A stretch of 61,585 nucleotides of DNA from Chitinispirillaceae bacterium (GTDB lineage: Bacteria > Fibrobacterota > Chitinivibrionia > Chitinivibrionales > Chitinispirillaceae), in assembly GCA_016929595.1 (NCBI GenBank), contig JAFGIN010000038.1, positions 1 to 61,585 of the forward strand, in the 5' to 3' direction. Under the pieces are notes generated by a model. It searched no databases, was not told the origin of the DNA, and saw only the letters and a program-made list of their open reading frames with translations. Each line of letters starts with the position of its first letter. Position 1 is the first letter of the stretch. Below, one piece after another: positions 1 to 61,585 of the stretch. The position numbers and the translations under genes are program-made.

Positions 1-136
<136 letters not shown>

Positions 137-155
<19 letters not shown>

Positions 156-949
156 CTTCTGCCTTCATTTCTCTTCCCCATCATACCTGCCCGACAAAGC
201 GAAAAATCAAACCTGACCGGATCATCAGGGTCAATTTTTCTAAACACGTTAGTGATCTCCTCAGCCATCTTCCAGTCGGCAGCATTTCTTTTTGTAAGCT
301 TCAGTTTCTTTGATTGTTCTGCAATATGCGTATCAACCGGCATAATCAATTGTGAGGGTTTTATCATTTTCCACAGCCCCAGATCTATGGTGTCCTCATC
401 ACGAACGACCCATCGTAAAAACATATTTATTCTTTTACACGCGCTCCCGCTTTCCGGAGATGGGAAAAGGTATTCGAACCCCCGCCCTGAGTACAATACG
501 TTTTCACGGGCGATTTTCTTTACTCTTTTGCAGAACGATACAATTGCATCCTTGAATGACATCTCTCTGTGATCGTAACCTTCGATGAAAAACTGTTCAA
601 TTGAACCTGATGTCCGGATGATCTTACCGAGAACTTCCATCAACAGAACGATATCTTCTGAACTGGTAAAGCGATGCCTGAATTCACTGAACATTTTCTC
701 ATTTTTTTTTATTGAGGTTGAGGTAACAAACTCAGCAGGTTTCCAGTTCATCAGAGAGAATAGTTGTTCACAATTTTTTATAATAATCTCAACTCTTCCA
801 TATGAGATAACAGATGCAATCAGTGCCCCGACCTCACGGTCTGGATTACTTTTAATTTTTCTTACACTCACCAGAGGATCTATGGTAAGAAATTCACTTT
901 TATGATATTGTTTGAACCATTCATTCAATTGCCGTTCTATTTTTTTCAT
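137..949 (-). CDS. DUF2400 / TIGR02757 family protein
   Basis: About 270 residues resembling the DUF2400 (TIGR02757) family of conserved bacterial proteins of unknown function. Recognisable blocks are LIASVISYGRVEIII near the N-terminus, the central YSGRGFEYLFPSPESGSACKR, and the LRWVVRDEDTIDLGLWK...LIMPVDTHIAEQSKKL region, which recalls the helical layout of HhH-type DNA glycosylases. The open frame extends 40 codons further upstream, but ATG at 949 is where family similarity begins. The last residues (MNGEW) and the stop are encoded by heptamer repeats, so the native C-terminus may have been altered. It is divergent from the NQR operon, which starts about 180 bp away. Confidence 0.75.
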
Positions 950-1129
950 AATACTGTTTGCGATAATCTGATAGTAACTGTATGTATACTGTATGTATAA
1001 CGTATTAATATACAGTTTCAACTTATAAAATAGTTTTATGTCTAAAAATATTTCCTCTTTTTTAGACACTTTTATGTTTTTTTATTATTTTCATTGATCA
1101 CGTTCAATCATAAGACGGTAAAAGACAAC

Positions 1130-2227
1130 ATGAAATTATCCAGGCCAGTATTTCTCAAGCAAAAAAACATGATCAATGTGCTCTATGCATTGATCCCTAC
1201 AACTCTGTGCGGTATTTATTTCTTTGGATGGCGTGTTCTGGGTGTCCTTGCGACCGCCACCGTGTTCGGCTTTCTAACCGAATGGATTATGCAGTCCCAG
1301 AAAAACAAAGGTAAGGTCAGCTATGCAGTATTCGTGTCATCGATACTTTATGGCCTCTCACTACCGCCAACCATTCCGCTTTGGATCTGCGCAGTTGGAA
1401 TTGTTGTCGCAATTCTCTTTGGAAAAGAGGTTTTTGGTGGATTTGGAAAAAATGTGTTTAATCCCGCAGTTGTAGGCCGTGCGTTTGTATTTGTCTCATT
1501 TCCGGTAGAATTGACCGGAAAATTTGTTCCGGTGTTCAGTGGATTTCCGGGAGGTTTCATACACTGGAGTTTTGACACTCTTAAATCTCTCCCCTCAAAG
1601 CTCAGCTCATCGGGACTAGAGGTGGCGGATGCACTCTCCGCGGCTACTCCAATGTGGTCAAGAAGAGATTTTGGTTTTACGACCGATCTTATAAACCTGA
1701 TTACCGGTAGCATTGGCCAGGTATTCTCTTTCAATGGTGAGTCGAAGATCCTTACTGCAGGTGCAATTGGTGAGGTCAGCGCACTCGCACTGATTATCGG
1801 TGCGATTTACCTGTTTGTTACAAAAACAGCACTGTTTCGTTTGACATTGGCAACACTTGCTGGTGCGTTGGGACTTAATGTCCTGCTGCTTTACGTTTTT
1901 AACATCCCTGAAGTTCCCCCCCCGCAGTTTTCACTCTTTTCCGGTGGATTGTTGTTTAGCTCCATTTTTATGGTTACAGACCCGGTCAGTGCTCCAAAAG
2001 TCAGGCAATCACAATGGATCTATGGGTTATTCATAGGAGCAATGATCGTCTTTTTCCGATACAAATCAGTTTTTGCAGGAGGGGTTGGCTTTGCGATTTT
2101 ACTTGGAAACACCATCGCACCATCACTTGACCTCTGGATTAAACGGTTTCAGAACAGAAAAAAAGAGTCTACCGGTAACAAATCGAAGCTGGAAAGACCG
2201 GTGGTACAACCCGGGGTGAAATCATGA
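1130..2227 (+). CDS. nqrB: Na+-translocating NADH:quinone reductase subunit B (NqrB/RnfD family)
   Basis: Polytopic membrane subunit of the sodium pump, about 365 residues, which carries a covalent FMN and takes part in quinone reduction. Family blocks include KEVFGGFGKNVFNPAVVGRAF and the C-terminal FSLFSGGLLFSSIFMVTDPVSAPK. The likely flavinylation site is the Thr of DALSAATP (codon about 173); the usual Gly of the S/T-G-A-T motif is Ala here. ATG 1130 is preferred over an in-frame TTG at 1094. Its stop overlaps the start of nqrC (ATGA), showing coupling. The NqrF partner downstream marks this as NQR rather than RNF. It is the first gene of the operon, since no nqrA precedes it. Confidence 0.88.
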   Translation: MKLSRPVFLKQKNMINVLYALIPTTLCGIYFFGWRVLGVLATATVFGFLTEWIMQSQKNKGKVSYAVFVSSILYGLSLPPTIPLWICAVGIVVAILFGKEVFGGFGKNVFNPAVVGRAFVFVSFPVELTGKFVPVFSGFPGGFIHWSFDTLKSLPSKLSSSGLEVADALSAATPMWSRRDFGFTTDLINLITGSIGQVFSFNGESKILTAGAIGEVSALALIIGAIYLFVTKTALFRLTLATLAGALGLNVLLLYVFNIPEVPPPQFSLFSGGLLFSSIFMVTDPVSAPKVRQSQWIYGLFIGAMIVFFRYKSVFAGGVGFAILLGNTIAPSLDLWIKRFQNRKKESTGNKSKLERPVVQPGVKS

Positions 2228-2841
2228 AAAAGGACTCTCCAGTTTACATATTTCTATTCATCACCATACTATCAATAGTTTTCGGTGTAGCTATATCGCT
2301 GGTTCACTACCTCTCACTGGATAAGCTCAAGAGCAATGAGAGAATGATTCGCAACCGCAGCATTTCAAGAGCGTTTAACCTGCACGTTGAAGCATCAAAC
2401 GGAGAAGCTTTTGAAAATGCGATCAGAGCCAACATCGAAAAAAAGGAACTAAAAAGTTCCTCCGGAACAATGCAACTCTTTATCAGTAAAAATCAACCCC
2501 GTGAAATCGGTTTTGTTTTCACCGGTATAGGATTCTGGGACAGAATAAGCGGCATTTTAGTTCTTAGTGATGACTTGAACGAAATCAAAAGCATTGAATT
2601 CCTTGACCAGAAAGAAACTCCCGGACTGGGCGCACGTATCGAGGAAGAGTGGTTTAAAGAGCAGTTCAAGTCAATCCCGATTGACTGGTCAAAACCCGCA
2701 GCTTCCAGAATCGTATTTGGGCAGAAAACATCAAACGGTAAAGTTATCAATGGTATAACAGGAGCGACTCAGACATCGAGTGCTCTTCAGCGGATTCTTA
2801 ACAGTGAACTTGAACGTTTTATACAGACGTACAAACAATAA
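2224..2841 (+). CDS. nqrC: Na+-NQR subunit C (NqrC/RnfG family), FMN-binding
   Basis: A 205-residue subunit with one N-terminal membrane helix (about 7-30) and an extracytoplasmic FMN_bind domain. The block FLDQKETPGLGARIEEEWF is typical of the family. NGITGATQTS (about 176-185) is the flavinylation motif; Thr182 should carry FMN by a phosphoester bond, which needs an ApbE flavin transferase not present in this window. Shorter than the roughly 260 residues of vibrio NqrC, mainly in the N-terminal half. It overlaps nqrB by four bases and is followed by an unusually long 178-bp gap with a strong hairpin. Confidence 0.88.
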   Translation: MKKDSPVYIFLFITILSIVFGVAISLVHYLSLDKLKSNERMIRNRSISRAFNLHVEASNGEAFENAIRANIEKKELKSSSGTMQLFISKNQPREIGFVFTGIGFWDRISGILVLSDDLNEIKSIEFLDQKETPGLGARIEEEWFKEQFKSIPIDWSKPAASRIVFGQKTSNGKVINGITGATQTSSALQRILNSELERFIQTYKQ

Positions 2842-2955
2842 ATGAAGGGTCTAAACGCAAACAGGTTGACTAACCAGCTTTTTTTACAGTTCAGAGCGAG
2901 ACCGCACGGACATCCCATTATCAGGATGTTCCGTGGGGTAACAATACTGGAATAG
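2842..2955 (+). CDS. Possible 37-residue mini-ORF between nqrC and nqrD
   Basis: An ATG directly abuts the nqrC stop codon and opens a 37-codon frame with a basic, Arg-rich product (for example FRARPHGHPI). No Shine-Dalgarno was seen other than sequence inside the nqrC end, so translation would depend on termination-reinitiation. The frame spans the stem-loop at 2905-2935. I do not recognise the product. It may simply be leader-like translation through spacer RNA. Confidence 0.2.
   Translation: MKGLNANRLTNQLFLQFRARPHGHPIIRMFRGVTILE
2905..2935 (+). other. Intercistronic stem-loop between nqrC and nqrD
   Basis: CACGGACATCC at 2905-2915 pairs with GGATGTTCCGTG at 2924-2935 around an 8-nt loop, with a single bulged base. 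No T-run follows, so it is not a classical terminator. It may be an mRNA processing or stability element that sets different levels of nqrBC and nqrDEF. Confidence 0.6.
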
Positions 2956-3019
2956 TGAAAACAAGCGAGAATAATCAGGTTGTTGTGTCACGGCCCCGGA
3001 TAAACGGAGATAAGATATC

Positions 3020-3634
3020 ATGGCTTCTTCAGGAAAGTTATTTATCGATGCCTTCTGGAAAAACAATCCAATTCTAATACAGGTGTTAGGGGTTTGTTCC
3101 ACACTGGCGGTAACCAACCTTCTGGCAAATACACTTTTCATGTGTTTCGGGTTAATTTTCACAACTGGTTTGTCAAATCTGACTATAAGCGCATTACGGA
3201 ACCACATTCCGGACAGGATCCGTATGATCGTTCAGGTGCTGATTATCTCCATCTATGTTATGATTGTCGATATCGTTATCAAAGCAGTGAGCCCGGATAT
3301 CCACCGGTTTATCGGTCCCTATGTTGGGTTGATAATCACCAATTGTATCGTTATGGGACGAGCCGAAGCATTTGCCAGCCAGAACAAGCCGTTCACTTCA
3401 TTTTTGGATGGTATTGCTATGGGGATGGGATATTCGATGATACTTGTACTGATCGCCCTGGTTCGCGAACCACTCGGTTTTGGAACAATACTGGGATATA
3501 AACTGCCAGGACTTGAACTCTGGTGGCACCAGTGGACAATTATGGTCATGGCCCCGGGAGCGTTTTTCATGCTCGCACTGTTCACCTGGTTTGCACGTGC
3601 CAAAATGGCAGCACCTGAAGGAGCAACAAAATAA
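3020..3634 (+). CDS. nqrD: Na+-NQR subunit D (NqrD family)
   Basis: A 204-residue integral membrane subunit with about six helices. The blocks LGVCSTLAVTNLLANT (C26) and IITNCIVMGRAEAFAS (C109) hold the conserved half-membrane cysteines that, with the NqrE pair, bind the intramembrane iron-sulfur centre in NQR and RNF. The C-terminal LVREPLGFGTILG block is also typical. GGAG lies 11 bp before the ATG. The stop overlaps the nqrE start (TAATG), so the two are coupled. Confidence 0.9.
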   Translation: MASSGKLFIDAFWKNNPILIQVLGVCSTLAVTNLLANTLFMCFGLIFTTGLSNLTISALRNHIPDRIRMIVQVLIISIYVMIVDIVIKAVSPDIHRFIGPYVGLIITNCIVMGRAEAFASQNKPFTSFLDGIAMGMGYSMILVLIALVREPLGFGTILGYKLPGLELWWHQWTIMVMAPGAFFMLALFTWFARAKMAAPEGATK

Positions 3635-4239
3635 TGGAAGCAACAGCAACACATGGTTTCGCAGGGCTGATTCTGATTTTTGTATCGGCAGCATTTACCG
3701 ATAATGTTCTTCTCACCCGTTTTTTGGGTATGTGTTCATGTCTTGGAGTGTCCAAAAAAGTTGATACATCCATAGGCCTTGGGGCAGCGGTAACATTTGT
3801 CACATCTGTAACAACTGCACTTAATTATCTCGTCTATAAATTCGTGCTGCTGCCGCTTGATCTTGACTTTTTAAGATTTCTTACTTTTATCGTCATAATA
3901 GCTGCCTTTACTCAACTGGTCGAGATGATTATCGATCGTTATTCGCCATCACTGTACTACGCGCTGGGCATATTCCTTCCTCTTATTACGGTAAATTGCG
4001 CGATCCTTGGAATCAGTCTCTTTATGGTAAATAAGCCTTACAACTTCCTTGAAGCATTTCTCTTCGGTGCAGGAGGTGGTTTCGGATGGTTTCTCGCAAT
4101 TACTCTCATAGGCGGTATACGCGAGAAAATTAATGAAAGTATGCTTCCAAAAGGCCTTGAAGGCCCGGGAATCACACTCATTATAATCGGGATAATGTCA
4201 CTTGCATTCATCGGTTTTTCAGGGATTATCAAAGTCTGA
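3634..4239 (+). CDS. nqrE: Na+-NQR subunit E (NqrE family)
   Basis: A 201-residue integral membrane subunit, the inverted-topology partner of NqrD. FTDNVLLTRFLGMCSCLGVSKK carries C34, and ITVNCAILG carries C122; these are the expected ligands of the shared membrane iron-sulfur centre. FGAGGGFGWFLAITLIGGIREK near the C-terminus is a family hallmark. It starts within the stop codon of nqrD and lies 12 bp before nqrF. Confidence 0.9.
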   Translation: MEATATHGFAGLILIFVSAAFTDNVLLTRFLGMCSCLGVSKKVDTSIGLGAAVTFVTSVTTALNYLVYKFVLLPLDLDFLRFLTFIVIIAAFTQLVEMIIDRYSPSLYYALGIFLPLITVNCAILGISLFMVNKPYNFLEAFLFGAGGGFGWFLAITLIGGIREKINESMLPKGLEGPGITLIIIGIMSLAFIGFSGIIKV

Positions 4240-4251
4240 ACGGAAACAGTT

Positions 4252-5364
4252 ATGGAACAATTAATGGTAAATATTCTGATAGCAACCGGCTTCCTGGCCG
4301 GGATGGGACTGCTGCTCTCAGCGCTACTGGTCATTGCGGAAAAAAGCATCCTCAATTTCGGTCCCTGCACAATCGATATCAACAATAGTGAAAAAATATT
4401 AAAAGTTAAAGGCGGGGGTTCATTACTCTCCATTCTCGCCCGTGAATCAATTTTCATCCCTTCAGCCTGCGGTGGACGCGGAAGCTGTGCATACTGCAAA
4501 GTTATTGTCAAGAATGGCGGTGGTCCTGTCAGTCCGGTGGAAGAACCCTATCTTTCCGATGAAGAGCGCAAACGCAATACTCGTCTAAGTTGTCAGGTAA
4601 AAGTCAGAAACGACATATCCATCGAAATTCCCAGAGAATATTTTTCGGTACGTAAATACCGGGGAAAGCTTATTTCAAAACGTCCCCTTACACATGATAT
4701 ATTCGAATTGCGCATTGAACTGCTCGAACCCCGGGAAATCACGTTTACCGCCGGGCAATATATTCAGCTTAAATCAAAAGAGTATAAAGGGCGGGAATCG
4801 GTTATTCGCGCCTACTCGATGTCATCTGTGCCATCAGACAAAAACCATGTTGAACTTATTATCCGCAGGGTTCCAGACGGGATCTGCACAACCTGGATAT
4901 TTGACTATCTTGAAGAAGGGCAGAATGTCGGATTAAGCGGCCCTTATGGAGAATTTAAATTGCAGCCAACCGATTCACCAATCCTCTTTATTGCGGGAGG
5001 AAGCGGCATGGCACCAATATGGAGCATGCTCCGTGATATGCGGGAAAAAGGTATTAAACGTAAAGCTCACTATTTCTTCGGGGCTCTCACTCAGAAAGAC
5101 CTGTTTTTCCTTGATGAGTTGCGACAGCTTGAACGAGAGCTGCCTGACTTCAAATTCATCCCCTCACTGTCAAGAGAACCTGAAAACAGCAACTGGACCG
5201 GGGAACGTGGTATTATCACTGATGTTGTCAAAAAATACATTCCTGATACCTCCGGGTATGAAGCATATCTGTGCGGCTCGCCTGGAATGATCGACGCCTG
5301 TATAAAAGCACTCACCAGTACCGGTATGCCTGTTGAAAAAATTTACTATGATAAATTTGCCTGA
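4252..5364 (+). CDS. nqrF: Na+-NQR subunit F, NADH-oxidising 2Fe-2S/FAD subunit
   Basis: The electron-input subunit, 370 residues: an N-terminal membrane anchor (about 7-29), a plant-type ferredoxin domain with Cys73, Cys79, Cys82 and Cys114 (SACGGRGSCAYC...LSCQ), and a ferredoxin-reductase-like FAD/NADH module with RAYSM (186-190), GGSGMAPI (249-256) and a C-terminal LCGSPGMIDA block. Somewhat shorter than vibrio NqrF (about 407), chiefly in the reductase part. Its presence separates this operon from RNF, whose ferredoxin-side subunits RnfB and RnfC are absent. It is followed 16 bp later by a gene of unknown function. Confidence 0.92.
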   Translation: MEQLMVNILIATGFLAGMGLLLSALLVIAEKSILNFGPCTIDINNSEKILKVKGGGSLLSILARESIFIPSACGGRGSCAYCKVIVKNGGGPVSPVEEPYLSDEERKRNTRLSCQVKVRNDISIEIPREYFSVRKYRGKLISKRPLTHDIFELRIELLEPREITFTAGQYIQLKSKEYKGRESVIRAYSMSSVPSDKNHVELIIRRVPDGICTTWIFDYLEEGQNVGLSGPYGEFKLQPTDSPILFIAGGSGMAPIWSMLRDMREKGIKRKAHYFFGALTQKDLFFLDELRQLERELPDFKFIPSLSREPENSNWTGERGIITDVVKKYIPDTSGYEAYLCGSPGMIDACIKALTSTGMPVEKIYYDKFA

Positions 5365-5379
5365 GAAAAGGATTTTCAG

Positions 5380-5841
5380 ATGAAAAAAATACCTCAGCAA
5401 AAAGAGCTCAAAGATCTTCTTGGTCCATCAAAATTCAGCGGAGATGGATATCTGGGAACTGATCCGCGAATACCGGAATCCATAATCGAAGAAGACCGGC
5501 ATATTATTGAGCAGTCCGGTTTTACAAAGGAACAGCTCACAGAATCGCTTAAGGATGCATTGAAAAAAGCGGTTGACGCACTTGGCGATCCGGTAGATAT
5601 TCTCCCCGGCGTGACTGCAGTCCATTATGAGTCAAGAGGCAAAATTCCCTCGCCATACCGTGGCGATGGTCTTTTTCAAAAGGGTGAAGTTGTGATCTTC
5701 GACTCTAAAAGCGGTAAAAAAATTATCGTTACTCCGCTGGGAATCAACCTTATCGAAAAGCATAACTTCTTTCAGGGACGCGGGTCACGGTATCGCATTG
5801 AACCTGAAGATATCATTGTGATATTTAATCTTCAGAAATAA
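5380..5841 (+). CDS. Unknown 153-residue protein, last gene of the NQR operon
   Basis: Not recognised. Soluble, without signal peptide, membrane segment or cysteines. The first half is acidic and helical (EEDRHIIEQSGFTKEQLTESLKDALKKAVDAL). The second half looks beta-rich with a conserved-looking HYESRGKIPSPYRGDGLFQKGEVVIFDSKSGKKI and ends in a hydrophobic strand (PEDIIVIFN). AAGG eight bases before ATG serves as ribosome site. It lies 16 bp after nqrF and before a terminator hairpin, so it is co-transcribed with the pump. A role in NQR assembly or regulation is a guess from position only. Confidence 0.7.
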   Translation: MKKIPQQKELKDLLGPSKFSGDGYLGTDPRIPESIIEEDRHIIEQSGFTKEQLTESLKDALKKAVDALGDPVDILPGVTAVHYESRGKIPSPYRGDGLFQKGEVVIFDSKSGKKIIVTPLGINLIEKHNFFQGRGSRYRIEPEDIIVIFNLQK

Positions 5842-5851
5842 CTTTCCCCAA

Positions 5852-5880
5852 CCCCTTCTCCTATCAGAGAAGGGGAGTTT
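5852..5880 (+). terminator. Hairpin after the NQR operon (palindromic-repeat type)
   Basis: CCCCTTCTC (5852-5860) and GAGAAGGGG (5867-5875) form a perfect 9-bp stem with a 6-nt loop, followed by AGTTTAAAA. The T-run is weak. It resembles the CCTCTC/GAGAGG hairpin repeats at 34377, 44776 and 49047, so it may be a dispersed repeat acting as terminator. Confidence 0.6.
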
Positions 5881-5928
5881 AAAACATCTATATTCCTGAA
5901 TTCTTCTTAATTACAAACTGGTTTTTTT

Positions 5929-7185
5929 CTAAAACCGCAATGTTCCCGTAACTGCAACAACCTCAGGACCGGTAATTAATCCGCCCCAGTTGGCAAGATC
6001 AACCATGGCATCGAGTTCAAATATTCCTTTTGCTATACCAATACCAACAGTCGGAAATGCGTTAAATACAGTCTGACCTTTTGAATGGATGTCTGCAGTA
6101 TCACTTGTAGCTTTATTGAATGGTGTTGTCAGATTCAAACCAGCACCACCGCGAAAAAACAGTTTATCAAAAAACCATACGCTATCCCAGCGATTTTCCG
6201 CACCGGCTGAGAATGTCTGTTGAAGAGTTGTCGCTCTGAAATCTTTAGCTGAATCACTATCAAGATCATCGTTTTTCTGCGACAGAATCTTCATCTGATA
6301 CATCGCTGACCACAAGCCGTTATCGAATGCTTTCTTTTCGATACCAGCGTAAATAGCACAGCGCATATTGCTGAATTTATTTGAAGCATCGGAACCATTT
6401 GCCTTGAACGAGTATGATTCTGCAACAAAATCAATACCGGGGGTAACAGTACCACCAAGTAGCGAAAGTCCAGCTTCCCCGCCCAGCTCGAGAAACAATC
6501 CGCTTTCAGACGTTATCTCGCTTTCGGTTGTTTGAGTTGCGGCACCGGATGTTTCGTTAGTTACTTTGGATGTGCCATTTATTCTGGGAAGTCCGAAACC
6601 AACTTTAAGCAGAACAGGTTGTTCATTAACTCCAAACTGAAATGATCCGATTAAACCAATGTTGGAAATTCTGGCCCTCTCTTTTGTGGTAATTGTAGTG
6701 GGTGTTGCTGCCGAGCCGGATTTAAATTCATCATCAAATCTTGTGCGGGCCCATTCATAAAAAATATCCAGTCCGATATTAACACCTGAAGCCGACATTC
6801 CCAGTAACAGATGAGGGATATACGTTGGATCCGAGCCGATATCGGGAGCAGTAGTGGTCACACCATTTACCGCAGCTCGTCCGAGAGTGTAAAAGTTTTC
6901 CGTCGCACTGCTTTGATCAAGCAGAAGTCCATTTCGGACATAAGCACCTGCGGAAAAATTTTCACCGATTGATTTTATCCCGAGCATCGGTGTAGAAAAT
7001 GTCACCTGGATATCATTCTCGAAATCATTCATCCTTGCAGCGTATCGATAAACATCGCTAATATCATCAATGATATATATACCCGCCATACTCCCGATGC
7101 GTGCATTCGACTGAGTAAATTGTGCAGATGATGAAACCACCATCCCCATTACAGCTACTATAACAGCTTTCAACTTTCGTGTCAT
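5929..7185 (-). CDS. Secreted outer-membrane beta-barrel-like protein
   Basis: About 418 residues with an N-terminal signal peptide (MTRKLKAVIVAVMGMVVSSSAQ) and alternating beta-strand sequence ending in aromatic LRF, as in outer-membrane barrels. It contains repeated Gly/aromatic strands (VNIGLDIFYEWARTRF, IYAGIEKKAFDNGLW, VWFFDKLFFRGGAGLNL). No family is recognised; it resembles hypothetical barrels common in Fibrobacterota. ATG 7185 is chosen because GGAGG precedes it by four bases. It follows a GH9 gene on the same strand after a 290-bp gap with a hairpin, so it is probably a separate transcript. Confidence 0.65.
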   Translation of the reverse strand: MTRKLKAVIVAVMGMVVSSSAQFTQSNARIGSMAGIYIIDDISDVYRYAARMNDFENDIQVTFSTPMLGIKSIGENFSAGAYVRNGLLLDQSSATENFYTLGRAAVNGVTTTAPDIGSDPTYIPHLLLGMSASGVNIGLDIFYEWARTRFDDEFKSGSAATPTTITTKERARISNIGLIGSFQFGVNEQPVLLKVGFGLPRINGTSKVTNETSGAATQTTESEITSESGLFLELGGEAGLSLLGGTVTPGIDFVAESYSFKANGSDASNKFSNMRCAIYAGIEKKAFDNGLWSAMYQMKILSQKNDDLDSDSAKDFRATTLQQTFSAGAENRWDSVWFFDKLFFRGGAGLNLTTPFNKATSDTADIHSKGQTVFNAFPTVGIGIAKGIFELDAMVDLANWGGLITGPEVVAVTGTLRF

Positions 7186-7442
7186 AGGACCTCCTGAATC
7201 TTGAAAATTCGAAAGTTTTACCATGATCTATTCACAGTAATATCTATTGTACCAGTGATTTTTAATCAGTATACCCGGAAAGAGTGTGTCTTACACACTT
7301 TTATACAGAAAATAACCACTTGTAGTACTCAATTCAATACCAATGTGAAGCCTAATACACAATGAATGGTTTCTGTGAAGCAATAAAACCTTTCATTTCA
7401 GGAATAAGCCTGAATAATGTGTGTCTGTTACATTACCGGAAA

Positions 7443-7468
7443 TTGAGATGTACAGCAGTACACCTCAA
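7443..7468 (-). terminator. Stem-loop downstream of the first GH9 gene
   Basis: TTGAGATGTAC (7443-7453) faces GTACACCTCAA (7458-7468) across a 4-nt loop with one mismatched pair, about 10 bp beyond the GH9 stop on the minus strand. No strong T-run follows. It is a possible terminator or 3'-end stabiliser. Confidence 0.45.
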
Positions 7469-7478
7469 CGAATAATAA

Positions 7479-10103
7479 TCATCTCTGCATAGTTGCCAGA
7501 GACCGCACAAACAGTCTCTTTCCATCGAAATATCGAATGATGCAGAGTCCTGATGCCATGCGGTTGTCCATCACAAGATCTGTTTTTCCTGAACCTGATA
7601 ATCGGATCTGATGAGTGAGACTGCATTGAACTTTTCCATTCAGGTCAAACACTTCAAACCTAGCTTTTGACGGGTCCACAACTGTTACTGTGTAACTGAT
7701 CCTGCCATCCTTTCGAGTGAATTTCAGATGTTCATCAACACGGTTCAGCATCGGTTGGAAAACGACGGGTGCAGTTGTCGAATCATAAATTTTAAGACTG
7801 ACGTTGTCAATGTACACCGGTAATGAATCCAGTCCGCAGTTAAAAGTGATACGGGCACTCAGATCTGATGTTTTTTGTATTAAAAAATGATATTTAAAAT
7901 GTTTCATTTCAGCTGTCAAACTGCAACTTTCAGCAGTCCCCATGTAGGAAGAGTAATCTCCGCCGTTTTTAGCAACATCAGCATAAATAGTCCTTGCACC
8001 ATCACTCCTCGCATCGAACTGGAAGACATATTCTCTACCCTCATAAAGAGGTATATTGTTCTGAACTAATTGTACCGACCATGTTTCTGTGCCCGGATCT
8101 GTAATCGTCAGTACACATACACCATTCTTTAATAGTCTGGTCGATCCAGCCGGACGGTTCCATTCTCTACTTATTGTTTTTGAAAAATCGCCATTTATGA
8201 CGAGATCTCCTGCATTCCCAAACAATGCGGTCACTTTCATATCACGCGATACTGCCAGCGTAAATGCCGTATCAGTACTTAAAATACCACCCATGCCGAG
8301 CCAACCAAAAAAGAGTTGCTTTTCACGAGGTATAGCAGAAAACAGTATTGAGTCACCAGCAGAATAGATTAATTTTTCAGGATTGACGGTAACAGATCCA
8401 TCCCCCTGAACCGTTGAAATAACATAATAATCCTCTTTGACAACAGGACATTCATTCACCCCAAAGATCTTATTAAGTGCGGCCAGAAGTCCGCTCAGAG
8501 GAGCATTCCAGTTGATTGCAACTTCATTCTTATCATAAGCTCCTTCATCATCTGTATATTCTGAAGGAGAACCGTTTGGACCACCCATCAGAAATCCTGG
8601 AATTGGATCAGCAACTGTATCTGCCATGGACTGACGATGATGCGGATGTTCGGAGCGATATATTCCATACCCAGTGACAAATGATATGGCAGGTGCATTC
8701 TTACCAAGAAGATAATCTGCAATCTCTGCCGCTCCACGGGCATAAGCTGTATCATTAGTTACTTTAAAGGCTGCAAGCAAAAACAATGCGGCATTTGCAA
8801 ATACACCATTTGACCCCCAGTAATAGTAGTTTGCTGAGGGTATCCTGAATGCATGAGCTGCAATCTGTTTCAGATAGGTATCAGCCATATTCTTTATCTC
8901 GGCTCTTACCGTTGCCAGACTTTGACTGTCCAGATTACCGGCGATAGTTCCCAGAGATAGAGGCGCTAAATATCCTGGCTCCTTCCAGCTTGCCGGATAT
9001 GAGTAATAAAGCTCATCGATTTTTACACTATCTCTATAAACCTGCTCTCCGGTAGTAATAAACAATTCCGATGCAGCCCATAGAAACTCATCCTCAAGCT
9101 CATCATCTTCATAAACACCAGTATTGATTCCTGATGGATTTTCCAGAACATACTCCTCAGGATGAACTGTGGCCCATGCATACGCTAACTTTGCACGCGC
9201 AATACAGGTATCAGAATACTCTTCCAGACCAATGATTTTTTTGTATACCCTCGCGGCCATCGCCATCACTGCAGCGAAATTGAGCGTGGCGGATGTTGAT
9301 TTTCCTATGAAATACCTTTTGGCAACATCCTTTTCAGGCATTACAATTCCGGCATGTCGCAATGTAGTCAACTTGTGAAACACCCCGCCATCGTCATCCT
9401 GCATTGTCAACAACCAGTCAAGTTCATATTTGATCTCATCAAGCAGATCATCAATACCATTTTTTGATTCCGGAATATTGAGAATCGAATCTCCAAAATA
9501 TTCTCCAAAGTTTTCATGGAAAAAGAACATATTACCTAAAGTTACACCAGCATTGACAACATACTTCCCGAAATCACCGGCATCATACCAACCTCCGGGT
9601 GATGATGCCGTACCTGAATCGTGACCTGAAGACGCATGAAAATAACAGAGGGTGTCGGGATGCGCTGTTTCTCGTGCAAACCGTCCCCCATATTTCTCCT
9701 CAATCTGCATAGATGCTCTCTGGTAATAAAAGGTCTTTAAAGATGCAAGTGAAGCTTCATAAAAAACATTGGCTCGAATATGTATCGGCATTGAAATTCC
9801 AATGTCCGTTATTTTCATCCAGTATGTTCCTATCTTTGTAAAGCTGCTAAAATCAGCCAGCTTTGTCGAATCTCCAATTCGGGACCACCTGATTGCTTTT
9901 GAAAGAGATCCACTGTAAACAATTTCACCGTTTGCATTAACAAGCACAAAAGTTGAATCACCGGTTCGCATTATCGGTACAATTTTATTGGCCTGAGGAT
10001 AATACCCCAATTGATTGATCCTGAAATTATCCGCCGATCCCAATGCAAAAGCCCATACACCGGTTATCAGTAAAATAATCCTGCGTATATATTTACCCAT
10101 CAT
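7479..10103 (-). CDS. Secreted multidomain glycoside hydrolase family 9 enzyme with CBM and sorting domain
   Basis: An 874-residue endoglucanase-type enzyme. Order: signal peptide (1-23); Ig-like N-terminal domain of GH9 (about 24-110, FRINQLGYYPQANK); GH9 catalytic domain (about 112-550) with DAGD at 174-177, HPHHR at 486-490 and the acid Glu527 in NEVAINWNAP; a beta repeat-like spacer (about 558-632, TVQGDGSVTVNPE); a carbohydrate-binding, CBM4/9-like beta-sandwich (about 635-780, VINGDFSKTISREWN...VYIDNVSLKIYD); and a C-terminal T9SS-like sorting module (about 795-874, FEVFDLNGKVQ...GLCIIRYFDGKR). It likely acts on beta-1,4-glucan or xyloglucan outside the cell; exact substrate is not readable. 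Two adjacent ATGs follow GGGAG; either may be the start. Confidence 0.92.
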   Translation of the reverse strand: MMGKYIRRIILLITGVWAFALGSADNFRINQLGYYPQANKIVPIMRTGDSTFVLVNANGEIVYSGSLSKAIRWSRIGDSTKLADFSSFTKIGTYWMKITDIGISMPIHIRANVFYEASLASLKTFYYQRASMQIEEKYGGRFARETAHPDTLCYFHASSGHDSGTASSPGGWYDAGDFGKYVVNAGVTLGNMFFFHENFGEYFGDSILNIPESKNGIDDLLDEIKYELDWLLTMQDDDGGVFHKLTTLRHAGIVMPEKDVAKRYFIGKSTSATLNFAAVMAMAARVYKKIIGLEEYSDTCIARAKLAYAWATVHPEEYVLENPSGINTGVYEDDELEDEFLWAASELFITTGEQVYRDSVKIDELYYSYPASWKEPGYLAPLSLGTIAGNLDSQSLATVRAEIKNMADTYLKQIAAHAFRIPSANYYYWGSNGVFANAALFLLAAFKVTNDTAYARGAAEIADYLLGKNAPAISFVTGYGIYRSEHPHHRQSMADTVADPIPGFLMGGPNGSPSEYTDDEGAYDKNEVAINWNAPLSGLLAALNKIFGVNECPVVKEDYYVISTVQGDGSVTVNPEKLIYSAGDSILFSAIPREKQLFFGWLGMGGILSTDTAFTLAVSRDMKVTALFGNAGDLVINGDFSKTISREWNRPAGSTRLLKNGVCVLTITDPGTETWSVQLVQNNIPLYEGREYVFQFDARSDGARTIYADVAKNGGDYSSYMGTAESCSLTAEMKHFKYHFLIQKTSDLSARITFNCGLDSLPVYIDNVSLKIYDSTTAPVVFQPMLNRVDEHLKFTRKDGRISYTVTVVDPSKARFEVFDLNGKVQCSLTHQIRLSGSGKTDLVMDNRMASGLCIIRYFDGKRLFVRSLATMQR

Positions 10104-10641
10104 TGTTATTCACTCCCGTTTGTTGTTATTGTCATGTGTCGGTTCTCTCTGTTTAGTGTAATCTATAAGGAAAAAGTTTTACCAGCCGCCATCGATTTAA
10201 TGTACCTCATTAAACATCTCTTATATCTTCATCATGGAATGGTGATACTTCTACTCTTTTGCATTAAAGGACATTCCACAGATAAGTGTGTCACTCTCAT
10301 TATGGGTATTTCGATTGGAATTGAATGAATTATTGCTGTCACCTCAGCGGGAAGTTATGAGCCTGATAATGCATTGCAATCATTTCCCGGGAGTCTTGAA
10401 ATAGAATTTTCTTTAATCAGTTGCCATTTTTGCCCGGACATTCTAACCTGAAAATTTTAGCTGCCACTTTACCGCATCATGCAGAATTATTCATTATAAT
10501 TCATTTTAAATCAATAAATTGTCTCAGCGGTTCTGTGAGATTCCAAAAGAGATCAATTGATGGTTGGATCGTGCCTGATCAATATCTATTTTTAGAGGTT
10601 ACAGTTTTTTTATTCAGCAATTATCAGGAAGATTGAATTTC
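10104..10641. other. Intergenic region between divergent GH9 and malic enzyme genes
   Basis: About 540 bp between divergent genes, so it must hold both promoters. It is AT-rich. Two short plus-strand open frames here lack ribosome sites and family similarity and are not called. No riboswitch or clear operator was recognised. Confidence 0.4.
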
Positions 10642-11916
10642 ATGAAACAAAAAGCACTTGATTATCACAGCCAGGGTCGAAGGGGAAAAATTGAGGTAAT
10701 CTCTTCAAAACCATGTAACACACAAAACGACCTCTCTATGGCATATACTCCGGGAGTTTCAGAACCATGCCGGGAGATAGTCGCAGATCCTGAAGCTGTT
10801 TACAAATATACAGCACGGGGAAATCTTGTTGCAGTCATTTCAAACGGTACTGCTGTTTTAGGGCTTGGAAACATCGGGCCGCTTGCCGGCAAACCGGTTA
10901 TGGAGGGTAAGGGAATTCTTTTTAAAAGGTTTGCAGACATCGATGTTTTTGATCTCGAACTTGATGCAAATGATCCCAATGATGTAATAAAAATTGTCCA
11001 GGCATTGGAACCAACCTTTGGAGGCATCAATCTGGAGGATATCAAAGCTCCTGAGTGCTTTTACATAGAAGAAGAACTCAAAAAAAGGATGAACATTCCT
11101 GTATTTCATGATGACCAGCATGGTACGGCGATTATTTCCGGAGCAGCTCTTATCAATGCTGTCAAACTCCAGAACAAAAAACTCGATGAGGTCAGGATTG
11201 TCTTTTCCGGGGCTGGTGCAGCCGCGATATCATGCGCAAACCATTATATCCGATTGGGAGTTAAACGCGAAAACTGTCTGCTTGTCGATAGCAAGGGTGT
11301 CGTTTACAAAGGTAGAAGTGATGGAATGAACAAATATAAAGAACCATTCGCAGCAGAAACATCGAAAAGGACCCTGCGTGAGGCAATGGAGGGTGCAGAT
11401 GTTTTTGCAGGGCTGAGTCAGGGTGGCCTTGTCGATCAGGCAATGGTTAAAAACATGGCAGACCGTCCGGTCGTTTTTGCCTTGGCCAACCCCGATCCCG
11501 AAATCAGTTACCCTGATGCATGTGCCGCCAGAAATGACCTGATCATGGCAACGGGCCGTTCTGATTTTCCAAACCAGGTAAATAATGTCCTCGGTTTTCC
11601 GTTTATATTCAGAGGCGCACTCGATGTCCACGCTTTGACAATTAATGAAGAAATGAAAATCGCTGCAACCAATGCACTGGCAAGCCTTGCTCAACGTGGA
11701 GCAGTGCCGAAGGAGGTGCTTGACGCATACGGATTACAGACCCTTGATTTTGGACCTGAATATATTATTCCCAAGCCAATGGATCCACGAGTCCTTGTGG
11801 AGGTTAGTTTTGCAGTTGCCAAAGCAGCCATTGAAAGCGGAAGTGCCAGAAAAACGGTCGATCTCGACAAATACAAATCACAACTGGAACAGGTTTCCAG
11901 AACATTGAGAAAATAG
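10642..11916 (+). CDS. maeB: NAD(P)-dependent malic enzyme
   Basis: Converts malate to pyruvate and CO2 with reduction of NAD(P). About 424 residues, the short bacterial form without the phosphotransacetylase-like domain of long MaeB. Motifs: [33 protein letters not shown], the substrate block [24 protein letters not shown], Rossmann loop [12 protein letters not shown], and [13 protein letters not shown] 10642 with AGGAAG ten bases upstream is preferred to an in-frame TTG nine bases earlier. The stop directly touches the fumarase start, so malate formed by fumarase and its decarboxylation are encoded as one unit. Confidence 0.93.
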
Positions 11917-12762
11917 ATGAGAGAAATTCATTGTAACACAATAGTCGAATCGGTGCGGCAGATCGCGATTAAAGCCGCATTCGACCTTCCGGATGATGTG
12001 CTCGGCAAACTGATAGAACTAAGCTCAAAAGAGGATTCTCCAACGGGCACCGTAATTCTCCGTCAGATCATCGACAACGCACATATTGCTCAAAAGGAAA
12101 GACTGCCAATTTGTCAGGATACCGGAACAGCAGTATTGTTTGTTGAGATTGGAAATGAGATTGTTATTACCGGTGGTTTATTGCCGGATGCTCTCAATGA
12201 GGGAATCAGACAGGGGTACACCCAGGGGTATCTGCGTAAATCCATCGTTAGCGATCCTCTTTTTGAACGATCAAATACAAAAGATAACACTCCGGCGTCG
12301 GTGTACTACGAATATGTAAAAGGTGACAAGCTAAAAATTACCATTCTCTCCAAAGGCGGCGGATGTGAAAACATGAGCAGTCTTGCCATGATGAAACCAT
12401 CTGATGGCAGGGAAGGTATTATCCGGTTTATCGTATCTTCAATTGTAAATGCCGGAGGTAATCCATGTCCACCCGTAATCGCTGGTATTGGCATCGGTGG
12501 AACTGCTGATAAAGCATGCTATCTGGCAAAGAAAGCACTACTCAGACCTGTTGGCAGTATTCATGAAAATCAGCAATATGCAGATCTTGAACGGGAGCTC
12601 CTTTCAGAAATTAACAAAAGCGGTGTCGGCCCTCAGGGTTTTGGAGGCTATGCAACAGCACTTGCAGTGCATATCGAAACAGCACCCTGCCATATAGCAT
12701 CCATGCCTGTGGCGTTAAACCTTAATTGCCATGCAGCCCGGCAGGCAACGGTAATAATCTAA
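11917..12762 (+). CDS. Class I fumarate hydratase, alpha subunit
   Basis: Large (N-terminal) half of the oxygen-sensitive 4Fe-4S fumarase/tartrate dehydratase family, 281 residues, interconverting fumarate and malate. Cysteines that suit the cluster are in LPICQDTGTAVLF, SKGGGCENMS and AGGNPCPPVIAGIGIGG. ATG abuts the malic-enzyme TAG with no gap, so expression should be coupled. Two-subunit enzymes of this type are usual in anaerobes. L-tartrate dehydratase (TtdA) is the alternative; the malic enzyme neighbour favours fumarase. Confidence 0.9.
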   Translation: MREIHCNTIVESVRQIAIKAAFDLPDDVLGKLIELSSKEDSPTGTVILRQIIDNAHIAQKERLPICQDTGTAVLFVEIGNEIVITGGLLPDALNEGIRQGYTQGYLRKSIVSDPLFERSNTKDNTPASVYYEYVKGDKLKITILSKGGGCENMSSLAMMKPSDGREGIIRFIVSSIVNAGGNPCPPVIAGIGIGGTADKACYLAKKALLRPVGSIHENQQYADLERELLSEINKSGVGPQGFGGYATALAVHIETAPCHIASMPVALNLNCHAARQATVII

Positions 12763-12775
12763 GAGAGAAGGTGCT

Positions 12776-13345
12776 ATGATACAATTAACAACTCAGGTAA
12801 CACAGTCGCAATTATCATCTCTTAATTCTGGTGACCAGGTACTTCTCAGCGGTATCATTTACACCGCCAGGGATGCCGCTCACAAACGTTTTGAACAGGC
12901 GTTTTTAGAAAAAAAGGAACTGCCCGTTGATTTACGCGGTCAGATTCTTTACTACACAGGTCCATCCCCTGCCCCGCCGGGAAAAATAATCGGCAGTGCC
13001 GGTCCGACAACCAGTTCACGAATGGATACATACACACCAGAGTTACTTGCTTCCACAGGCCTTGCCGCAATGATTGGCAAAGGGAACAGATCCCCGGCAG
13101 TTATCGAGGCTATGGTAAAATCCGGATGTGTCTATTTTGCGGCAGTTGGCGGCGCAGGAGCACTCCTTTCAAAGCATATCATCGCTTCCGAAATCATCTG
13201 CTACGAGGATCTGGGAGCTGAAGCTGTTCATAAACTGACGGTCAAAGATTTCCCTCTTATTGTCGCTATCGACAGCAAAGGTGTAAACCTTTACCAGAAG
13301 GGTCCGGAAGAATACAGAAAAAATCTGTCAATTAAAGGTATTTGA
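12776..13345 (+). CDS. Class I fumarate hydratase, beta subunit
   Basis: Small (C-terminal) partner of the class I fumarase, 189 residues. Typical blocks: GDQVLLSGIIYTARDAAHKRF, YYTGPSPAPPGKIIGSAGPTTSSRMD, MIGKGNRS, and AAVGGAGALL followed by EDLGAEAVHKLTVKDFP. It starts 13 bp after the alpha subunit with GAGAGAAGG upstream. Together the two form one active enzyme. Confidence 0.9.
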   Translation: MIQLTTQVTQSQLSSLNSGDQVLLSGIIYTARDAAHKRFEQAFLEKKELPVDLRGQILYYTGPSPAPPGKIIGSAGPTTSSRMDTYTPELLASTGLAAMIGKGNRSPAVIEAMVKSGCVYFAAVGGAGALLSKHIIASEIICYEDLGAEAVHKLTVKDFPLIVAIDSKGVNLYQKGPEEYRKNLSIKGI

Positions 13346-13366
13346 ATATATTACCAGGGAGAAACG

Positions 13367-14560
13367 ATGTCTGAAGTAGCAATTGGAGATAAAACCTATT
13401 GGGTAGGTGTAAACGACCGTACAACAGACCTTTTTGAAGGTCTCTGGCCGATCGAAGGCATTGGTGTATCATATAATTCCTATATCATCAAGGATACAAA
13501 AAATGTTCTCATCGACCTTGCAAAAGCAATCAAGACCGATGATTTTTTCGATCAGGTCACAAATATCATCGACCTGGATAAGCTCGATTACATTATTATC
13601 AATCACATGGAACCCGATCATACCGGTGTTATCAAAACACTGCGCATGGTTGCTAAAAACGCCGAAATCCTCTGCACCCCTAAAGCTGTCAACATGCTCA
13701 GAGAGTTTTACGGGATTTCTGATGGTATTCGTGCCGTAAAGGATGGAGAAACATTATCAACGGGTAATCACCAGTTGCAGTTTTATCATGTACCATTCGT
13801 GCACTGGCCCGAAACCATGGTCACCTTCGATGCAACGACCAATGTGCTTTTTTCATGTGATGCGTTTGGCGGCTATGGCGCTTTTCAAGGTACCATTTTC
13901 GATGATGAATGCACGCAGCTTGACTTTTACACCAAAGAATCACTCCGTTACTATTCCAATATCGTTGCAAAATTTTCAAACTCTGTGCTCAATGCAATAA
14001 ACAAGCTCAGCGGACTCACGATCAAAACGATCGCTCCATCACACGGTCTTCTGTGGCGTAAAGACCCGGGAAAAATCGTTCAGCTCTACAAAAAATGGGC
14101 TGAGTATAGCACAAGCGGTGGAGAGAAAGGGGTAACACTCCTTTACGGATCAATGTACGGTAACACGGAAACAATGATGAATGCTGTAGCTCAGGGAATC
14201 AGCGATGGCGGGATTCATCCGGAAATTTATGATGTCGCAAGAACACATGTCAGTTACATGCTTCCCTCACTGTGGAAAAACAAAGGTGTGGTAATCGGTG
14301 CTCCAACCTACGAAGTATCTCTTTTTCCCTACATGCAGGCAGCACTTGAAAAAGCAAAACTTAAAACTGTCAAAAATAAAAAAGCAATCTACTTTGGCAG
14401 TTACGGCTGGAGCAAAGGGGCGCTTAAAAAAGTTAACGAAATCACAGAGGGATTAAAATGGGAGATTCTTGAAGGCCTTGAATTTCCAGGCCAGGTAACA
14501 CCTGAACTATACAAACAGGGATACGAAATGGGAAAGAGATTTGCTCGGTCAATTGAATAA
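13367..14560 (+). CDS. Flavodiiron protein (FprA-type)
   Basis: Reduces O2 to water and/or NO to N2O in anaerobes. 397 residues: metallo-beta-lactamase-like diiron domain with His80, Glu82, Asp84 and His85 (NHMEPDHTG), His146 (FVHWPETM), Asp165 (SCDAFG) and His226 (APSHGLLWR), then a flavodoxin domain from about 255 (TLLYGSMYGNTETM) to the end. All diiron ligands are present. It has no rubredoxin or flavin-reductase extension, so an external electron donor is needed. It lies 21 bp after the fumarase beta gene behind AGGGAGA and may protect that oxygen-labile enzyme; this is inference from the operon. Confidence 0.93.
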   Translation: MSEVAIGDKTYWVGVNDRTTDLFEGLWPIEGIGVSYNSYIIKDTKNVLIDLAKAIKTDDFFDQVTNIIDLDKLDYIIINHMEPDHTGVIKTLRMVAKNAEILCTPKAVNMLREFYGISDGIRAVKDGETLSTGNHQLQFYHVPFVHWPETMVTFDATTNVLFSCDAFGGYGAFQGTIFDDECTQLDFYTKESLRYYSNIVAKFSNSVLNAINKLSGLTIKTIAPSHGLLWRKDPGKIVQLYKKWAEYSTSGGEKGVTLLYGSMYGNTETMMNAVAQGISDGGIHPEIYDVARTHVSYMLPSLWKNKGVVIGAPTYEVSLFPYMQAALEKAKLKTVKNKKAIYFGSYGWSKGALKKVNEITEGLKWEILEGLEFPGQVTPELYKQGYEMGKRFARSIE

Positions 14561-14640
14561 CAGTCACCCTGGTGTCAGCATTTGCCTGCTGAAGTCTCAA
14601 TTTTCCTTAATTGAAGGGTGGTTATGCGGCGGCAGAAGGT

Positions 14641-14751
14641 TATCGGGGTCGCTGTCGGCATCGGAATCGGGATCGATCCTCAATTAATGCGCATTTCGAT
14701 ACCGATACCGATACCGATACCGAAATGAAAAAATTTGTATTGTATTATGAG
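14641..14751. repeat. Dispersed hairpin repeat, copy A (CGATACC/GGTATCG type)
   Basis: A G-rich arm (TATCGGGGTCGCTGTCGGCA, continuing to GATCGAT) faces a C-rich arm of four CGATAC units, separated by CTCAATTAATGCGC. The two arms can fold into a long stem. The same element, including the trailing TTGTATTGTATTAT-like tail, recurs at 38640-38730. It lies between convergent genes. Confidence 0.8.
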
Positions 14752-14762
14752 ACTATTTAGAT

Positions 14763-15296
14763 TTAAAAATCACTTTCTCTGGGTGCCTTGGAGGATTTAC
14801 CACCCTGAAGATTTTTCCATACATTAGTGATGTCAGCTTCACCACTGAAATACTCCTCCTGATCCCGGATGTTGAATACTTCATTGTATTTTGAAATCAT
14901 AAGTTTATCGGAATCAGGATACACGACGATATCCAATTCATAAAAAGTCTTTACATCAAAATAGGTACATGCATCACTGGTATGGTTAAGAAACTGATGC
15001 GCTCCCTGTTCACCGGTTTCAAAGAAAAGAACATCCCCGGTATTGACAATTTGAAAACCATTTTTTGTCCTGACAGTCATCGAACCGCAGATAATATACA
15101 TTGCCTCTTCAGCAGATCGATGATAATGATACGGAAAGGAATACTCACCTGGAGGAAGCTTTCTGATGTCAAATACAAGATGTCTGGAATCAGCCTGTTT
15201 ACAAAGATACGGCAGAGCTGTCAACAACCCGAATGGCTCTCTGTTGAATGGGCCACTAGCAAAATTCAGTTCATTAGAATGAAAAATTTTTGGCAT
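14763..15296 (-). CDS. Cupin-domain protein
   Basis: About 177 residues with a single cupin beta-barrel: FPYHYHRSAEEAMYIICGSMTVRT and GDVLFFETGEQGAHQF form the two cupin motifs, with His/His/Glu and His as likely metal ligands. Such small proteins include sugar isomerases and dioxygenases, but also binding proteins; no activity can be assigned. ATG 15296 is chosen for AGGAAGGA eight bases before it; the open frame extends 12 codons upstream. Followed upstream by an Rrf2 regulator on the same strand after 140 bp. Confidence 0.7.
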   Translation of the reverse strand: MPKIFHSNELNFASGPFNREPFGLLTALPYLCKQADSRHLVFDIRKLPPGEYSFPYHYHRSAEEAMYIICGSMTVRTKNGFQIVNTGDVLFFETGEQGAHQFLNHTSDACTYFDVKTFYELDIVVYPDSDKLMISKYNEVFNIRDQEEYFSGEADITNVWKNLQGGKSSKAPRESDF

Positions 15297-15436
15297 CCCG
15301 CTTTCCTTCCTGGATTCCTGAAGGGTTAACACTCGTCGTATAAAACATTATTCCGGCGATTACTTTATTCATGATAAGCGAGGTATCCCCACCTCTTGTT
15401 AATTGATTCAGAAACCGAATCCGTAAAACAAAAATC

Positions 15437-15865
15437 CTATATGCTGTAATCACCCTGCTCTTTTTCCATGTCAAGAAGTAACTGTAGTGAAGTAGACTTT
15501 AGTTTATTAACCTGAATTTCGTTAAAGCTCATCCAGAATTTTCTCGAAACGCAATTTTCTGTACGGACACACTGTTCACTGTTTTCTATGCAATGTATAG
15601 GCTCAACAGGCCCTTCAAGTGCAGTTACCACATCATACATGGTTATTTTTTCAGGAGAATCCATAAGTGAAAACCCTCCGTTAGCACCTCTGATAGTCCT
15701 GATAAGATTCCTGGATTTCAGGGAAATGAGAATGTTTTCAAGGTAACTCGATGAAATACCCTCCCGTTTAGCAATTTCATCCCTCTTTAAAGGTCCTTTT
15801 GAATAATTTCTGGCCAGTTCAATCATCGCCCTGGTTCCATATCTGCAGCGGGTAGATAGTTTCAT
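15437..15865 (-). CDS. Rrf2-family iron-sulfur transcriptional regulator
   Basis: A 142-residue winged-helix regulator. The N-terminal MKLSTRCRYGTRAMIELA and the recognition region ISSSYLENILISLKSRNLIRTIRGANGGF are classic Rrf2/IscR. Cys92, Cys99 and Cys105 match the spacing of IscR's cluster ligands, so it probably senses iron-sulfur status, oxygen or NO. No isc/suf genes lie in the window. Its nearest partners are the cupin gene and, across a convergent boundary, the flavodiiron/fumarase operon, which would be a sensible target (inference). Confidence 0.88.
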   Translation of the reverse strand: MKLSTRCRYGTRAMIELARNYSKGPLKRDEIAKREGISSSYLENILISLKSRNLIRTIRGANGGFSLMDSPEKITMYDVVTALEGPVEPIHCIENSEQCVRTENCVSRKFWMSFNEIQVNKLKSTSLQLLLDMEKEQGDYSI

Positions 15866-16010
15866 TGTAGTGGACAGCCCTCATCATTAAAGTAATTCAG
15901 ACTTTCTGAATGTTCCATTTTTCAGGGTAAAAACAGAATAGTAAGTAAGTTGATCAACATTATGTAATATACCTGAAAAAAGCTACAAATTCAACCATTA
16001 TTTTTCTGTA

Positions 16011-17573
16011 TTACCCCGATCTGCGTACCACCAGTGCACCATCGACTTCAATACAGCCGTCTTTTCGTCCTTTTTTTACCGTATGAGGTGCAAGGATAAA
16101 GCGTAAAATCACTGAAATGATTCCGGAATTATTGAAATCGTAGGATGTTAACTGATACTCCATTGCATCAATGGTATTGTCAAAAGAGATGACGGAGAGA
16201 TTTTCCGGAATCTTTACAGATCGTTCCTTGAGATAATCTATAGCCATAGTTGCAGTAAAATCATTTGCCATTACCCAGGCAGAAATACTCTTGTCATCCA
16301 GTGCTTTTTCGAACAGGGGTCGCATCTTTTCGTAGATTTCATTACTTGCACAATTCCACTCAGTGATATATTTGACAATGTTGTATCCTGAATTTCCGAA
16401 TTTTTTAAAGACCGTCCCGCGAGTCTCTTTTTTCCACTGAGTATATTCGCTTATCAATCCCCGTAAATCCTCATTCTGCTCGTTTTTATTGAGATAATCC
16501 CATTGGTAGGCAAATTTGTCATGAACAAACTTAAGAACACCATCTGAAAACCCTGCCCTGCTGAACATTTCATCCAATGTTATCAGTCGTCTCTTCGACC
16601 AGAGTGCTTTATGAAATGGTGAAAAAAATGCAATTTTCTGATGTTTTTTACTTAAAAGATACTGTGCAACCCTTTTTGCCGGAAGCTGTGATGCTGTCGT
16701 TGTAAAGAACTGAACGTGTCTGTTACCACGGGCACATTGTGGAATATTCCATCCGCCAACGACATCGAGTACCGCAACATTTCTGCGCAGCCGTACCAGG
16801 CGTTCAAGAACTTCCTCAGGATTACTGTCAAGATTAGCAACGATAAAAATATACCCCAGAATCGTTCGGTCCTCAAGATCATACTCTTTACTTGTTGCGC
16901 TATGGGAAAACTGCAATCGTCCAAGATTTCTGTAATGAACAACGACATCAAGCTGCACATTCATCCGGATACATTCCGATTCAACTGTTCTGAAATAATT
17001 TTTATCCTGATAATCAACCCAAATCTTACCACTTTCCCAGCCGCACCCAATCGCAACAATTCGCGCATGTCCAGTGCTACCGGTCAAGGATGGAATATAA
17101 TAACCATTACTTCTATGTTCAAGAATCTGCTCCTCGACCAGAAGCGACAGCGATTTTTTGAGCGTTGTAAATGAGACCCCGTACAAAAGCTGCATCTCTT
17201 TACATGATGGCAACTTCTCATTAGTTGTAAATCTTCCGGACACTATATCCTTATACAATTTATCGGTAATACTCTGCTGTATACCAATGTGTATTTCGTT
17301 TTCAGAAAAAGAATATGATTCACTGATAGCAACATCTGCATCCACTGTTCTATTTCTCTCACTGTCCAGTGCAAACCGATTTCCATCAGGTCCATTGGTA
17401 ATCTGCCCGGATTCAGTCAGCAATTTCACGGTTTTCCACATTGTTACAAATGATACACCGGATGATTTCGCAAGCATTCGAATCGAAGGGAGTAGCCCAT
17501 CGCAGCACTTCGGTCGCACGATATTTAACAAAAAATCAGTTGCTCGTTTGATACCAGGTTTCTGTTTTTCCAT
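16011..17573 (-). CDS. Double winged-helix GntR / LacI-type sensor regulator of the xylose locus
   Basis: About 520 residues. Two GntR-type winged-helix segments occur in tandem: about 8-70 (LLPSIRMLAKSSGVSFVTMW) and about 100-160 (KLPSCKEMQLLYGVSFTTLK). A LacI/periplasmic-binding-like domain follows (about 170-515), with IAFFSPFHKALWSKRRL, AWVMANDFTATMAIDYL and PENLSVISFDN. GntR-LacI fusions such as AraR have one wHTH; two are unusual. It is divergent from xylB, so it most likely controls the xylose genes with a sugar effector (inference). ATG 17573 has GGGAG five bases upstream; another ATG lies four codons earlier. Confidence 0.8.
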   Translation of the reverse strand: MEKQKPGIKRATDFLLNIVRPKCCDGLLPSIRMLAKSSGVSFVTMWKTVKLLTESGQITNGPDGNRFALDSERNRTVDADVAISESYSFSENEIHIGIQQSITDKLYKDIVSGRFTTNEKLPSCKEMQLLYGVSFTTLKKSLSLLVEEQILEHRSNGYYIPSLTGSTGHARIVAIGCGWESGKIWVDYQDKNYFRTVESECIRMNVQLDVVVHYRNLGRLQFSHSATSKEYDLEDRTILGYIFIVANLDSNPEEVLERLVRLRRNVAVLDVVGGWNIPQCARGNRHVQFFTTTASQLPAKRVAQYLLSKKHQKIAFFSPFHKALWSKRRLITLDEMFSRAGFSDGVLKFVHDKFAYQWDYLNKNEQNEDLRGLISEYTQWKKETRGTVFKKFGNSGYNIVKYITEWNCASNEIYEKMRPLFEKALDDKSISAWVMANDFTATMAIDYLKERSVKIPENLSVISFDNTIDAMEYQLTSYDFNNSGIISVILRFILAPHTVKKGRKDGCIEVDGALVVRRSG

Positions 17574-17596
17574 TTCCGCTCCCATTTTGATATATA

Positions 17597-17614
17597 TTTA
17601 TATCGCAATATAAA
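17597..17614. promoter_or_regulatory. Candidate operator palindrome before the xylose regulator
   Basis: TTTATATCGCAATATAAA is a perfect inverted repeat with 7-bp arms and a 4-bp spacer, 24 bp upstream of the regulator's start and about 120 bp before xylB. The surrounding 150 bp are very AT-rich with a ten-base T-run. Position and symmetry suit binding by the divergent regulator, but no second copy was found in the window. Confidence 0.4.
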
Positions 17615-17735
17615 ACTATATTAATTTTTTACCATATATACAATTTTTTTTTTGGTATATTTTTACTTCATACATTTTTTCATAACACTTTTTACTGGTG
17701 CCATATTCACACCTGAAAGTTGAGAGTAGTACAAC

Positions 17736-19265
17736 ATGGGTATTGAAGGTTATTTATTGGGATACGATATTGGCAGTTCCTCAGTCAAAGCTTCCATACT
17801 CGAAGTTTCGACGGGAAGAGTTGTTGCATCTGCAACATCACCTGATTCAACCGAGCTTGAGATAATTGCATCACAAGCGGGTTGGGCAGAACAGCACCCC
17901 GAAACCTGGTGGAGTCACATACAGGCAGCAACAGGACAATTAAAGGCAACTGCGAAAATTAATATGCATGATATTAAAGCAGTTGGTATCTCCTATCAGA
18001 TGCATGGACTGGTTATACTCGACAAAGATCTGCAGCCTCTTTATAACTCGATTATCTGGTGTGACAGTCGTGCAGTCCAGATCGGTCAGAAGGCGCTTGC
18101 CGAACTTGGTGAGGGCAAATGTATGGAAAATCTGCTAAACCCGCCTGGTAATTTTACAGCATCAAAACTTAAATGGGTTGTTGAAAACCGTAAAGATCTC
18201 TATTCAAAAGTTAAATATTTCATGCTTCCCGGAGATTACATAGCCCTCAAGCTAACCGGCGTTGTATCAACAACAGCATCGGGGCTTTCAGAAGGTATTC
18301 TCTGGAATTTCAAGGATAATAACAAAGCAGAGTTTCTCCTGAACCATTACGGTATCAACCCCGGGCTTGTACCGGATATAGTTCCGACATTCGGGATTCA
18401 GGGTACTCTGACATCTGCCGCTGCGACACTTTTAGGATTAAAAGAGGGTATTCCAGTATCGTATAGAGCTGGTGATCAACCCAACAATGCACTTTCTCTC
18501 AATGTTCTCGAACCGGGGGAAATCGCTGCAACAGCTGGTACATCCGGGGTAGTATACGGAGTAACGGATAAAACAGCATACGATGTAGCCGGCAGAGTTA
18601 ACACCTTCCTTCATGTTAACAGTACAACAGAAGCACGCCGACTCGGTATTTTATTATGTGTTAATGGTACCGGCATTTTAAATCGCTGGATAAAGAACCT
18701 TCTCGGAAGCTGGAGTGATACTCCGATTTCGTATGGTGCAATGGATAAAGAGGCGCAAAGTGCACCAGCATGCAGTGATGGTCTCAGAATTCTTCCATTT
18801 GGAAATGGTGCAGAAAGGACACTTGGCAACCTGTCAATTAATGCATCGATGCACGGTCTTGACCTTACCCGCCATAACCGTTCACACCTTCTTAGAGCCG
18901 CTCAGGAAGGCATTGTCTTCGCGCTGATGAACGGTATCGATATCATGAGATCGATGGGACTTAACAACAGTGTTATCAGGGCCGGTGATGCGAATATGTT
19001 CAAAAGCAGGCTGTTTGCAGAAACCTTTGCAACTGTCGCCAACAATACCGTCGAGCTTTACAATACAGATGGGGCACAAGGTGCAGCACGCGGTGCTGGT
19101 ATAGGAGCCGGAATTTATAAAAAACCGCAGGAGGCTTTTGAGAGCCTTTCTGTCGTAAAACGTATCGAACCAGACCCCACACTCTCTGCTCAATATGCTG
19201 ATGCTTATGCGCAGTGGATGTCGATCTGCAAGAATCAGATCGAACAGACCAATGGGAAAAAATAA
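17736..19265 (+). CDS. xylB: Xylulokinase
   Basis: Phosphorylates D-xylulose to xylulose 5-phosphate. 509 residues of the FGGY kinase fold: phosphate-binding GYDIGSSSVKASI at the N-terminus, GWAEQHPETWW, the xylulokinase-type SYQMHGLVILD, IIWCDSRA, and C-terminal ATP-site blocks including AGTSGVVYG and DGAQGAARGAGIGAG. It starts the plus-strand xylose unit opposite the double-wHTH regulator, with the isomerase 57 bp downstream. Confidence 0.93.
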   Translation: MGIEGYLLGYDIGSSSVKASILEVSTGRVVASATSPDSTELEIIASQAGWAEQHPETWWSHIQAATGQLKATAKINMHDIKAVGISYQMHGLVILDKDLQPLYNSIIWCDSRAVQIGQKALAELGEGKCMENLLNPPGNFTASKLKWVVENRKDLYSKVKYFMLPGDYIALKLTGVVSTTASGLSEGILWNFKDNNKAEFLLNHYGINPGLVPDIVPTFGIQGTLTSAAATLLGLKEGIPVSYRAGDQPNNALSLNVLEPGEIAATAGTSGVVYGVTDKTAYDVAGRVNTFLHVNSTTEARRLGILLCVNGTGILNRWIKNLLGSWSDTPISYGAMDKEAQSAPACSDGLRILPFGNGAERTLGNLSINASMHGLDLTRHNRSHLLRAAQEGIVFALMNGIDIMRSMGLNNSVIRAGDANMFKSRLFAETFATVANNTVELYNTDGAQGAARGAGIGAGIYKKPQEAFESLSVVKRIEPDPTLSAQYADAYAQWMSICKNQIEQTNGKK

Positions 19266-19322
19266 TTTCTTTAGATGATAATTTTCTTCAACATTAACTT
19301 TTTATAAAGGAGCAGGCCAAAC

Positions 19323-20450
19323 ATGTCTCAAAAATCACTACATAGTATTTGTCGCTGGACTTTCAATGCTGGCAAGGGTGGATTCGTCCCAGGTGATATG
19401 CGTAAAGACTGGAGCGAAATGGATGCCGTAAGATCAATCAAAATAATCAAAGAAAAAATTGCACCTCGTCTTCCAGATAATATTGAACTGGGTTATGAAG
19501 TTCACTACGACAGTGAAATCGATGAAAAATCCGCACCGGCAGTTGCAGATGCACTTATCGATGCAAAGATATCTCTTGCAATGATCACTCCGGGAGCACA
19601 CTCTCATTTTGCATACGGTGGTGTTTGTTCTCTTGACCCTAACGAAATGAACGCAGCACGTGACCTCGGCAATAAAACAGTTGATCTGGCTTATGGCCCT
19701 CTCAAAAAAGCATGGCATAAAACTGTAGTACCCTGTTTTGTGCTCTGGAACGGTTCTTATGGATATGATATTGCATCTGTAGGTATTCGCCAGATGTATC
19801 AGAACCTTAAAGAAAGTATCGCAGGACTCTGCAAATATGAAGAGAAAAAAGGTGGCGAGCTTTACATGGGAGTCGAACCGAAACCAAACGAAGGTCATCC
19901 TGCCATGTTACTGCCAACAGTTGCAAGTGCGATTGTTTTCTGGAATAAACTTCAGGAAGAATTCGGTGTTTCCAAAAAGAAAAAAGGTGTCAATAAAGAG
20001 TTCGGTCATTCAGAAATGATCGGATTGGATATTGTTTATGACACCGTTGAAGAAATTGACAACGATGCACTTGTTCACATGCATCTTAACAGCCAGGGTT
20101 ACAATGATGGAATCATTCTTGGCGGTCCCGGTAAATACGATATCGACCATGGTACCCGCGTAAACGGTATGAATATCGCACTTGCAGGAGTAATCCAGAG
20201 TGCGGGTGGTTACAGCCGCTGGAAGGGTCATGACATGCAGCCTCGCCCATACGATAATGAAGCACAGGCTATCGACCGCGTGATCAGAAGCGTTCTTTCA
20301 TGGGAAGCATGCGATAAAGCTGCAGCCGGCCTCGATGTCAAAAAACTCATGAATTTTCTTGCAAATCGGGAAACTGCAAAAGCTGAAGATATGATGCGTG
20401 CTGCTCTGGTTGATGCACAGAAAGCATTCGATCAGATGTATGTTGGCTGA
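19323..20450 (+). CDS. xylA: Xylose isomerase-like sugar isomerase (divergent)
   Basis: Predicted to convert D-xylose to D-xylulose, the xylB substrate. 375 residues of a TIM barrel in the xylose isomerase superfamily: CRWTFNAGKGGFVP at the start, ITPGAHSHFAYGGVCS, CFVLWNGSYGYDIAS (where classical XylA has LWGGREG), YMGVEPKPNEGHP (metal-site Glu and Lys; classical IEPKPNEP), and a long insertion around GVSKKKKGVNKEFGHSEM. It is shorter than class II XylA (about 440) and unlike class I in several motifs. Context (xylB, regulator) supports the xylose role. AAAGGAG precedes the start and a strong terminator follows. Confidence 0.82.
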   Translation: MSQKSLHSICRWTFNAGKGGFVPGDMRKDWSEMDAVRSIKIIKEKIAPRLPDNIELGYEVHYDSEIDEKSAPAVADALIDAKISLAMITPGAHSHFAYGGVCSLDPNEMNAARDLGNKTVDLAYGPLKKAWHKTVVPCFVLWNGSYGYDIASVGIRQMYQNLKESIAGLCKYEEKKGGELYMGVEPKPNEGHPAMLLPTVASAIVFWNKLQEEFGVSKKKKGVNKEFGHSEMIGLDIVYDTVEEIDNDALVHMHLNSQGYNDGIILGGPGKYDIDHGTRVNGMNIALAGVIQSAGGYSRWKGHDMQPRPYDNEAQAIDRVIRSVLSWEACDKAAAGLDVKKLMNFLANRETAKAEDMMRAALVDAQKAFDQMYVG

Positions 20451-20481
20451 TTTCTGTTCTTTTTAAAAGTCTGATCTTATT

Positions 20482-20522
20482 GCCTGAAATGGAAAACAGA
20501 TTTCCATTTCAGGCTTTTTTTT
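20482..20522 (+). terminator. Rho-independent terminator of the xylose operon
   Basis: GCCTGAAATGGAAA (20482-20495) pairs perfectly with TTTCCATTTCAGGC (20501-20514), 5-nt loop, followed by eight T residues. It begins 32 bp after the xylA stop. Confidence 0.95.
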
Positions 20523-21190
20523 GAGCAAGTACCTGTTCAAAATACGCAAAATTACGCTCATCATGAGCTTATTTAAGAATTGTAACAGATACCATTTAAT
20601 GTATTCGGTGGTCTTTTCTGATCCCCCTTCAATCTTACAGAAAAAAGGCTACATACGGATGACCGCTGACTAAAAATATAATCGCACGACATATTAGAGA
20701 TCAATTTCACTTAAAATCAATAGGTTACATGTCTTTTTGCTGACCAGACTGAAGCGGAAAGTTAAAATGACACCTGCAGGATTATCAAAAAAATGGTAGA
20801 TTGTAGATAGTTCTTTGAAATAACCCGGGTGAGTTTCCAGTAGAAATTGTTCAAATCTTTATTTTTTAACATTCTCTGATATAAGATTGTATCAACTTTT
20901 AAACAAAATTAATCATTAAACATTGTCTCATTATAAAGGTTTTCATATCTTACATAAAGTGAAAATGGTTCAGAAATATTCTGTACAACAACTGATTCTA
21001 CAAGATACGTTTCAAAAGTTCGATATGACGTTATAATTGTTAAATTGTTGGTTCAAGTTTTATTGTATCCATTATGAAAAAAACTAAATATATTTATAAG
21101 GTCTGTAATAATAACTATTGTTAACTACACGATTTTTATTTTATCGATTAAATTCATTTATTAATAATATCCATTAAACGAGGAGGATCA
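20523..21190. other. Long AT-rich leader region before the GH116-like gene
   Basis: About 670 bp without a supported gene. It must contain the promoter of the GH116 operon and ends in GAGGAGG at the start codon. Strongly AT-rich in the last 300 bp. I see no riboswitch fold or clear operator repeat. Confidence 0.4.
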
Positions 21191-23944
21191 ATGAAGCGTC
21201 ATTTTCTAAAATTGGCTGCTACAGGTGCGATACTGAGTGTATTTGCCACCAACCTGTTTGCGGTGCCAGGAACCAGAGGAACACCATTGGGTGGTATGGG
21301 AACCGGATACATCAAATTTGATGCAAAGACGGGAGATTTTGCAACCAGCAGCCGTATTCCTCCATCCGGGAGCGACATGGCGTCTGAATATCCGGTAAGA
21401 ATGTCGACCAGCAGTGGTTTTCATTTTTTTGCAGGTGGAACATCCGTCAAAAAAGCAAAAACAGATAAAGAGGATGCGAAATTACCTTTATATTCAGCTG
21501 AATTCGGAAAGACCAACAATGTTAATTTTTCCATGAAGGCATTTGGTCCCACTGTTCCAGGAGATAAAGATCCGATCTGCAGAACAGCATCTTCTCCGAT
21601 TGCATTTTTCGAATTCACTGTAACGAATGAAGGTTCTTCTGCAACAGATGTCGCAATAGCTCTGGAATTTGCAAACAAATCCACTGGAATTTCAGGTCTT
21701 CTTGGTGGAAAAGAGAGTGGAGTACCGGACGCTGACAACAGAGCTGTTTCTTTTGGAGATGCCAAATTTAATGATGTGACAAGTTACCCGGATAACACTG
21801 GCAATGCCTATCTTATGACCGGGTCAAGCAAAGAAGGCTCTGTTTATAGTGCTGGTGCAATGGGTGATTTTTTGACAACCGGAGTTCTTTCCAATTCTGA
21901 TGGTAACTGTGTTGCTGCAAAGTGCAACCTTGCAGCTGGTGAAACAGTCCGCCTCAAGTTTGTTATTTCCTGGTGGAGAACATTCATTTCAGGATCTGAT
22001 AGGTACAGCAACGGAAAAAATGACGAAGATAATTACTACTACCATAACTTTTACAGCAATTCAAAAGAAGCTGCTAATTACGGTATGGAGAAATTCGATG
22101 AAATAAGAGAAGGTATCAATTCTCTGGTAAATCGGGTTATGATTTCCAATTTCCCTTACTGGTACAAAGACAGACTCCTGAACAACAACTACCCGTTGAT
22201 CCACAATTCTGTATGGACAAAAGATGGAAGAGCAGCCTACTGGGAGGGTCTCTATGGAATTCTTGGTACTATCGACCAGGGACAGCATGCAGCAATCTGG
22301 TATACACATAACTGGCCCCATAACCAGTGGAAAGAAGCAGAATACTGGCTCAGAAATCAGTTCCAATACCCAAATATGTATTCCAGTGAAAAGATTGTTG
22401 GTCAGATTCACCACGACTTCAACATCAGTCCACAACAGGCTTTTATCCCTGCAGATAGTCGTTTTATGTCACCCTGGGATCATTTCGACAGACAGGATTA
22501 TTTCTGGGATCGTGATGCAACCGACTGGTCTGATTTGAACGCAATGCTTATCTTCAAATTTTACGAACTGGTAACCGTAACCGGACATGTCGATTCTCTT
22601 CAAAAGTTTTTTCCCAAACTTCTTTTAACCGCAAACCGTCTGGTTACACAGGCTGAGGAGGCTAATTCATCCATACCTCTTAAAAGCACCTCAAGTTATG
22701 ACAGTGATCACACTTTTGCTTTTGCGGAATATGCCTGTGGAACCGCGATTGTTGCATATAAAGCAATGGAAGAGATGGCAAAACTGGTTGGAGATGAGGC
22801 AACCGCTACGAAATTTCACGACCAGTTTGAAAGAGGAAAAAAAGAATACAAAGAGAAGTTTTTCAATGACAATTTCGGTACTGTCGGTGGACAGGCCAGA
22901 TTGTGGCAGGAAGCTAACGTTGCGGCATACGCCTGGGCAAATTATTTCTGTTTTGAGCCAATAATGGAAAAAGCATTTATTGAAATAGGCTGCAAGAACG
23001 CAAGGGAAATTTATTCGACTCAATCAGATCCGAGAAAGAAACTGGGTGAGTGGCATCTCTATACTTATGACCACCTTGGTGGGGCCCTTACTGCAATCAA
23101 TCAACCTGATGAAGCTCTGGCGATCCACAAGCTCGATCATAAATTGTATTACGATGAAATTCCTCACGTTGTCTTCTGGCAGACACTTTTCAATAATATG
23201 ATCGGTGGTGATGTTTACAGCAGCTATATGACCGCACCAAATGTGTGGAGATCATACTTTCAGTTCATGGGTTACATGCTTGACAAAGCAAATGGGCGTT
23301 TATGGATAAGACCAAAACTACCCTCTGAAATGAACAAAAAAATCATAAATGCAGCACTTCCAAATCCTACAGGATGGGGTACGCTTAACTACGATGAAAG
23401 TAACGCAAGTGAAGTAAAGGTTTTAATCAATTATGAGACGCCTGTTACCGTGAAGGAGATTATTCTCAGTAACCCGTCAAATACACAGGACCCAAAAGTA
23501 TCCCTCAGAAACGACGGGCAGGCCCTTGAAGGTTTCACTGTGTCCCTTGATGACTGGGGTCTTGAAAAAAACATAAGAATCAAACTCAAGGATCCAATCC
23601 AGATCGGACCTAAAGGTCTTCAGATCAATGATAATACATCTGTAAAATACGGACTGAAAAAAGCAGGTAGATCATTATCAATAGCCTCATCTTCAATTCG
23701 TCCCGGAAAACAGATCTCTTTCACTACAGATAAAAAAGGTGAGGTCACAATAGAGTTATACAGTCTCAGTGGTGCTAAAATCGGGACTCTTATGAAGCAG
23801 ATACGTGCAGAAGGAAGCCACTCGTTTGTCTGGGATGGTAAGACACGTGAAGGTAAGAACATCGGTACTGTAATGGGTATGTTACGCCTTAAAACTTCCG
23901 GTGGAACAGTCTGCAAAGTAGTTAACGCAGGAATCAATAACTAG
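21191..23944 (+). CDS. Secreted GH116-like glycoside hydrolase with sorting domain (paralogue 1)
   Basis: 917 residues. Signal peptide 1-24 (cut before VPGTRG), an N-terminal beta domain starting TRGTPLGGMGTGYIKF (the GH116 G-x-P-L-G-G-x-G-x-G signature), an (alpha/alpha)6-type catalytic part (about 330-730) with YWEGLYGILGTIDQGQHAA, GQIHHDFN, SSYDSDHTFAFAEYACG and WANYFCFEP, and a T9SS-like sorting module (about 830-917, IELYSLSGAKIGTLMKQ...SHSFVWDGKT). GH116 includes beta-glucosidases and beta-xylosidases; the specificity cannot be read here, though the xylose locus next door hints at xylan. The catalytic acids are not assigned with certainty. It heads an operon with an outer-membrane protein 34 bp downstream. 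Confidence 0.82.
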   Translation: MKRHFLKLAATGAILSVFATNLFAVPGTRGTPLGGMGTGYIKFDAKTGDFATSSRIPPSGSDMASEYPVRMSTSSGFHFFAGGTSVKKAKTDKEDAKLPLYSAEFGKTNNVNFSMKAFGPTVPGDKDPICRTASSPIAFFEFTVTNEGSSATDVAIALEFANKSTGISGLLGGKESGVPDADNRAVSFGDAKFNDVTSYPDNTGNAYLMTGSSKEGSVYSAGAMGDFLTTGVLSNSDGNCVAAKCNLAAGETVRLKFVISWWRTFISGSDRYSNGKNDEDNYYYHNFYSNSKEAANYGMEKFDEIREGINSLVNRVMISNFPYWYKDRLLNNNYPLIHNSVWTKDGRAAYWEGLYGILGTIDQGQHAAIWYTHNWPHNQWKEAEYWLRNQFQYPNMYSSEKIVGQIHHDFNISPQQAFIPADSRFMSPWDHFDRQDYFWDRDATDWSDLNAMLIFKFYELVTVTGHVDSLQKFFPKLLLTANRLVTQAEEANSSIPLKSTSSYDSDHTFAFAEYACGTAIVAYKAMEEMAKLVGDEATATKFHDQFERGKKEYKEKFFNDNFGTVGGQARLWQEANVAAYAWANYFCFEPIMEKAFIEIGCKNAREIYSTQSDPRKKLGEWHLYTYDHLGGALTAINQPDEALAIHKLDHKLYYDEIPHVVFWQTLFNNMIGGDVYSSYMTAPNVWRSYFQFMGYMLDKANGRLWIRPKLPSEMNKKIINAALPNPTGWGTLNYDESNASEVKVLINYETPVTVKEIILSNPSNTQDPKVSLRNDGQALEGFTVSLDDWGLEKNIRIKLKDPIQIGPKGLQINDNTSVKYGLKKAGRSLSIASSSIRPGKQISFTTDKKGEVTIELYSLSGAKIGTLMKQIRAEGSHSFVWDGKTREGKNIGTVMGMLRLKTSGGTVCKVVNAGINN

Positions 23945-23978
23945 TTTAATAATACTATTTTGAATAAGGAGTTAGTTC

Positions 23979-25280
23979 ATGATTAAAAAATTTACTTTGG
24001 CGGCATCTGTAATGCTCATGGCATGCTGCGCCTTTGCTGATGAATCCGATGAGATTGGTAAAATCAGCTTTTCCGGTGATGGCAATATTATGTTTGGTCA
24101 GGTTGTTAAAGGATATGCGTATGGTAGAAGCGGAGCGAACTCAATAACAAACCACTGGATGAACTTTTACAGTGGAAGACTTAATGCGACATCCCGACCG
24201 ACTGAATGGTTTACCACAAAGTTAAGCCTTGAAGTATCAAGTTCATTTCCAATTATTCGTGAAAGTACCATTATGAAGGAGACGTATAAATTACAATACC
24301 GTCCCTCCATGCCGCAGGCTGTTGGTACTTTCAATTTCAAGTTTGATAATGTGTTCTCATCTCTACTGGCAGAAGCTGGATTGATTGAATACGCTTTTAA
24401 TCCGGAAGTAAAAAACCTCGGTAACTACATGTACCGGTCGGCAGCTTATCCTTTCAATCTGCAAACCAAGCCTGATTACATTTATTCAAATCTGATGGCT
24501 ATAAGAATGGAAGCCGGATTCCTTGATGATCAATTGATGGTTGGATCGATTCTCAACTCTGCTACTCAAAGGTCGCCATTCTTTGATATGAATTTGTCTA
24601 TTTATGCTGGTTATTCTCATCCCGATAAGCTTGTAGAAGCCAAGGCAGGGCTCTGTTTTGATCGTTTTATACCGATTAACGACAGTTTAACAAAAAGTAT
24701 AGCCATGCGTTCCATACTTGGTGATTCAACATTGACATTACAGGGGCAGAAACTCCATGCATATGTCTCATTTGATCCTAAAAAATTATTTGGCGACATT
24801 GATCTGTTCGGTAAAGAGGATCTTAAAATTTATGCGGAAGGTGCTATCGTTGGTTTCAAAGATCCCGACTATTACGCTAACGATACAGTGATAGTTCCCT
24901 CTCTGGCTAACAGAATTCCTCTTATGCTTGGTATCAATATTCCGACATTCAAGATTCTTGACCTGTTTAACTTTGAGGTGGAATATTGCAAATACCCCTA
25001 TGCTAATGACTGGTGGGGATACAGTCAAGCTCAGCCTCCAACACCAAAACCATTCTACCCTTCAGAAGAAAAATGGCGTAAAATTTACCGTGATGACGAT
25101 AATTGGAAATGGTCTCTGTACATCAAAAAGAGTATAAGCAAGTTCGATATTATTGCCTTGTTTGCTAACGACCACGTGATTTATGAGACATACAGTGCGG
25201 AATCTCATCAATATACGGAACAGTCGTTGAGAAAGAGCACCAACTGGCACTGGTTTATCAAACTGCAATATCACCTCTAA
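23979..25280 (+). CDS. Outer-membrane beta-barrel-like protein between the GH116 paralogues
   Basis: 433 residues with a signal peptide (MIKKFTLAASVMLMACCAFA) followed by amphipathic beta-strands with aromatic girdles and a C-terminal strand ending in KLQYHL, as for outer-membrane barrels. No named family is recognised. It lies 34 bp after the first GH116-like gene (AAGGAG upstream) and before a strong hairpin, so the two are co-transcribed. It may serve passage or anchoring of glycans or enzymes (inference). The cysteines in the signal are not followed by a proper lipobox acceptor. Confidence 0.7.
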   Translation: MIKKFTLAASVMLMACCAFADESDEIGKISFSGDGNIMFGQVVKGYAYGRSGANSITNHWMNFYSGRLNATSRPTEWFTTKLSLEVSSSFPIIRESTIMKETYKLQYRPSMPQAVGTFNFKFDNVFSSLLAEAGLIEYAFNPEVKNLGNYMYRSAAYPFNLQTKPDYIYSNLMAIRMEAGFLDDQLMVGSILNSATQRSPFFDMNLSIYAGYSHPDKLVEAKAGLCFDRFIPINDSLTKSIAMRSILGDSTLTLQGQKLHAYVSFDPKKLFGDIDLFGKEDLKIYAEGAIVGFKDPDYYANDTVIVPSLANRIPLMLGINIPTFKILDLFNFEVEYCKYPYANDWWGYSQAQPPTPKPFYPSEEKWRKIYRDDDNWKWSLYIKKSISKFDIIALFANDHVIYETYSAESHQYTEQSLRKSTNWHWFIKLQYHL

Positions 25281-25310
25281 CGACTTACCAAAGTGTAATT
25301 TAACGTTACA

Positions 25311-25342
25311 GATGCCTTGCCTTACAATTAAGGCAAGGCATC
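25311..25342 (+). terminator. Perfect hairpin after the GH116-OMP pair
   Basis: GATGCCTTGCCTTA (25311-25324) and its exact complement (25329-25342) form a 14-bp stem with a 4-nt CAAT loop, 30 bp beyond the OMP stop. There is no T-run, so it may be a terminator of weak type or an mRNA 3'-end stabiliser. Confidence 0.65.
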
Positions 25343-25630
25343 ATCTATAACCATAACCTCCTAAACTGTATTGTCCCACGAAAATGTCTACAGATAACTC
25401 AGCTATCGTTCACTCCAAACACTTACTTCAAGATACATTAATATATCAACACTACAAATCAAAACACTCAATTTAATTGCCTTAAAGTACCGTTTCTCTT
25501 ATCTTATCAGCATATACAGGATTATTGAATATTTAAAGTCACATATAATTCTCTCTTAATTTATATTATTTAAACGATCACATATTCTTACCTTAGAGGG
25601 TATTTTTTGACTTTAAATTGGGGGAATGTC
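25343..25630. other. AT-rich region before the second GH116-like gene
   Basis: About 290 bp, strongly AT-rich, presumably holding the promoter of the second GH116-like gene. GGGGGA lies a few bases before the ATG at 25631. Nothing else is recognised. Confidence 0.35.
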
Positions 25631-28378
25631 ATGTCACTCTATATCCAAAGAACACTGGTTTTTCTGGCTGTTATTTCGTCTTCTGTGTTTGCACTCAAAG
25701 GTACACGGGGAACTCCGATTGGAGGCATGGGAACCGGTTACGTAAAGTATAACGCACTCACAGGTAATTTCTGTGCCAGCGGTAAAGTACCACCGGCAGC
25801 TTCCAGCGGTTGGGATGGGGCCGATTACACAACCCGAAAGATTGCATCAAGCGGTTTTTACTTTTTTGCCGGCGGAGAAGCTGTTGAGAGAGCTAAAACA
25901 ACCGATGAAGATGCAAGGTGTCCTGTCTATCTGGCAAATTTTGCAGCCCTGAAAGGTATCACCTTCAAACTAACCGCTTTTGGGCCTTATAACCCAGGCG
26001 ATAATCCGGAGAATTTCAAACTTGCGACCTCCCCTCTTGCATTTTTTGACATTGAAGCAACTAACGGGAGTGCCGATGCAGTAGATATCGCAGCTGCAAT
26101 GGAATTTGCAAATGGTGGCCTTTTAGGTGGTGCTGCGAGTGGAACAGTTGATGGAACTCAGGCGATCAGTTTCTCAGGCGAAAAAGACAACGCTTACCTT
26201 GCTGTCGATTGTGACGCATCGTCGCCGGTATACAGTTCCGGAGCAGTAGGCACATTTACTACAAACGGCACGCTGGCAAACACCGATGGAAACATGGTTG
26301 CAGCTAAATGCTCCATTGCACCGGGAGCAACGGTTCATTTTAAATTCACCCTCTCATGGTGGCGACATTTTGAAACAACAAGCACATCGTATTACCCTGG
26401 CTGGGATGGGAAAGAGAATTACTGGTATCACAACAATTTTTCAGATTCCAAAAAGGTTTCAGCTTTCGGAAGAGAAAAATTTGATCTGGTCAAAACAGGT
26501 ATCACATCTTTTGTAAACCGTACCATGGCATCTAACTTTCCAGACTGGTACAAAGACAGACTGCTTAACAATACCTATCCCCTGATTCATAACTCACAGG
26601 TTACCCAGGATGGTCGCCTTGCATTTTGGGAAGGCCTTTATGGTATTATTGGTACAATCGACCAGGGGCAGCACGCAGCTCTGTTCTATACATTTAACTG
26701 GCCTGAAGTGCAGTGGAAAGAATTGAATTACTGGCGCAGCACAGCGCGAAACGATTTTCCCGGCCAGATTCATCACGATTTTAATAAAGGTATCTCTAAT
26801 TTTCACAGCCACGCAGATAAAGATCGTGCCAGATTTGTCTGTCCTCTTAAAGGCAGCAACAATATGAACGATTACTGGTGGTTTAAGGTAAACGGGGTTC
26901 AGAATACCAATACATGGGCAGATCTTAATGTGATGTTCATTTTCAAAGCATACGAACTCATGCTTGCTACAGGAAACAGAGATTCGATAACATCCTATCT
27001 ACCCGATATTAAAAGAACAGCACAGCGTATCCTTACCCAGTGTGGTGAGGGATCAAAACTACCGCTTAACTGCCATAGTACCTACGATGAAAGCAACGAT
27101 GGTGGTAATACATTTAATACATGTCCGGAGTATAACGGTTCGATCGTACTCCCCTGCTATCTTGCGGTTTCTGAAATCGCAAAATTTTGTGGTGACACAG
27201 CTACAGCTACTCAATACCGTGGCTACTACGAAACAGCCCGGACTGAGTTCAAGACAAAATTTGCCAATGCTCCCAAATTTGCAACTGGAAAAGATTATTC
27301 AGAAGGTGATGTTGCCGGATACAGCTGGGCAAACTACTTCTGTTTCGAGCCTGTAATGGATAGTGACTTTGTAACCGATGCAAATAGAAAGTTATGGGCC
27401 TATTATCCCACACGAACTGAAGAAAGTGGGGCGGACGTTGAACCTCTGCGCAGGAAACTGGGTAAGTGGGGTTTTTACACCTGTGATCACTGGGGCGGTG
27501 TCAACACGGCTCTTGGTAAAGCAGATTCCGCAATGATCATACATGGCTGGGATCATGAGTATTATTACAAAAATGCTCCGGACATGGTTTTCTGGCAGAC
27601 CTTACGAAAAGATAAAGGGTCCAATAAATCCCAGTATGCATCCTATATGACAGGCCCCACAGTCTGGCGCAGTTATTTCCAGATGCTCGGCTATCTGATT
27701 GACAACGCAAACCAGCGGCTCTGGATCAGACCCAGATTGTTATCAAGTATGAACCAGAAGATTGAAAAAGGGTTACTTCTCAACCCCAGTGCTCTGGGTA
27801 CGCTCAATTATGATGAAACAAAAGAGGGTGAACGAACTCAACTGATCAATGTTTCTTATGATAAACCAGTAGCAATCAAAGAATTTGTTGTAAAAAACAA
27901 TACCGGAAAAAAAGATCCCGGGGTACGTATCACTCATAATGGTGCAACGGTTTCGGATATTACTGTCAAGACTGAAGGTTCCGCCTATGAAAAAAATATT
28001 CGTATAACGCTTGGGTCACCTGTTCAAATTGGTCCTGATGGTGTTAAAATCGAAGTATTTGAAACAGCAGTCGGTATACATGATCTTCGGGCTATAGTTC
28101 CAGCCTATTCTCTTTCACTGCATACCTCTCATTTGCGTTCGGGAAGTACCTTACGGTTCAGTGTCGATAAGAGCGGCCCGGTCTCCATCGAACTCCTGAA
28201 TCTTAACGGATCTAAGATCGGTACAATACTGCACCGGGAGATGGTTGCGGGAAGTCATTCTGTTATCTGGAATGGAAAGACGATTCACGAAAATACAGTA
28301 AGTTCTAAAATGTATATTATTCGTCTGAAAACAAGAGGCGGTATACTGACAAAAGCAATTAACGTTTTGAAACAATAA
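25631..28378 (+). CDS. Secreted GH116-like glycoside hydrolase with sorting domain (paralogue 2)
   Basis: About 915 residues and clearly paralogous along its full length to the protein encoded at 21191: signal peptide ending SSSVFA before LKGTRG, TRGTPIGGMGTGYVKY, WEGLYGIIGTIDQGQHAA, GQIHHDFN, STYDESNDGGNTFN, WANYFCFEPVMD, and the same C-terminal sorting module (IELLNLNGSKIGTIL...SHSVIWNGKT). The middle region differs by several insertions, so specificities may have diverged. ATG 25631 is preferred; an in-frame TTG lies eight codons upstream. Followed by a terminator, then galM. Confidence 0.82.
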   Translation: MSLYIQRTLVFLAVISSSVFALKGTRGTPIGGMGTGYVKYNALTGNFCASGKVPPAASSGWDGADYTTRKIASSGFYFFAGGEAVERAKTTDEDARCPVYLANFAALKGITFKLTAFGPYNPGDNPENFKLATSPLAFFDIEATNGSADAVDIAAAMEFANGGLLGGAASGTVDGTQAISFSGEKDNAYLAVDCDASSPVYSSGAVGTFTTNGTLANTDGNMVAAKCSIAPGATVHFKFTLSWWRHFETTSTSYYPGWDGKENYWYHNNFSDSKKVSAFGREKFDLVKTGITSFVNRTMASNFPDWYKDRLLNNTYPLIHNSQVTQDGRLAFWEGLYGIIGTIDQGQHAALFYTFNWPEVQWKELNYWRSTARNDFPGQIHHDFNKGISNFHSHADKDRARFVCPLKGSNNMNDYWWFKVNGVQNTNTWADLNVMFIFKAYELMLATGNRDSITSYLPDIKRTAQRILTQCGEGSKLPLNCHSTYDESNDGGNTFNTCPEYNGSIVLPCYLAVSEIAKFCGDTATATQYRGYYETARTEFKTKFANAPKFATGKDYSEGDVAGYSWANYFCFEPVMDSDFVTDANRKLWAYYPTRTEESGADVEPLRRKLGKWGFYTCDHWGGVNTALGKADSAMIIHGWDHEYYYKNAPDMVFWQTLRKDKGSNKSQYASYMTGPTVWRSYFQMLGYLIDNANQRLWIRPRLLSSMNQKIEKGLLLNPSALGTLNYDETKEGERTQLINVSYDKPVAIKEFVVKNNTGKKDPGVRITHNGATVSDITVKTEGSAYEKNIRITLGSPVQIGPDGVKIEVFETAVGIHDLRAIVPAYSLSLHTSHLRSGSTLRFSVDKSGPVSIELLNLNGSKIGTILHREMVAGSHSVIWNGKTIHENTVSSKMYIIRLKTRGGILTKAINVLKQ

Positions 28379-28400
28379 AAAATGACCCCTTAAGACCCGA

Positions 28401-28432
28401 AAAGATGCGGTCCCTGTGGCCGTGTCTTTTTT
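28401..28432 (+). terminator. Terminator after GH116-like paralogue 2
   Basis: AAAGATGCGGTC (28401-28412) pairs fully, including G-U pairs, with GGCCGTGTCTTT (28418-28429) around a 5-nt loop, ending in a run of six T residues. Confidence 0.75.
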
Positions 28433-28465
28433 AACTTTTAAACTTTAACCAGAGATGTGTAGTCC

Positions 28466-29506
28466 ATGAATATCCAGCAAACAATTTTCGGAAAAACACC
28501 ATGTGATGAAAATGTTCATCTTTTTACAGTCCAAAACAGTAAAGGCATGAGTATCAAAGTATCAACATACGGTGCAACCCTTGCATCTATCGTCTGTCCT
28601 GATAAGAAAGGCGAAATGGCGGATATCACAATAGGGTTTGATAATCTTCAGCAATACCTCGATCCACACCCGTTCTTTGGTGTTATCTGCGGCCGTTATG
28701 CAAACCGGATTGCAAAGGGGCTTTTCACAATCAATGGAAAAGAGTATCGACTGGCAGCTAATAACGGGCCCAATACCCTCCATGGTGGTATCAGAGGATT
28801 TGACAAGGTGATCTGGAAAGGCGAATCGTACCTGACCAGCAATGAAGCCGGTGTCAAACTCACCTATATCAGTAAAGATATGGAAGAAGGTTTCCCCGGT
28901 AATCTTACCTCTGAAGTCACCTACGCTCTTACAAATAATAATGAAATCAGAATATCCTACGCCGCACAGACAGATACTCCTACTGTAGTCAACCTTACCA
29001 ACCATAGCTACTTCAATCTCAGCGGCTGCAAAAGCGATGTACTCAATCACATTGCGTTAGTTAATGCTGATAACTACACCGAAGTTGATAACGATGCGAT
29101 TCCTACCGGTAAAAACCCGCTGGTTGAAGGTACGGTATTTGATTTCAGGAAAGCAAAAGCTATTGGACAGGATATTGAAAAAGCTTGCGGATACGATCAC
29201 AATTTTGTCCTGAACAAATCATCAGGCAGCATTCTGTCATTCGCCGGTTCTGTATACGATCCGGAAAGCGGAAGATGCATGGATGCGTACACGACGGAAC
29301 CTGGAATGCAATTTTATACCGGTAATTTTCTTGATGGTTCTCTGAAAGACAGAAATGGTAACGTAATTAAAAAGCATTTCGGTTTCTGCTGGGAAACACA
29401 GCATTTCCCTGATTCCCCCAATCAGAAAAGTTTCCCCTCTACGATTCTTAATCCCGGGGAACATTACCATCAGTTAACAGTTTACAAGTTCGGCATTAAA
29501 AATTGA
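28466..29506 (+). CDS. galM: Aldose 1-epimerase (galactose mutarotase)
   Basis: Interconverts alpha and beta anomers of aldoses. 346 residues with the GalM fold and motifs: GATLASIVCPDKKGEMADITIGFD, GVICGRYANRIAKGLF, NNGPNTLHGGIRGFDKVIW (catalytic His region), VNLTNHSYFNLSG, GYDHNFVL, and TEPGMQFYTGNFLDG (catalytic Glu region is nearer the C-terminus, in CWETQHFPDSPN). Separated from the GH116-like gene by a terminator, so it may have its own promoter, but the location suits handling of sugars released by those enzymes. Confidence 0.92.
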   Translation: MNIQQTIFGKTPCDENVHLFTVQNSKGMSIKVSTYGATLASIVCPDKKGEMADITIGFDNLQQYLDPHPFFGVICGRYANRIAKGLFTINGKEYRLAANNGPNTLHGGIRGFDKVIWKGESYLTSNEAGVKLTYISKDMEEGFPGNLTSEVTYALTNNNEIRISYAAQTDTPTVVNLTNHSYFNLSGCKSDVLNHIALVNADNYTEVDNDAIPTGKNPLVEGTVFDFRKAKAIGQDIEKACGYDHNFVLNKSSGSILSFAGSVYDPESGRCMDAYTTEPGMQFYTGNFLDGSLKDRNGNVIKKHFGFCWETQHFPDSPNQKSFPSTILNPGEHYHQLTVYKFGIKN

Positions 29507-29540
29507 CTCTACTGAATACCAATGATACTGACAATTATAA

Positions 29541-29570
29541 CAGTAGCACGTACCAAAGGCCGTGCTACTG
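29541..29570 (+). terminator. Hairpin after galM
   Basis: CAGTAGCACG (29541-29550) and CGTGCTACTG (29561-29570) form a perfect 10-bp stem with a 10-nt loop, 35 bp beyond galM. No T-run; weak terminator or stability element. Confidence 0.5.
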
Positions 29571-29858
29571 AATTCTGCAAATTTTGCAAACCAGCCAGCT
29601 GCCCTCAAATATTTATAACGCACAGCATCAAGGCATGTGCCACATCAGTAATCTATTTGCTATAGACAAATCTATTAACAAATTGGAGTGTTTAACAAAT
29701 CAATTCCGTCGACAACAGATGCATCTAAGTGTGGGTTCACCAGTCTCCCGACGTCGCAAAAATCTTCCAAACCAACACATTCCGCTTTTGCAGTCCATAA
29801 TAAAGACAATAAATTACAACTTAGAAGCCAGAATTCACAATACATGCTCACCACCGGT
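29571..29858. other. Region between convergent galM and purU without recognised gene
   Basis: About 290 bp between convergent genes. A plus-strand open frame runs through it into purU but has no ribosome site or recognisable product. Nothing else is seen. Confidence 0.35.
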
Positions 29859-30728
29859 TCATGTAAATACGATAGTTTTATTCTTATAAACCAGTGTCAT
29901 ATGATTGACATGATGCCAGATTGCCCGTGCAAGTACCATCTTTTCAACATCCTTACCCTTTCGTATAAGATCCTGGACAGAATGTTTATGGGTAACCCGT
30001 GCAACATCCTGTTCGATTATCGGGCCGGCATCAAGTTCTGTTGTAACATAATGGGCTGTCGCGCCTATCAATTTCACCCCTCGTTCGAAAGCTGAATGAT
30101 ACGGTTTTGCTCCTGGAAATGCCGGAAGGAAAGAGTGGTGTATATTGATGACCGGTTTTGCAAATGATTTGATCAAATCGCCTGATAACACCTGCATATA
30201 ACGGGCAAGTACCACAAAGTCAATGTCGTATTTTTTTAACAGCTCTAACTCTTTTTGCTCCTGAAGTAATTTATTACTTGTATCAACAGGAACATGATAA
30301 AAATCTATTCCATATAGTTTTGCAACCGATTCCAGAACGGTATGATTACTGATAATCACAGGTATCTCAATTTTCCACTCTTCTGAGACAAAACGAGAGA
30401 GCAGATCATAAAGACAATGAGAAAGTTTTGAAACAAAAATGGCAGCTCTCATTTTTTTCTCTGTGAGCCTGAGTTCTGCATGCATGTTGTAAGAAGTTCC
30501 TATGGAGTATTGAAAGTACTTCATAATTTCCTGTACGGGAATGTTGAAGCCGCCAAGTTCCCATTCAACTCTCATGAAAAAAACATTGTTATCTTTATCA
30601 ACATGCTGGTCCAGATGAATAATATTTCCATTATTTTTATGAAGAAAATCGGTTACCGATGCAACAATACCCCGTTTATCGGGACAATGGATGAGAAGCA
30701 CTGCCGTATGATTTTTTTCTTTTTCCAT
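29859..30728 (-). CDS. purU: Formyltetrahydrofolate deformylase
   Basis: Hydrolyses 10-formyl-tetrahydrofolate to formate and THF, balancing the one-carbon pool. About 289 residues: N-terminal ACT domain (LLIHCPDKRGIVASVTDFLHKNNGNIIHLDQHVD) and a formyltransferase-type catalytic domain with NIHHSFLPAFPGAKPYHSAFERG, IGATAHYVTTELDAGPIIEQD. ATG 30728 is chosen over an upstream TTG. Divergent from the TRAP operon. Its folate role may bear on the methyl-transfer genes at 36-40 kb, but no direct link is visible. Confidence 0.92.
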   Translation of the reverse strand: MEKEKNHTAVLLIHCPDKRGIVASVTDFLHKNNGNIIHLDQHVDKDNNVFFMRVEWELGGFNIPVQEIMKYFQYSIGTSYNMHAELRLTEKKMRAAIFVSKLSHCLYDLLSRFVSEEWKIEIPVIISNHTVLESVAKLYGIDFYHVPVDTSNKLLQEQKELELLKKYDIDFVVLARYMQVLSGDLIKSFAKPVINIHHSFLPAFPGAKPYHSAFERGVKLIGATAHYVTTELDAGPIIEQDVARVTHKHSVQDLIRKGKDVEKMVLARAIWHHVNHMTLVYKNKTIVFT

Positions 30729-30821
30729 ATAGTTCAATCCGGTAAGATTACCATTTCTTTGAATAATACCTTAAATGTCCTCATAATATAAGAAAAGCCC
30801 TTAAAAATTCAATAGAAAAGA

Positions 30822-30881
30822 AGGGTGAAGGAGGAAGGATGAAGGAGGAAGGATGAAGGAGGAAGGATGAAGGAGGAAGGG
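30822..30881 (+). repeat. Heptamer-type array (TGAAGGA/GGAAGGA)
   Basis: Four units of a 14-bp repeat, each two 7-mers (TGAAGGA plus GGAAGGA). It lies between the divergent purU and TRAP genes rather than at a gene's stop. Same repeat family as at 1, 34106, 38493, 44640 and 51843. Confidence 0.85.
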
Positions 30882-30974
30882 TGTTGTCTTTCTTTGTTTC
30901 AAACTTCTAACTCCACACTTCAAACTTCAAATGTGTTAGCGTTATCTATTTCACAGATAGATGAGTAAAACATT

Positions 30975-31139
30975 GTTACTACTCAGCAGGTATCCATCCC
31001 GGACTCGGGAAGGAGTCAGAATAAGAGAAAAAAGTAAAGAAAACGTGTAGTAAATCATTGCATCATGATAAAATCGCGCTCTTTCATGGTCTTATTCTAT
31101 TGAATTCTGGATACTGTATTCTGACTCCTGAGTAGTAAC
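30975..31139. mobile_element. MITE-like element, copy 1
   Basis: A 165-bp non-coding segment bounded by perfect 12-bp inverted ends GTTACTACTCAG and CTGAGTAGTAAC, with a further inverted AGGAGTCAGAATAAG-type motif just inside. A diverged copy occurs at 48804-48959 (shared TCAGCAGGTATCCA, TGAATTCTG, TGACTCCTG-GTAGTAAC blocks). No ORF inside. It looks like a miniature inverted-repeat element mobilised in trans. Confidence 0.6.
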
Positions 31140-31257
31140 AACATTTTATATTTAAAAATAACACAAAAATGGCTGCATTGTTTTATATTAAAAAGATTCC
31201 TGAAGGCATTAAGGAGCCTGAATTTAAGGCTTTTTCAATTCAACTGAGTGATATTCA

Positions 31258-32241
31258 ATGGTAAAAAAAACAGTTCAGTTATCATTTCTTGTGATTGCCC
31301 TGTTGGTTGCGGGATGCAACAAACAGAACGGCACCAGTAGAACAGTCATATTAAAACTTGCTCACAGTCTGGATATCAACCATCCTGTTCACATAGCGAT
31401 GCAATACATGGCTGACAGGGTTCTTGAGAAATCGCATGGGCGTTTGAGTGTCGAGATCTTTCCCAGTGAACAACTCGGAAATGAAAAAGAGTGCATGGAA
31501 GCCCTTCAACTCGGCTTTCTCGCAATGACAAAAGTTTCAGTAGCTCCAATGGAAGGGTTTGTGCCCAGAATGAAGATTTTCGGTATCCCCTACCTTTTCA
31601 GAGACAGTGAACATTACTGGAAGGTGCTCAAAAGTCCACTGGGAAAAGAGCTCCTTCTTGCAGGTCAATCGAATCGTTTACGGGGGCTCTGCTATTATGA
31701 TGCTGGCTCCCGGAGTTTTTATTCTAAAAAAGAGATACACAGCCCCACAGATCTCAAAGGTATGAAAATACGTGTCATGAATAGCGCAATGTCAATGAAG
31801 ATGATCTCCGCCATGGGCGGCTCCCCTACCCCGATGCCCTGGGGTGAACTGTATACATCACTGGAACAGGGTGTCGTTGATGCTGCGGAAAACAATACCC
31901 CATCATATCGTTCTTCGCGTCATTATGAGGTATGCAAATTTTACACACTTGATGATCATTCCAGACTTCCCGATATTTTGGTTATCAGTACAAGAGTTTG
32001 GAATAATCTCACCCCCGAATTCCAGAAAATTTTACAGGAAGCTATTGATGAATCGGTTGAATTTCAGAGGAAAATCTGGGCTGAGGCCGAAGAGAAAGAT
32101 ATGGAAACAGTCAAACAGGCAGGAGTTACGGTAATCGTTCCCGATAAGAAATTGTTTCAGGAATCGGTTCAAAGTGTCTGGAAGGAATTTGAGGGTACTG
32201 AAATCGGTGATTTAATCAAGCAGATACAGGAGGTGCAGTAA
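31258..32241 (+). CDS. dctP: TRAP transporter solute-binding lipoprotein (DctP family)
   Basis: 327 residues. Lipoprotein signal LLVAGCNKQ (Cys about 20), then a DctP-type periplasmic receptor domain: LAHSLDINHPVHIAMQYMADRV, EIFPSEQLGNEKECMEALQLG, GIPYLFRDSEHYWKVLKSP, the sugar-acid-type KIRVMNSAMSMKMISAMGGSPTPMPWGELYTSLEQGVVDAAENN, with the conserved carboxylate-binding Arg in IRVMNS. The PTPM-W-ELYTSL and AENN pattern is common in receptors for uronates and related sugar acids. Two bp before dctQ and upstream of uxaC, so uronate uptake is likely (inference). Lipid anchoring is less usual than a free receptor in TRAP systems. Confidence 0.88.
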   Translation: MVKKTVQLSFLVIALLVAGCNKQNGTSRTVILKLAHSLDINHPVHIAMQYMADRVLEKSHGRLSVEIFPSEQLGNEKECMEALQLGFLAMTKVSVAPMEGFVPRMKIFGIPYLFRDSEHYWKVLKSPLGKELLLAGQSNRLRGLCYYDAGSRSFYSKKEIHSPTDLKGMKIRVMNSAMSMKMISAMGGSPTPMPWGELYTSLEQGVVDAAENNTPSYRSSRHYEVCKFYTLDDHSRLPDILVISTRVWNNLTPEFQKILQEAIDESVEFQRKIWAEAEEKDMETVKQAGVTVIVPDKKLFQESVQSVWKEFEGTEIGDLIKQIQEVQ

Positions 32242-32243
32242 GC

Positions 32244-32810
32244 ATGTTTGGAGTAATTAAAAAATATCTGGATCGCCTCCTGGAATCTCTTGTAATACTC
32301 GTCATGGGGATTCTCGTACTTGATGTCCTCTGGCAGGTTTTTTCACGACTTATCATTAAAAACCCAAGTAAATGGACTGAAGAGCTTGCTGTTTTTATGC
32401 TCATCTGGGTCTCACTACTGGGCGCTGCAATAGCGCTTGGACGCGGAGCACATCTGGGAATTGACTATTTTGTTTCAAAGCTTCCCGCAAAGATTAAAAC
32501 AGTAACCGAAATGACTGTTTTTCTTTTAGTAGCCTTGTTTTCTTTGTTTGTAATGATCATTGGCGGAATAGACCTTGTGATGAGTACACTGCAGCTTAAT
32601 CAGACATCCCCTGCATTAAACGTAAAAATTGGAATAGTGTATATAGCAGTACCTGTCAGTGGTTTTTTTATTGTACTATACTCTGTAATAGCGCTGTTTG
32701 AACGAATCACTGGTAAATCTAAAACAACAATCAGTTCTCCTGCCGATATCGCAAACGAACCGGAGATTATCATTCCGGAAAATTTGACAACCGAAAGGAA
32801 TGCACAGTGA
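32244..32810 (+). CDS. dctQ: TRAP transporter small membrane subunit (DctQ family)
   Basis: 188 residues with four predicted membrane helices (about 14-34, 50-68, 85-108, 130-152). WTEELAVFMLIWVSLLGAAIALGRGAHLGID is the DctQ family signature. The cytoplasmic C-terminal tail is longer than usual and acidic. It ends in a GTGA overlap with dctM. Confidence 0.9.
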   Translation: MFGVIKKYLDRLLESLVILVMGILVLDVLWQVFSRLIIKNPSKWTEELAVFMLIWVSLLGAAIALGRGAHLGIDYFVSKLPAKIKTVTEMTVFLLVALFSLFVMIIGGIDLVMSTLQLNQTSPALNVKIGIVYIAVPVSGFFIVLYSVIALFERITGKSKTTISSPADIANEPEIIIPENLTTERNAQ

Positions 32811-34108
32811 CCTTGCCAGTAATAGTCTTAGTAGTAAGTTTTGCAATCCTTATATTGATCAATGTACCGATTGCATTTTGCATGGGCATCGCGACAGTTC
32901 TGTCATTTTTATCGATGAGCGATCTTCCGGCATTTGTGGCTGTTGCACATGGAATAGCTACAGGTATTGACAGTTTCGCACTTCTTGCAATTCCATTCTT
33001 TGTTCTTTCCGGTCTGCTTATGGCAAACGGAGGAATCGCACGACGTTTGATTGATCTGGCCAATGCGCTTGTTGGTCCATTCAGAGGCGGACTTGCTTTT
33101 GTCAATATTATTACCTGTATGTTTTTTGGGGCAATCGCCGGATCTTCTACAGCAGCTCTCTCCGGTGTCGGAGGTTTCATGATACCTCTCATGAGTCGTT
33201 TCGGATACAATAGGGAATTCAGTACATCAATTACTGTTACAGCATCAACCACCGGTTTACTTATTCCACCAAGTAATATAATGATTGTCTACTCTCTTGC
33301 AACCGGAGGGGGCGTTTCAATTGCAGCGCTTTTTCTTGCGGGATACATTCCAGGAATTCTAATGGGTCTTGGATTGATGGCGGTCAGTGCGTGGATATCA
33401 ATTAAAAACAACTATGGAAAAGGCGAACCAACCTCACTTAAAGCAATTACCACCAGCTTTTTGCGGGCATTGCCTTCACTGTTTCTTATTTTTATCGTAA
33501 TGGGTGGTATTCTTGCTGGCTGGTTTACTCCAACTGAAGCATCGGCCATTGCAGTGCTGTATGCTTTTATACTTGCAGTGTTTGTATACAGAGAAGTTAA
33601 ACTTCCCGACATTCCAAAAATTCTTCTCCAATGCGGCATTACAACATCAGTAGTTTTCCTGCTCATAGGGACCAGTATGGCCATGTCATGGGTACTTGCA
33701 TCAGAACATGTCCCCCAGAATCTTGGAGCTGCCTTACTTAACACATCAGGAAATAAATTTGTTCTTCTACTCCTTATCAACATAATCCTTCTTGCTGTAG
33801 GCTTTTTCATGGACATGACACCAGCGGTCCTTATTTTCACCCCAATCTTTCTCCCCATTCTCCAGCAGATCGGAATACACCCGTTACATTTTGGAATCAT
33901 AATGATTATGAACCTCTGCATAGGTCTTTGTACCCCGCCAGTAGGCACCTGCCTGTTTCTTGGATGCAGTATTGGTGGGACCACTGTGTCGAAACTGATG
34001 CGCTATATTATACCATTTTTCATTACCATGGTGGTTATACTGCTGATCACGATGTATGTTCCATCATTGAGCATGTGGTTACCTGACAAACTTGGACTTT
34101 TAAAATGA
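32807..34108 (+). CDS. dctM: TRAP transporter large permease subunit (DctM family)
   Basis: 433 residues of about 12 hydrophobic segments; the ion-coupled transport subunit of the TRAP system. Blocks AIPFFVLSGLLMANGGIARRLIDLANALVGPFRGGL, CMFFGAIAGSSTAALSGVGGFMIPLM, STTGLLIPPSNIMIVYS and GLCTPPVGTCLFLGC are typical DctM. A GTG start overlaps the dctQ stop by four bases. The TGA stop at 34106 is the first repeat base triplet of a heptamer array. Confidence 0.93.
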   Translation: MTLPVIVLVVSFAILILINVPIAFCMGIATVLSFLSMSDLPAFVAVAHGIATGIDSFALLAIPFFVLSGLLMANGGIARRLIDLANALVGPFRGGLAFVNIITCMFFGAIAGSSTAALSGVGGFMIPLMSRFGYNREFSTSITVTASTTGLLIPPSNIMIVYSLATGGGVSIAALFLAGYIPGILMGLGLMAVSAWISIKNNYGKGEPTSLKAITTSFLRALPSLFLIFIVMGGILAGWFTPTEASAIAVLYAFILAVFVYREVKLPDIPKILLQCGITTSVVFLLIGTSMAMSWVLASEHVPQNLGAALLNTSGNKFVLLLLINIILLAVGFFMDMTPAVLIFTPIFLPILQQIGIHPLHFGIIMIMNLCIGLCTPPVGTCLFLGCSIGGTTVSKLMRYIIPFFITMVVILLITMYVPSLSMWLPDKLGLLK

Positions 34109-34234
34109 TGAATTGTGAATGATGAATTGTGAATGATGAATTGTGAATGATGAATTGTGAATGATGAATTGTGAATGATGAATTGTGAATGGTGAATTGT
34201 GAATGGTGAATTGTGAATTGTGAATTGTGAATTT
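34106..34234 (+). repeat. Heptamer array (TGAATTG/TGAATGA/TGAATGG) starting at the dctM stop
   Basis: After the stop TGA at 34106, about 18 seven-base units follow, alternating TGAATTG and TGAATGA (14-bp period), then TGAATGG and TGAATTG. Every unit begins with TGA on the coding strand of dctM. Confidence 0.95.
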
Positions 34235-34354
34235 AGTGTAGGGTGAAAATAATGTGCCTGATGGCCTTTATTTATTTCACACTTCACCCTTCTCACTTCT
34301 AACTTTAAACGCGATTGGGATCAGCACACATTATTACATACCAAACATTACCAC

Positions 34355-34425
34355 CATGCCCTAAAAAGGCATGAATACCTCTCCTGCGGGAGAGGTCGCG
34401 GTGTGACTACACCAGGTGAGGTCTC
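34355..34425 (+). repeat. Dispersed three-hairpin repeat, copy 1
   Basis: Three successive stems: CATGCC/GGCATG, ACCTCTCC/GGAGAGGT (34377-34396, perfect 8 bp) and GGTGT/ACACC, then AGGTGAGGTCTC. The same order of stems is found, inverted, at 44747-44813, so it is a palindromic intergenic repeat. It could also stop transcription between dctM and uxaC. Confidence 0.75.
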
Positions 34426-34620
34426 AATTCAAGCAATAGACGATATTAACGAGGTTGACGGTATACAGAAGATAGCGACAAATAGGCAGAAAAGGGAAGA
34501 CTGAAGAGTATAGTCGTCTTATGCATCTATCCTCCATCATCTACCCTCATTCCTCTGCAATCTGTCTTCCCTCATCCGGCCAATGTATTAATTGTAAATT
34601 ATTCAACTTAGGACTCACAT

Positions 34621-36033
34621 ATGTCATTTTACAATCTTCATCCCGACAGGTTTTTTGATCCTGATTCTGATGTTCGCAACTATGCTGGATCAATTTATGA
34701 TACGATAAAGAATCTTCCGATTATCAGCCCGCATGGTCATGTTGATCCGAAAATTTTTGCGGAAAACAAACCGTTTCCAAACCCCACGGAACTTTTTATC
34801 ATTCCCGATCACTACCTTTTCAGAATGCTCTATTCACAGGGAATCCCCCTAGAATCACTTGGAATTCCACGGATTGATGGAGGTCTTTCGGAATGTGATC
34901 CGAAAAAGATCTGGAAGCTTTTTTCTGAACATTATTACCTGTTTAATGGTACACCAACAGGAGTCTGGCTTGATTATGAATTTAATCAGATATTTGACAT
35001 AAAGGAAAAACCTGATGCATCAAACGCTGAGAGAATTTATGATGAATTGAACGAAAAAATCAATTCTCCGGAATTTCTGCCCCGCACACTTTTTGAGCGT
35101 TTTAATATAGAGGTCCTGGCAACTACCGACACAGCACTTGACACCCTTGACCAGCACAAAGTAATCCGCACTTCCGGCTGGCAGGGGAGAATTATTCCAT
35201 CGTTCAGACCCGATACCCTGACCGATATCAGCAATCCCGACTGGGTTGCAAATATTAAAAAGTTAGGGGATCTTACCAATCGTACAATTCAGAACTACCG
35301 CGATTATATTGATGCGCTCCGTGAACGTCGTCATTACTTTATCCATATGGGTGCGAAGGCTTCCGACCATGGCGTTTTCGAACCATTCACAAAAGAACTG
35401 CCATTGCATGAAGCGGAAGTAATATTTACACGTGCATTAAAACAAACCGCCACCCCTTCGGATGTGCGACTTTTTACTGCACACATGCTTATGCAGATGG
35501 CAGAGATGAGTACTGAAGACGGTCTTGTCATGCAGATCCATCCGGGATGCTTTAGAAACCATAACAAACAGCTTTTTAAGCAGTTCGGGTTCGACAAAGG
35601 AAACGATATACCTGTTGCGACAGAGTATACGTCAAATCTTCAGGAACTGCTTAACCGTTATGGAAACAACACCAATCTGACAATAATACTCTTCACACTT
35701 GATGAGTCAGTCTATTCACGTGAATTAGCGCCTCTGGCCGGGCACTATCCGGCACTGAAACTCGGTCCAGCATGGTGGTTTAATGACAGCATCCAGGGTA
35801 TTACTCGCTATCGTCAACACGTTACCGAAACTACCGGTTTCTACAATACGGTCGGATTTAACGATGATACCCGGGCGTTTGTCTCGATACCGGCACGGCA
35901 TGATGTTGCACGGCGGGTTGATGCAAATTACCTGGCGGGTCTTGTCGCACGACATATTATCAGTATTGATGAGGCGATAGTTATTGCGGAAGATCTGACC
36001 CGGACTCTTGTTAAACGTGCCTATAAACTTTGA
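34621..36033 (+). CDS. uxaC: Glucuronate (uronate) isomerase
   Basis: Isomerises D-glucuronate to D-fructuronate (and galacturonate to tagaturonate), the first intracellular step of uronate breakdown. 470 residues, the usual length. Amidohydrolase-fold features: ISPHGHVDPKIFAEN (metal-binding His pair), VLATTDTALDTLDQHK, IIPSFRPD, FIHMGAKASDHG, MQIHPGCFRNHN, and LKLGPAWWFNDS. Product fructuronate is passed to the uxuB/uxuA products encoded at 46.8-48.7 kb. It sits between the TRAP transporter and the corrinoid cluster, each with its own spacer. Confidence 0.95.
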   Translation: MSFYNLHPDRFFDPDSDVRNYAGSIYDTIKNLPIISPHGHVDPKIFAENKPFPNPTELFIIPDHYLFRMLYSQGIPLESLGIPRIDGGLSECDPKKIWKLFSEHYYLFNGTPTGVWLDYEFNQIFDIKEKPDASNAERIYDELNEKINSPEFLPRTLFERFNIEVLATTDTALDTLDQHKVIRTSGWQGRIIPSFRPDTLTDISNPDWVANIKKLGDLTNRTIQNYRDYIDALRERRHYFIHMGAKASDHGVFEPFTKELPLHEAEVIFTRALKQTATPSDVRLFTAHMLMQMAEMSTEDGLVMQIHPGCFRNHNKQLFKQFGFDKGNDIPVATEYTSNLQELLNRYGNNTNLTIILFTLDESVYSRELAPLAGHYPALKLGPAWWFNDSIQGITRYRQHVTETTGFYNTVGFNDDTRAFVSIPARHDVARRVDANYLAGLVARHIISIDEAIVIAEDLTRTLVKRAYKL

Positions 36034-36202
36034 TCATTGAAAAATAATGATAATGAAAATTATTATTGCAAAATGTTTCTGTGAACACATTAAGAGAAAG
36101 GGCTACTTAGCTTAATTTTCTGACAGAAATATTTTCCCCGTAATATATTTTTTATGGTATGACTGAAAGTCTCTTTTCATTTTGCAGTTAGCGAGGGTTT
36201 AA

Positions 36203-36871
36203 ATGAGTGAACTTATTGAAAAAATTGGTATTTGTGTAGAGCGGGGAAAAGTGAATAAAGCCTCGCCGTTTCCTCCCGATATGAAAGGGCTTGATGGAGC
36301 TGATGAATACACAAAACTTGCTATTGAGGCGAAAACCAGTGCAGATGCAATTTTGCAGGCATGCAATGATGGAATGCAGCGAGTCGGTGAAAAGTTTGGG
36401 AAAAACCTTGTGTTTGTTCCTGAGTTGCTTATGGCTGCAAAGGCTATGCATGCAGTGATGGCTCATCTCAAACCGTTTTTTCAATCCGGTACGGTGAAAA
36501 CAAAAGGGACATTCATTCTTGGCACCGTTGCAGGTGATCTGCATGACATTGGCAAGAATCTGGTCTCTATGGTTATAGAGGGCAACGGATGGAAAGTCAT
36601 CGACCTTGGTGTTGATGTAAAAGCCCCCAGATTTATTCAGAAAATCAGTGAAAACCCTGGATGTGTTGTAGGCTTAAGCGCATTACTGACCACAACCATA
36701 GCAAACATGGCAAATACAATCAAAGAGATAAAAACAACATCTCCAACAACGAAGGTTATCGTTGGTGGAGCACCACTTACAGCCGGCAGTGCACAGGAGA
36801 TGGGGGCTGATGGATACGCCAGGGACCCGCAGGCTGCAGTCGCATTGCTCAATTCTATTGGGGTTAGCTGA
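36203..36871 (+). CDS. Corrinoid (B12)-binding methyl-carrier protein
   Basis: 222 residues of the MtaC/MtbC/MetH-core type. A helical cap domain (about 10-95; MQRVGEKFGKNLVFVPELLMAAKAMHAVM) precedes a Rossmann B12 domain (about 101-222) with the base-off motif D112-L-H-D-I-G (His114 should ligate cobalt), VIDLGVDVKAPRFI, VGLSALLTTTIANM and VGGAPLTAGSAQEMGADGYARD. It acts as methyl shuttle between two methyltransferases. GAGGG precedes ATG. Its stop overlaps the next start (TGATG), and three genes are so coupled. No cobalamin riboswitch is apparent in the 170-bp leader. Confidence 0.92.
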   Translation: MSELIEKIGICVERGKVNKASPFPPDMKGLDGADEYTKLAIEAKTSADAILQACNDGMQRVGEKFGKNLVFVPELLMAAKAMHAVMAHLKPFFQSGTVKTKGTFILGTVAGDLHDIGKNLVSMVIEGNGWKVIDLGVDVKAPRFIQKISENPGCVVGLSALLTTTIANMANTIKEIKTTSPTTKVIVGGAPLTAGSAQEMGADGYARDPQAAVALLNSIGVS

Positions 36872-37752
36872 TGAAATCATTGCTCAAAGTATTGGATACC
36901 GGTAAGATACTCATTTCTGATGGGGCCTGGGGCACGTTACTTCAGGGACGTGGGCTTCAACCGGGTGAGTGTCCGGAATTGTGGAACATTTCCCACCGTA
37001 CAGATGTGTTGTCGATTGCCCGAAGCTATGTCGATGCAGGTGCTGATATCATTCTTACCAACAGTTTTGGCGGAAGCCCATCAAAGCTCAAACACTATGA
37101 ACTCGACGATCGTACTGCAGAGATTAACCAGGCAGCAGCGGCAATCTCAAGAGAAGCTTCCGGTGAAAAAGGATTTGTACTTGGATCTATGGGACCTACC
37201 GGTGTCATTCTTATGATGGGTGAAGTTCCAGAAGAAACACTTTACGAGGGATTCTGTATCCAGGCAAAGGCTCTTGAGAAAGGTGGGGTTGATGGCCTCT
37301 GTATAGAAACAATGTCCGCCCTGGATGAAGCCTGCCTTGCTGTCCGCGCTGTAAAAGAGTCAACATCTCTTGAAATCGCATGTACGTTTACCTTTGAAAG
37401 AACTGTTTCCGGTGATTTCCGGACTATGATGGGAGTATCCCCTTCGGAAATTGTCGGTGCGCTTATCGAAGCCGGAGCTGATATCATAGGAACAAATTGT
37501 GGCAATGGTTTTGACGGGATGATTGACATCGTTAAGGAGATCCGGCAGATAGATTCGAAGATCCCGGTTCTGGTTCATGCTAATGCGGGAAAACCAGTCG
37601 TACAGGATGGAAAAACAGTATTTCCGGAAACGCCGGAGATGATGGCAGCTAAAGTTGATAAACTCATTCATGTTGGTGCCAACATAATCGGTGGATGCTG
37701 CGGAACTACTCCTGACCATATCCGCGCACTGACAAAAGCGATAGTGCACTGA
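36871..37752 (+). CDS. Homocysteine S-methyltransferase-like protein (MetH homocysteine-domain type)
   Basis: 293 residues of the zinc homocysteine methyltransferase barrel, as in the first MetH module and betaine-homocysteine methyltransferase. ISDGAWGTLLQGRGLQPGECPE, LTNSFGGSP, and the zinc ligands Cys210 (IGTNCGNG), Cys276 and Cys277 (GGCCGTTPDHI). It should take a methyl group from the corrinoid protein encoded just upstream and give methionine. It is stand-alone: no methyl-THF-binding, B12 or activation module is fused. Start and stop overlap both neighbours by TGATG. Confidence 0.9.
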   Translation: MKSLLKVLDTGKILISDGAWGTLLQGRGLQPGECPELWNISHRTDVLSIARSYVDAGADIILTNSFGGSPSKLKHYELDDRTAEINQAAAAISREASGEKGFVLGSMGPTGVILMMGEVPEETLYEGFCIQAKALEKGGVDGLCIETMSALDEACLAVRAVKESTSLEIACTFTFERTVSGDFRTMMGVSPSEIVGALIEAGADIIGTNCGNGFDGMIDIVKEIRQIDSKIPVLVHANAGKPVVQDGKTVFPETPEMMAAKVDKLIHVGANIIGGCCGTTPDHIRALTKAIVH

Positions 37753-38495
37753 TGAAGTTCAATTTTCCGATTACAGAACTTGAAAGCGATACCTTTCTCA
37801 TTCAGCCGGATTCATCAGTCATCGATTTATCCATCGATGAAATAGCTGAAGAATCAGGGTATGAACGTGGAATGATTCCCGATTATTTCAGAGATATTAT
37901 TGCTGAATCTATTGCGCAATGTAGATCAATCTCCAGGCCGGTATGTGGATACCGCATTCTGTCAGTAAATAAGGAGCATTCCAGTCCGGAAAGCATCGCG
38001 ATTGGAGATATCCGCTTTAATTGTCAAAAGATTGTGAAAGCCCGCCTGAATAACGCCGACCAGGTCGCTATCTTTTCGTGTACTATCGGTTCTGAAATGG
38101 AAACGTACGCAAGCCGATGCTTTGAAGAGGGTGATGCGGTAAAAGGCCACTTTGCAGATGTTATAGCATCAGCAGCGGTAGAATTTTTAACAGATCTCCT
38201 GCACAACCACATTGCTGAATCCATACTAACGCAACAGCTCAATGTCACCAATCGTTTCAGTCCGGGATATTGCGGGTGGCCGGTATCGGAACAGAAAACA
38301 CTATTCTCCTTTTTTCCTAATGACTTTTGTGGTATAAAAGTCACCGATTCATCACTGATGCTCCCTAAAAAATCAACCAGTGGAATCATTGGAATCGGAT
38401 CATCAGTTAAACGGGAACCGTACACCTGTAACCGATGTTCACAGAAAGAGTGTACGTACCGGATGTATAGGGCGAGCAGGAGCGGTGGGCGGTAA
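37752..38495 (+). CDS. MetH activation-domain-like protein
   Basis: 247 residues resembling the reactivation module of B12-dependent methionine synthase, which uses S-adenosylmethionine to remethylate oxidised cob(II)alamin. RFSPGYCGWPVSEQKTLF (about 168-185) matches the MetH R-x-x-P-G-Y motif; GIKVTDSSLMLPKKSTSGIIG follows. The first half has AIFSCTIGSEMETYA and GHFADVIASAAVEFLTD, shared with stand-alone relatives. It ends with a C-x2-C-x4-C motif (C226, C229, C234) that might bind a metal or cluster, which MetH lacks. It serves as a possible alternative to RamA-type ATP activators. The stop codon begins a heptamer array. Confidence 0.82.
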   Translation: MKFNFPITELESDTFLIQPDSSVIDLSIDEIAEESGYERGMIPDYFRDIIAESIAQCRSISRPVCGYRILSVNKEHSSPESIAIGDIRFNCQKIVKARLNNADQVAIFSCTIGSEMETYASRCFEEGDAVKGHFADVIASAAVEFLTDLLHNHIAESILTQQLNVTNRFSPGYCGWPVSEQKTLFSFFPNDFCGIKVTDSSLMLPKKSTSGIIGIGSSVKREPYTCNRCSQKECTYRMYRASRSGGR

Positions 38496-38580
38496 ATAAA
38501 TGAATTATAAATAAATGAATTATAAATTATAAATTATAAATGATAAATGATAAATGATAGAGGATAGAGGATAGAGGTTA
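38493..38580 (+). repeat. Stop-codon heptamer array (TAAATGA/TAAATTA/TAGAGGA)
   Basis: It starts exactly with the TAA stop of the activation-domain gene. Two 15-bp units are followed by seven-base units TAAATTA, TAAATGA and TAGAGGA. Here the leading triplet of units is TAA or TAG instead of TGA, yet is still a stop codon on the coding strand. Confidence 0.9.
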
Positions 38581-38639
38581 GCTTGGATGTGCTATTAACG
38601 GTCTTATAATTATCGGCAGCACCTTTTTCGATGGGTATT

Positions 38640-38730
38640 TATCGGGGTCGCTGTCGGTATCGGGATCGATTCTCAATTATTGTGTCTTTCGATACCGATT
38701 CCGAAATGAAAATCTGTGCATTGTATTATT
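38640..38730. repeat. Dispersed hairpin repeat, copy B (CGATACC/GGTATCG type)
   Basis: ATCGGGGTCGCTGTCGGTAT leads to a CTCAATTATTGTGTCT loop region and then CGATACCGATTCCGA with tail GTGCATTGTATTATT. Same arrangement and sequence as 14641-14751 with fewer CGATAC units. Arms are complementary. Confidence 0.8.
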
Positions 38731-38855
38731 AAACAGATAATAATGCGCTAGAAGACAGAGGAACGTCCGGACGATCCGATTAGCTATTGGCTTTATATTA
38801 ACAGCAGACAACAAACTGACAATTGTATGGAAATGTCAATACAAGAAAGGTATAT

Positions 38856-39881
38856 ATGACTGATAAACAATGGGAACTGCTTAAAAGAGTGGTCAATGGT
38901 GAAACGATTAGCCCGCTTCCGGTCGGTTTTATCGTGGATTGTCCCTGGCTGCCAAACTGGTATGGATGTTCTATCCTGGATTATTTTACCAATGATGAAC
39001 TTTGGCTTTCTGCAAATTTAAAGGCGATGAACGATTTTCCTGATGTCATGTTTCTCCCGGGTTTCTGGTCTGAATATGGCATGTGTACAGAACCATCAGC
39101 ATTTGGCGCCCGCTGCTCCTTTCCGGCAAATGAGTTTCCACATGCACACCGGGTGATCAGTTCTGCTGATGAAATCAATTCTGTTGAAGTACCAAACCCT
39201 GCTACCGATGGATTACTTCCATTTGTACTGAATCGTCTGAAACTTGCTCAACCAAAAATTGAAGCGGCAGGGCACAAGATCCGTTTCGCAGTTGCACGCG
39301 GACCGCTCAATATTGCAAGCTATCTTATGGGATCAACGGAACTCCTGACCACCATGATGATGGAGCCTGACAAAGTCCATACGTTCATGAAGACAATAAC
39401 AACATTTCTCAAGAACTGGTTAAACCTTCAGCGTGAGACGTTTCCATCAATTGATGGTATCCTTCTATTGGATGATATCATTGGTTTCCTCGGTGAAGAC
39501 GAGTTCCGTACTTTTGGTCTCCCCTATTTCAAAGAACTCTTTGACCCGTCAGTACAGATCCGTTTTTTACACAATGATGCGCCCTGCAGCACCTCGGCGC
39601 CATTGCTGCCGAAGATGAATGTAAACCTATTTAACATGGGATTTGATGTCTCGCTCAAAAACCTCAAAGAGATTACTCATAATAAGGTTACGCTACTTGG
39701 AAATCTTCCTCCCCGTGATGTGCTTGCAAAGGGCGACGCCATCGATATAAAAGAAAAAACAATCAACATGCTCGCAACACTTGAGGATAAAAGCAGAATC
39801 ATAGTATCATGCGGTGGTGGAATGCCTCCCGGAGTAACATCAGAGAGTATTAATCTGTTTGTTAAAACTGTACAAGGTTAA
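38856..39881 (+). CDS. UroD-fold methyltransferase-like protein
   Basis: About 341 residues of the uroporphyrinogen decarboxylase superfamily, in the branch that includes methyltransferases MtaA, MtbA and CmuA rather than haem-pathway HemE. ILLLDDIIGFLGEDEF, LPYFKELFD, IRFLHNDAPC (His239 of the metal-type motif), LLGNLPPRDVLAKGD and IVSCGGGMPPGVTSESI. The usual H-x-C zinc motif reads H-N-D here, with the downstream Cys kept (about 319). It likely moves methyl groups onto or off the neighbouring corrinoid protein; the donor is unknown. ATG 38856 with AAAGG upstream is preferred to 38823. A 360-bp gap with repeats separates it from the trio. Confidence 0.82.
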   Translation: MTDKQWELLKRVVNGETISPLPVGFIVDCPWLPNWYGCSILDYFTNDELWLSANLKAMNDFPDVMFLPGFWSEYGMCTEPSAFGARCSFPANEFPHAHRVISSADEINSVEVPNPATDGLLPFVLNRLKLAQPKIEAAGHKIRFAVARGPLNIASYLMGSTELLTTMMMEPDKVHTFMKTITTFLKNWLNLQRETFPSIDGILLLDDIIGFLGEDEFRTFGLPYFKELFDPSVQIRFLHNDAPCSTSAPLLPKMNVNLFNMGFDVSLKNLKEITHNKVTLLGNLPPRDVLAKGDAIDIKEKTINMLATLEDKSRIIVSCGGGMPPGVTSESINLFVKTVQG

Positions 39882-39899
39882 CATTAAACAATCTGAACA

Positions 39900-40191
39900 A
39901 GTGAGGCACGTGTCCTCAGGGGCCGTGCCATATTGAATTGCTCTTCCCGTACCATAGTCCCAGATCGCAAAATCGTAGGAGTAATTTATTGAAACAGGGA
40001 CAGGATCTGACTTAATGCCAACAACAACCAACACCACAGGAATCCTGGTTTTATAGGCATTACTGCAAAGACAGTATTCTTTTCCAACTTTTCAGCAAGA
40101 TTGGTTTTAATTATTATTTTAGTAGAGCATCCCGAAATGACTAAAACTAAACATAAAAAAATATTGTTGATGTCGTACCCTTTGTTTTCAT
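39900..40191 (-). pseudogene. Frameshifted lipoprotein gene remnant
   Basis: From ATG 40191 on the minus strand a start (MKTKGTTSTIFF) shifts frame at a run of seven T bases (A on plus strand, near 40155) into CLVLVISGCSTKIIIKTN, a clear lipoprotein signal with lipobox ISGC. A second shift near 40040 leads into VVLVVVGIKSDPVPVSINYSYDFAIWDYGTG, then the frame runs into the end of the UroD-like gene. Intact in pieces only. Either a decayed gene or two sequence errors. Confidence 0.45.
39904..39929 (+). terminator. Possible terminator hairpin after the UroD-like gene
   Basis: GGCACG and CGTGCC stems flank a 13-nt loop about 25 bp after the stop. No T-run. Weak support. Confidence 0.35.
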
Positions 40192-40200
40192 AAAATAACG

Positions 40201-40938
40201 TTATATTTTCCTATTCATCAAATATAGTATCTGGCCCTTTTTAGTAACCGGAATAATAATTTCACGATAGAACTGTACGATAACATCAGGATCGATTACC
40301 CTGCGTATGGAGCGGTTAACAGTTGCTTGCGTTGCTATGGTTTTTTCCCGTATTCTTTCGATAATTCTCTCTTCAACTTCTTTACGAGTGAGTTTCTCCA
40401 TCAGACCTGCTTCATCCTGTGTCGTGATCAGTTTTCCAAAGCCTTGAGGGTCAGCAGTGTATTTTGACTCTGCAGCATAGAGACTGCCAAAGTGGATACG
40501 GCGGGAAATTGCCTGAAGAGCATAGACATCTTCTTCAACACTTGAGCCGTGTTGCCCGTCATCACCGGGAGCACAGAAATGAGGGACCATCCTGATATAT
40601 CCATTCTTAATCTCAGAAGTGAGATTTACAACATTGCAATCTTCAAGAAGCACCCCCCTGTCATCGATTATAGCCTTTATGCGCGGGGTTGAAACGCTAT
40701 TTACAAATGGGCGTTCTTCAGGAATACAGTACTTTCCGAACATCGTATCCATCTGCTCCTGAAACCGTAGTCTCAGTTCGAGAAGACTGTGGTTTCCAGC
40801 ACCCCTAAAACCGCTTTTGCCTGCCTCGTACGTTATCAGGTTCGCAGCATACTGTGCACGATCGATGAGCTTGAAAACGATGGTTTCTTCATAGCTTTCC
40901 AATGTTTGTGAAATTACGGATAGATTCGTCAGGTCCAT
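40201..40938 (-). CDS. Yeast-type (AroQ, eukaryote-like) chorismate mutase
   Basis: Converts chorismate to prephenate for Phe and Tyr synthesis. 245 residues, matching the all-helical yeast/plant AroQ form rather than the 90-residue bacterial one. Parallels: ESYEETIVFKLIDRAQYAANLITYE (yeast DSIIFKFIERSHF-like), a REYFP-type segment near ERPFV, CAPGDDGQHGSSVEEDVYALQAISRRIHFGSLYAAESKY, and the C-terminal EERIIERIREKT...VIDPDVIVQFYREIIIPVTKKGQILYL. The regulatory insert of the yeast enzyme may be partly kept. Monocistronic on the minus strand. Confidence 0.85.
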   Translation of the reverse strand: MDLTNLSVISQTLESYEETIVFKLIDRAQYAANLITYEAGKSGFRGAGNHSLLELRLRFQEQMDTMFGKYCIPEERPFVNSVSTPRIKAIIDDRGVLLEDCNVVNLTSEIKNGYIRMVPHFCAPGDDGQHGSSVEEDVYALQAISRRIHFGSLYAAESKYTADPQGFGKLITTQDEAGLMEKLTRKEVEERIIERIREKTIATQATVNRSIRRVIDPDVIVQFYREIIIPVTKKGQILYLMNRKI

Positions 40939-41103
40939 TAGATCCCCATTGAAAAATTGTAACTATTCAGGTCCTCCCGCAATGCGATAGGATGGGTGGC
41001 CGCAGCACAGCAAAACGCTTATGTTTTTGCCGCAATCGGAAGCACACGTTCGCCCCGTAAATATTAATGTCAATCTACCTGAACAGTAATAAAATACCTT
41101 CAA

Positions 41104-41265
41104 TATCTGTTCAAAATGTCTTTCCCGACTATTATTCTCCCGAGTACGGGATCCCGCTTTTTGCGGGATGAGCGAGACTCGAGATATTTGTAAAAAGACC
41201 GCTCGTTCCAATACCTACCTCGGGACGAAGTATGGGCAGTCTTTTTCAGTTTTTTTGAACAGATA
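41104..41265. mobile_element. Inverted-repeat-bounded non-coding element
   Basis: TATCTGTTCAAAA (41104-41116) and its exact complement (41253-41265) flank about 160 bp. Inside are CCCGC-TTTTT-GCGGG (a strong hairpin) and AAAAAGAC/GTCTTTTT arms with an inner CGTTCC/GGGACG stem. No ORF. It may be a MITE or a large structured terminator after an unknown transcript. The rest of 40939-41399 has no recognised gene. Confidence 0.5.
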
Positions 41266-41399
41266 CTAATTAATCTAATCATTTATTGTACCATCAGGCA
41301 AGGAGTTCTGTTATAGAACGTTTTTTAACTCTTAATTAAACTCCGACCAGACATTTTTCCGGATTTTCTGTTGAACCCTGGGAAGAGCTGATAGAAGCA

Positions 41400-42293
41400 T
41401 CAATTCAGTCCCCTCAGGTCCAGAATGGCTCTCAACTGACTCTCCTCCATCGGTGGATCGAAAATTGCCCTTAAATAAATATCTTCACCGATTTGCCAGC
41501 ATCTCACATCAAATGGTGCAAACTCAAAACCGGGAAATTGTATCGTAATGTTCTGATCGGATTGCGCCTCCATTGAACCGGATAATTTCATAATACAACC
41601 ACCTCTGGAGATATTCTCCAGATTCACATCAGCAACAATATCATTACGCCTGACCTTTACCGGTAACTGTACGAAATATCGTTTGTATTTGCGTCGGTTT
41701 ATATCAAAGGACAGTATATTAAATCCATTAATAGAAACCGAACGCAGTGCATCAGTGGATTTTGCTTCCTGAATTAACGCCAGGGCCTGCTCCTCAAGCT
41801 GTCCTGTCATTCCACCAATCTGTAAAGCTTCAAAAATTCTCTTTACGTCCGGATTACCATGAATTTCACTCTCAAGCGTCTTTTTCATATCCAATAAAAT
41901 GTTACTGCTTGACACAATAGTTTCATCCAGTGTGGTAAATAAAAGATACGTGATTATTGAAGGAATACCGGGAGTGTGTGGAATATCAACAAGAAAATTA
42001 TCCCGCTCCGATTGGAAATCAGGTGTCCAGCCCTCCCTGCACACTACAGTAATCGATTTCATCGAGGTACCCGTAGTGATACTTTCAATCTGCAGAATAG
42101 TACGCAGCTTCTCATCTGGAAATGCTGGATGCGTGAACGAGTCGCTGACTACCCCTGCAATTGTCTGATGCATTTTCCGGATCTTATCTAAAATAGCTGT
42201 AAACACCGGGATTTCAAGATGCGTATATCGTAAGTAAATAATAAGGAGATTATTACACTTCACATTTTCAGCCCGGGTAAATGTAAAATCCAT
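41400..42293 (-). CDS. PilZ-domain protein with unknown N-terminal region
   Basis: 297 residues. The C-terminal third (about 195-295) is a PilZ domain: RRKYKRYFVQLPVKV at its front gives the RxxxR c-di-GMP contact (KYKRY), followed by LENISRGGCIMKL (the D/NxSxxG motif, N-I-S-R-G-G here). It probably binds cyclic-di-GMP. The N-terminal 190 residues are not recognised; they look alpha/beta and could be a receiver- or sensor-like region. AGGAG sits seven bases before the start. Monocistronic. Confidence 0.78.
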   Translation of the reverse strand: MDFTFTRAENVKCNNLLIIYLRYTHLEIPVFTAILDKIRKMHQTIAGVVSDSFTHPAFPDEKLRTILQIESITTGTSMKSITVVCREGWTPDFQSERDNFLVDIPHTPGIPSIITYLLFTTLDETIVSSSNILLDMKKTLESEIHGNPDVKRIFEALQIGGMTGQLEEQALALIQEAKSTDALRSVSINGFNILSFDINRRKYKRYFVQLPVKVRRNDIVADVNLENISRGGCIMKLSGSMEAQSDQNITIQFPGFEFAPFDVRCWQIGEDIYLRAIFDPPMEESQLRAILDLRGLN

Positions 42294-42486
42294 TTTCCTA
42301 CTCCTTTATTCTAAACTATTTTATGCTTCAAGTGCTTGATATTTTTAGTTCTTATTATACATTTTATTGTTAAAAAGAACACCACTTTTATTGTTGTCTA
42401 TATTATATAGTTATTCATTCCCAGCTCAGGTGACTACTTAATTCCGGATGCGTTGTAAATATTGATTTTTGCTTTATTTATTTGAA

Positions 42487-42678
42487 TTATTTCTTCTTTT
42501 TTTCCACTTTACCCTGCCGTTTATTACCATTCATACCAGCAGGATCGGGTAGAAAACCCGACCCTGCGTTTAGACATAACCTCTTCGGGGTAGAGGGAAT
42601 TTTCAGATATAATGTATGAAGCTTTGAATTCTTACACAGATTTATTATCATCCGGAAATCTAATCTGATATTTTCCAT
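42487..42678 (-). CDS. Possible small protein with strong ribosome site
   Basis: 63 codons starting MENIRLDFRMIINLCK behind AAGAGGAG, six bases before ATG, which is better than chance shadow ORFs. The second half reads through a GGATCGGGT/ACCCGACCC hairpin (42541-42563) and ends in lysines, so it may be a truncated gene running into a repeat or terminator. Not recognised. Confidence 0.25.
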   Translation of the reverse strand: MENIRLDFRMIINLCKNSKLHTLYLKIPSTPKRLCLNAGSGFLPDPAGMNGNKRQGKVEKKKK

Positions 42679-42955
42679 AACACTCCTCTTAAAATCTTAA
42701 AATTTCTCTTCAGAAAACAACATAATCATTGTGCTAAGGTCCGGACGTGGATTGAGTGCTTAATTTACTTCAGTAAAACCGGTTGGGATTCTTTTGTATA
42801 CCGCATCTTTTATAAAAATCGGTTATCTCATCCTCACTTCTGCTTTTGCAGTCCAAAAAAATAGTAGAATTGTACCGCCTACAAAAAAAATACACAAATG
42901 TGATCACCGTCACATATTTTTCTTGTTTTTAAAGGCGAAAAATGTACAGTCTCTA

Positions 42956-43483
42956 AAAGTCAGGATTCGCTTTAATCTGTTGCGATAGCTGCATTAACCC
43001 AGGTAAACTGGATACAATACATTTTACGGTTACGGACAGATCCACAAACCATAATGCTGCGACATTTCAAGTTCTTGTCAACTACAACCGGCCGCCATCA
43101 GCAATTTCTTTTTCGTCAACCACTATAAATGCAACCGGTGTGACCCGCTCCCCCGCCTTTACCTGGAGCGGTGGTATCGATCCGGATGAAGATTCTGTAT
43201 TTTACAGAGTACAATATGGAACAACCGCAGAAGCATTGACATCACAAACTGCTGTATCCAACGTATCCCTGTGACAGTACCGGCAACCACTATTCTTGAA
43301 CCGAAAAGTGAAAATGGAGAATTTTTTTATTTAACGAATTTTGGTGCATGGTGGCTGAGTGGTGAATGGAGTCCGACAGAAGGTTGTTACTTTGGTACCT
43401 ACAGCACTTATACAGGATTTGATTCATATTGTGGTTGGGGTAAAAAGAAAGGAACCAGTATACGCTGTATTCGCGACTATTAA
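42956..43483 (+). pseudogene. Remnant of a secreted FISUMP-domain protein
   Basis: Open frame 42956-43275 reads as Ig/cadherin-like and fibronectin-like modules (LDTIHFTVTDRS; SPAFTWSGGIDPDEDSV; YRVQYGTT) and stops at TGA 43273. An overlapping second frame (43271-43483) reads GEFFYLTNFGAWWLSGEW...GKKKGTSIRCIRDY, the C-terminal part of a Fibrobacter succinogenes major paralogous domain (ends in S-I/V-R-C-I/V-x-D). There is no start signal or signal peptide, and the two domains lie in different frames, so this is a decayed C-terminal fragment of a large surface protein. Confidence 0.6.
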
Positions 43484-43548
43484 AAAAACTATATAATTTG
43501 ACTATGAAAAAGCAAAATACGTATGATCGCAATTTGATGCGCTTCAAA

Positions 43549-43592
43549 AAAGGCCATTACATATCATATACAAATCAAATGTAATGGTCTTT
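43549..43592. terminator. Bidirectional hairpin between convergent genes
   Basis: AAAGGCCATTACAT (43549-43562) pairs with ATGTAATGGTCTTT (43579-43592) with one G-U pair and a 16-nt loop. A/T ends on both sides suit termination in both directions, between the FISUMP remnant and the flavodoxin gene. Confidence 0.6.
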
Positions 43593-43641
43593 CAGAACAC
43601 ACAACAGTTAGCTTTATGAACAGCTGCTTTACACAACTGCA

Positions 43642-44502
43642 TCATTTGGTAATTGTCGCACTGATAGTCTTTAGAATACCTGCAACCTCAAGACGACAGA
43701 TATAGTGTCCTGGAGCCAGATTTTTACCACGCAACGGAACCTTGTAGAAACCTGCATTCTGGTATTGTGAAACCATAGTAGCCACTTTCTGTCCGTGAAT
43801 CGAACAAACAGAAAGTTCAACATGTCCGGAAACCGGGATGGTATAGTTTACAGTCGATGATCTGCCAAAAAAGCCTGAACTGCAATAAAGATCAGCAACC
43901 CTGTTCATACTTGAAGAGGATTTAAAAATTCCGGTTTGATTTTCGGAGAGAATTTTTTGACCAAAAGCAACGCCGTCATCTTTATTAACATTGTTATAGG
44001 GAGAGCCACCCAACTTTCCACAATCCGGATCATATCTTCCAAAGAATATTTTTCCAGCAACATCCTTAGCTCCCGAAGGAATTATAAGTTTGTTGTTAAG
44101 AAAAGTTGTCATTTCAGGTTTGAGAGTCGGCTTACCCTGATTACCCAATACAACAAACATACCCTTAACTTTATTGTTAAGTACAGATTTGTTGTCATTT
44201 ACAAAACTTGGGATTTTTTGCGGCATTACATCATTTCCATTTCTCCAACCTCCAATAATGAAGAAATCATAATCATCTGTTTTAGGTGTTGTTTTCTCAA
44301 TGTCTATAACCTCGGCAATACCGCCAAGTCCCTCGTTAATAAACCCGGCATATTCCTTTGTACTTCCACACTTGCTTCCATAAATAATAGCCCATTTCTT
44401 CGCTGGCGCACCAGCCACTTTTTCCAGAGCACTGATCTGTTTTGAAATTGCCATCGAGGCGAGCCCTGTAGCTCCCAGTTTGCAGAACATTCTTCTTAAC
44501 AT
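43642..44502 (-). CDS. Exported flavodoxin-domain protein with Tat-like signal and sorting module
   Basis: 286 residues. The N-terminus LRRMFCKLGATGLASMA carries a twin-arginine R-R-x-F-x-K motif. Then a flavodoxin fold (about 35-185): AIIYGSKCGSTKEYAGFI is the FMN phosphate loop, IIGGWRNGNDVMPQ and MFVVLGNQGKPT are later cofactor loops. It is similar to the HemG/flavodoxin family. From about 215 a T9SS-like sorting module follows (VELSVCSIHGQKVATMV...LAPGHYICRLEVAG). Tat export would suit folding with FMN inside the cell, then surface delivery by T9SS. Role unknown; perhaps extracellular electron transfer. Confidence 0.78.
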   Translation of the reverse strand: MLRRMFCKLGATGLASMAISKQISALEKVAGAPAKKWAIIYGSKCGSTKEYAGFINEGLGGIAEVIDIEKTTPKTDDYDFFIIGGWRNGNDVMPQKIPSFVNDNKSVLNNKVKGMFVVLGNQGKPTLKPEMTTFLNNKLIIPSGAKDVAGKIFFGRYDPDCGKLGGSPYNNVNKDDGVAFGQKILSENQTGIFKSSSSMNRVADLYCSSGFFGRSSTVNYTIPVSGHVELSVCSIHGQKVATMVSQYQNAGFYKVPLRGKNLAPGHYICRLEVAGILKTISATITK

Positions 44503-44639
44503 CTACATTCCTCCTTAAATAGAATAATTCAAACAGCACCCGGCCAGCAACCATCCAAAGATATGTTATAATCTACTGCACAGAAATACATTTTGCTTTT
44601 TTTTAGTAGGTTTGAAGGGGGAGGGGGAGGAAGGGGAAA

Positions 44640-44668
44640 TGAAGAATGAAGAATGAAGAATGAAGAGT
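44640..44668 (+). repeat. Short heptamer array (TGAAGAA)
   Basis: Four seven-base units, TGAAGAA three times then TGAAGAG, ending in TAA. Stops read on the plus strand, antisense to both flanking genes. Confidence 0.8.
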
Positions 44669-44746
44669 AATATTTTTCGCACTCTCCTTCAAACTTCCGA
44701 ACAAATAGTGAACTCGGCACCAGCTCACCCCGGCTTCGCTTATTTT

Positions 44747-44813
44747 GATACCTCACCCGGCGTTATCACGCCGTGGCCTCTCCTATTAGAGAGGCATTCA
44801 TGCCAGAGGCATG
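44747..44813 (-). repeat. Dispersed three-hairpin repeat, copy 2 (inverted)
   Basis: On the minus strand: CATGCC/GGCATG, GCCTCTC/GAGAGGC (44776-44795) and a GGCGT/ACGCC stem followed by GGGTGAGGTATC. Same arrangement as 34355-34425. With the heptamer array it fills the 44503-44887 gap; no gene is seen there. Confidence 0.75.
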
Positions 44814-44887
44814 GGTGGAGTAGTAACGCTCTTCCCGTCTTCGTATCTTCGCTTCTTCCCGCCTTCCCTCTCTGACGTCTCCTCCGT

Positions 44888-45910
44888 CTACCTCTGCACC
44901 CGCCCCGACCCGTCACCACCCATTAACGCTTTCACTTCACTCACCGTAACGTGATTGGAGTCGCCATCAATGGAGTGTTTGAGACAGGATGCCGCAACGG
45001 CAAACTCGATTGTGTCGCGTGAACTGTAGCCGTTTATTAAACCATAAATCAGACCGGCTCCGAAGGAATCTCCTCCGCCCACGCGATCAACAATATGAAT
45101 GGGGTAATTTTTTGAGAAAAAGAACTCTTCGCCATCGTAGAGCATGGCAGCCCAGTTATTGTCTGATGCAGAGATGCTGCTGCGAAGGGTGATTGCTACC
45201 TTTTTGAAGCCGAACCTTTTTTTCAGTTCCGCCGCAACACGCTTATACCCCTCATGACTGAGAGTTCCTCCGGTAATGTTGGTGTTTGGGGCCTTGATAC
45301 CAAAAACTTTTTCTGCATCTTCCTCATTTGCAATGCAGATATCAACATATTTCATAAGCCCACCCATTACCGTACCGGTTTTTTCACTTGACCAGAGATT
45401 TTTACGGAAGTTGAGATCACAGCTGACAGTCAGCCCTTTCTCTTTTGCGATCCTGCATGCTTCCAGCGTAATCTCTGCGACATTATCACCAAGAGCCGGC
45501 GTAATTCCGGTAAAGTGAAACCACTGCGCCCCATCGAAAATGGCATCCCAGTTGAAATCAGCTTTTGACGCCTGAGAAACCGAAGAGTACTTACGGTCGT
45601 AAACAACCTTTGATGCACGCTGTGATGCTCCTTTTTCTATGAAATAGATGCCAAGACGTTCACCACCACGAACAATATGTCCGGTAAACACGCCATATCT
45701 ACGCAATTCGTTCAACGCAGATTGACCAATCGGATTATCGGGCAGCTTGGTCACATACGCGGCATCTACGCCAAAATTCGCAAGCGAAATCGAAACATTA
45801 GCTTCTCCCCCACCATAAACAGCATCAAACGAGCTCGCCTGTGTAAACCTTGCATATCCCGGTGGAGCCAGACGCAACATTATTTCACCAAAACAAACTA
45901 CTTTTGACAT
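44888..45910 (-). CDS. kdgK: 2-keto-3-deoxygluconate kinase
   Basis: Phosphorylates KDG to KDPG. 340 residues of the PfkB/ribokinase family: CFGEIMLRLAPPGYARFTQA, VYGGGEANVSISLANFG, VSCDLNFRKNLWS, and the catalytic anion-hole GGGDSFGAGLIYGL with Asp as base. Tagatose- or fructokinase are alternatives in this family, but the adjacent aldolase and mannonate genes make KDG the likely substrate. Last gene of the uxuA-uxuB-eda-kdgK run, 190 bp after eda with tandem repeats between. Confidence 0.9.
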   Translation of the reverse strand: MSKVVCFGEIMLRLAPPGYARFTQASSFDAVYGGGEANVSISLANFGVDAAYVTKLPDNPIGQSALNELRRYGVFTGHIVRGGERLGIYFIEKGASQRASKVVYDRKYSSVSQASKADFNWDAIFDGAQWFHFTGITPALGDNVAEITLEACRIAKEKGLTVSCDLNFRKNLWSSEKTGTVMGGLMKYVDICIANEEDAEKVFGIKAPNTNITGGTLSHEGYKRVAAELKKRFGFKKVAITLRSSISASDNNWAAMLYDGEEFFFSKNYPIHIVDRVGGGDSFGAGLIYGLINGYSSRDTIEFAVAASCLKHSIDGDSNHVTVSEVKALMGGDGSGRVQR

Positions 45911-45989
45911 GATAACACTCTTTCTATTTTATTAAATCCGTTTTTCGTTTCGATAACCTAAGCCATCAGGCGTGGCTCTGGTTACCGTA

Positions 45990-46092
45990 GCTGAGGCACT
46001 CATTTCTGATGGCTGAGGTACTCATTCCCCGGTGGCTGAGGCACTCATTCCCCGGTGGCTGAGGCACTCATTCCCCGGTGGCTGAGGCACTC
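45990..46092. repeat. 23-bp tandem repeat between kdgK and eda
   Basis: About 4.5 copies of a unit GGCTGAGGCACTCATTCCCC (plus GGT); the last three are nearly identical and the first two slightly diverged. It lies directly after the eda stop on the minus strand. No spacers, so not CRISPR. Confidence 0.9.
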
Positions 46093-46096
46093 GAAG

Positions 46097-46741
46097 TCAC
46101 TTCCCGCGCGCAGCCTTTACCTTCTCGACAAACTGTTTTCCGATTGCAGTTATTGATGCGAAATCACCTTTTTTAGCACCTGCGGTAAGATTTCCTCCGA
46201 TACCAACAGCAACACTGCCTGCTTTAATCCAGTCATTCACGTTATCAAGACTTACCCCGCCGGTAGGCATCAGCTTAACCTGGGGTAACGGGCCTTTTAT
46301 CGCTTTGATGATCGCTGGACCAAACAATTCCGCCGGAAAGATTTTAATGATATCCGCCCCGGCTTCCATACATTCTACGACCTCTTTGATGGTCATTGCG
46401 CCCGGCATGCAGGGTATCTGATACCTGTTGCACAATGCCACAACATCTTTGTTGAGACATGGACTGATAATATATTGTGCTCCCGCAAGAATTGCCGTAC
46501 GGGCAGTTTCCGTATCAAGAACAGTTCCGGCACCGATGAGAATCTCACCTGTATTGTATGTTTCAGCAAGCTTTTTTATTACATCAGCAGCACCGGGAAC
46601 AGTAAAAGTTACTTCCACTGCAGCAATACCGGCATCTGCACACGCCTGCGCAACTTTCAATGCCAGATCAGCAGTCTCAGCCCTGACAATTGCAACTACG
46701 CCACAATCACCTATTTTCTGAATTACTTTATTTTTGTCCAT
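46097..46741 (-). CDS. eda: KDPG (2-keto-3-deoxy-6-phosphogluconate) aldolase
   Basis: Splits KDPG into pyruvate and glyceraldehyde 3-phosphate, closing the uronate route. About 214 residues: AVEVTFTVPGA (catalytic Glu region), IGAGTVLDTETA, QYIISPCLNKDV, GADIIKIFPAELFGP with the Schiff-base Lys in IKIFPAE, and LMPTGGVSLDN. Two adjacent ATGs follow GAGGAG; the second has the better spacing. It follows the SDR gene by about 20 bp on the same strand. Confidence 0.93.
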   Translation of the reverse strand: MDKNKVIQKIGDCGVVAIVRAETADLALKVAQACADAGIAAVEVTFTVPGAADVIKKLAETYNTGEILIGAGTVLDTETARTAILAGAQYIISPCLNKDVVALCNRYQIPCMPGAMTIKEVVECMEAGADIIKIFPAELFGPAIIKAIKGPLPQVKLMPTGGVSLDNVNDWIKAGSVAVGIGGNLTAGAKKGDFASITAIGKQFVEKVKAARGK

Positions 46742-46761
46742 CATTACACTCCTCTAAAATT

Positions 46762-47607
46762 TTACACACCAGAATACGCCATAAATCCGCCATCAACCGG
46801 AACAACAACCCCATTGACAAAACCTGATGCATCCTGATCAATAAGCCATGTCAGCGTTCCAATAAGATCGTCGGGTACTCCGAAACGACGCATCGGTGTA
46901 TGAGCAATAACCTTCTCTGCGCGAGGAGTAAGAGAACCATCCGCGTTTGTCATCAGCGTACGGTTCTGCTCTGTCAGGAAAAATCCCGGCGCGATCGCAT
47001 TGACCCTTATTCCCACATCAGCGAGGTGAACGGCAAGCCACTGCGTAAAATTATTGATAGCTGCCTTTGCAGCACTGTACGCGGCGACTTTGGTCATCGG
47101 ACAGGGTGCACTCATTGATGAAATATTTATGACACACGCACCGCTTCTGCCGACCATCTGTGTTGCAAAAACCTGTGTGGGAAGAAATGTCCCCATGAAA
47201 TTCAGATTGAACACGAACTGAAATCCGTCAGCGGAGAGATCAAAAAATGTCGTGATTTTTGAATCATGGTTTTTCAGATCGTCTAATGTCAATGTTTCTT
47301 TTGTAGTGTTACCTTTTGGATGGTTTCCTCCGGCACCATTAAGAAGTACATCACATGGACCAAGCTGCATTCTGACTGTTTCTGCTGCAGCTGCCACACT
47401 CTCTTTATCAAGCACATTACATGTCACCGCGATAGCAGTTCCCCCCTGAGATCTGATCTGACTGGCTACGACTTCAGCTTTCTCGGGATTGAGATCCAGA
47501 ACCGCGACTTTCATCTTTAACCGAGCCATTGACCGTGCAAAATTACTGCACAGTATTCCACCGCCGCCGGTAACGACAGCAACTTTACCTTCAAGACTTT
47601 TCGACAT
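46762..47607 (-). CDS. uxuB: SDR-type D-mannonate oxidoreductase (fructuronate reductase)
   Basis: Reduces D-fructuronate to D-mannonate. 281 residues of the short-chain dehydrogenase fold: cofactor loop VVTGGGGILCSNFAR, LNGAGGNHPKGN, catalytic Ser in NISSMSAP, YSAAKAA with Tyr and Lys, and NAIAPGFFLTEQNR. The GGNHPKGNT segment and the placement between mannonate dehydratase and KDPG aldolase support the assignment; other SDR polyol dehydrogenases are possible. This is the B. subtilis-like SDR form, unrelated to E. coli UxuB. Confidence 0.87.
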   Translation of the reverse strand: MSKSLEGKVAVVTGGGGILCSNFARSMARLKMKVAVLDLNPEKAEVVASQIRSQGGTAIAVTCNVLDKESVAAAAETVRMQLGPCDVLLNGAGGNHPKGNTTKETLTLDDLKNHDSKITTFFDLSADGFQFVFNLNFMGTFLPTQVFATQMVGRSGACVINISSMSAPCPMTKVAAYSAAKAAINNFTQWLAVHLADVGIRVNAIAPGFFLTEQNRTLMTNADGSLTPRAEKVIAHTPMRRFGVPDDLIGTLTWLIDQDASGFVNGVVVPVDGGFMAYSGV

Positions 47608-47612
47608 TCTAT

Positions 47613-48692
47613 TTAACCCCTGTTATGTAAACGACTGATAGCATCCCATAATCCATGTATATAGGTAACTCCCAGCGCACGGTCATAAAGACCATAGCCG
47701 GGTCTCCCCTTTTCATCCCATATCATCCGACCATGATCAGGCCGCACCGGACCGTCAAAGCCAGTATCGTAGTACGCCTTTACAATCTCAAACAAATCAA
47801 GTGATCCCCGATCATCCTTGTGCGCGATCTCCCAGAATAATCCCGGTGAGTCGATCTTAATGTTTCTGATATGAGCGAAATGAATTCTCCCCATTTTCCC
47901 GAAATGACGTACAATTTCCGGTATGTTATTATCAGAATTCGCGCCAAGCGACCCACTGCACAATGTCAATCCATTATAGGGATTATCAACAAGCTTGACT
48001 ATTCTTTCAAGATTAGCTTTCGATGTAGTGATCCTGGGTAGTCCGAACACCGGCCAGGGTGGATCATCAGGATGAATTGCCATTTTTATTCCACACTCCT
48101 GTGCGACGGGTATAATCGCTTTAAGAAAGTATTGAAGATTTGCAAAGAGTTTTTCCTCGTCAACATCTTTATACAAATCAAAAAGATCCCTGATAGTCGC
48201 AAGGCGTTCTTTTTCCCATCCTGGTAAGATAAATCCCCCGGAACCGTTCTCAATCTCCCTGATGAGCTCCTCGGGTTTGATGTTACGGATCACATTTTCA
48301 TCATAAAAAAGCACCGCTGATTCATCCTGCAGTTTCCAGTCCAGCACGGTCCTCATCCAGTCAAAAACCGGCATAAAATTGTAACAGACAACAGTAACTC
48401 CCGCTTTTGAGAGATTTCTCAATGTTGTGCAGTAATTGTCAATATACCTGTCCCGGCTGGGCAATCCCAGCTTTATATCTTCATGAACATTTACACTCTC
48501 TACTGTTTTAAAAAGAAGACCGGCACTCTCAATCTCATTTTTCAGAGCCATTATCTCCTCTACCGGCCACACCTCGCCAACTGGTATATGAAATAAAGCA
48601 CCAACAATGTTTTGCATCCCCGGTATCTGCCGTATATACCGCAGAGAAATCGCATCATTTTTACTCCCGAACCAGCGAAACGACATCAGCAT
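47613..48692 (-). CDS. uxuA: Mannonate dehydratase
   Basis: Dehydrates D-mannonate to 2-keto-3-deoxygluconate. 359 residues of the UxuA TIM barrel: [23 protein letters not shown] at the N-terminus, [29 protein letters not shown] (metal ligands), [12 protein letters not shown] and [16 protein letters not shown] precedes the first ATG by nine bases. First gene of the minus-strand uronate operon, five bp before uxuB. Confidence 0.95.
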
Positions 48693-48803
48693 AGTAGTTC
48701 ACTCCCTTTTACGTAAACCGGCAAACCCGGCAATTTATCAAAGTTTTGTCACGAAAATCGATATTTCTATCAATTTTGTTATCGAACAACAAACCTGAAA
48801 TTA

Positions 48804-48959
48804 TCAGCAGGTATCCAGAATTAAGTAATCAGAGTTAATGATAGGAGAAGAAATTAGAGTAATAATGTGTGTAATCATCACATCAGAAGAAAAACACCTC
48901 CCCCGATTGTCTTTTTCTACTGAATTCTGAATATAGTCATCTGACTCCTGTGTAGTAAC
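48804..48959. mobile_element. MITE-like element, copy 2
   Basis: Diverged copy of 30975-31139: TCAGCAGGTATCCA at the left, an AGAA/TAATA-rich middle, CTACTGAATTCTGAATATAG, and CTGACTCCTGTGTAGTAAC at the right. The left 12-bp terminal repeat has decayed. Non-coding; lies upstream of uxuA and downstream of tsaC. Confidence 0.55.
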
Positions 48960-49046
48960 CAGAGCTTTATAATATAGCTTTTACCAGAAAGTCAGACAAT
49001 AATCTTCAGTCAAACATTTGTTTTTCCACGCTCATGCGCTATCTCT

Positions 49047-49094
49047 CTCCCCCCTCTCCATTTCCTTTATGGAGAGGGGGACCAGGGGGGTGAG
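49047..49094. repeat. CCCTCTCC/GGAGAGGG palindromic repeat
   Basis: CCCTCTCC and GGAGAGGG arms with an ATTTCCTTTAT loop followed by GGACCAGGGGGGTGAG, just after the tsaC stop. Related in form to 34355-34425 and 44747-44813 and a likely terminator for tsaC. Confidence 0.65.
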
Positions 49095-49103
49095 ACGGTA
49101 TTA

Positions 49104-49730
49104 TTATGAACATTCCCGCAGGCAGGTTTCAATCTGCTCCTGTGAGATAGCTCCATGCCGAACGATCTCAAATGAACCTGCTGCCATTTTTATTACTGTT
49201 GAAGGTTGTGAACGGGGCAGAACACCTGCATCAAACATGTAATCGACATGCTCTGAGAACAGGTCATAAATATAGTCAGGTTCTCCATTGTAAGATTCAC
49301 CGCTGACATTGGCACTTGTTGAGATTAACGACGTTTTGAAATGGCGATTAATTTCTGCAATGAAAGGATGATCGGTCACTCGAAGGGCGATCTCAGCTTG
49401 AGAGGAGTCACAGGGAACTATCATGGTAAGAGGACCTGGCCAGAATTGACCAGCCAGAGCTTGAGCACGTTGTGAAAATCGCGGTTTTAAAGAGGAAAAA
49501 CAATTACTTGCTGATGCTACAAGTATAAACGGATTTTCAGGTGGACGTTTTTTGACTTCAAGGACCCGTTGAAATATACTGGTTCCAACAGTCAACCCCC
49601 CGATACCATAAATGGTCTCTGTCGGGTAGATAAATACAGCACCATCCTCAATTCTCTTCAAGACAGCTGGTTTATTTTCGAAATCATCATCCAGAAAATC
49701 TTCAAGCCGTATCCGCTCAGCTCTCATCAT
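49104..49730 (-). CDS. tsaC: Threonylcarbamoyl-AMP synthase (TsaC/Sua5 family)
   Basis: Makes threonylcarbamoyl-AMP for t6A37 modification of ANN-decoding tRNAs. About 209 residues with the YrdC fold: IYPTETIYGIGG, LEVKKRPPENPFILV, LAGQFWPGPLTMIVP, ALRVTDHPFI and LISTSANVSGESYNG. It starts inside the end of purE (overlap about 14 bases), with several clustered ATG/GTG codons as possible starts. Co-transcribed with the purine genes. Confidence 0.9.
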   Translation of the reverse strand: MMRAERIRLEDFLDDDFENKPAVLKRIEDGAVFIYPTETIYGIGGLTVGTSIFQRVLEVKKRPPENPFILVASASNCFSSLKPRFSQRAQALAGQFWPGPLTMIVPCDSSQAEIALRVTDHPFIAEINRHFKTSLISTSANVSGESYNGEPDYIYDLFSEHVDYMFDAGVLPRSQPSTVIKMAAGSFEIVRHGAISQEQIETCLRECS

Positions 49731-50178
49731 CACCAAACGATTTCCGATACTCTTTTAAAGCATCAAACAATGCCGGTTCTCCTGTTGCCAGAATCTGAAC
49801 AGCAAGAAGAGCTGCATTTTTTGAATTGCCAATTCCAACACACGCCACCGGAATCCCCGCAGGCATCTGTACTATTGAGTGAAGAGCATCGACACCATTG
49901 AGCGGTCCGCCACTGCCTGGTACACCGATGACCGGAAGCACCGTAAGACTTGCAATAACGCCCGGAAGATGTGCTGCCAGACCGGCAATACCGATGATTA
50001 TCCCAAAATCTTTTTCTGCAGCGGATTTACAGAATTTATGAATTCTGTTTGGATTTCTGTGTGCTGAAATCACAAACGTTTCATAGGGAATATTGAACCC
50101 CTTTAAAATTTCTTCCGCTTTTTCCGCAATGGAACTATCAGACTGAGAGCCCATTACAATCGCAACTTTCTTTCCCAA
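49717..50178 (-). CDS. purE: N5-carboxyaminoimidazole ribonucleotide mutase
   Basis: Converts N5-CAIR to CAIR in purine synthesis. 153 residues: VAIVMGSQSDSSIAEKAEEIL, VISAHRNPNRI (catalytic His), GIAGLAAHLPGVIASLTVLPVIGVPG and the final GIGNSKNAALLAVQIL block. PurK is not in the window. It lies 60 bp after purD on the same strand, and overlaps tsaC. Confidence 0.95.
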   Translation of the reverse strand: MGKKVAIVMGSQSDSSIAEKAEEILKGFNIPYETFVISAHRNPNRIHKFCKSAAEKDFGIIIGIAGLAAHLPGVIASLTVLPVIGVPGSGGPLNGVDALHSIVQMPAGIPVACVGIGNSKNAALLAVQILATGEPALFDALKEYRKSFGDDES

Positions 50179-50239
50179 ATTTTCTCCTTGAACCTGAAAC
50201 CCATCGATACCTTGATACGTGTAACACGTGATTCCAGAA

Positions 50240-51556
50240 TTAATTACTAACCATTGATGATTCCCGGTGAAGACGGGCCAGCCCTTTGGCGCCTATATCC
50301 TTCCGGAAATACTTTCCTTCAAAATGAACATCTCCGACGACAAGATACGCATCAGCAATCGCATCAGCAAGATTATCAGACCATGCGGTCACCGCGCACA
50401 CCCTTCCACCATTTGTCAATAGCCGGTCATCCTCATCTAGTACCGTACCACTGTGATACACATCGATATTACTGTGACTGTGTTCCACATCTTCAATACC
50501 GGTAATAAATTTTCCTTTTTCGTAGTTTCCCGGATAGCCCTTTGATGCCAGAATTACTGAAACACAATATCCTCTATCAATTTCAAACTGAAGACCTGGA
50601 TGAAGATCACCCTCTGCGCATGCTTTAAAGATCTCGTACCAGTCGCATTTTACAAGGGGAAGTACCGCCTGTGTCTCGGGATCACCAAATCTGCAGTTGA
50701 ACTCAACTACCTTTGGACCATCATCGGTAAGCATGATTCCACAGTACAAAAGCCCGCGATAAGTACGATCCTCTTCACGCATAGCATCAAGTACCGGAAC
50801 GATAATCTCCTGTTCAACTCTGTGAAGAATATCTTTTGTAACAAGTGGTGCAGGAGCATAGGCACCCATTCCACCAGTATTTGGCCCCGTATCACCGTCA
50901 CCAACGGCTTTGTGATCCTGAGCTGCAGGCAAAATACGAAAATTCTTCCCATCTGAGAGCACAAAAATTGATGCTTCCTCGCCAGTCATCTTCTCTTCCA
51001 TGATAACGCTATCGGCAGCAGCACCAAACACCCTGTTATCAAACATATCGTTAAGAGCCTTTTGAGCCTGCTCCATGGTGTCACAAACAACAACGCCTTT
51101 ACCGGCAGCAAGCCCGCTGGCCTTGATCACGATCGGAACACCAACTTTATGGAGGTATTCTAAAGCTGCGTCCTTTGTAGTAAACGCCTCATACCGGGCT
51201 GTAGGAATTCCATACTTTTTCATGAGTCCTTTTGAAAACTGCTTACTGCTTTCAAGTTCTGCAGCCCGTTTTGCAGGACCAAATATCGTCAAACCGTTTT
51301 CTCTGAAAACATCCACAATACCCTCAGCAAGTGGTGTCTCAGGTCCTACAATAGTGAGATCAATATCATTCTGGTTTGCCCAGTCTGCCAGATCCTTAAA
51401 ATCAGTAACTTTTCTGTCAACAAGCATACAGCCATCCTGCTCCATGCCAGGATTACCCGGGTACGCAAAAAAGCACAATGGTCTGTCCGAACGAAGCATC
51501 GCTTTCAGTATCGCATGCTCTCGCCCACCGCTGCCGACAATAAGAACTGAATTCAT
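50240..51556 (-). CDS. purD: Phosphoribosylamine-glycine ligase
   Basis: ATP-grasp enzyme forming glycinamide ribonucleotide. About 438 residues: LIVGSGGREHAIL, VGPETPLAEGIVD, VIKASGLAAGKGVVV (ATP-binding), MEEKMTGEEASIFVLSDG, QDHKAVGDGDTGPNTGGMGAYAP and EFNCRFGDPETQAVLPL. The frame extends upstream to GTG/ATG codons; homology starts at MNSVLIVGSGG (ATG 51556), though GGGAGG lies closer to an in-frame TTG three codons earlier. Confidence 0.95.
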   Translation of the reverse strand: MNSVLIVGSGGREHAILKAMLRSDRPLCFFAYPGNPGMEQDGCMLVDRKVTDFKDLADWANQNDIDLTIVGPETPLAEGIVDVFRENGLTIFGPAKRAAELESSKQFSKGLMKKYGIPTARYEAFTTKDAALEYLHKVGVPIVIKASGLAAGKGVVVCDTMEQAQKALNDMFDNRVFGAAADSVIMEEKMTGEEASIFVLSDGKNFRILPAAQDHKAVGDGDTGPNTGGMGAYAPAPLVTKDILHRVEQEIIVPVLDAMREEDRTYRGLLYCGIMLTDDGPKVVEFNCRFGDPETQAVLPLVKCDWYEIFKACAEGDLHPGLQFEIDRGYCVSVILASKGYPGNYEKGKFITGIEDVEHSHSNIDVYHSGTVLDEDDRLLTNGGRVCAVTAWSDNLADAIADAYLVVGDVHFEGKYFRKDIGAKGLARLHRESSMVSN

Positions 51557-51703
51557 GAAATCCAAAGTACCTCCCTTGTTCATTCTTTGGAATTATATCC
51601 TATCTTTATTTTAAAATAGCACATGATGTAAAAAAAAAGCAACAAACGTATTTACAGCTTATTCGCAAGTTTGAAGTTTGAAGTGAGAAGCTATTCGCTG
51701 TTG

Positions 51704-51770
51704 GCTGTTAGCTTTTAGCGAAAAAGAATTTTTAAAAAGCCAATATAGCTAACAACCAAAAGCTAACAGC
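51704..51770. repeat. Imperfect long palindrome upstream of purD
   Basis: GCTGTTAGCTTTT (51704-51716) and its exact complement (51758-51770), with further TTGTTAGC-like repeats inside. Beside it are degenerate TTTGAAGTTTGAAG repeats and the heptamer array. Together they fill the gap between purD and the next gene. Confidence 0.7.
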
Positions 51771-51842
51771 TTCATATCACTGCCACAACATTTGAAGATT
51801 GAAATTTGAAGCAAAAAGTGTAAAGTTTGAAATAAAGAAAGA

Positions 51843-51998
51843 CATCCTTCATCCTTCCTCCTTCACCCTTCCTCCTTCACCCTTCATCCTTCATCCTTCA
51901 TCCTTCACCCTTCACCCTTCACCCTTCACCCTTCACCCTTCACCCTTCACCCTTCACCCTTCACCCTTCACCCTTCATCCTTCATCCTTCACCCTTCA
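51843..51998 (-). repeat. Heptamer array (TGAAGGG/TGAAGGA on the minus strand)
   Basis: About 22 seven-base units. On the minus strand it begins exactly with the TGA stop (51996-51998) of the upstream nucleoid-associated-like gene and reads TGAAGGG, TGAAGGA and so on, so each unit leads with a stop codon on that gene's coding strand. Confidence 0.95.
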
Positions 51999-53042
51999 AA
52001 ACTGCTCTGTCACATCATCTGTCTCGATAATAATCCGAACCCTGCCGCCCATTCTATCGATCTGGACGGTGTGTTCATTTGAATCGCTGTAGTAAATTTT
52101 GACCCCTTCACGGGTTTTAAGTTTGAACTGCCCTTTTTTAAGTGTATGACGATTTACAACAAACTGCTCACCCTCAAGATCATCAGCCCGAAGCATATTG
52201 GAAAATGTTTCTCTTACAGAATCATTGCTTACCCCGCCAAAAACACGATCGTAATAATCATTCTGCTCAAACATGTCCATATCACTGATCGCATCATACG
52301 CTTTAGAACGAACAGTTGTGAGGAATTCATCCGGCAGGTCGCCTTTATGCGCCTGTGCAGTTTTAATTGCAAGATTCTGAATTTTCTTTGTCATCTCCTG
52401 TTCATCATGCATCTTTTTAACAAAAAGAAAGTTCTTGAAAAAATTGGTTATTTCACTTTTAACAGTTTTATCAATAATAACCAGTTGCCCGGGACAATAC
52501 TCAAGATTAACAAATGCAGCTTTGTGAAGAGCATCTTTGGAGCGGGTAAACCCGTTGGTGATCTCTTTAATTACGGCTTTGTTATCATTTTCGAGTGTAT
52601 AATGAAGCACCTGTTCATGATCATATTTTATAATTGAAAAAAATCTTCCGGCACCGGAGGAGAGCAATATCAGCATAAACACCCCGGGTTTGATCTTTTT
52701 ATCTTCGTGCTGGTGAAATTGAACCGCCAGTTCCTTTGAGACTTCTACAAAAGAACTCTCGTCATTTAAAATTGTCCGTAATTGCTGTTCAACCGGCGAA
52801 TTATCCAGAAATACAAACGGACTTCCCTTCAAAGTATCCTTTATCCGCTCAAGAAAAAATTCCTCATGCCCCTCGACCGGCACTTCATCCAGAAGAATCG
52901 GTGTCTCATCACCGTGATGAATGACATGAAAAATGAACTTTTCTATTTTTAAACCGTTTAACTCTTCATCACTGATAATAGTCACCGTAATCCCATCCTC
53001 TTCGTAATATGTTACTAAAATGCACCTGGCCACCCAGGACAT
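51996..53042 (-). CDS. Nucleoid-associated protein NdpA/NA37-like
   Basis: About 348 residues. The layout resembles the 37-kDa nucleoid-associated family (YejK/NdpA): LKIEKFIFHVIHH, FFLERIKDTLKGSPFVF, FVEVSKELAVQFHQHEDKKIKPGVFMLILLSS (family: small protein-protein domain), YDHEQVLHYTLEND, SEITNFFKNFLFVKKM and a beta-rich C-terminal domain ending VRIIIETDDVTEQF. Similarity is by eye and partial; a role in nucleoid or phage-related DNA contact is only family inference. ATG 53042 with GGTGG nine bases upstream is preferred over an upstream TTG. Its stop is supplied by the heptamer array. Confidence 0.55.
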   Translation of the reverse strand: MSWVARCILVTYYEEDGITVTIISDEELNGLKIEKFIFHVIHHGDETPILLDEVPVEGHEEFFLERIKDTLKGSPFVFLDNSPVEQQLRTILNDESSFVEVSKELAVQFHQHEDKKIKPGVFMLILLSSGAGRFFSIIKYDHEQVLHYTLENDNKAVIKEITNGFTRSKDALHKAAFVNLEYCPGQLVIIDKTVKSEITNFFKNFLFVKKMHDEQEMTKKIQNLAIKTAQAHKGDLPDEFLTTVRSKAYDAISDMDMFEQNDYYDRVFGGVSNDSVRETFSNMLRADDLEGEQFVVNRHTLKKGQFKLKTREGVKIYYSDSNEHTVQIDRMGGRVRIIIETDDVTEQF

Positions 53043-53294
53043 GAAAATATCCACCGGAATCCAGTCCGCTCTCTTCAATCAGATTTCAGAAAATAGTATC
53101 GGTAACCATCTAAAGCATAAATTTGATATAACTAATTGAATTTATGAGACTAATTTGACTCTATGTCAACTAAAAACGATTCTGCCATCACTGAGTAATT
53201 CACCAGAGATTGAATAACATCCTCATTACGGGTATAATATTCAAAGGGATAGAGACAATAAAACCAGTATAATAATCTCAAAAAATTCAAATTC

Positions 53295-55505
53295 ATGCCT
53301 ATAATTTTTTTATCAATTAATAATCCCAAAGAGTCTGTTTCTCTTAAACAGTTCCTCATTAGAAACAACATTCAGGTAGTCACATTTCTGGCAACCTATT
53401 CAAGTTACATAAAAGGTCTGCGCTACGATCCAGACCTGGTCGTCTCTGAGTTTGTAGAACAGACAAAAAATGAGTACTTCAACTTCCTGAAAGCAAAAAA
53501 CGATAACCCGATGATAAAAAAAGTTCCATTTATCTGCTATGGTGATGAATGTGACAGCCAGTCTCTGAATACAATCAGGGAGTTTGGGATCGATGTCTAC
53601 ATAAAACGGCCAATAAATCCACAAATACTGATTGCAATCCTGGCGAAAGTGCTCAGTGTCAAAACGAACAACAACAGCAACAACACATCTTTTGAGAATA
53701 AAAAGGTTGTCCAATCAAAAGACGAGGATATAAAACGATTAAAAGATCGCAGCGTTTCGCTGGAAGAAAAACTGCTGATCATGGGTAACCATATCACAAA
53801 ACTGCTTGCCTTTCCAGTAACCGTTGCAAACATCCTGAGAGTCACACAAAATGAAAGCAGTGGAGCTGCTGATCTTGCGATAGTAATAAAAACCGATCCT
53901 GCCGTATCAGCAGAAATTCTCAAAGCAGCTAATTCGATTCACTTTGCAAGGGGTGGAGCAAGAATTTTGAATATAAAGGAAGCAATAGTTCGGATCGGAT
54001 TTATGGAATCCAAAAAACTTGCACTTTCACTCTCTGTTTTTAAATTAAAACAGCATTCAAATTTTACAACCGGCTTTAATCATATCGAGTTCTGGTTTCA
54101 TTCACTGGCAGTAGCTATCATAGCGGAGCGTCTTGCGCGAAATTCCAATTTAGTAAATCCAGAGGAAGCTTTTATCGGAGGATTGCTTCACGATATTGGC
54201 TTACTACTTCTAAATGAATTTTTCAACCCCCTCTATCTGGAGATTCTCGACCAGTCTATCAATGAAAGTAACCAGTTCATCATGTGTGAAGCTACAACGC
54301 TGGGTATGACTCATAATCATCTTATGAAGATTCTTTTCACTGAATGGAACTTTCCGCAGACCCTGATCGCTGCAGTACCATTTTTCAGCAGACCCGACAT
54401 ATTCAAAAAAGAGATGCTTATAAAAGCTCCACTTGCGGTTATTATCACGATAGCAGAACAGATCGCGCGTAATCTCAGTATTGGAAGTGATGCTGATGAT
54501 ATAGCAGTACCAATATCAACTGAAATGCTTCAATTGATGAAATATCCATATGGCTTACAGAAAGCTGTTATCGAGAACATATACACTTCGATTAACACAT
54601 ACAACCAGGTCCTCAAAATCGATGAAAGAACTTTCCCTTGCACACTGCCGGATGATTATGTCAGCCCGGAGATCCTTTACTGTTCATTTACCGACGATTT
54701 TTATAATCCTGTATACGATTATTGCATTTACAAAGGCTACTCCATAAAAAGTGCCAGACCAAAAGACGATTGTATGGAAACAATCGCCGGATACGATATA
54801 CTCGTACTTAGTGGAGTAACCAGACAACACCTGGACCAGATCATAAAATTATCAGCAATCAAAACTTGCAATTCAAAAAAGCCCAGGCGTCGTTCAGATG
54901 AGAACAGTAATCCAACAGAACCAGTCCCATTAAAACTGATCCTTTTGACACAAGATACATCGTTTAATCCATCACAAATACGGTCCGATAATGTTACACT
55001 TCTTTCCTACCCGGTTAACCTCAGGAGCATCGATGCAATCATTTCGTGCTATGTAAACAACACTTCAGCACTCGATTTTACAAACAACACGCCTCCCCAG
55101 GTCAGGATAACTGATGAAGCCGTCAGCAGTGCCCCGCTATTGATCATCCATTCCAATCCGAAATATCGAGCACACCTCACCAGTATTGTATCGAAAGTCT
55201 CAGGCATCACCGTTTCGGAAATCGATCATCTGGATAAACCTGCCGATCTTAAAAGAATTATCAAAGAACCCACTAAACTGATTTTCCTGGAGTTCAAGTC
55301 CCCGCATCAGGCGATCGAAACTCATGAAATGTTTAAACTGCTCTCCCCTTCAAAGCCCCAGCTGGTTATTATCTATAATGCGATCAAAAAAGAAGACATT
55401 TTACTTATGATTAAGCGTGGATTGACACAGTTTCTATCGGAAGCGGATGACGATGAATCTGTTGAAAAACGTCTGTACGCGCTTCTTGCATCAGCAATGA
55501 AGTAA
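53295..55505 (+). CDS. HDOD-domain signalling protein with receiver-like ends
   Basis: 736 residues. N-terminal receiver-like segment (about 1-120), an HDOD domain (about 160-390) with AFPVTVANILRVTQNESSGAADLA, IKTDPAVSAEILKAAN, IKEAIVRIGFMESKKLA, and the HD-type GGLLHDIGLLLLNEFF with a retained His-Asp. A second receiver-like segment sits at about 620-735 (PLLIIHSNPKYRAHLT...KLIFLEFKSPHQAIETHE), preceded by a region that may be a third degenerate one. Canonical phospho-acceptor residues are not evident. Likely an output/regulatory protein with no fixed enzymatic role. Monocistronic or ahead of tgt (35-bp gap). Confidence 0.75.
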   Translation: MPIIFLSINNPKESVSLKQFLIRNNIQVVTFLATYSSYIKGLRYDPDLVVSEFVEQTKNEYFNFLKAKNDNPMIKKVPFICYGDECDSQSLNTIREFGIDVYIKRPINPQILIAILAKVLSVKTNNNSNNTSFENKKVVQSKDEDIKRLKDRSVSLEEKLLIMGNHITKLLAFPVTVANILRVTQNESSGAADLAIVIKTDPAVSAEILKAANSIHFARGGARILNIKEAIVRIGFMESKKLALSLSVFKLKQHSNFTTGFNHIEFWFHSLAVAIIAERLARNSNLVNPEEAFIGGLLHDIGLLLLNEFFNPLYLEILDQSINESNQFIMCEATTLGMTHNHLMKILFTEWNFPQTLIAAVPFFSRPDIFKKEMLIKAPLAVIITIAEQIARNLSIGSDADDIAVPISTEMLQLMKYPYGLQKAVIENIYTSINTYNQVLKIDERTFPCTLPDDYVSPEILYCSFTDDFYNPVYDYCIYKGYSIKSARPKDDCMETIAGYDILVLSGVTRQHLDQIIKLSAIKTCNSKKPRRRSDENSNPTEPVPLKLILLTQDTSFNPSQIRSDNVTLLSYPVNLRSIDAIISCYVNNTSALDFTNNTPPQVRITDEAVSSAPLLIIHSNPKYRAHLTSIVSKVSGITVSEIDHLDKPADLKRIIKEPTKLIFLEFKSPHQAIETHEMFKLLSPSKPQLVIIYNAIKKEDILLMIKRGLTQFLSEADDDESVEKRLYALLASAMK

Positions 55506-55552
55506 CAGATCTCTTGTACTCACAGAACTCTTAATTTATTTTGCAGGCACTT

Positions 55553-56713
55553 ATGGATAAACATTTCTCATTTTCGCTCCAGGCCGTCGATAGTAGTTCA
55601 AATGCCCGTGCCGGTACGTTTTCAACGCCCCACGGAATTCTCGAAACCCCGATTTTTATGCCGGTTGGTACACAGGCTACAGTCAAAGCTCTCTCTCCTG
55701 ATGAACTCAAGGTGTGCGGGTGCCCGATAATTCTTGCCAATACCTACCATCTCCACCTTCGTCCCTCAGATGAACTTATCCGGGATGCCGGTGGACTTCA
55801 TAAATTCGAAAACTGGGACAGAGCAATTCTTACCGATAGTGGCGGTTTTCAGGTGTTCAGTCTCAGGGACATTTCAAAAATTACCGAGGATGGCGTTGAG
55901 TTCAGATCACATATCGATGGATCGAAACACTTCTTCTCTCCCGAAAGGGTCATGGAGATCGAGCATAACCTCGGAGCAGATATTATCATGGTGTTTGATG
56001 AGTGCCCACCCGCTGATGCACCGCCTGAAAAAATTGTCAAAGCGGTTGAACGAACGCTGCGATGGGCGAAACGTTGCCTCGATCATCATGCAAAAACGCC
56101 TTTTCATTTCGGCTTTCCTCAGGCGCTCTTCGGTATCGTTCAGGGCGGAACAATACGGGAATTGCGCGAGCATTGTGCGCGGGAACTTGTCGCGATGGAT
56201 TTTCCCGGATACGCCCTTGGCGGACTTGCCGTCGGCGAAAAAATTGAAACAACCTATGACATCGTGTCCTATGGTGCTACACTGCTTCCAACCAGTAAAC
56301 CCCGCTACCTTATGGGTGTCGGCACACCTTTAGATATTTTAGAATGCATTGAACGCGGCATTGACATGTTCGACTGCGTGATGCCAACCAGAAACGCACG
56401 AAATGCATCAGCATTTACCTCTAAAGGAAAAATCAACGTCAGAAATGCAAAGTACTCACGTGATTTCGACCACTCTATCGATGAGACATGCTCCTGCTAC
56501 GCCTGCAAAAACTTCTCGATGGCCTATCTGCGGCATCTTTACATGGCAGGCGAAATTCTCGCCCTCCGTCTGATCACCTATCACAATATTCATTACTACA
56601 TGAGTCTTGTCCGTGAAGCTAGAGCTGCCATTCTTGATGGAACATTCAGCTCCTGGAAAAAGGATACTATCGCGCGGATTGGGAAAGTTGATATAATGAA
56701 GGATGAGGAATGA
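55553..56713 (+). CDS. tgt: tRNA-guanine transglycosylase
   Basis: Exchanges guanine-34 for preQ1 in tRNAs with GUN anticodons. About 386 residues: FSTPHGILETPIFMPVGTQATVKALSP, ANTYHLHLRPSDELI, LTDSGGFQVFSL (catalytic Asp), FDECPPADAP, LFGIVQGGT, YALGGLAVGEK, FDCVMPTRNARNASAFT (second Asp), and zinc ligands C-x-C-x2-C with a His (CSCYACKNF...). ATG 55553 is chosen; the frame opens four codons earlier at TTG. Confidence 0.96.
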   Translation: MDKHFSFSLQAVDSSSNARAGTFSTPHGILETPIFMPVGTQATVKALSPDELKVCGCPIILANTYHLHLRPSDELIRDAGGLHKFENWDRAILTDSGGFQVFSLRDISKITEDGVEFRSHIDGSKHFFSPERVMEIEHNLGADIIMVFDECPPADAPPEKIVKAVERTLRWAKRCLDHHAKTPFHFGFPQALFGIVQGGTIRELREHCARELVAMDFPGYALGGLAVGEKIETTYDIVSYGATLLPTSKPRYLMGVGTPLDILECIERGIDMFDCVMPTRNARNASAFTSKGKINVRNAKYSRDFDHSIDETCSCYACKNFSMAYLRHLYMAGEILALRLITYHNIHYYMSLVREARAAILDGTFSSWKKDTIARIGKVDIMKDEE

Positions 56714-56803
56714 AGAATTTTCTTCTCCATAAACTCAAAGAACTCTTTGTGAACAGCCAACCTATAATACATCATTAAAATTTCATTCGAGACCCGATGG
56801 TCA

Positions 56804-59179
56804 TCATCTGGTAATCATGATCCGCGCGACCTGCACACTCCCGTCTTCAAAGGCAATCTGACACAACAGCACACTGCTGCCTGCTGATGACCGATTAATT
56901 CTATCAAGTGGTACGGTGAGAATATGATTACCTGCAGGTAGTTTACTTGTAGTAAACTGTCCTGCCAGGCGTCCATCAACCTGGAAAAACGAGGCACGGA
57001 TACGTCCTGCGTTAGTGAGCGAAAAAGCGATTGTACCGTTAGTGCCGATACTGTGGCTGTTTGACCGACGCGTGGTAATGGGATTTCGTTGTCGTACCAA
57101 AGTCGGATCGGCGAATGGATCAACTGATTCGTCCCAGGTGCCACCACCGGCTAGTACTGTGTAAATTCCGTAATAGTGCATGGTCTGGAAAATGGTGAAT
57201 TCGGTCATTGAAATAGCTTCCCTGTTGTCACCAAAGAGCCGTTCAATCGGCAGAAGGGATTTATCCGGATACGTTATCAGTTCGCCGCTGGTGCTGAACA
57301 CCTGATGAATTCCGGGCCCAAAAACGGTAATACCTGGTTTGGGGCCGATTTTGAGCGTTTTTGCTGAATACTGGGATTCGCGGTCATGTGGATTGACAAC
57401 CAGATGAAACCCGACACCGGTGACAAATGAGATTCCCAGGGGGTTCTGGCCCAGAGCGTAATTGATCATGGCCGCTGCACCATCAAAGTACTTCTGTTCA
57501 CCAGAAAGTTTCCAGTGAAGTATCGGTGCGCCTGCATATTGTGTCTGCATGACATTGTGCCCCCATCTCGTTCCTGTAGGATTGTTGGCAACAGGATAAG
57601 CATATTTGTCGAGTTCGGCCAGGTTCACATCTGCAGCTTTTTTGATTGCATCCTTGAAATACGCGACAACATCAGGTTCGGTCGTACGCTCCTTTTCAAG
57701 GATGTACGACATGATGTAACCGGGGTTGTCGAACTTCGTGTCATTAAGCATATAACCGTGACATTCAAACAGGTTTATGTCATAGTTGTCAACAGAAGTT
57801 TTGAGTTCTTTGATTTTTGCGTGAGCAGCTTCGTCACCGTCATACAGGTATTTCTGAATGTTGTAGTAGAGATTTTCAGGGTCTTTGATCCGGGTACCGA
57901 TGAAACTGTAAGCTTTTTCAGCACGTTCGACGAGCTTTTTTGCCCGAGCTTCATCAAAAGGTTTCAGGATACGTGCCAGATGCATGAACAGACCGGCGCC
58001 AGTTGCAGCGGCCCTGTCATCAGCTTTCACGGTTCCATAGAGTAAATCATCCTTATCCATAGGTATGTTAAACGGCGATGGGTAACCGGTGGTTTCTGTA
58101 CCGTACGAAATACTTCCATCATCATTCTGCAGATACTCCCAGACAAGTGTTCCCCATGCTGCTTCATCGATAATGTCGGGTATTCCATTGCCTTTACCGA
58201 TAATGTTATATTCGGAATCGAATTTGTCGGGAATGTTGAACTGGTTATCGGTGAAAAGGTCAGGAAACGTCTCGTAAAGCATGAGGTTGATGATTGGATT
58301 TGCCATATGATACACCCTTCGGTCAGCATCACCGGCATCGTGGTAACCACCATAGCAGGCGAATGACTCTTCAGATCCGCTCACCGGATTATTCGCTTCA
58401 GTGATTTTACCATCTACTTTATATACTTTTGTATGGCAGGGAGTTTTTCTTATGTCGAGGCCATACGGTTTGATGATCGGACATCCGCATCGCTGATAAT
58501 ACTGTCCACGGAACATAATATGGGCAAGCCGCTTCGAAAACGCCCCTCCAATACCAAATGGATATGAACACCCATATCCCTTCACAGCAATTTTATAAGG
58601 ACCGCCTTCCGGTACTGATGAAAGATCGATACGGTAAACGGTGTCTCCCGATGATGGACTGGCGCCGATTTTTTTAAGGGTTCCACTCGCAACCGTTTTT
58701 CCCGTGAATTGTTCGAATACATCATATTTAGGTGGTTCACCCTTGATATCCCTGCCACCACCACCGCCAAGCCAGATCGAGAAGTTGGCAAAATTATTTT
58801 TCGATAATGCACTGTAGGCAGCCTGATTTGTCTTGATCGATTCACAGAAAATGTTGCGGTCACTGAAAGTGATTGTAGTATCACCGTGGGGTGTGGATAT
58901 CTTGTACGTTTTACCCTCCTGAAGTGTTTCAACCGTAAGAAACACAAAGTGGTCTGCCCTGTCAGCAGGGACAACATAACGGTTTATTTCAAGCGGGGCA
59001 GCATCATTGACTTTCCAGGCAGTGGGTGTAGAGTCGACTGCATCGATGTTTTTAACCGTAGAATTGAGATACACTACCAGGATATTATTTGAAGCTGTAT
59101 GTATACCCCGCATATATGTCACCGCATTGGCCGAAAACAGCGCGCCTGTTAGCAAAATTATACGAAAAATAGAATACAA
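56804..59179 (-). CDS. Secreted glycoside hydrolase family 9 enzyme with sorting domain
   Basis: 791 residues: signal peptide (1-19), N-terminal Ig-like beta domains (about 20-215), GH9 catalytic domain (about 216-690) with DAGD at 281-284, NPHDR at 596-600 and an acid in SMTEFTIFQ (Glu660), and a T9SS-like sorting module (about 705-791; FFQVDGRLAGQFTTSKLPAGNHIL). Unlike the GH9 at 7.5-10 kb it has no CBM and has the HDR-type rather than HHR-type motif, so it belongs to another GH9 branch, possibly acting on xyloglucan or mixed glucans. Neighbouring CE15 gene on the same strand suggests joint use. Confidence 0.88.
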   Translation of the reverse strand: MYSIFRIILLTGALFSANAVTYMRGIHTASNNILVVYLNSTVKNIDAVDSTPTAWKVNDAAPLEINRYVVPADRADHFVFLTVETLQEGKTYKISTPHGDTTITFSDRNIFCESIKTNQAAYSALSKNNFANFSIWLGGGGGRDIKGEPPKYDVFEQFTGKTVASGTLKKIGASPSSGDTVYRIDLSSVPEGGPYKIAVKGYGCSYPFGIGGAFSKRLAHIMFRGQYYQRCGCPIIKPYGLDIRKTPCHTKVYKVDGKITEANNPVSGSEESFACYGGYHDAGDADRRVYHMANPIINLMLYETFPDLFTDNQFNIPDKFDSEYNIIGKGNGIPDIIDEAAWGTLVWEYLQNDDGSISYGTETTGYPSPFNIPMDKDDLLYGTVKADDRAAATGAGLFMHLARILKPFDEARAKKLVERAEKAYSFIGTRIKDPENLYYNIQKYLYDGDEAAHAKIKELKTSVDNYDINLFECHGYMLNDTKFDNPGYIMSYILEKERTTEPDVVAYFKDAIKKAADVNLAELDKYAYPVANNPTGTRWGHNVMQTQYAGAPILHWKLSGEQKYFDGAAAMINYALGQNPLGISFVTGVGFHLVVNPHDRESQYSAKTLKIGPKPGITVFGPGIHQVFSTSGELITYPDKSLLPIERLFGDNREAISMTEFTIFQTMHYYGIYTVLAGGGTWDESVDPFADPTLVRQRNPITTRRSNSHSIGTNGTIAFSLTNAGRIRASFFQVDGRLAGQFTTSKLPAGNHILTVPLDRINRSSAGSSVLLCQIAFEDGSVQVARIMITR

Positions 59180-59373
59180 AGGTATCTCCCTTTTAAAATG
59201 TCTTTGATTTAGTATCGTACAAAGTCTCTTTTAATATAAATGAAAAGATCTGAACATTGCTGGGAAAAAACAGAAGTTCAATATTATAGAGTACAGTAAA
59301 TTTGGGGAAGTCCACTCATCATTCTCCCGCATAGCAAACGAAAGAAGTATGAGTGGTCCGTGATCACGAAGCT

Positions 59374-61179
59374 TCACCGTGGCATTGACCAGTCGATCCA
59401 TTTTGTGAAATCGTTCAGTTTATCAAAACTTCCGTCATTTTTAAAAAAGTTTGTTTTTACGGATGTATCACCAAAAAGGAATCTTTTAACAAAAGCGTTA
59501 TACGCTTCTTTATCCTGAGCAGTTGTACCGCTGCAGTGACCATGATTATACATGGTTATTCCAATGTTATCTTTAACACCTAAAAACTCAAAAACTGTTT
59601 GTGCGGCAGATGCGGAAGTCCAGCAACAGGTGTTGCAGTTCCAGCTGTTTTTGCTGCCTTCAACCATAAATATTCCCCGGGGAGCGCAAATCGCAGCAAG
59701 TGTGTGAGCGTCAACAGGTAATTTATTCAAATTGTTGTTTCTGGCAAACTGATCGAAGTTTGGTGAAAGCCAGGCGTTTTCACCGATAATCTGTGATGCA
59801 GTCTGGCATCCATCCGGATGTGCAGATTTATTTTTATTCTCGACATCTGCTATTCTCCAGCTGCTGATACCTCCCGATCCACCTTCCATTGGAAGTACCA
59901 GTGCAATTCGTTCGTCAAAGGCACCACAAACCATGGCGCCTTTCCCATCACGTGAACATCCAATAACTGAACAATGGAGAGGATCGATTTTCGCTTCGGG
60001 CAGCAGTTCCAATGCATCAAGAATACGACTTACCCCCCACGCCCAGGCCATCATGGCACCAGCGGAATGGGTACTTCCATATAAATCGTAAAACTTTCCT
60101 TTACCTCTGCTCGAAGTGTTACTTTGCTGGGCAATCTCATTATGCATATAGTTGATTCTGGCGCACCCTGCAGGTGTAGCACCAAAATGTCCAAATGTGG
60201 AACCACCTAAGGCAATGTAACCTGGATAAGGAGCTTTACCTGATGATGGAACTGTTATACTTATATTGAACGATATCGATTTTCCTTTTTCTTCGCAAGT
60301 AATTGAAATGGTATTATTCTTGAGAGTTGCAGTAACCTTTTCAGGTTTCGGAGGTTTCTCACCAAAGGTGGTCGCCTGAAGAAGAGAGCTGAGATACGCC
60401 CGCTGTTCACACCATTGACTTTTTTGGGTCATCCGGGTGCCATCCTTCATCTTGAAAGGATCGGGAAGTTTTGTATTTGCTGTGTAACTGGATGGTGATG
60501 ATGCCGCAAGTGCCGTAACACAGCCAGCTTCTTTAGCTTCTAATACTTCCGGAGTCAGGGTGATTATCATATCTTCTTTAGTATAACTGTCAATTGCTAC
60601 CATTGCCGTTTTATAGCCCGCTTTTTCAACTTTTATTGTATCAACAACTGTTGCAGCTACTCCCAACAATTTTATACCTTTATCACCTGCAGAATTCTGT
60701 TGCCTTTGAGAACCGATATATACTTCATTTTCTGTACTGATAAGTTTATAAGTAGCTTTCAATCCATCGATATTGATCTGGACAATGTAACATCCAGCTG
60801 ATAATTGTGGCAAGTGAAAATCTCCATTACCTGGATTGTTAAGAGAAATTGATTCTAATCGTCGGCCATTTGAAGAGAATAATTCGATATATCCGTTATT
60901 AATTTTTGATGCTATTGAAAAACACAAAAGATTGGCTTTCATTTCAAATTTTATTATGTTCTGAATGGATGATGGTGTTAAACGAACGGCCAGAGCTTTT
61001 AAAAAAAACTCTCCGTTACTATTAGTTACTTCAGATACATTTTTTTCTTTTACCAGGCTGACTTTTGCACCCTCGATGCCTACAGTTCCATCGGTAACTA
61101 TACCCTTGATAGAGATTTCTGAAACTGCAAATAAGCTGGTAAAACAAAATGTTGTGATGATAATAATTCGTTGTAACAT
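59374..61179 (-). CDS. Secreted CE15 glucuronoyl esterase with N-terminal modules
   Basis: About 601 residues. Hydrolyses esters of 4-O-methylglucuronic acid in xylan with lignin alcohols. Signal peptide (1-20); carboxypeptidase-regulatory-like domain (about 24-66, GIVTDGTVGIEGAKVSLV); an unusual internal module (about 75-210) that looks like a sorting-domain beta-sandwich (YIELFSSNGRRLESISL...AGCYIVQIN) continued by TIKVEKAGYKTAMV; then the CE15 alpha/beta hydrolase (about 225-600) with nucleophile Ser410 in GCSRDGKGA, PMEGGSGG and the late NHGHCSGT His. Sits after the second GH9; no sorting module at its very C-terminus. Confidence 0.88.
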   Translation of the reverse strand: MLQRIIIITTFCFTSLFAVSEISIKGIVTDGTVGIEGAKVSLVKEKNVSEVTNSNGEFFLKALAVRLTPSSIQNIIKFEMKANLLCFSIASKINNGYIELFSSNGRRLESISLNNPGNGDFHLPQLSAGCYIVQINIDGLKATYKLISTENEVYIGSQRQQNSAGDKGIKLLGVAATVVDTIKVEKAGYKTAMVAIDSYTKEDMIITLTPEVLEAKEAGCVTALAASSPSSYTANTKLPDPFKMKDGTRMTQKSQWCEQRAYLSSLLQATTFGEKPPKPEKVTATLKNNTISITCEEKGKSISFNISITVPSSGKAPYPGYIALGGSTFGHFGATPAGCARINYMHNEIAQQSNTSSRGKGKFYDLYGSTHSAGAMMAWAWGVSRILDALELLPEAKIDPLHCSVIGCSRDGKGAMVCGAFDERIALVLPMEGGSGGISSWRIADVENKNKSAHPDGCQTASQIIGENAWLSPNFDQFARNNNLNKLPVDAHTLAAICAPRGIFMVEGSKNSWNCNTCCWTSASAAQTVFEFLGVKDNIGITMYNHGHCSGTTAQDKEAYNAFVKRFLFGDTSVKTNFFKNDGSFDKLNDFTKWIDWSMPR

Positions 61180-61585
61180 CATTTTCTCCTCTATTACGCA
61201 AGCAAAGTTTTTTAATATTTTTGCAATTAATTTAGCTAGTGTTTTTAATAATATATGAAAAACGAAGTAAAAATGTATTAGAAATTATTTTAAAATTAGA
61301 GCTATAATCTAAAAATGTATCAATTGTTTTATCTCCGAAGGCGGCCAGACAATTTTTTTTACATTTTAACTGGAAATACTACATTAATAAAAGATCCTGG
61401 GCTATGTAGATCATTTGTAAAAACTTTTTCAGTTGCATGGACGAACATTTTACCGGCACATAAATCTGATTACGGCACCAAAGCTCCATACTATTAAATT
61501 TTTGATGGCGTAGAAAATAAAAGACCTTAAAAAAATAGCCTCTTTTTACGATAAACAGAATAGGTCAAAACAAACATCGTAGAAA
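61180..61585. other. AT-rich region to the window end
   Basis: About 400 bp with the CE15 promoter. A 60-codon plus-strand frame (61315-61497) has no ribosome site and no recognised product, so it is not called. Nothing else is seen. Confidence 0.35.

Follow-up and report, generated by a model that had tools for sequence, protein, structure and literature searches.

A corrinoid-dependent gene set that probably demethylates the wood sugar 4-O-methylglucuronate and feeds methionine synthesis

Genes at the locus

We examined a stretch of 61,585 nucleotides (hereafter, the window) on contig JAFGIN010000038.1 of a Chitinispirillaceae bacterium (GCA_016929595.1). It contains three overlapping genes on the forward strand (hereafter, the trio), and both junctions between them read TGATG. 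The first gene (36203 to 36871) encodes a corrinoid (B12) carrier protein of 222 amino acids, with Pfam domains PF02310 and PF02607 and the motif DLHDIG at residue 112. The second (36871 to 37752) encodes a homocysteine S-methyltransferase (SMT) of 293 amino acids (PF02574, 229 bits), whose zinc cysteines are C210, C276 and C277, and whose nearest solved structure is the homocysteine module of Thermotoga maritima MetH (1q7m, E = 3e-50). The third (37752 to 38495) encodes a stand-alone MetH-activation-like protein of 247 amino acids that matches PF02965 (Met_synt_B12) partially and whose nearest solved structure is a methionine synthase entry, 1j6r. It carries an RxxPGY motif (RFSPGY), as well as a C-terminal CxxCxxxxC motif that is present in 22 of 23 homologues, the exception being cut by a contig end.

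The trio is followed, after 360 bp, by a gene for a UroD-fold protein (38856 to 39881, forward strand; PF01208, 120 bits). A scan of the intervening region found no terminator-like site on the forward strand. The gene most likely starts at the ATG at 38856 and not at the TTG at 38823, because nearly all close relatives begin with MTxxQW or MTxxHW, and an AGAAAGG sequence lies upstream. The resulting protein has 341 amino acids. Its structural model has a pLDDT of 93, and its best TM-scores are to the corrinoid methyltransferase MtaA (4ay7 and 4ay8, 0.79). His239-x-Asp241 is invariant and Cys319 is nearly so (H250, D252 and C330 in the longer ORF). The protein is not HemE, as it scores 64.2 bits against a TIGR01464 cut-off of 302.95, and it is also well below the TIGR01463 cut-off for MtaA/CmuA (53.5 bits against 235.4).

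The window also encodes an entire route for glucuronate. UxaC, the glucuronate isomerase, lies immediately upstream of the trio (34621 to 36033, forward strand; PF02614; NF002794 at 545 bits, cut-off 387), and is preceded by a TRAP transporter that is a probable uronate importer (31258 to 34108, forward strand), consisting of DctP (PF03480), a 188-amino-acid ORF of small-subunit size and DctM (PF06808). On the reverse strand are a KDG kinase of the PfkB family (44888 to 45910; PF00294), a KDPG aldolase (46097 to 46744; PF01081, with NF005119 over its cut-off), a D-mannonate oxidoreductase of the SDR type (46762 to 47607; NF006132 at 435 bits, cut-off 281), the mannonate dehydratase UxuA (47613 to 48692; PF03786, TIGR00695) and a CE15-type glucuronoyl esterase (59374 to 61182; PF22244). 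The best matches of the kinase, to KHG/KDPG aldolase-kinase fusion and KDG kinase models, fall below their cut-offs.

The original prediction, that a corrinoid carrier, a zinc homocysteine methyltransferase and an activation-like protein lie in three overlapping genes ahead of a UroD-fold gene and beside uxaC, TRAP and CE15 genes, without a methyl-THF-binding (pterin) domain, is confirmed. However, its description of the set as a dismantled methionine synthase is only loosely right. The genome also has an intact MetH of 1244 amino acids and a second MetH-like pair, so this is an extra system and not a dismantled housekeeping one. Moreover, the carrier is closer to methylotrophic and O-demethylase corrinoid proteins than to MetH: its best NCBIfam match is of the MtgC type (162 bits, against 125 for MetH), and its nearest solved structure is 1y80.

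Conservation and context of the UroD-fold gene

Close relatives of the UroD-fold protein (60-74% identity) are found directly beside the trio in Fibrobacterota, Ignavibacteria and Calditrichota. Within 2 kb of the UroD gene, a corrinoid gene occurs in 25 loci, SMT in 24 and the activation protein in 22. These loci are glucuronoxylan loci, whose neighbors include GH115 or GH67 alpha-glucuronidases, GH43, GH10 and GH8 enzymes and UxuA. Two conditions had been set in advance as grounds for abandoning the proposal, and neither was observed. First, linkage of the trio to the UroD gene and to uronate genes is not lacking, but is conserved across three phyla. Second, no stand-alone pterin methyltransferase was seen with the trio in the loci examined, nor in the window's own genome apart from one FolP-sized protein; the other pterin domains in that genome occur in MetH-type multidomain proteins.

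An alternative is that the trio is an ordinary split methionine synthase that uses methyl-THF through another protein, with the UroD gene as an unrelated neighbor. Split MetH systems exist (PMC12478193), and the pterin-domain proteins of this genome include one of 563 amino acids without a B12 domain. Given the tight adjacency in several phyla, the intact MetH, the absence of a pterin gene in the loci examined, and the fact that at least 30 of 80 trio loci carry some UroD-fold gene within 5 kb, we consider this alternative unlikely.

Co-occurrence indicates that the UroD gene, rather than the trio, tracks the substrate. Across 294 Ignavibacteria genomes, 26 of 29 with the UroD gene have GH115, against 7 of 265 without it (p = 1e-27). 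The trio SMT is present in 22 of 29 and 15 of 265, respectively (p = 1e-17), but none of the 15 genomes with SMT and without this UroD gene has GH115. Of the 29 UroD genes, 15 have GH115 within about 7 kb on the same contig, against about 0.1 expected by our own estimate. In Fibrobacterota, all 4 genomes with the UroD gene have GH67, compared with 7 of 164 others (p = 1e-5). A phylogeny-corrected pair test had only 4 usable pairs, which is too few. GH115 and GH67 are unrelated families, both known for release of (4-O-methyl)glucuronate, and they alternate beside the same UroD gene. In the window's own genome, the single GH67 gene lies on another contig, where it is followed by the same three genes that follow UroD-GH67 in G020 and G021 (our labels for two of the genomes compared).

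Not every observation fits this pattern. In the window itself, the UroD gene is 360 bp from the trio and GH67 is on another contig. Another genome, G018, has the trio and GH67 but no UroD gene at E ≤ 1e-40. L126 lacks SMT and the activation protein, and L174 lacks SMT, so another methyl acceptor is possible. A Bacteroidota branch at 48-54% identity has other neighbors. Also, a derived subclade of seven UroD genes has no trio beside it (one of the seven lies at a contig start); five of them carry an orthologous short-chain dehydrogenase (SDR) directly upstream, and six of the seven genomes show no trio SMT. Extended regions around three trio-less UroD genes showed no carrier, SMT or activation gene. 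We have no explanation for this subclade. One possibility is that the UroD-fold protein acts on 4-O-methylglucuronate by another chemistry, for example with a dehydrogenase and release of methanol by elimination, and that the corrinoid module is only one downstream option. The frequent adjacency of GH88-family genes, which act on unsaturated uronates, could be taken the same way. However, the SDR subclade is nested inside trio-bearing UroD genes (support 89), so the trio state looks ancestral. The corrinoid gene is the most constant trio member beside the UroD gene, the His and Asp residues are conserved in both groups, and the nearest fold by TM-score is a corrinoid methyltransferase. We therefore regard this possibility as improbable.

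Proposed role in 4-O-methylglucuronate demethylation

We hypothesize that, in these plant-fiber-eating bacteria, the four genes form a corrinoid O-demethylation system for the methylated acid side chain of wood xylan. In this view, GH67 or GH115 alpha-glucuronidases, and a glucuronoyl esterase, release 4-O-methyl-D-glucuronate, which is imported. The UroD-fold protein would bind it, activate the 4-O-methyl ether (probably through a His/Asp/Cys metal site) and transfer the methyl group to Co(I) of the carrier, giving methyl-Co(III) and glucuronate. The zinc homocysteine methyltransferase would take the methyl group from the carrier, yielding methionine and Co(I), and the activation-like protein would rescue Co(II) by reductive methylation with SAM. 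The freed glucuronate would enter UxaC, mannonate oxidoreductase, UxuA, KDG kinase and KDPG aldolase.

The original prediction, in which the UroD-fold protein loads the carrier from a non-folate donor and homocysteine takes the methyl group, is supported by comparative genomics. Our analysis establishes the genes, the fold, the conserved residues, the linkage and the co-occurrence, whereas the substrate, direction, metal, acceptor and reactivation chemistry are inferences. No biochemical data exist for this system, and methyl transfer to the Co(I) carrier was not assayed here. We assign the overall explanation a probability of roughly 0.6. The active site is consistent with it: the UroD-fold protein has an invariant His-Asn-Asp and one Cys, where S-methyltransferases have His-x-Cys, and O-demethylases of this fold are stated to replace Cys with carboxylate or to lose it (PMC10418091). 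The protein thus lacks the His-Cys-Cys zinc site of the S-methyltransferase branch (MtaA/MtbA, Mlp), although the correspondence to the MtaA ligands was inferred from alignment spans and was not seen residue by residue. Our own estimate is that methyl supply from xylan probably exceeds the need for methionine, which is a point against the proposal.

Of the two donors originally suggested, 4-O-methylglucuronate is strongly favored and methanol derived from pectin is not. TRAP transporters and UxaC also serve pectin breakdown, but methanol from methyl-esterified pectin or acid sugars is very unlikely as the donor, because the annotated neighbors are xylan enzymes and alpha-glucuronidases, with no pectin lyase or pectin methylesterase among them. 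A further candidate donor is ferulate or another methoxylated aromatic released from xylan by esterases, with the methyl group still passing to homocysteine. UroD-fold aromatic O-demethylases, such as VdmB, OdmB and MtvB, are known (PMC13222342), and feruloyl-type esterases (PF00756) adjoin several UroD loci. However, this esterase family is present in far fewer loci, whereas GH115 or GH67 is present in most UroD genomes, and Chitinispirillia loci go from UroD to GH67 without the esterase. In addition, CdmB, a relative of those O-demethylases, is among the weakest solved hits, and uronate catabolism genes are the recurrent partners. We therefore consider an aromatic donor unlikely.

4-O-Methylglucuronate is the main acid side chain of hardwood xylan, and the sugar-acid pathway that follows its release needs the methyl group removed. 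In the open literature that we searched, we found no enzyme for this removal and no paper linking 4-O-methylglucuronate with a demethylase or a corrinoid enzyme. If correct, our proposal fills a gap in anaerobic xylan breakdown, shows a corrinoid system acting on an aliphatic sugar ether, shows a way to make methionine without spending methyl-folate, and provides a marker gene for organisms that can use methylated glucuronoxylan. It is somewhat more likely than not that the protein is a previously undescribed, oxygen-independent sugar-ether demethylase, a UroD-fold, corrinoid-dependent 4-O-methyl-D-glucuronate methyltransferase that couples hardwood-xylan breakdown directly to methionine synthesis, as one case of a general module of carrier, homocysteine methyltransferase and activation protein that pairs with different UroD-fold donors.

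Relation to known corrinoid and demethylase systems

The three-component O-demethylases of acetogens (MtvABC, OdmABCD, VdmB) likewise combine a UroD-fold methyl-donor transferase with a small corrinoid carrier of the same type, and the nearest carrier structures include 1y80 and 4jgi. However, their known substrates are aromatic methyl ethers, their acceptor is tetrahydrofolate, and their reactivation uses an ATP-dependent activase. Here, the loci point to a sugar-acid ether, homocysteine as acceptor and a MetH-type activation protein, and no methyl-carrier:THF methyltransferase is in the cluster or was recognized among the annotated neighbors.

The Mtg system of marine bacteria (MtgBCDE), which joins glycine betaine demethylation to methionine synthesis, provides a precedent for a corrinoid carrier shared by a non-folate donor and homocysteine (PMC12478193). 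It also has a stand-alone carrier, a stand-alone homocysteine module and separate reactivation modules, but its donor enzyme belongs to another family (pfam06253, MttB/MtgB type), its substrate is a quaternary amine, and a pterin module is part of the system. Type 1 mlp gene clusters (Kountz and Balskus; PMC10418091) have UroD-fold methyltransferases with a corrinoid protein, no folate methyltransferase and a proposed link to methionine. Those clusters, which are defined by at least two Mlps, a corrinoid protein and a Ram protein, have two or three His-Cys-Cys S/Se-methyltransferases and a Ram/RACE activase. We therefore rejected membership in this group, because our cluster has one UroD-fold protein with His-x-Asp, a MetH-type activation protein and no Ram protein.

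MetH has homologous homocysteine, B12 and activation modules. In the present system, these modules are separate proteins, the carrier is nearer to methylotrophic ones, and no pterin module (PF00809) occurs in the four proteins. Finally, the cytochrome P450 6-O-methylgalactose demethylase of porphyran degraders also removes the methyl group of a methylated polysaccharide sugar (PMC10033563). That enzyme is an oxidative monooxygenase that gives formaldehyde, whereas the system proposed here would be oxygen-independent and would keep the methyl group.

Gene content of the locus and of the genome

The observation underlying the original prediction, that three overlapping genes for a corrinoid carrier, a zinc homocysteine methyltransferase and a MetH activation-like protein precede a gene for a UroD-fold protein, is confirmed. 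The first two junctions are TGATG overlaps, and Pfam assigns a corrinoid carrier, a homocysteine S-methyltransferase (SMT), a partial MetH activation domain and a URO-D domain. The motifs DLHDIG, C210/C276/C277 and RFSPGY are intact. The UroD gene more likely starts at 38856, since relatives begin MTxxQW or MTxxHW, and an AGAAAGG lies just upstream. No terminator-like site was found on the + strand between the first three genes (the trio) and the UroD gene, but the 360-base gap is longer than in relatives. Short tandem AT-rich repeats occur between the trio and the UroD gene, at 38491-38585.

The carrier scores best against MtgC-type carriers (162 bits) and lower against MetH (125 bits), and its nearest solved structures are 1y80, a trimethylamine carrier and 4jgi, before MetH. 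The methyltransferase is nearest to the T. maritima MetH homocysteine module. The activation-like protein (37752-38495) is nearest to 1j6r and carries a C-terminal CxxCxxxxC, present in 22 of 23 homologues, the exception being cut off by a contig end. This motif is a possible metal or electron-transfer site and is not expected in a MetH activation domain.

The structural model of the UroD-fold protein is confident (pLDDT 93). Its highest TM-scores are to the methylcobalamin:CoM methyltransferase 4ay7/4ay8 (0.79), although E-values rank HemE structures first, and the protein falls far below the cut-offs for both HemE and MtaA. His239, Asn240 and Asp241 are invariant in 50 sequences, and Cys319 is nearly invariant in the close relatives. 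In UroD-fold enzymes, sulfur methyltransferases have His-Cys-Cys, and O-methyl enzymes replace Cys by a carboxylate or lose it (PMC10418091). The pattern here fits an O-methyl substrate. The mapping of our residues to the MtaA ligands rests on alignment spans only.

A search of the rest of the genome for methionine synthases and pterin domains had been named beforehand as a check. The genome (6.6 Mb, 95% complete) holds an intact MetH (a 1244-aa frame on contig C115) and, on contig C43, a second MetH-like pair (positions 5609-9705 of the extracted locus L241), in which an 801-aa protein with homocysteine, pterin and B12 domains overlaps a 563-aa protein with a partial, homocysteine-like domain and a pterin domain. 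A 224-aa protein lies upstream of this pair. The only other pterin domain is in a FolP-sized protein on contig C34. The trio, which had been described as a dismantled methionine-synthase-like system, is therefore an addition. The genome has one other, weak UroD.

The genome also has a single GH67 alpha-glucuronidase, on contig C188, followed by two unknown genes and a 6-phosphogluconate dehydrogenase (6PGD). This arrangement, in which a divergent GH67 subgroup (about 900 aa) precedes two genes without Pfam match (about 200 and 430-490 aa) and a 6PGD, is conserved in Chitinispirillia (loci L240:5214-11489, L201:7395-14060 and L128).

Conserved linkage and co-occurrence with alpha-glucuronidases

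Comparison of gene neighborhoods had likewise been set as a test of the predicted link between the trio, the UroD gene and uronate genes. A scan of GTDB species genomes with the methyltransferase gave 80 loci. UroDs 67-73% identical to that of the window lie directly after the trio in Ignavibacteria, Calditrichaceae and Chitinispirillaceae, and more divergent UroDs (60-61%) lie beside trio genes in two Bacteroidota. Their neighbors are GH115, GH43, GH10, GH8, GH67, GH9, GH88, esterases, LacI regulators, UxuA and mannonate oxidoreductase. The typical order is LacI, GH8, GH115, GH43, carrier, SMT, activation protein, UroD and esterase, whereas in the Chitinispirillia locus L201, the order is UxaC, trio, UroD, GH67 and 6PGD. 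GH115 and GH67 are unrelated families whose shared activity is release of (4-O-methyl)glucuronate from xylan. A GH88-family gene (for example, L184:3837-5108, with the same cluster in about 11 loci) often adjoins the UroD gene; this family acts on unsaturated uronates, and the source of such a substrate in xylan loci is not apparent.

In 294 Ignavibacteria-class genomes, the UroD occurs in 29, the trio SMT in 37 and GH115 in 33. GH115 is present in 26/29 genomes with the UroD, against 7/265 without it (p = 1e-27), and the SMT is present in 22/29 against 15/265 (p = 1e-17). Among UroD-free genomes, no SMT-bearing genome has GH115 (0 of 15). In 15 of the 29, the GH115 gene is within about 7 kb of the UroD gene. 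In Fibrobacterota, all 4 UroD genomes have GH67, against 7 of 164 others (p = 1e-5). Relatedness inflates these p-values, and a phylogeny-corrected test had only four usable pairs and was uninformative. Independence is better argued from the occurrence in three phyla, the two glucuronidase families and the differing gene orders.

Variation in the module

At least 30 of the 80 trio loci have some UroD-fold gene within 5 kb, many of them very different from the one in the window. For example, loci L027/L031 and L021/L022 carry the trio with UroDs at about 30% identity or lower. In L027, L031, L132 and L145, trio-like genes occur with a different UroD (29-32% identical), a large conserved companion gene (519-618 aa) and an activation-like protein, and probably serve another methyl donor. 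The trio looks like a homocysteine-accepting module, and the UroD sets the donor.

Seven UroDs form a subclade nested within trio-bearing ones (support 89). None has the trio beside it, although in locus L176, the UroD gene lies at a contig start, so upstream genes are unseen. Five have an orthologous SDR (63-74% identical to each other) immediately upstream, in place of the trio (L172:8024-8911, L184:1588-2355, L187:5181-6017, L189:10171-10953 and L192:8668-9435), and six of the seven genomes lack a detectable trio SMT. We have no explanation for this replacement; the active-site residues persist. Natural reductions also occur: locus L126 (8538-10343) has only carrier and UroD, and locus L174 (7180-9945) has carrier, activation protein and UroD without SMT. 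The acceptor may therefore vary. Bacteroidota UroDs at 48-54% identity sit in other surroundings, so our substrate hypothesis is limited to the closer group.

Hypothesized pathway and related systems

The interpretation that the UroD-fold protein loads the carrier from a non-folate donor and that homocysteine takes the methyl, with 4-O-methylglucuronate among the donors proposed, is supported by linkage and co-occurrence. What we observed directly is the gene content, linkage and co-occurrence; the reaction sequence is inferred from them and has not been tested biochemically. In our hypothesis, 4-O-methylglucuronate would be released and imported, the UroD-fold protein would catalyze transfer of the 4-O-methyl to Co(I), the methyl would pass to homocysteine, and the carrier would be reactivated reductively with SAM, after which the sugar acid would follow the glucuronate route. 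Our data do not distinguish between the free acid and an aldouronic acid as substrate. The window encodes every step from UxaC to KDPG aldolase, as well as a glucuronoyl esterase.

By our own estimate, the methyl flow from xylan should exceed methionine demand, and a sink is therefore expected. Formyl-THF deformylase (PurU) genes lie near the UroD gene or the trio in three separate genomes (window 29859-30737, L182:8461-9321 and L019:1156-2031, the last by similarity only), which hints at folate balancing when methyl comes from elsewhere.

Literature searches combining 4-O-methylglucuronate with demethylase or corrinoid found nothing relevant, although they covered open-access papers only and are thus weak evidence of novelty. 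Precedents are the acetogen O-demethylases and CdmB (PMC13222342), the mlp clusters (PMC10418091) and the Mtg system, which joins betaine demethylation to methionine synthesis (PMC12478193), whereas the donor hypothesized here is 4-O-methylglucuronate.
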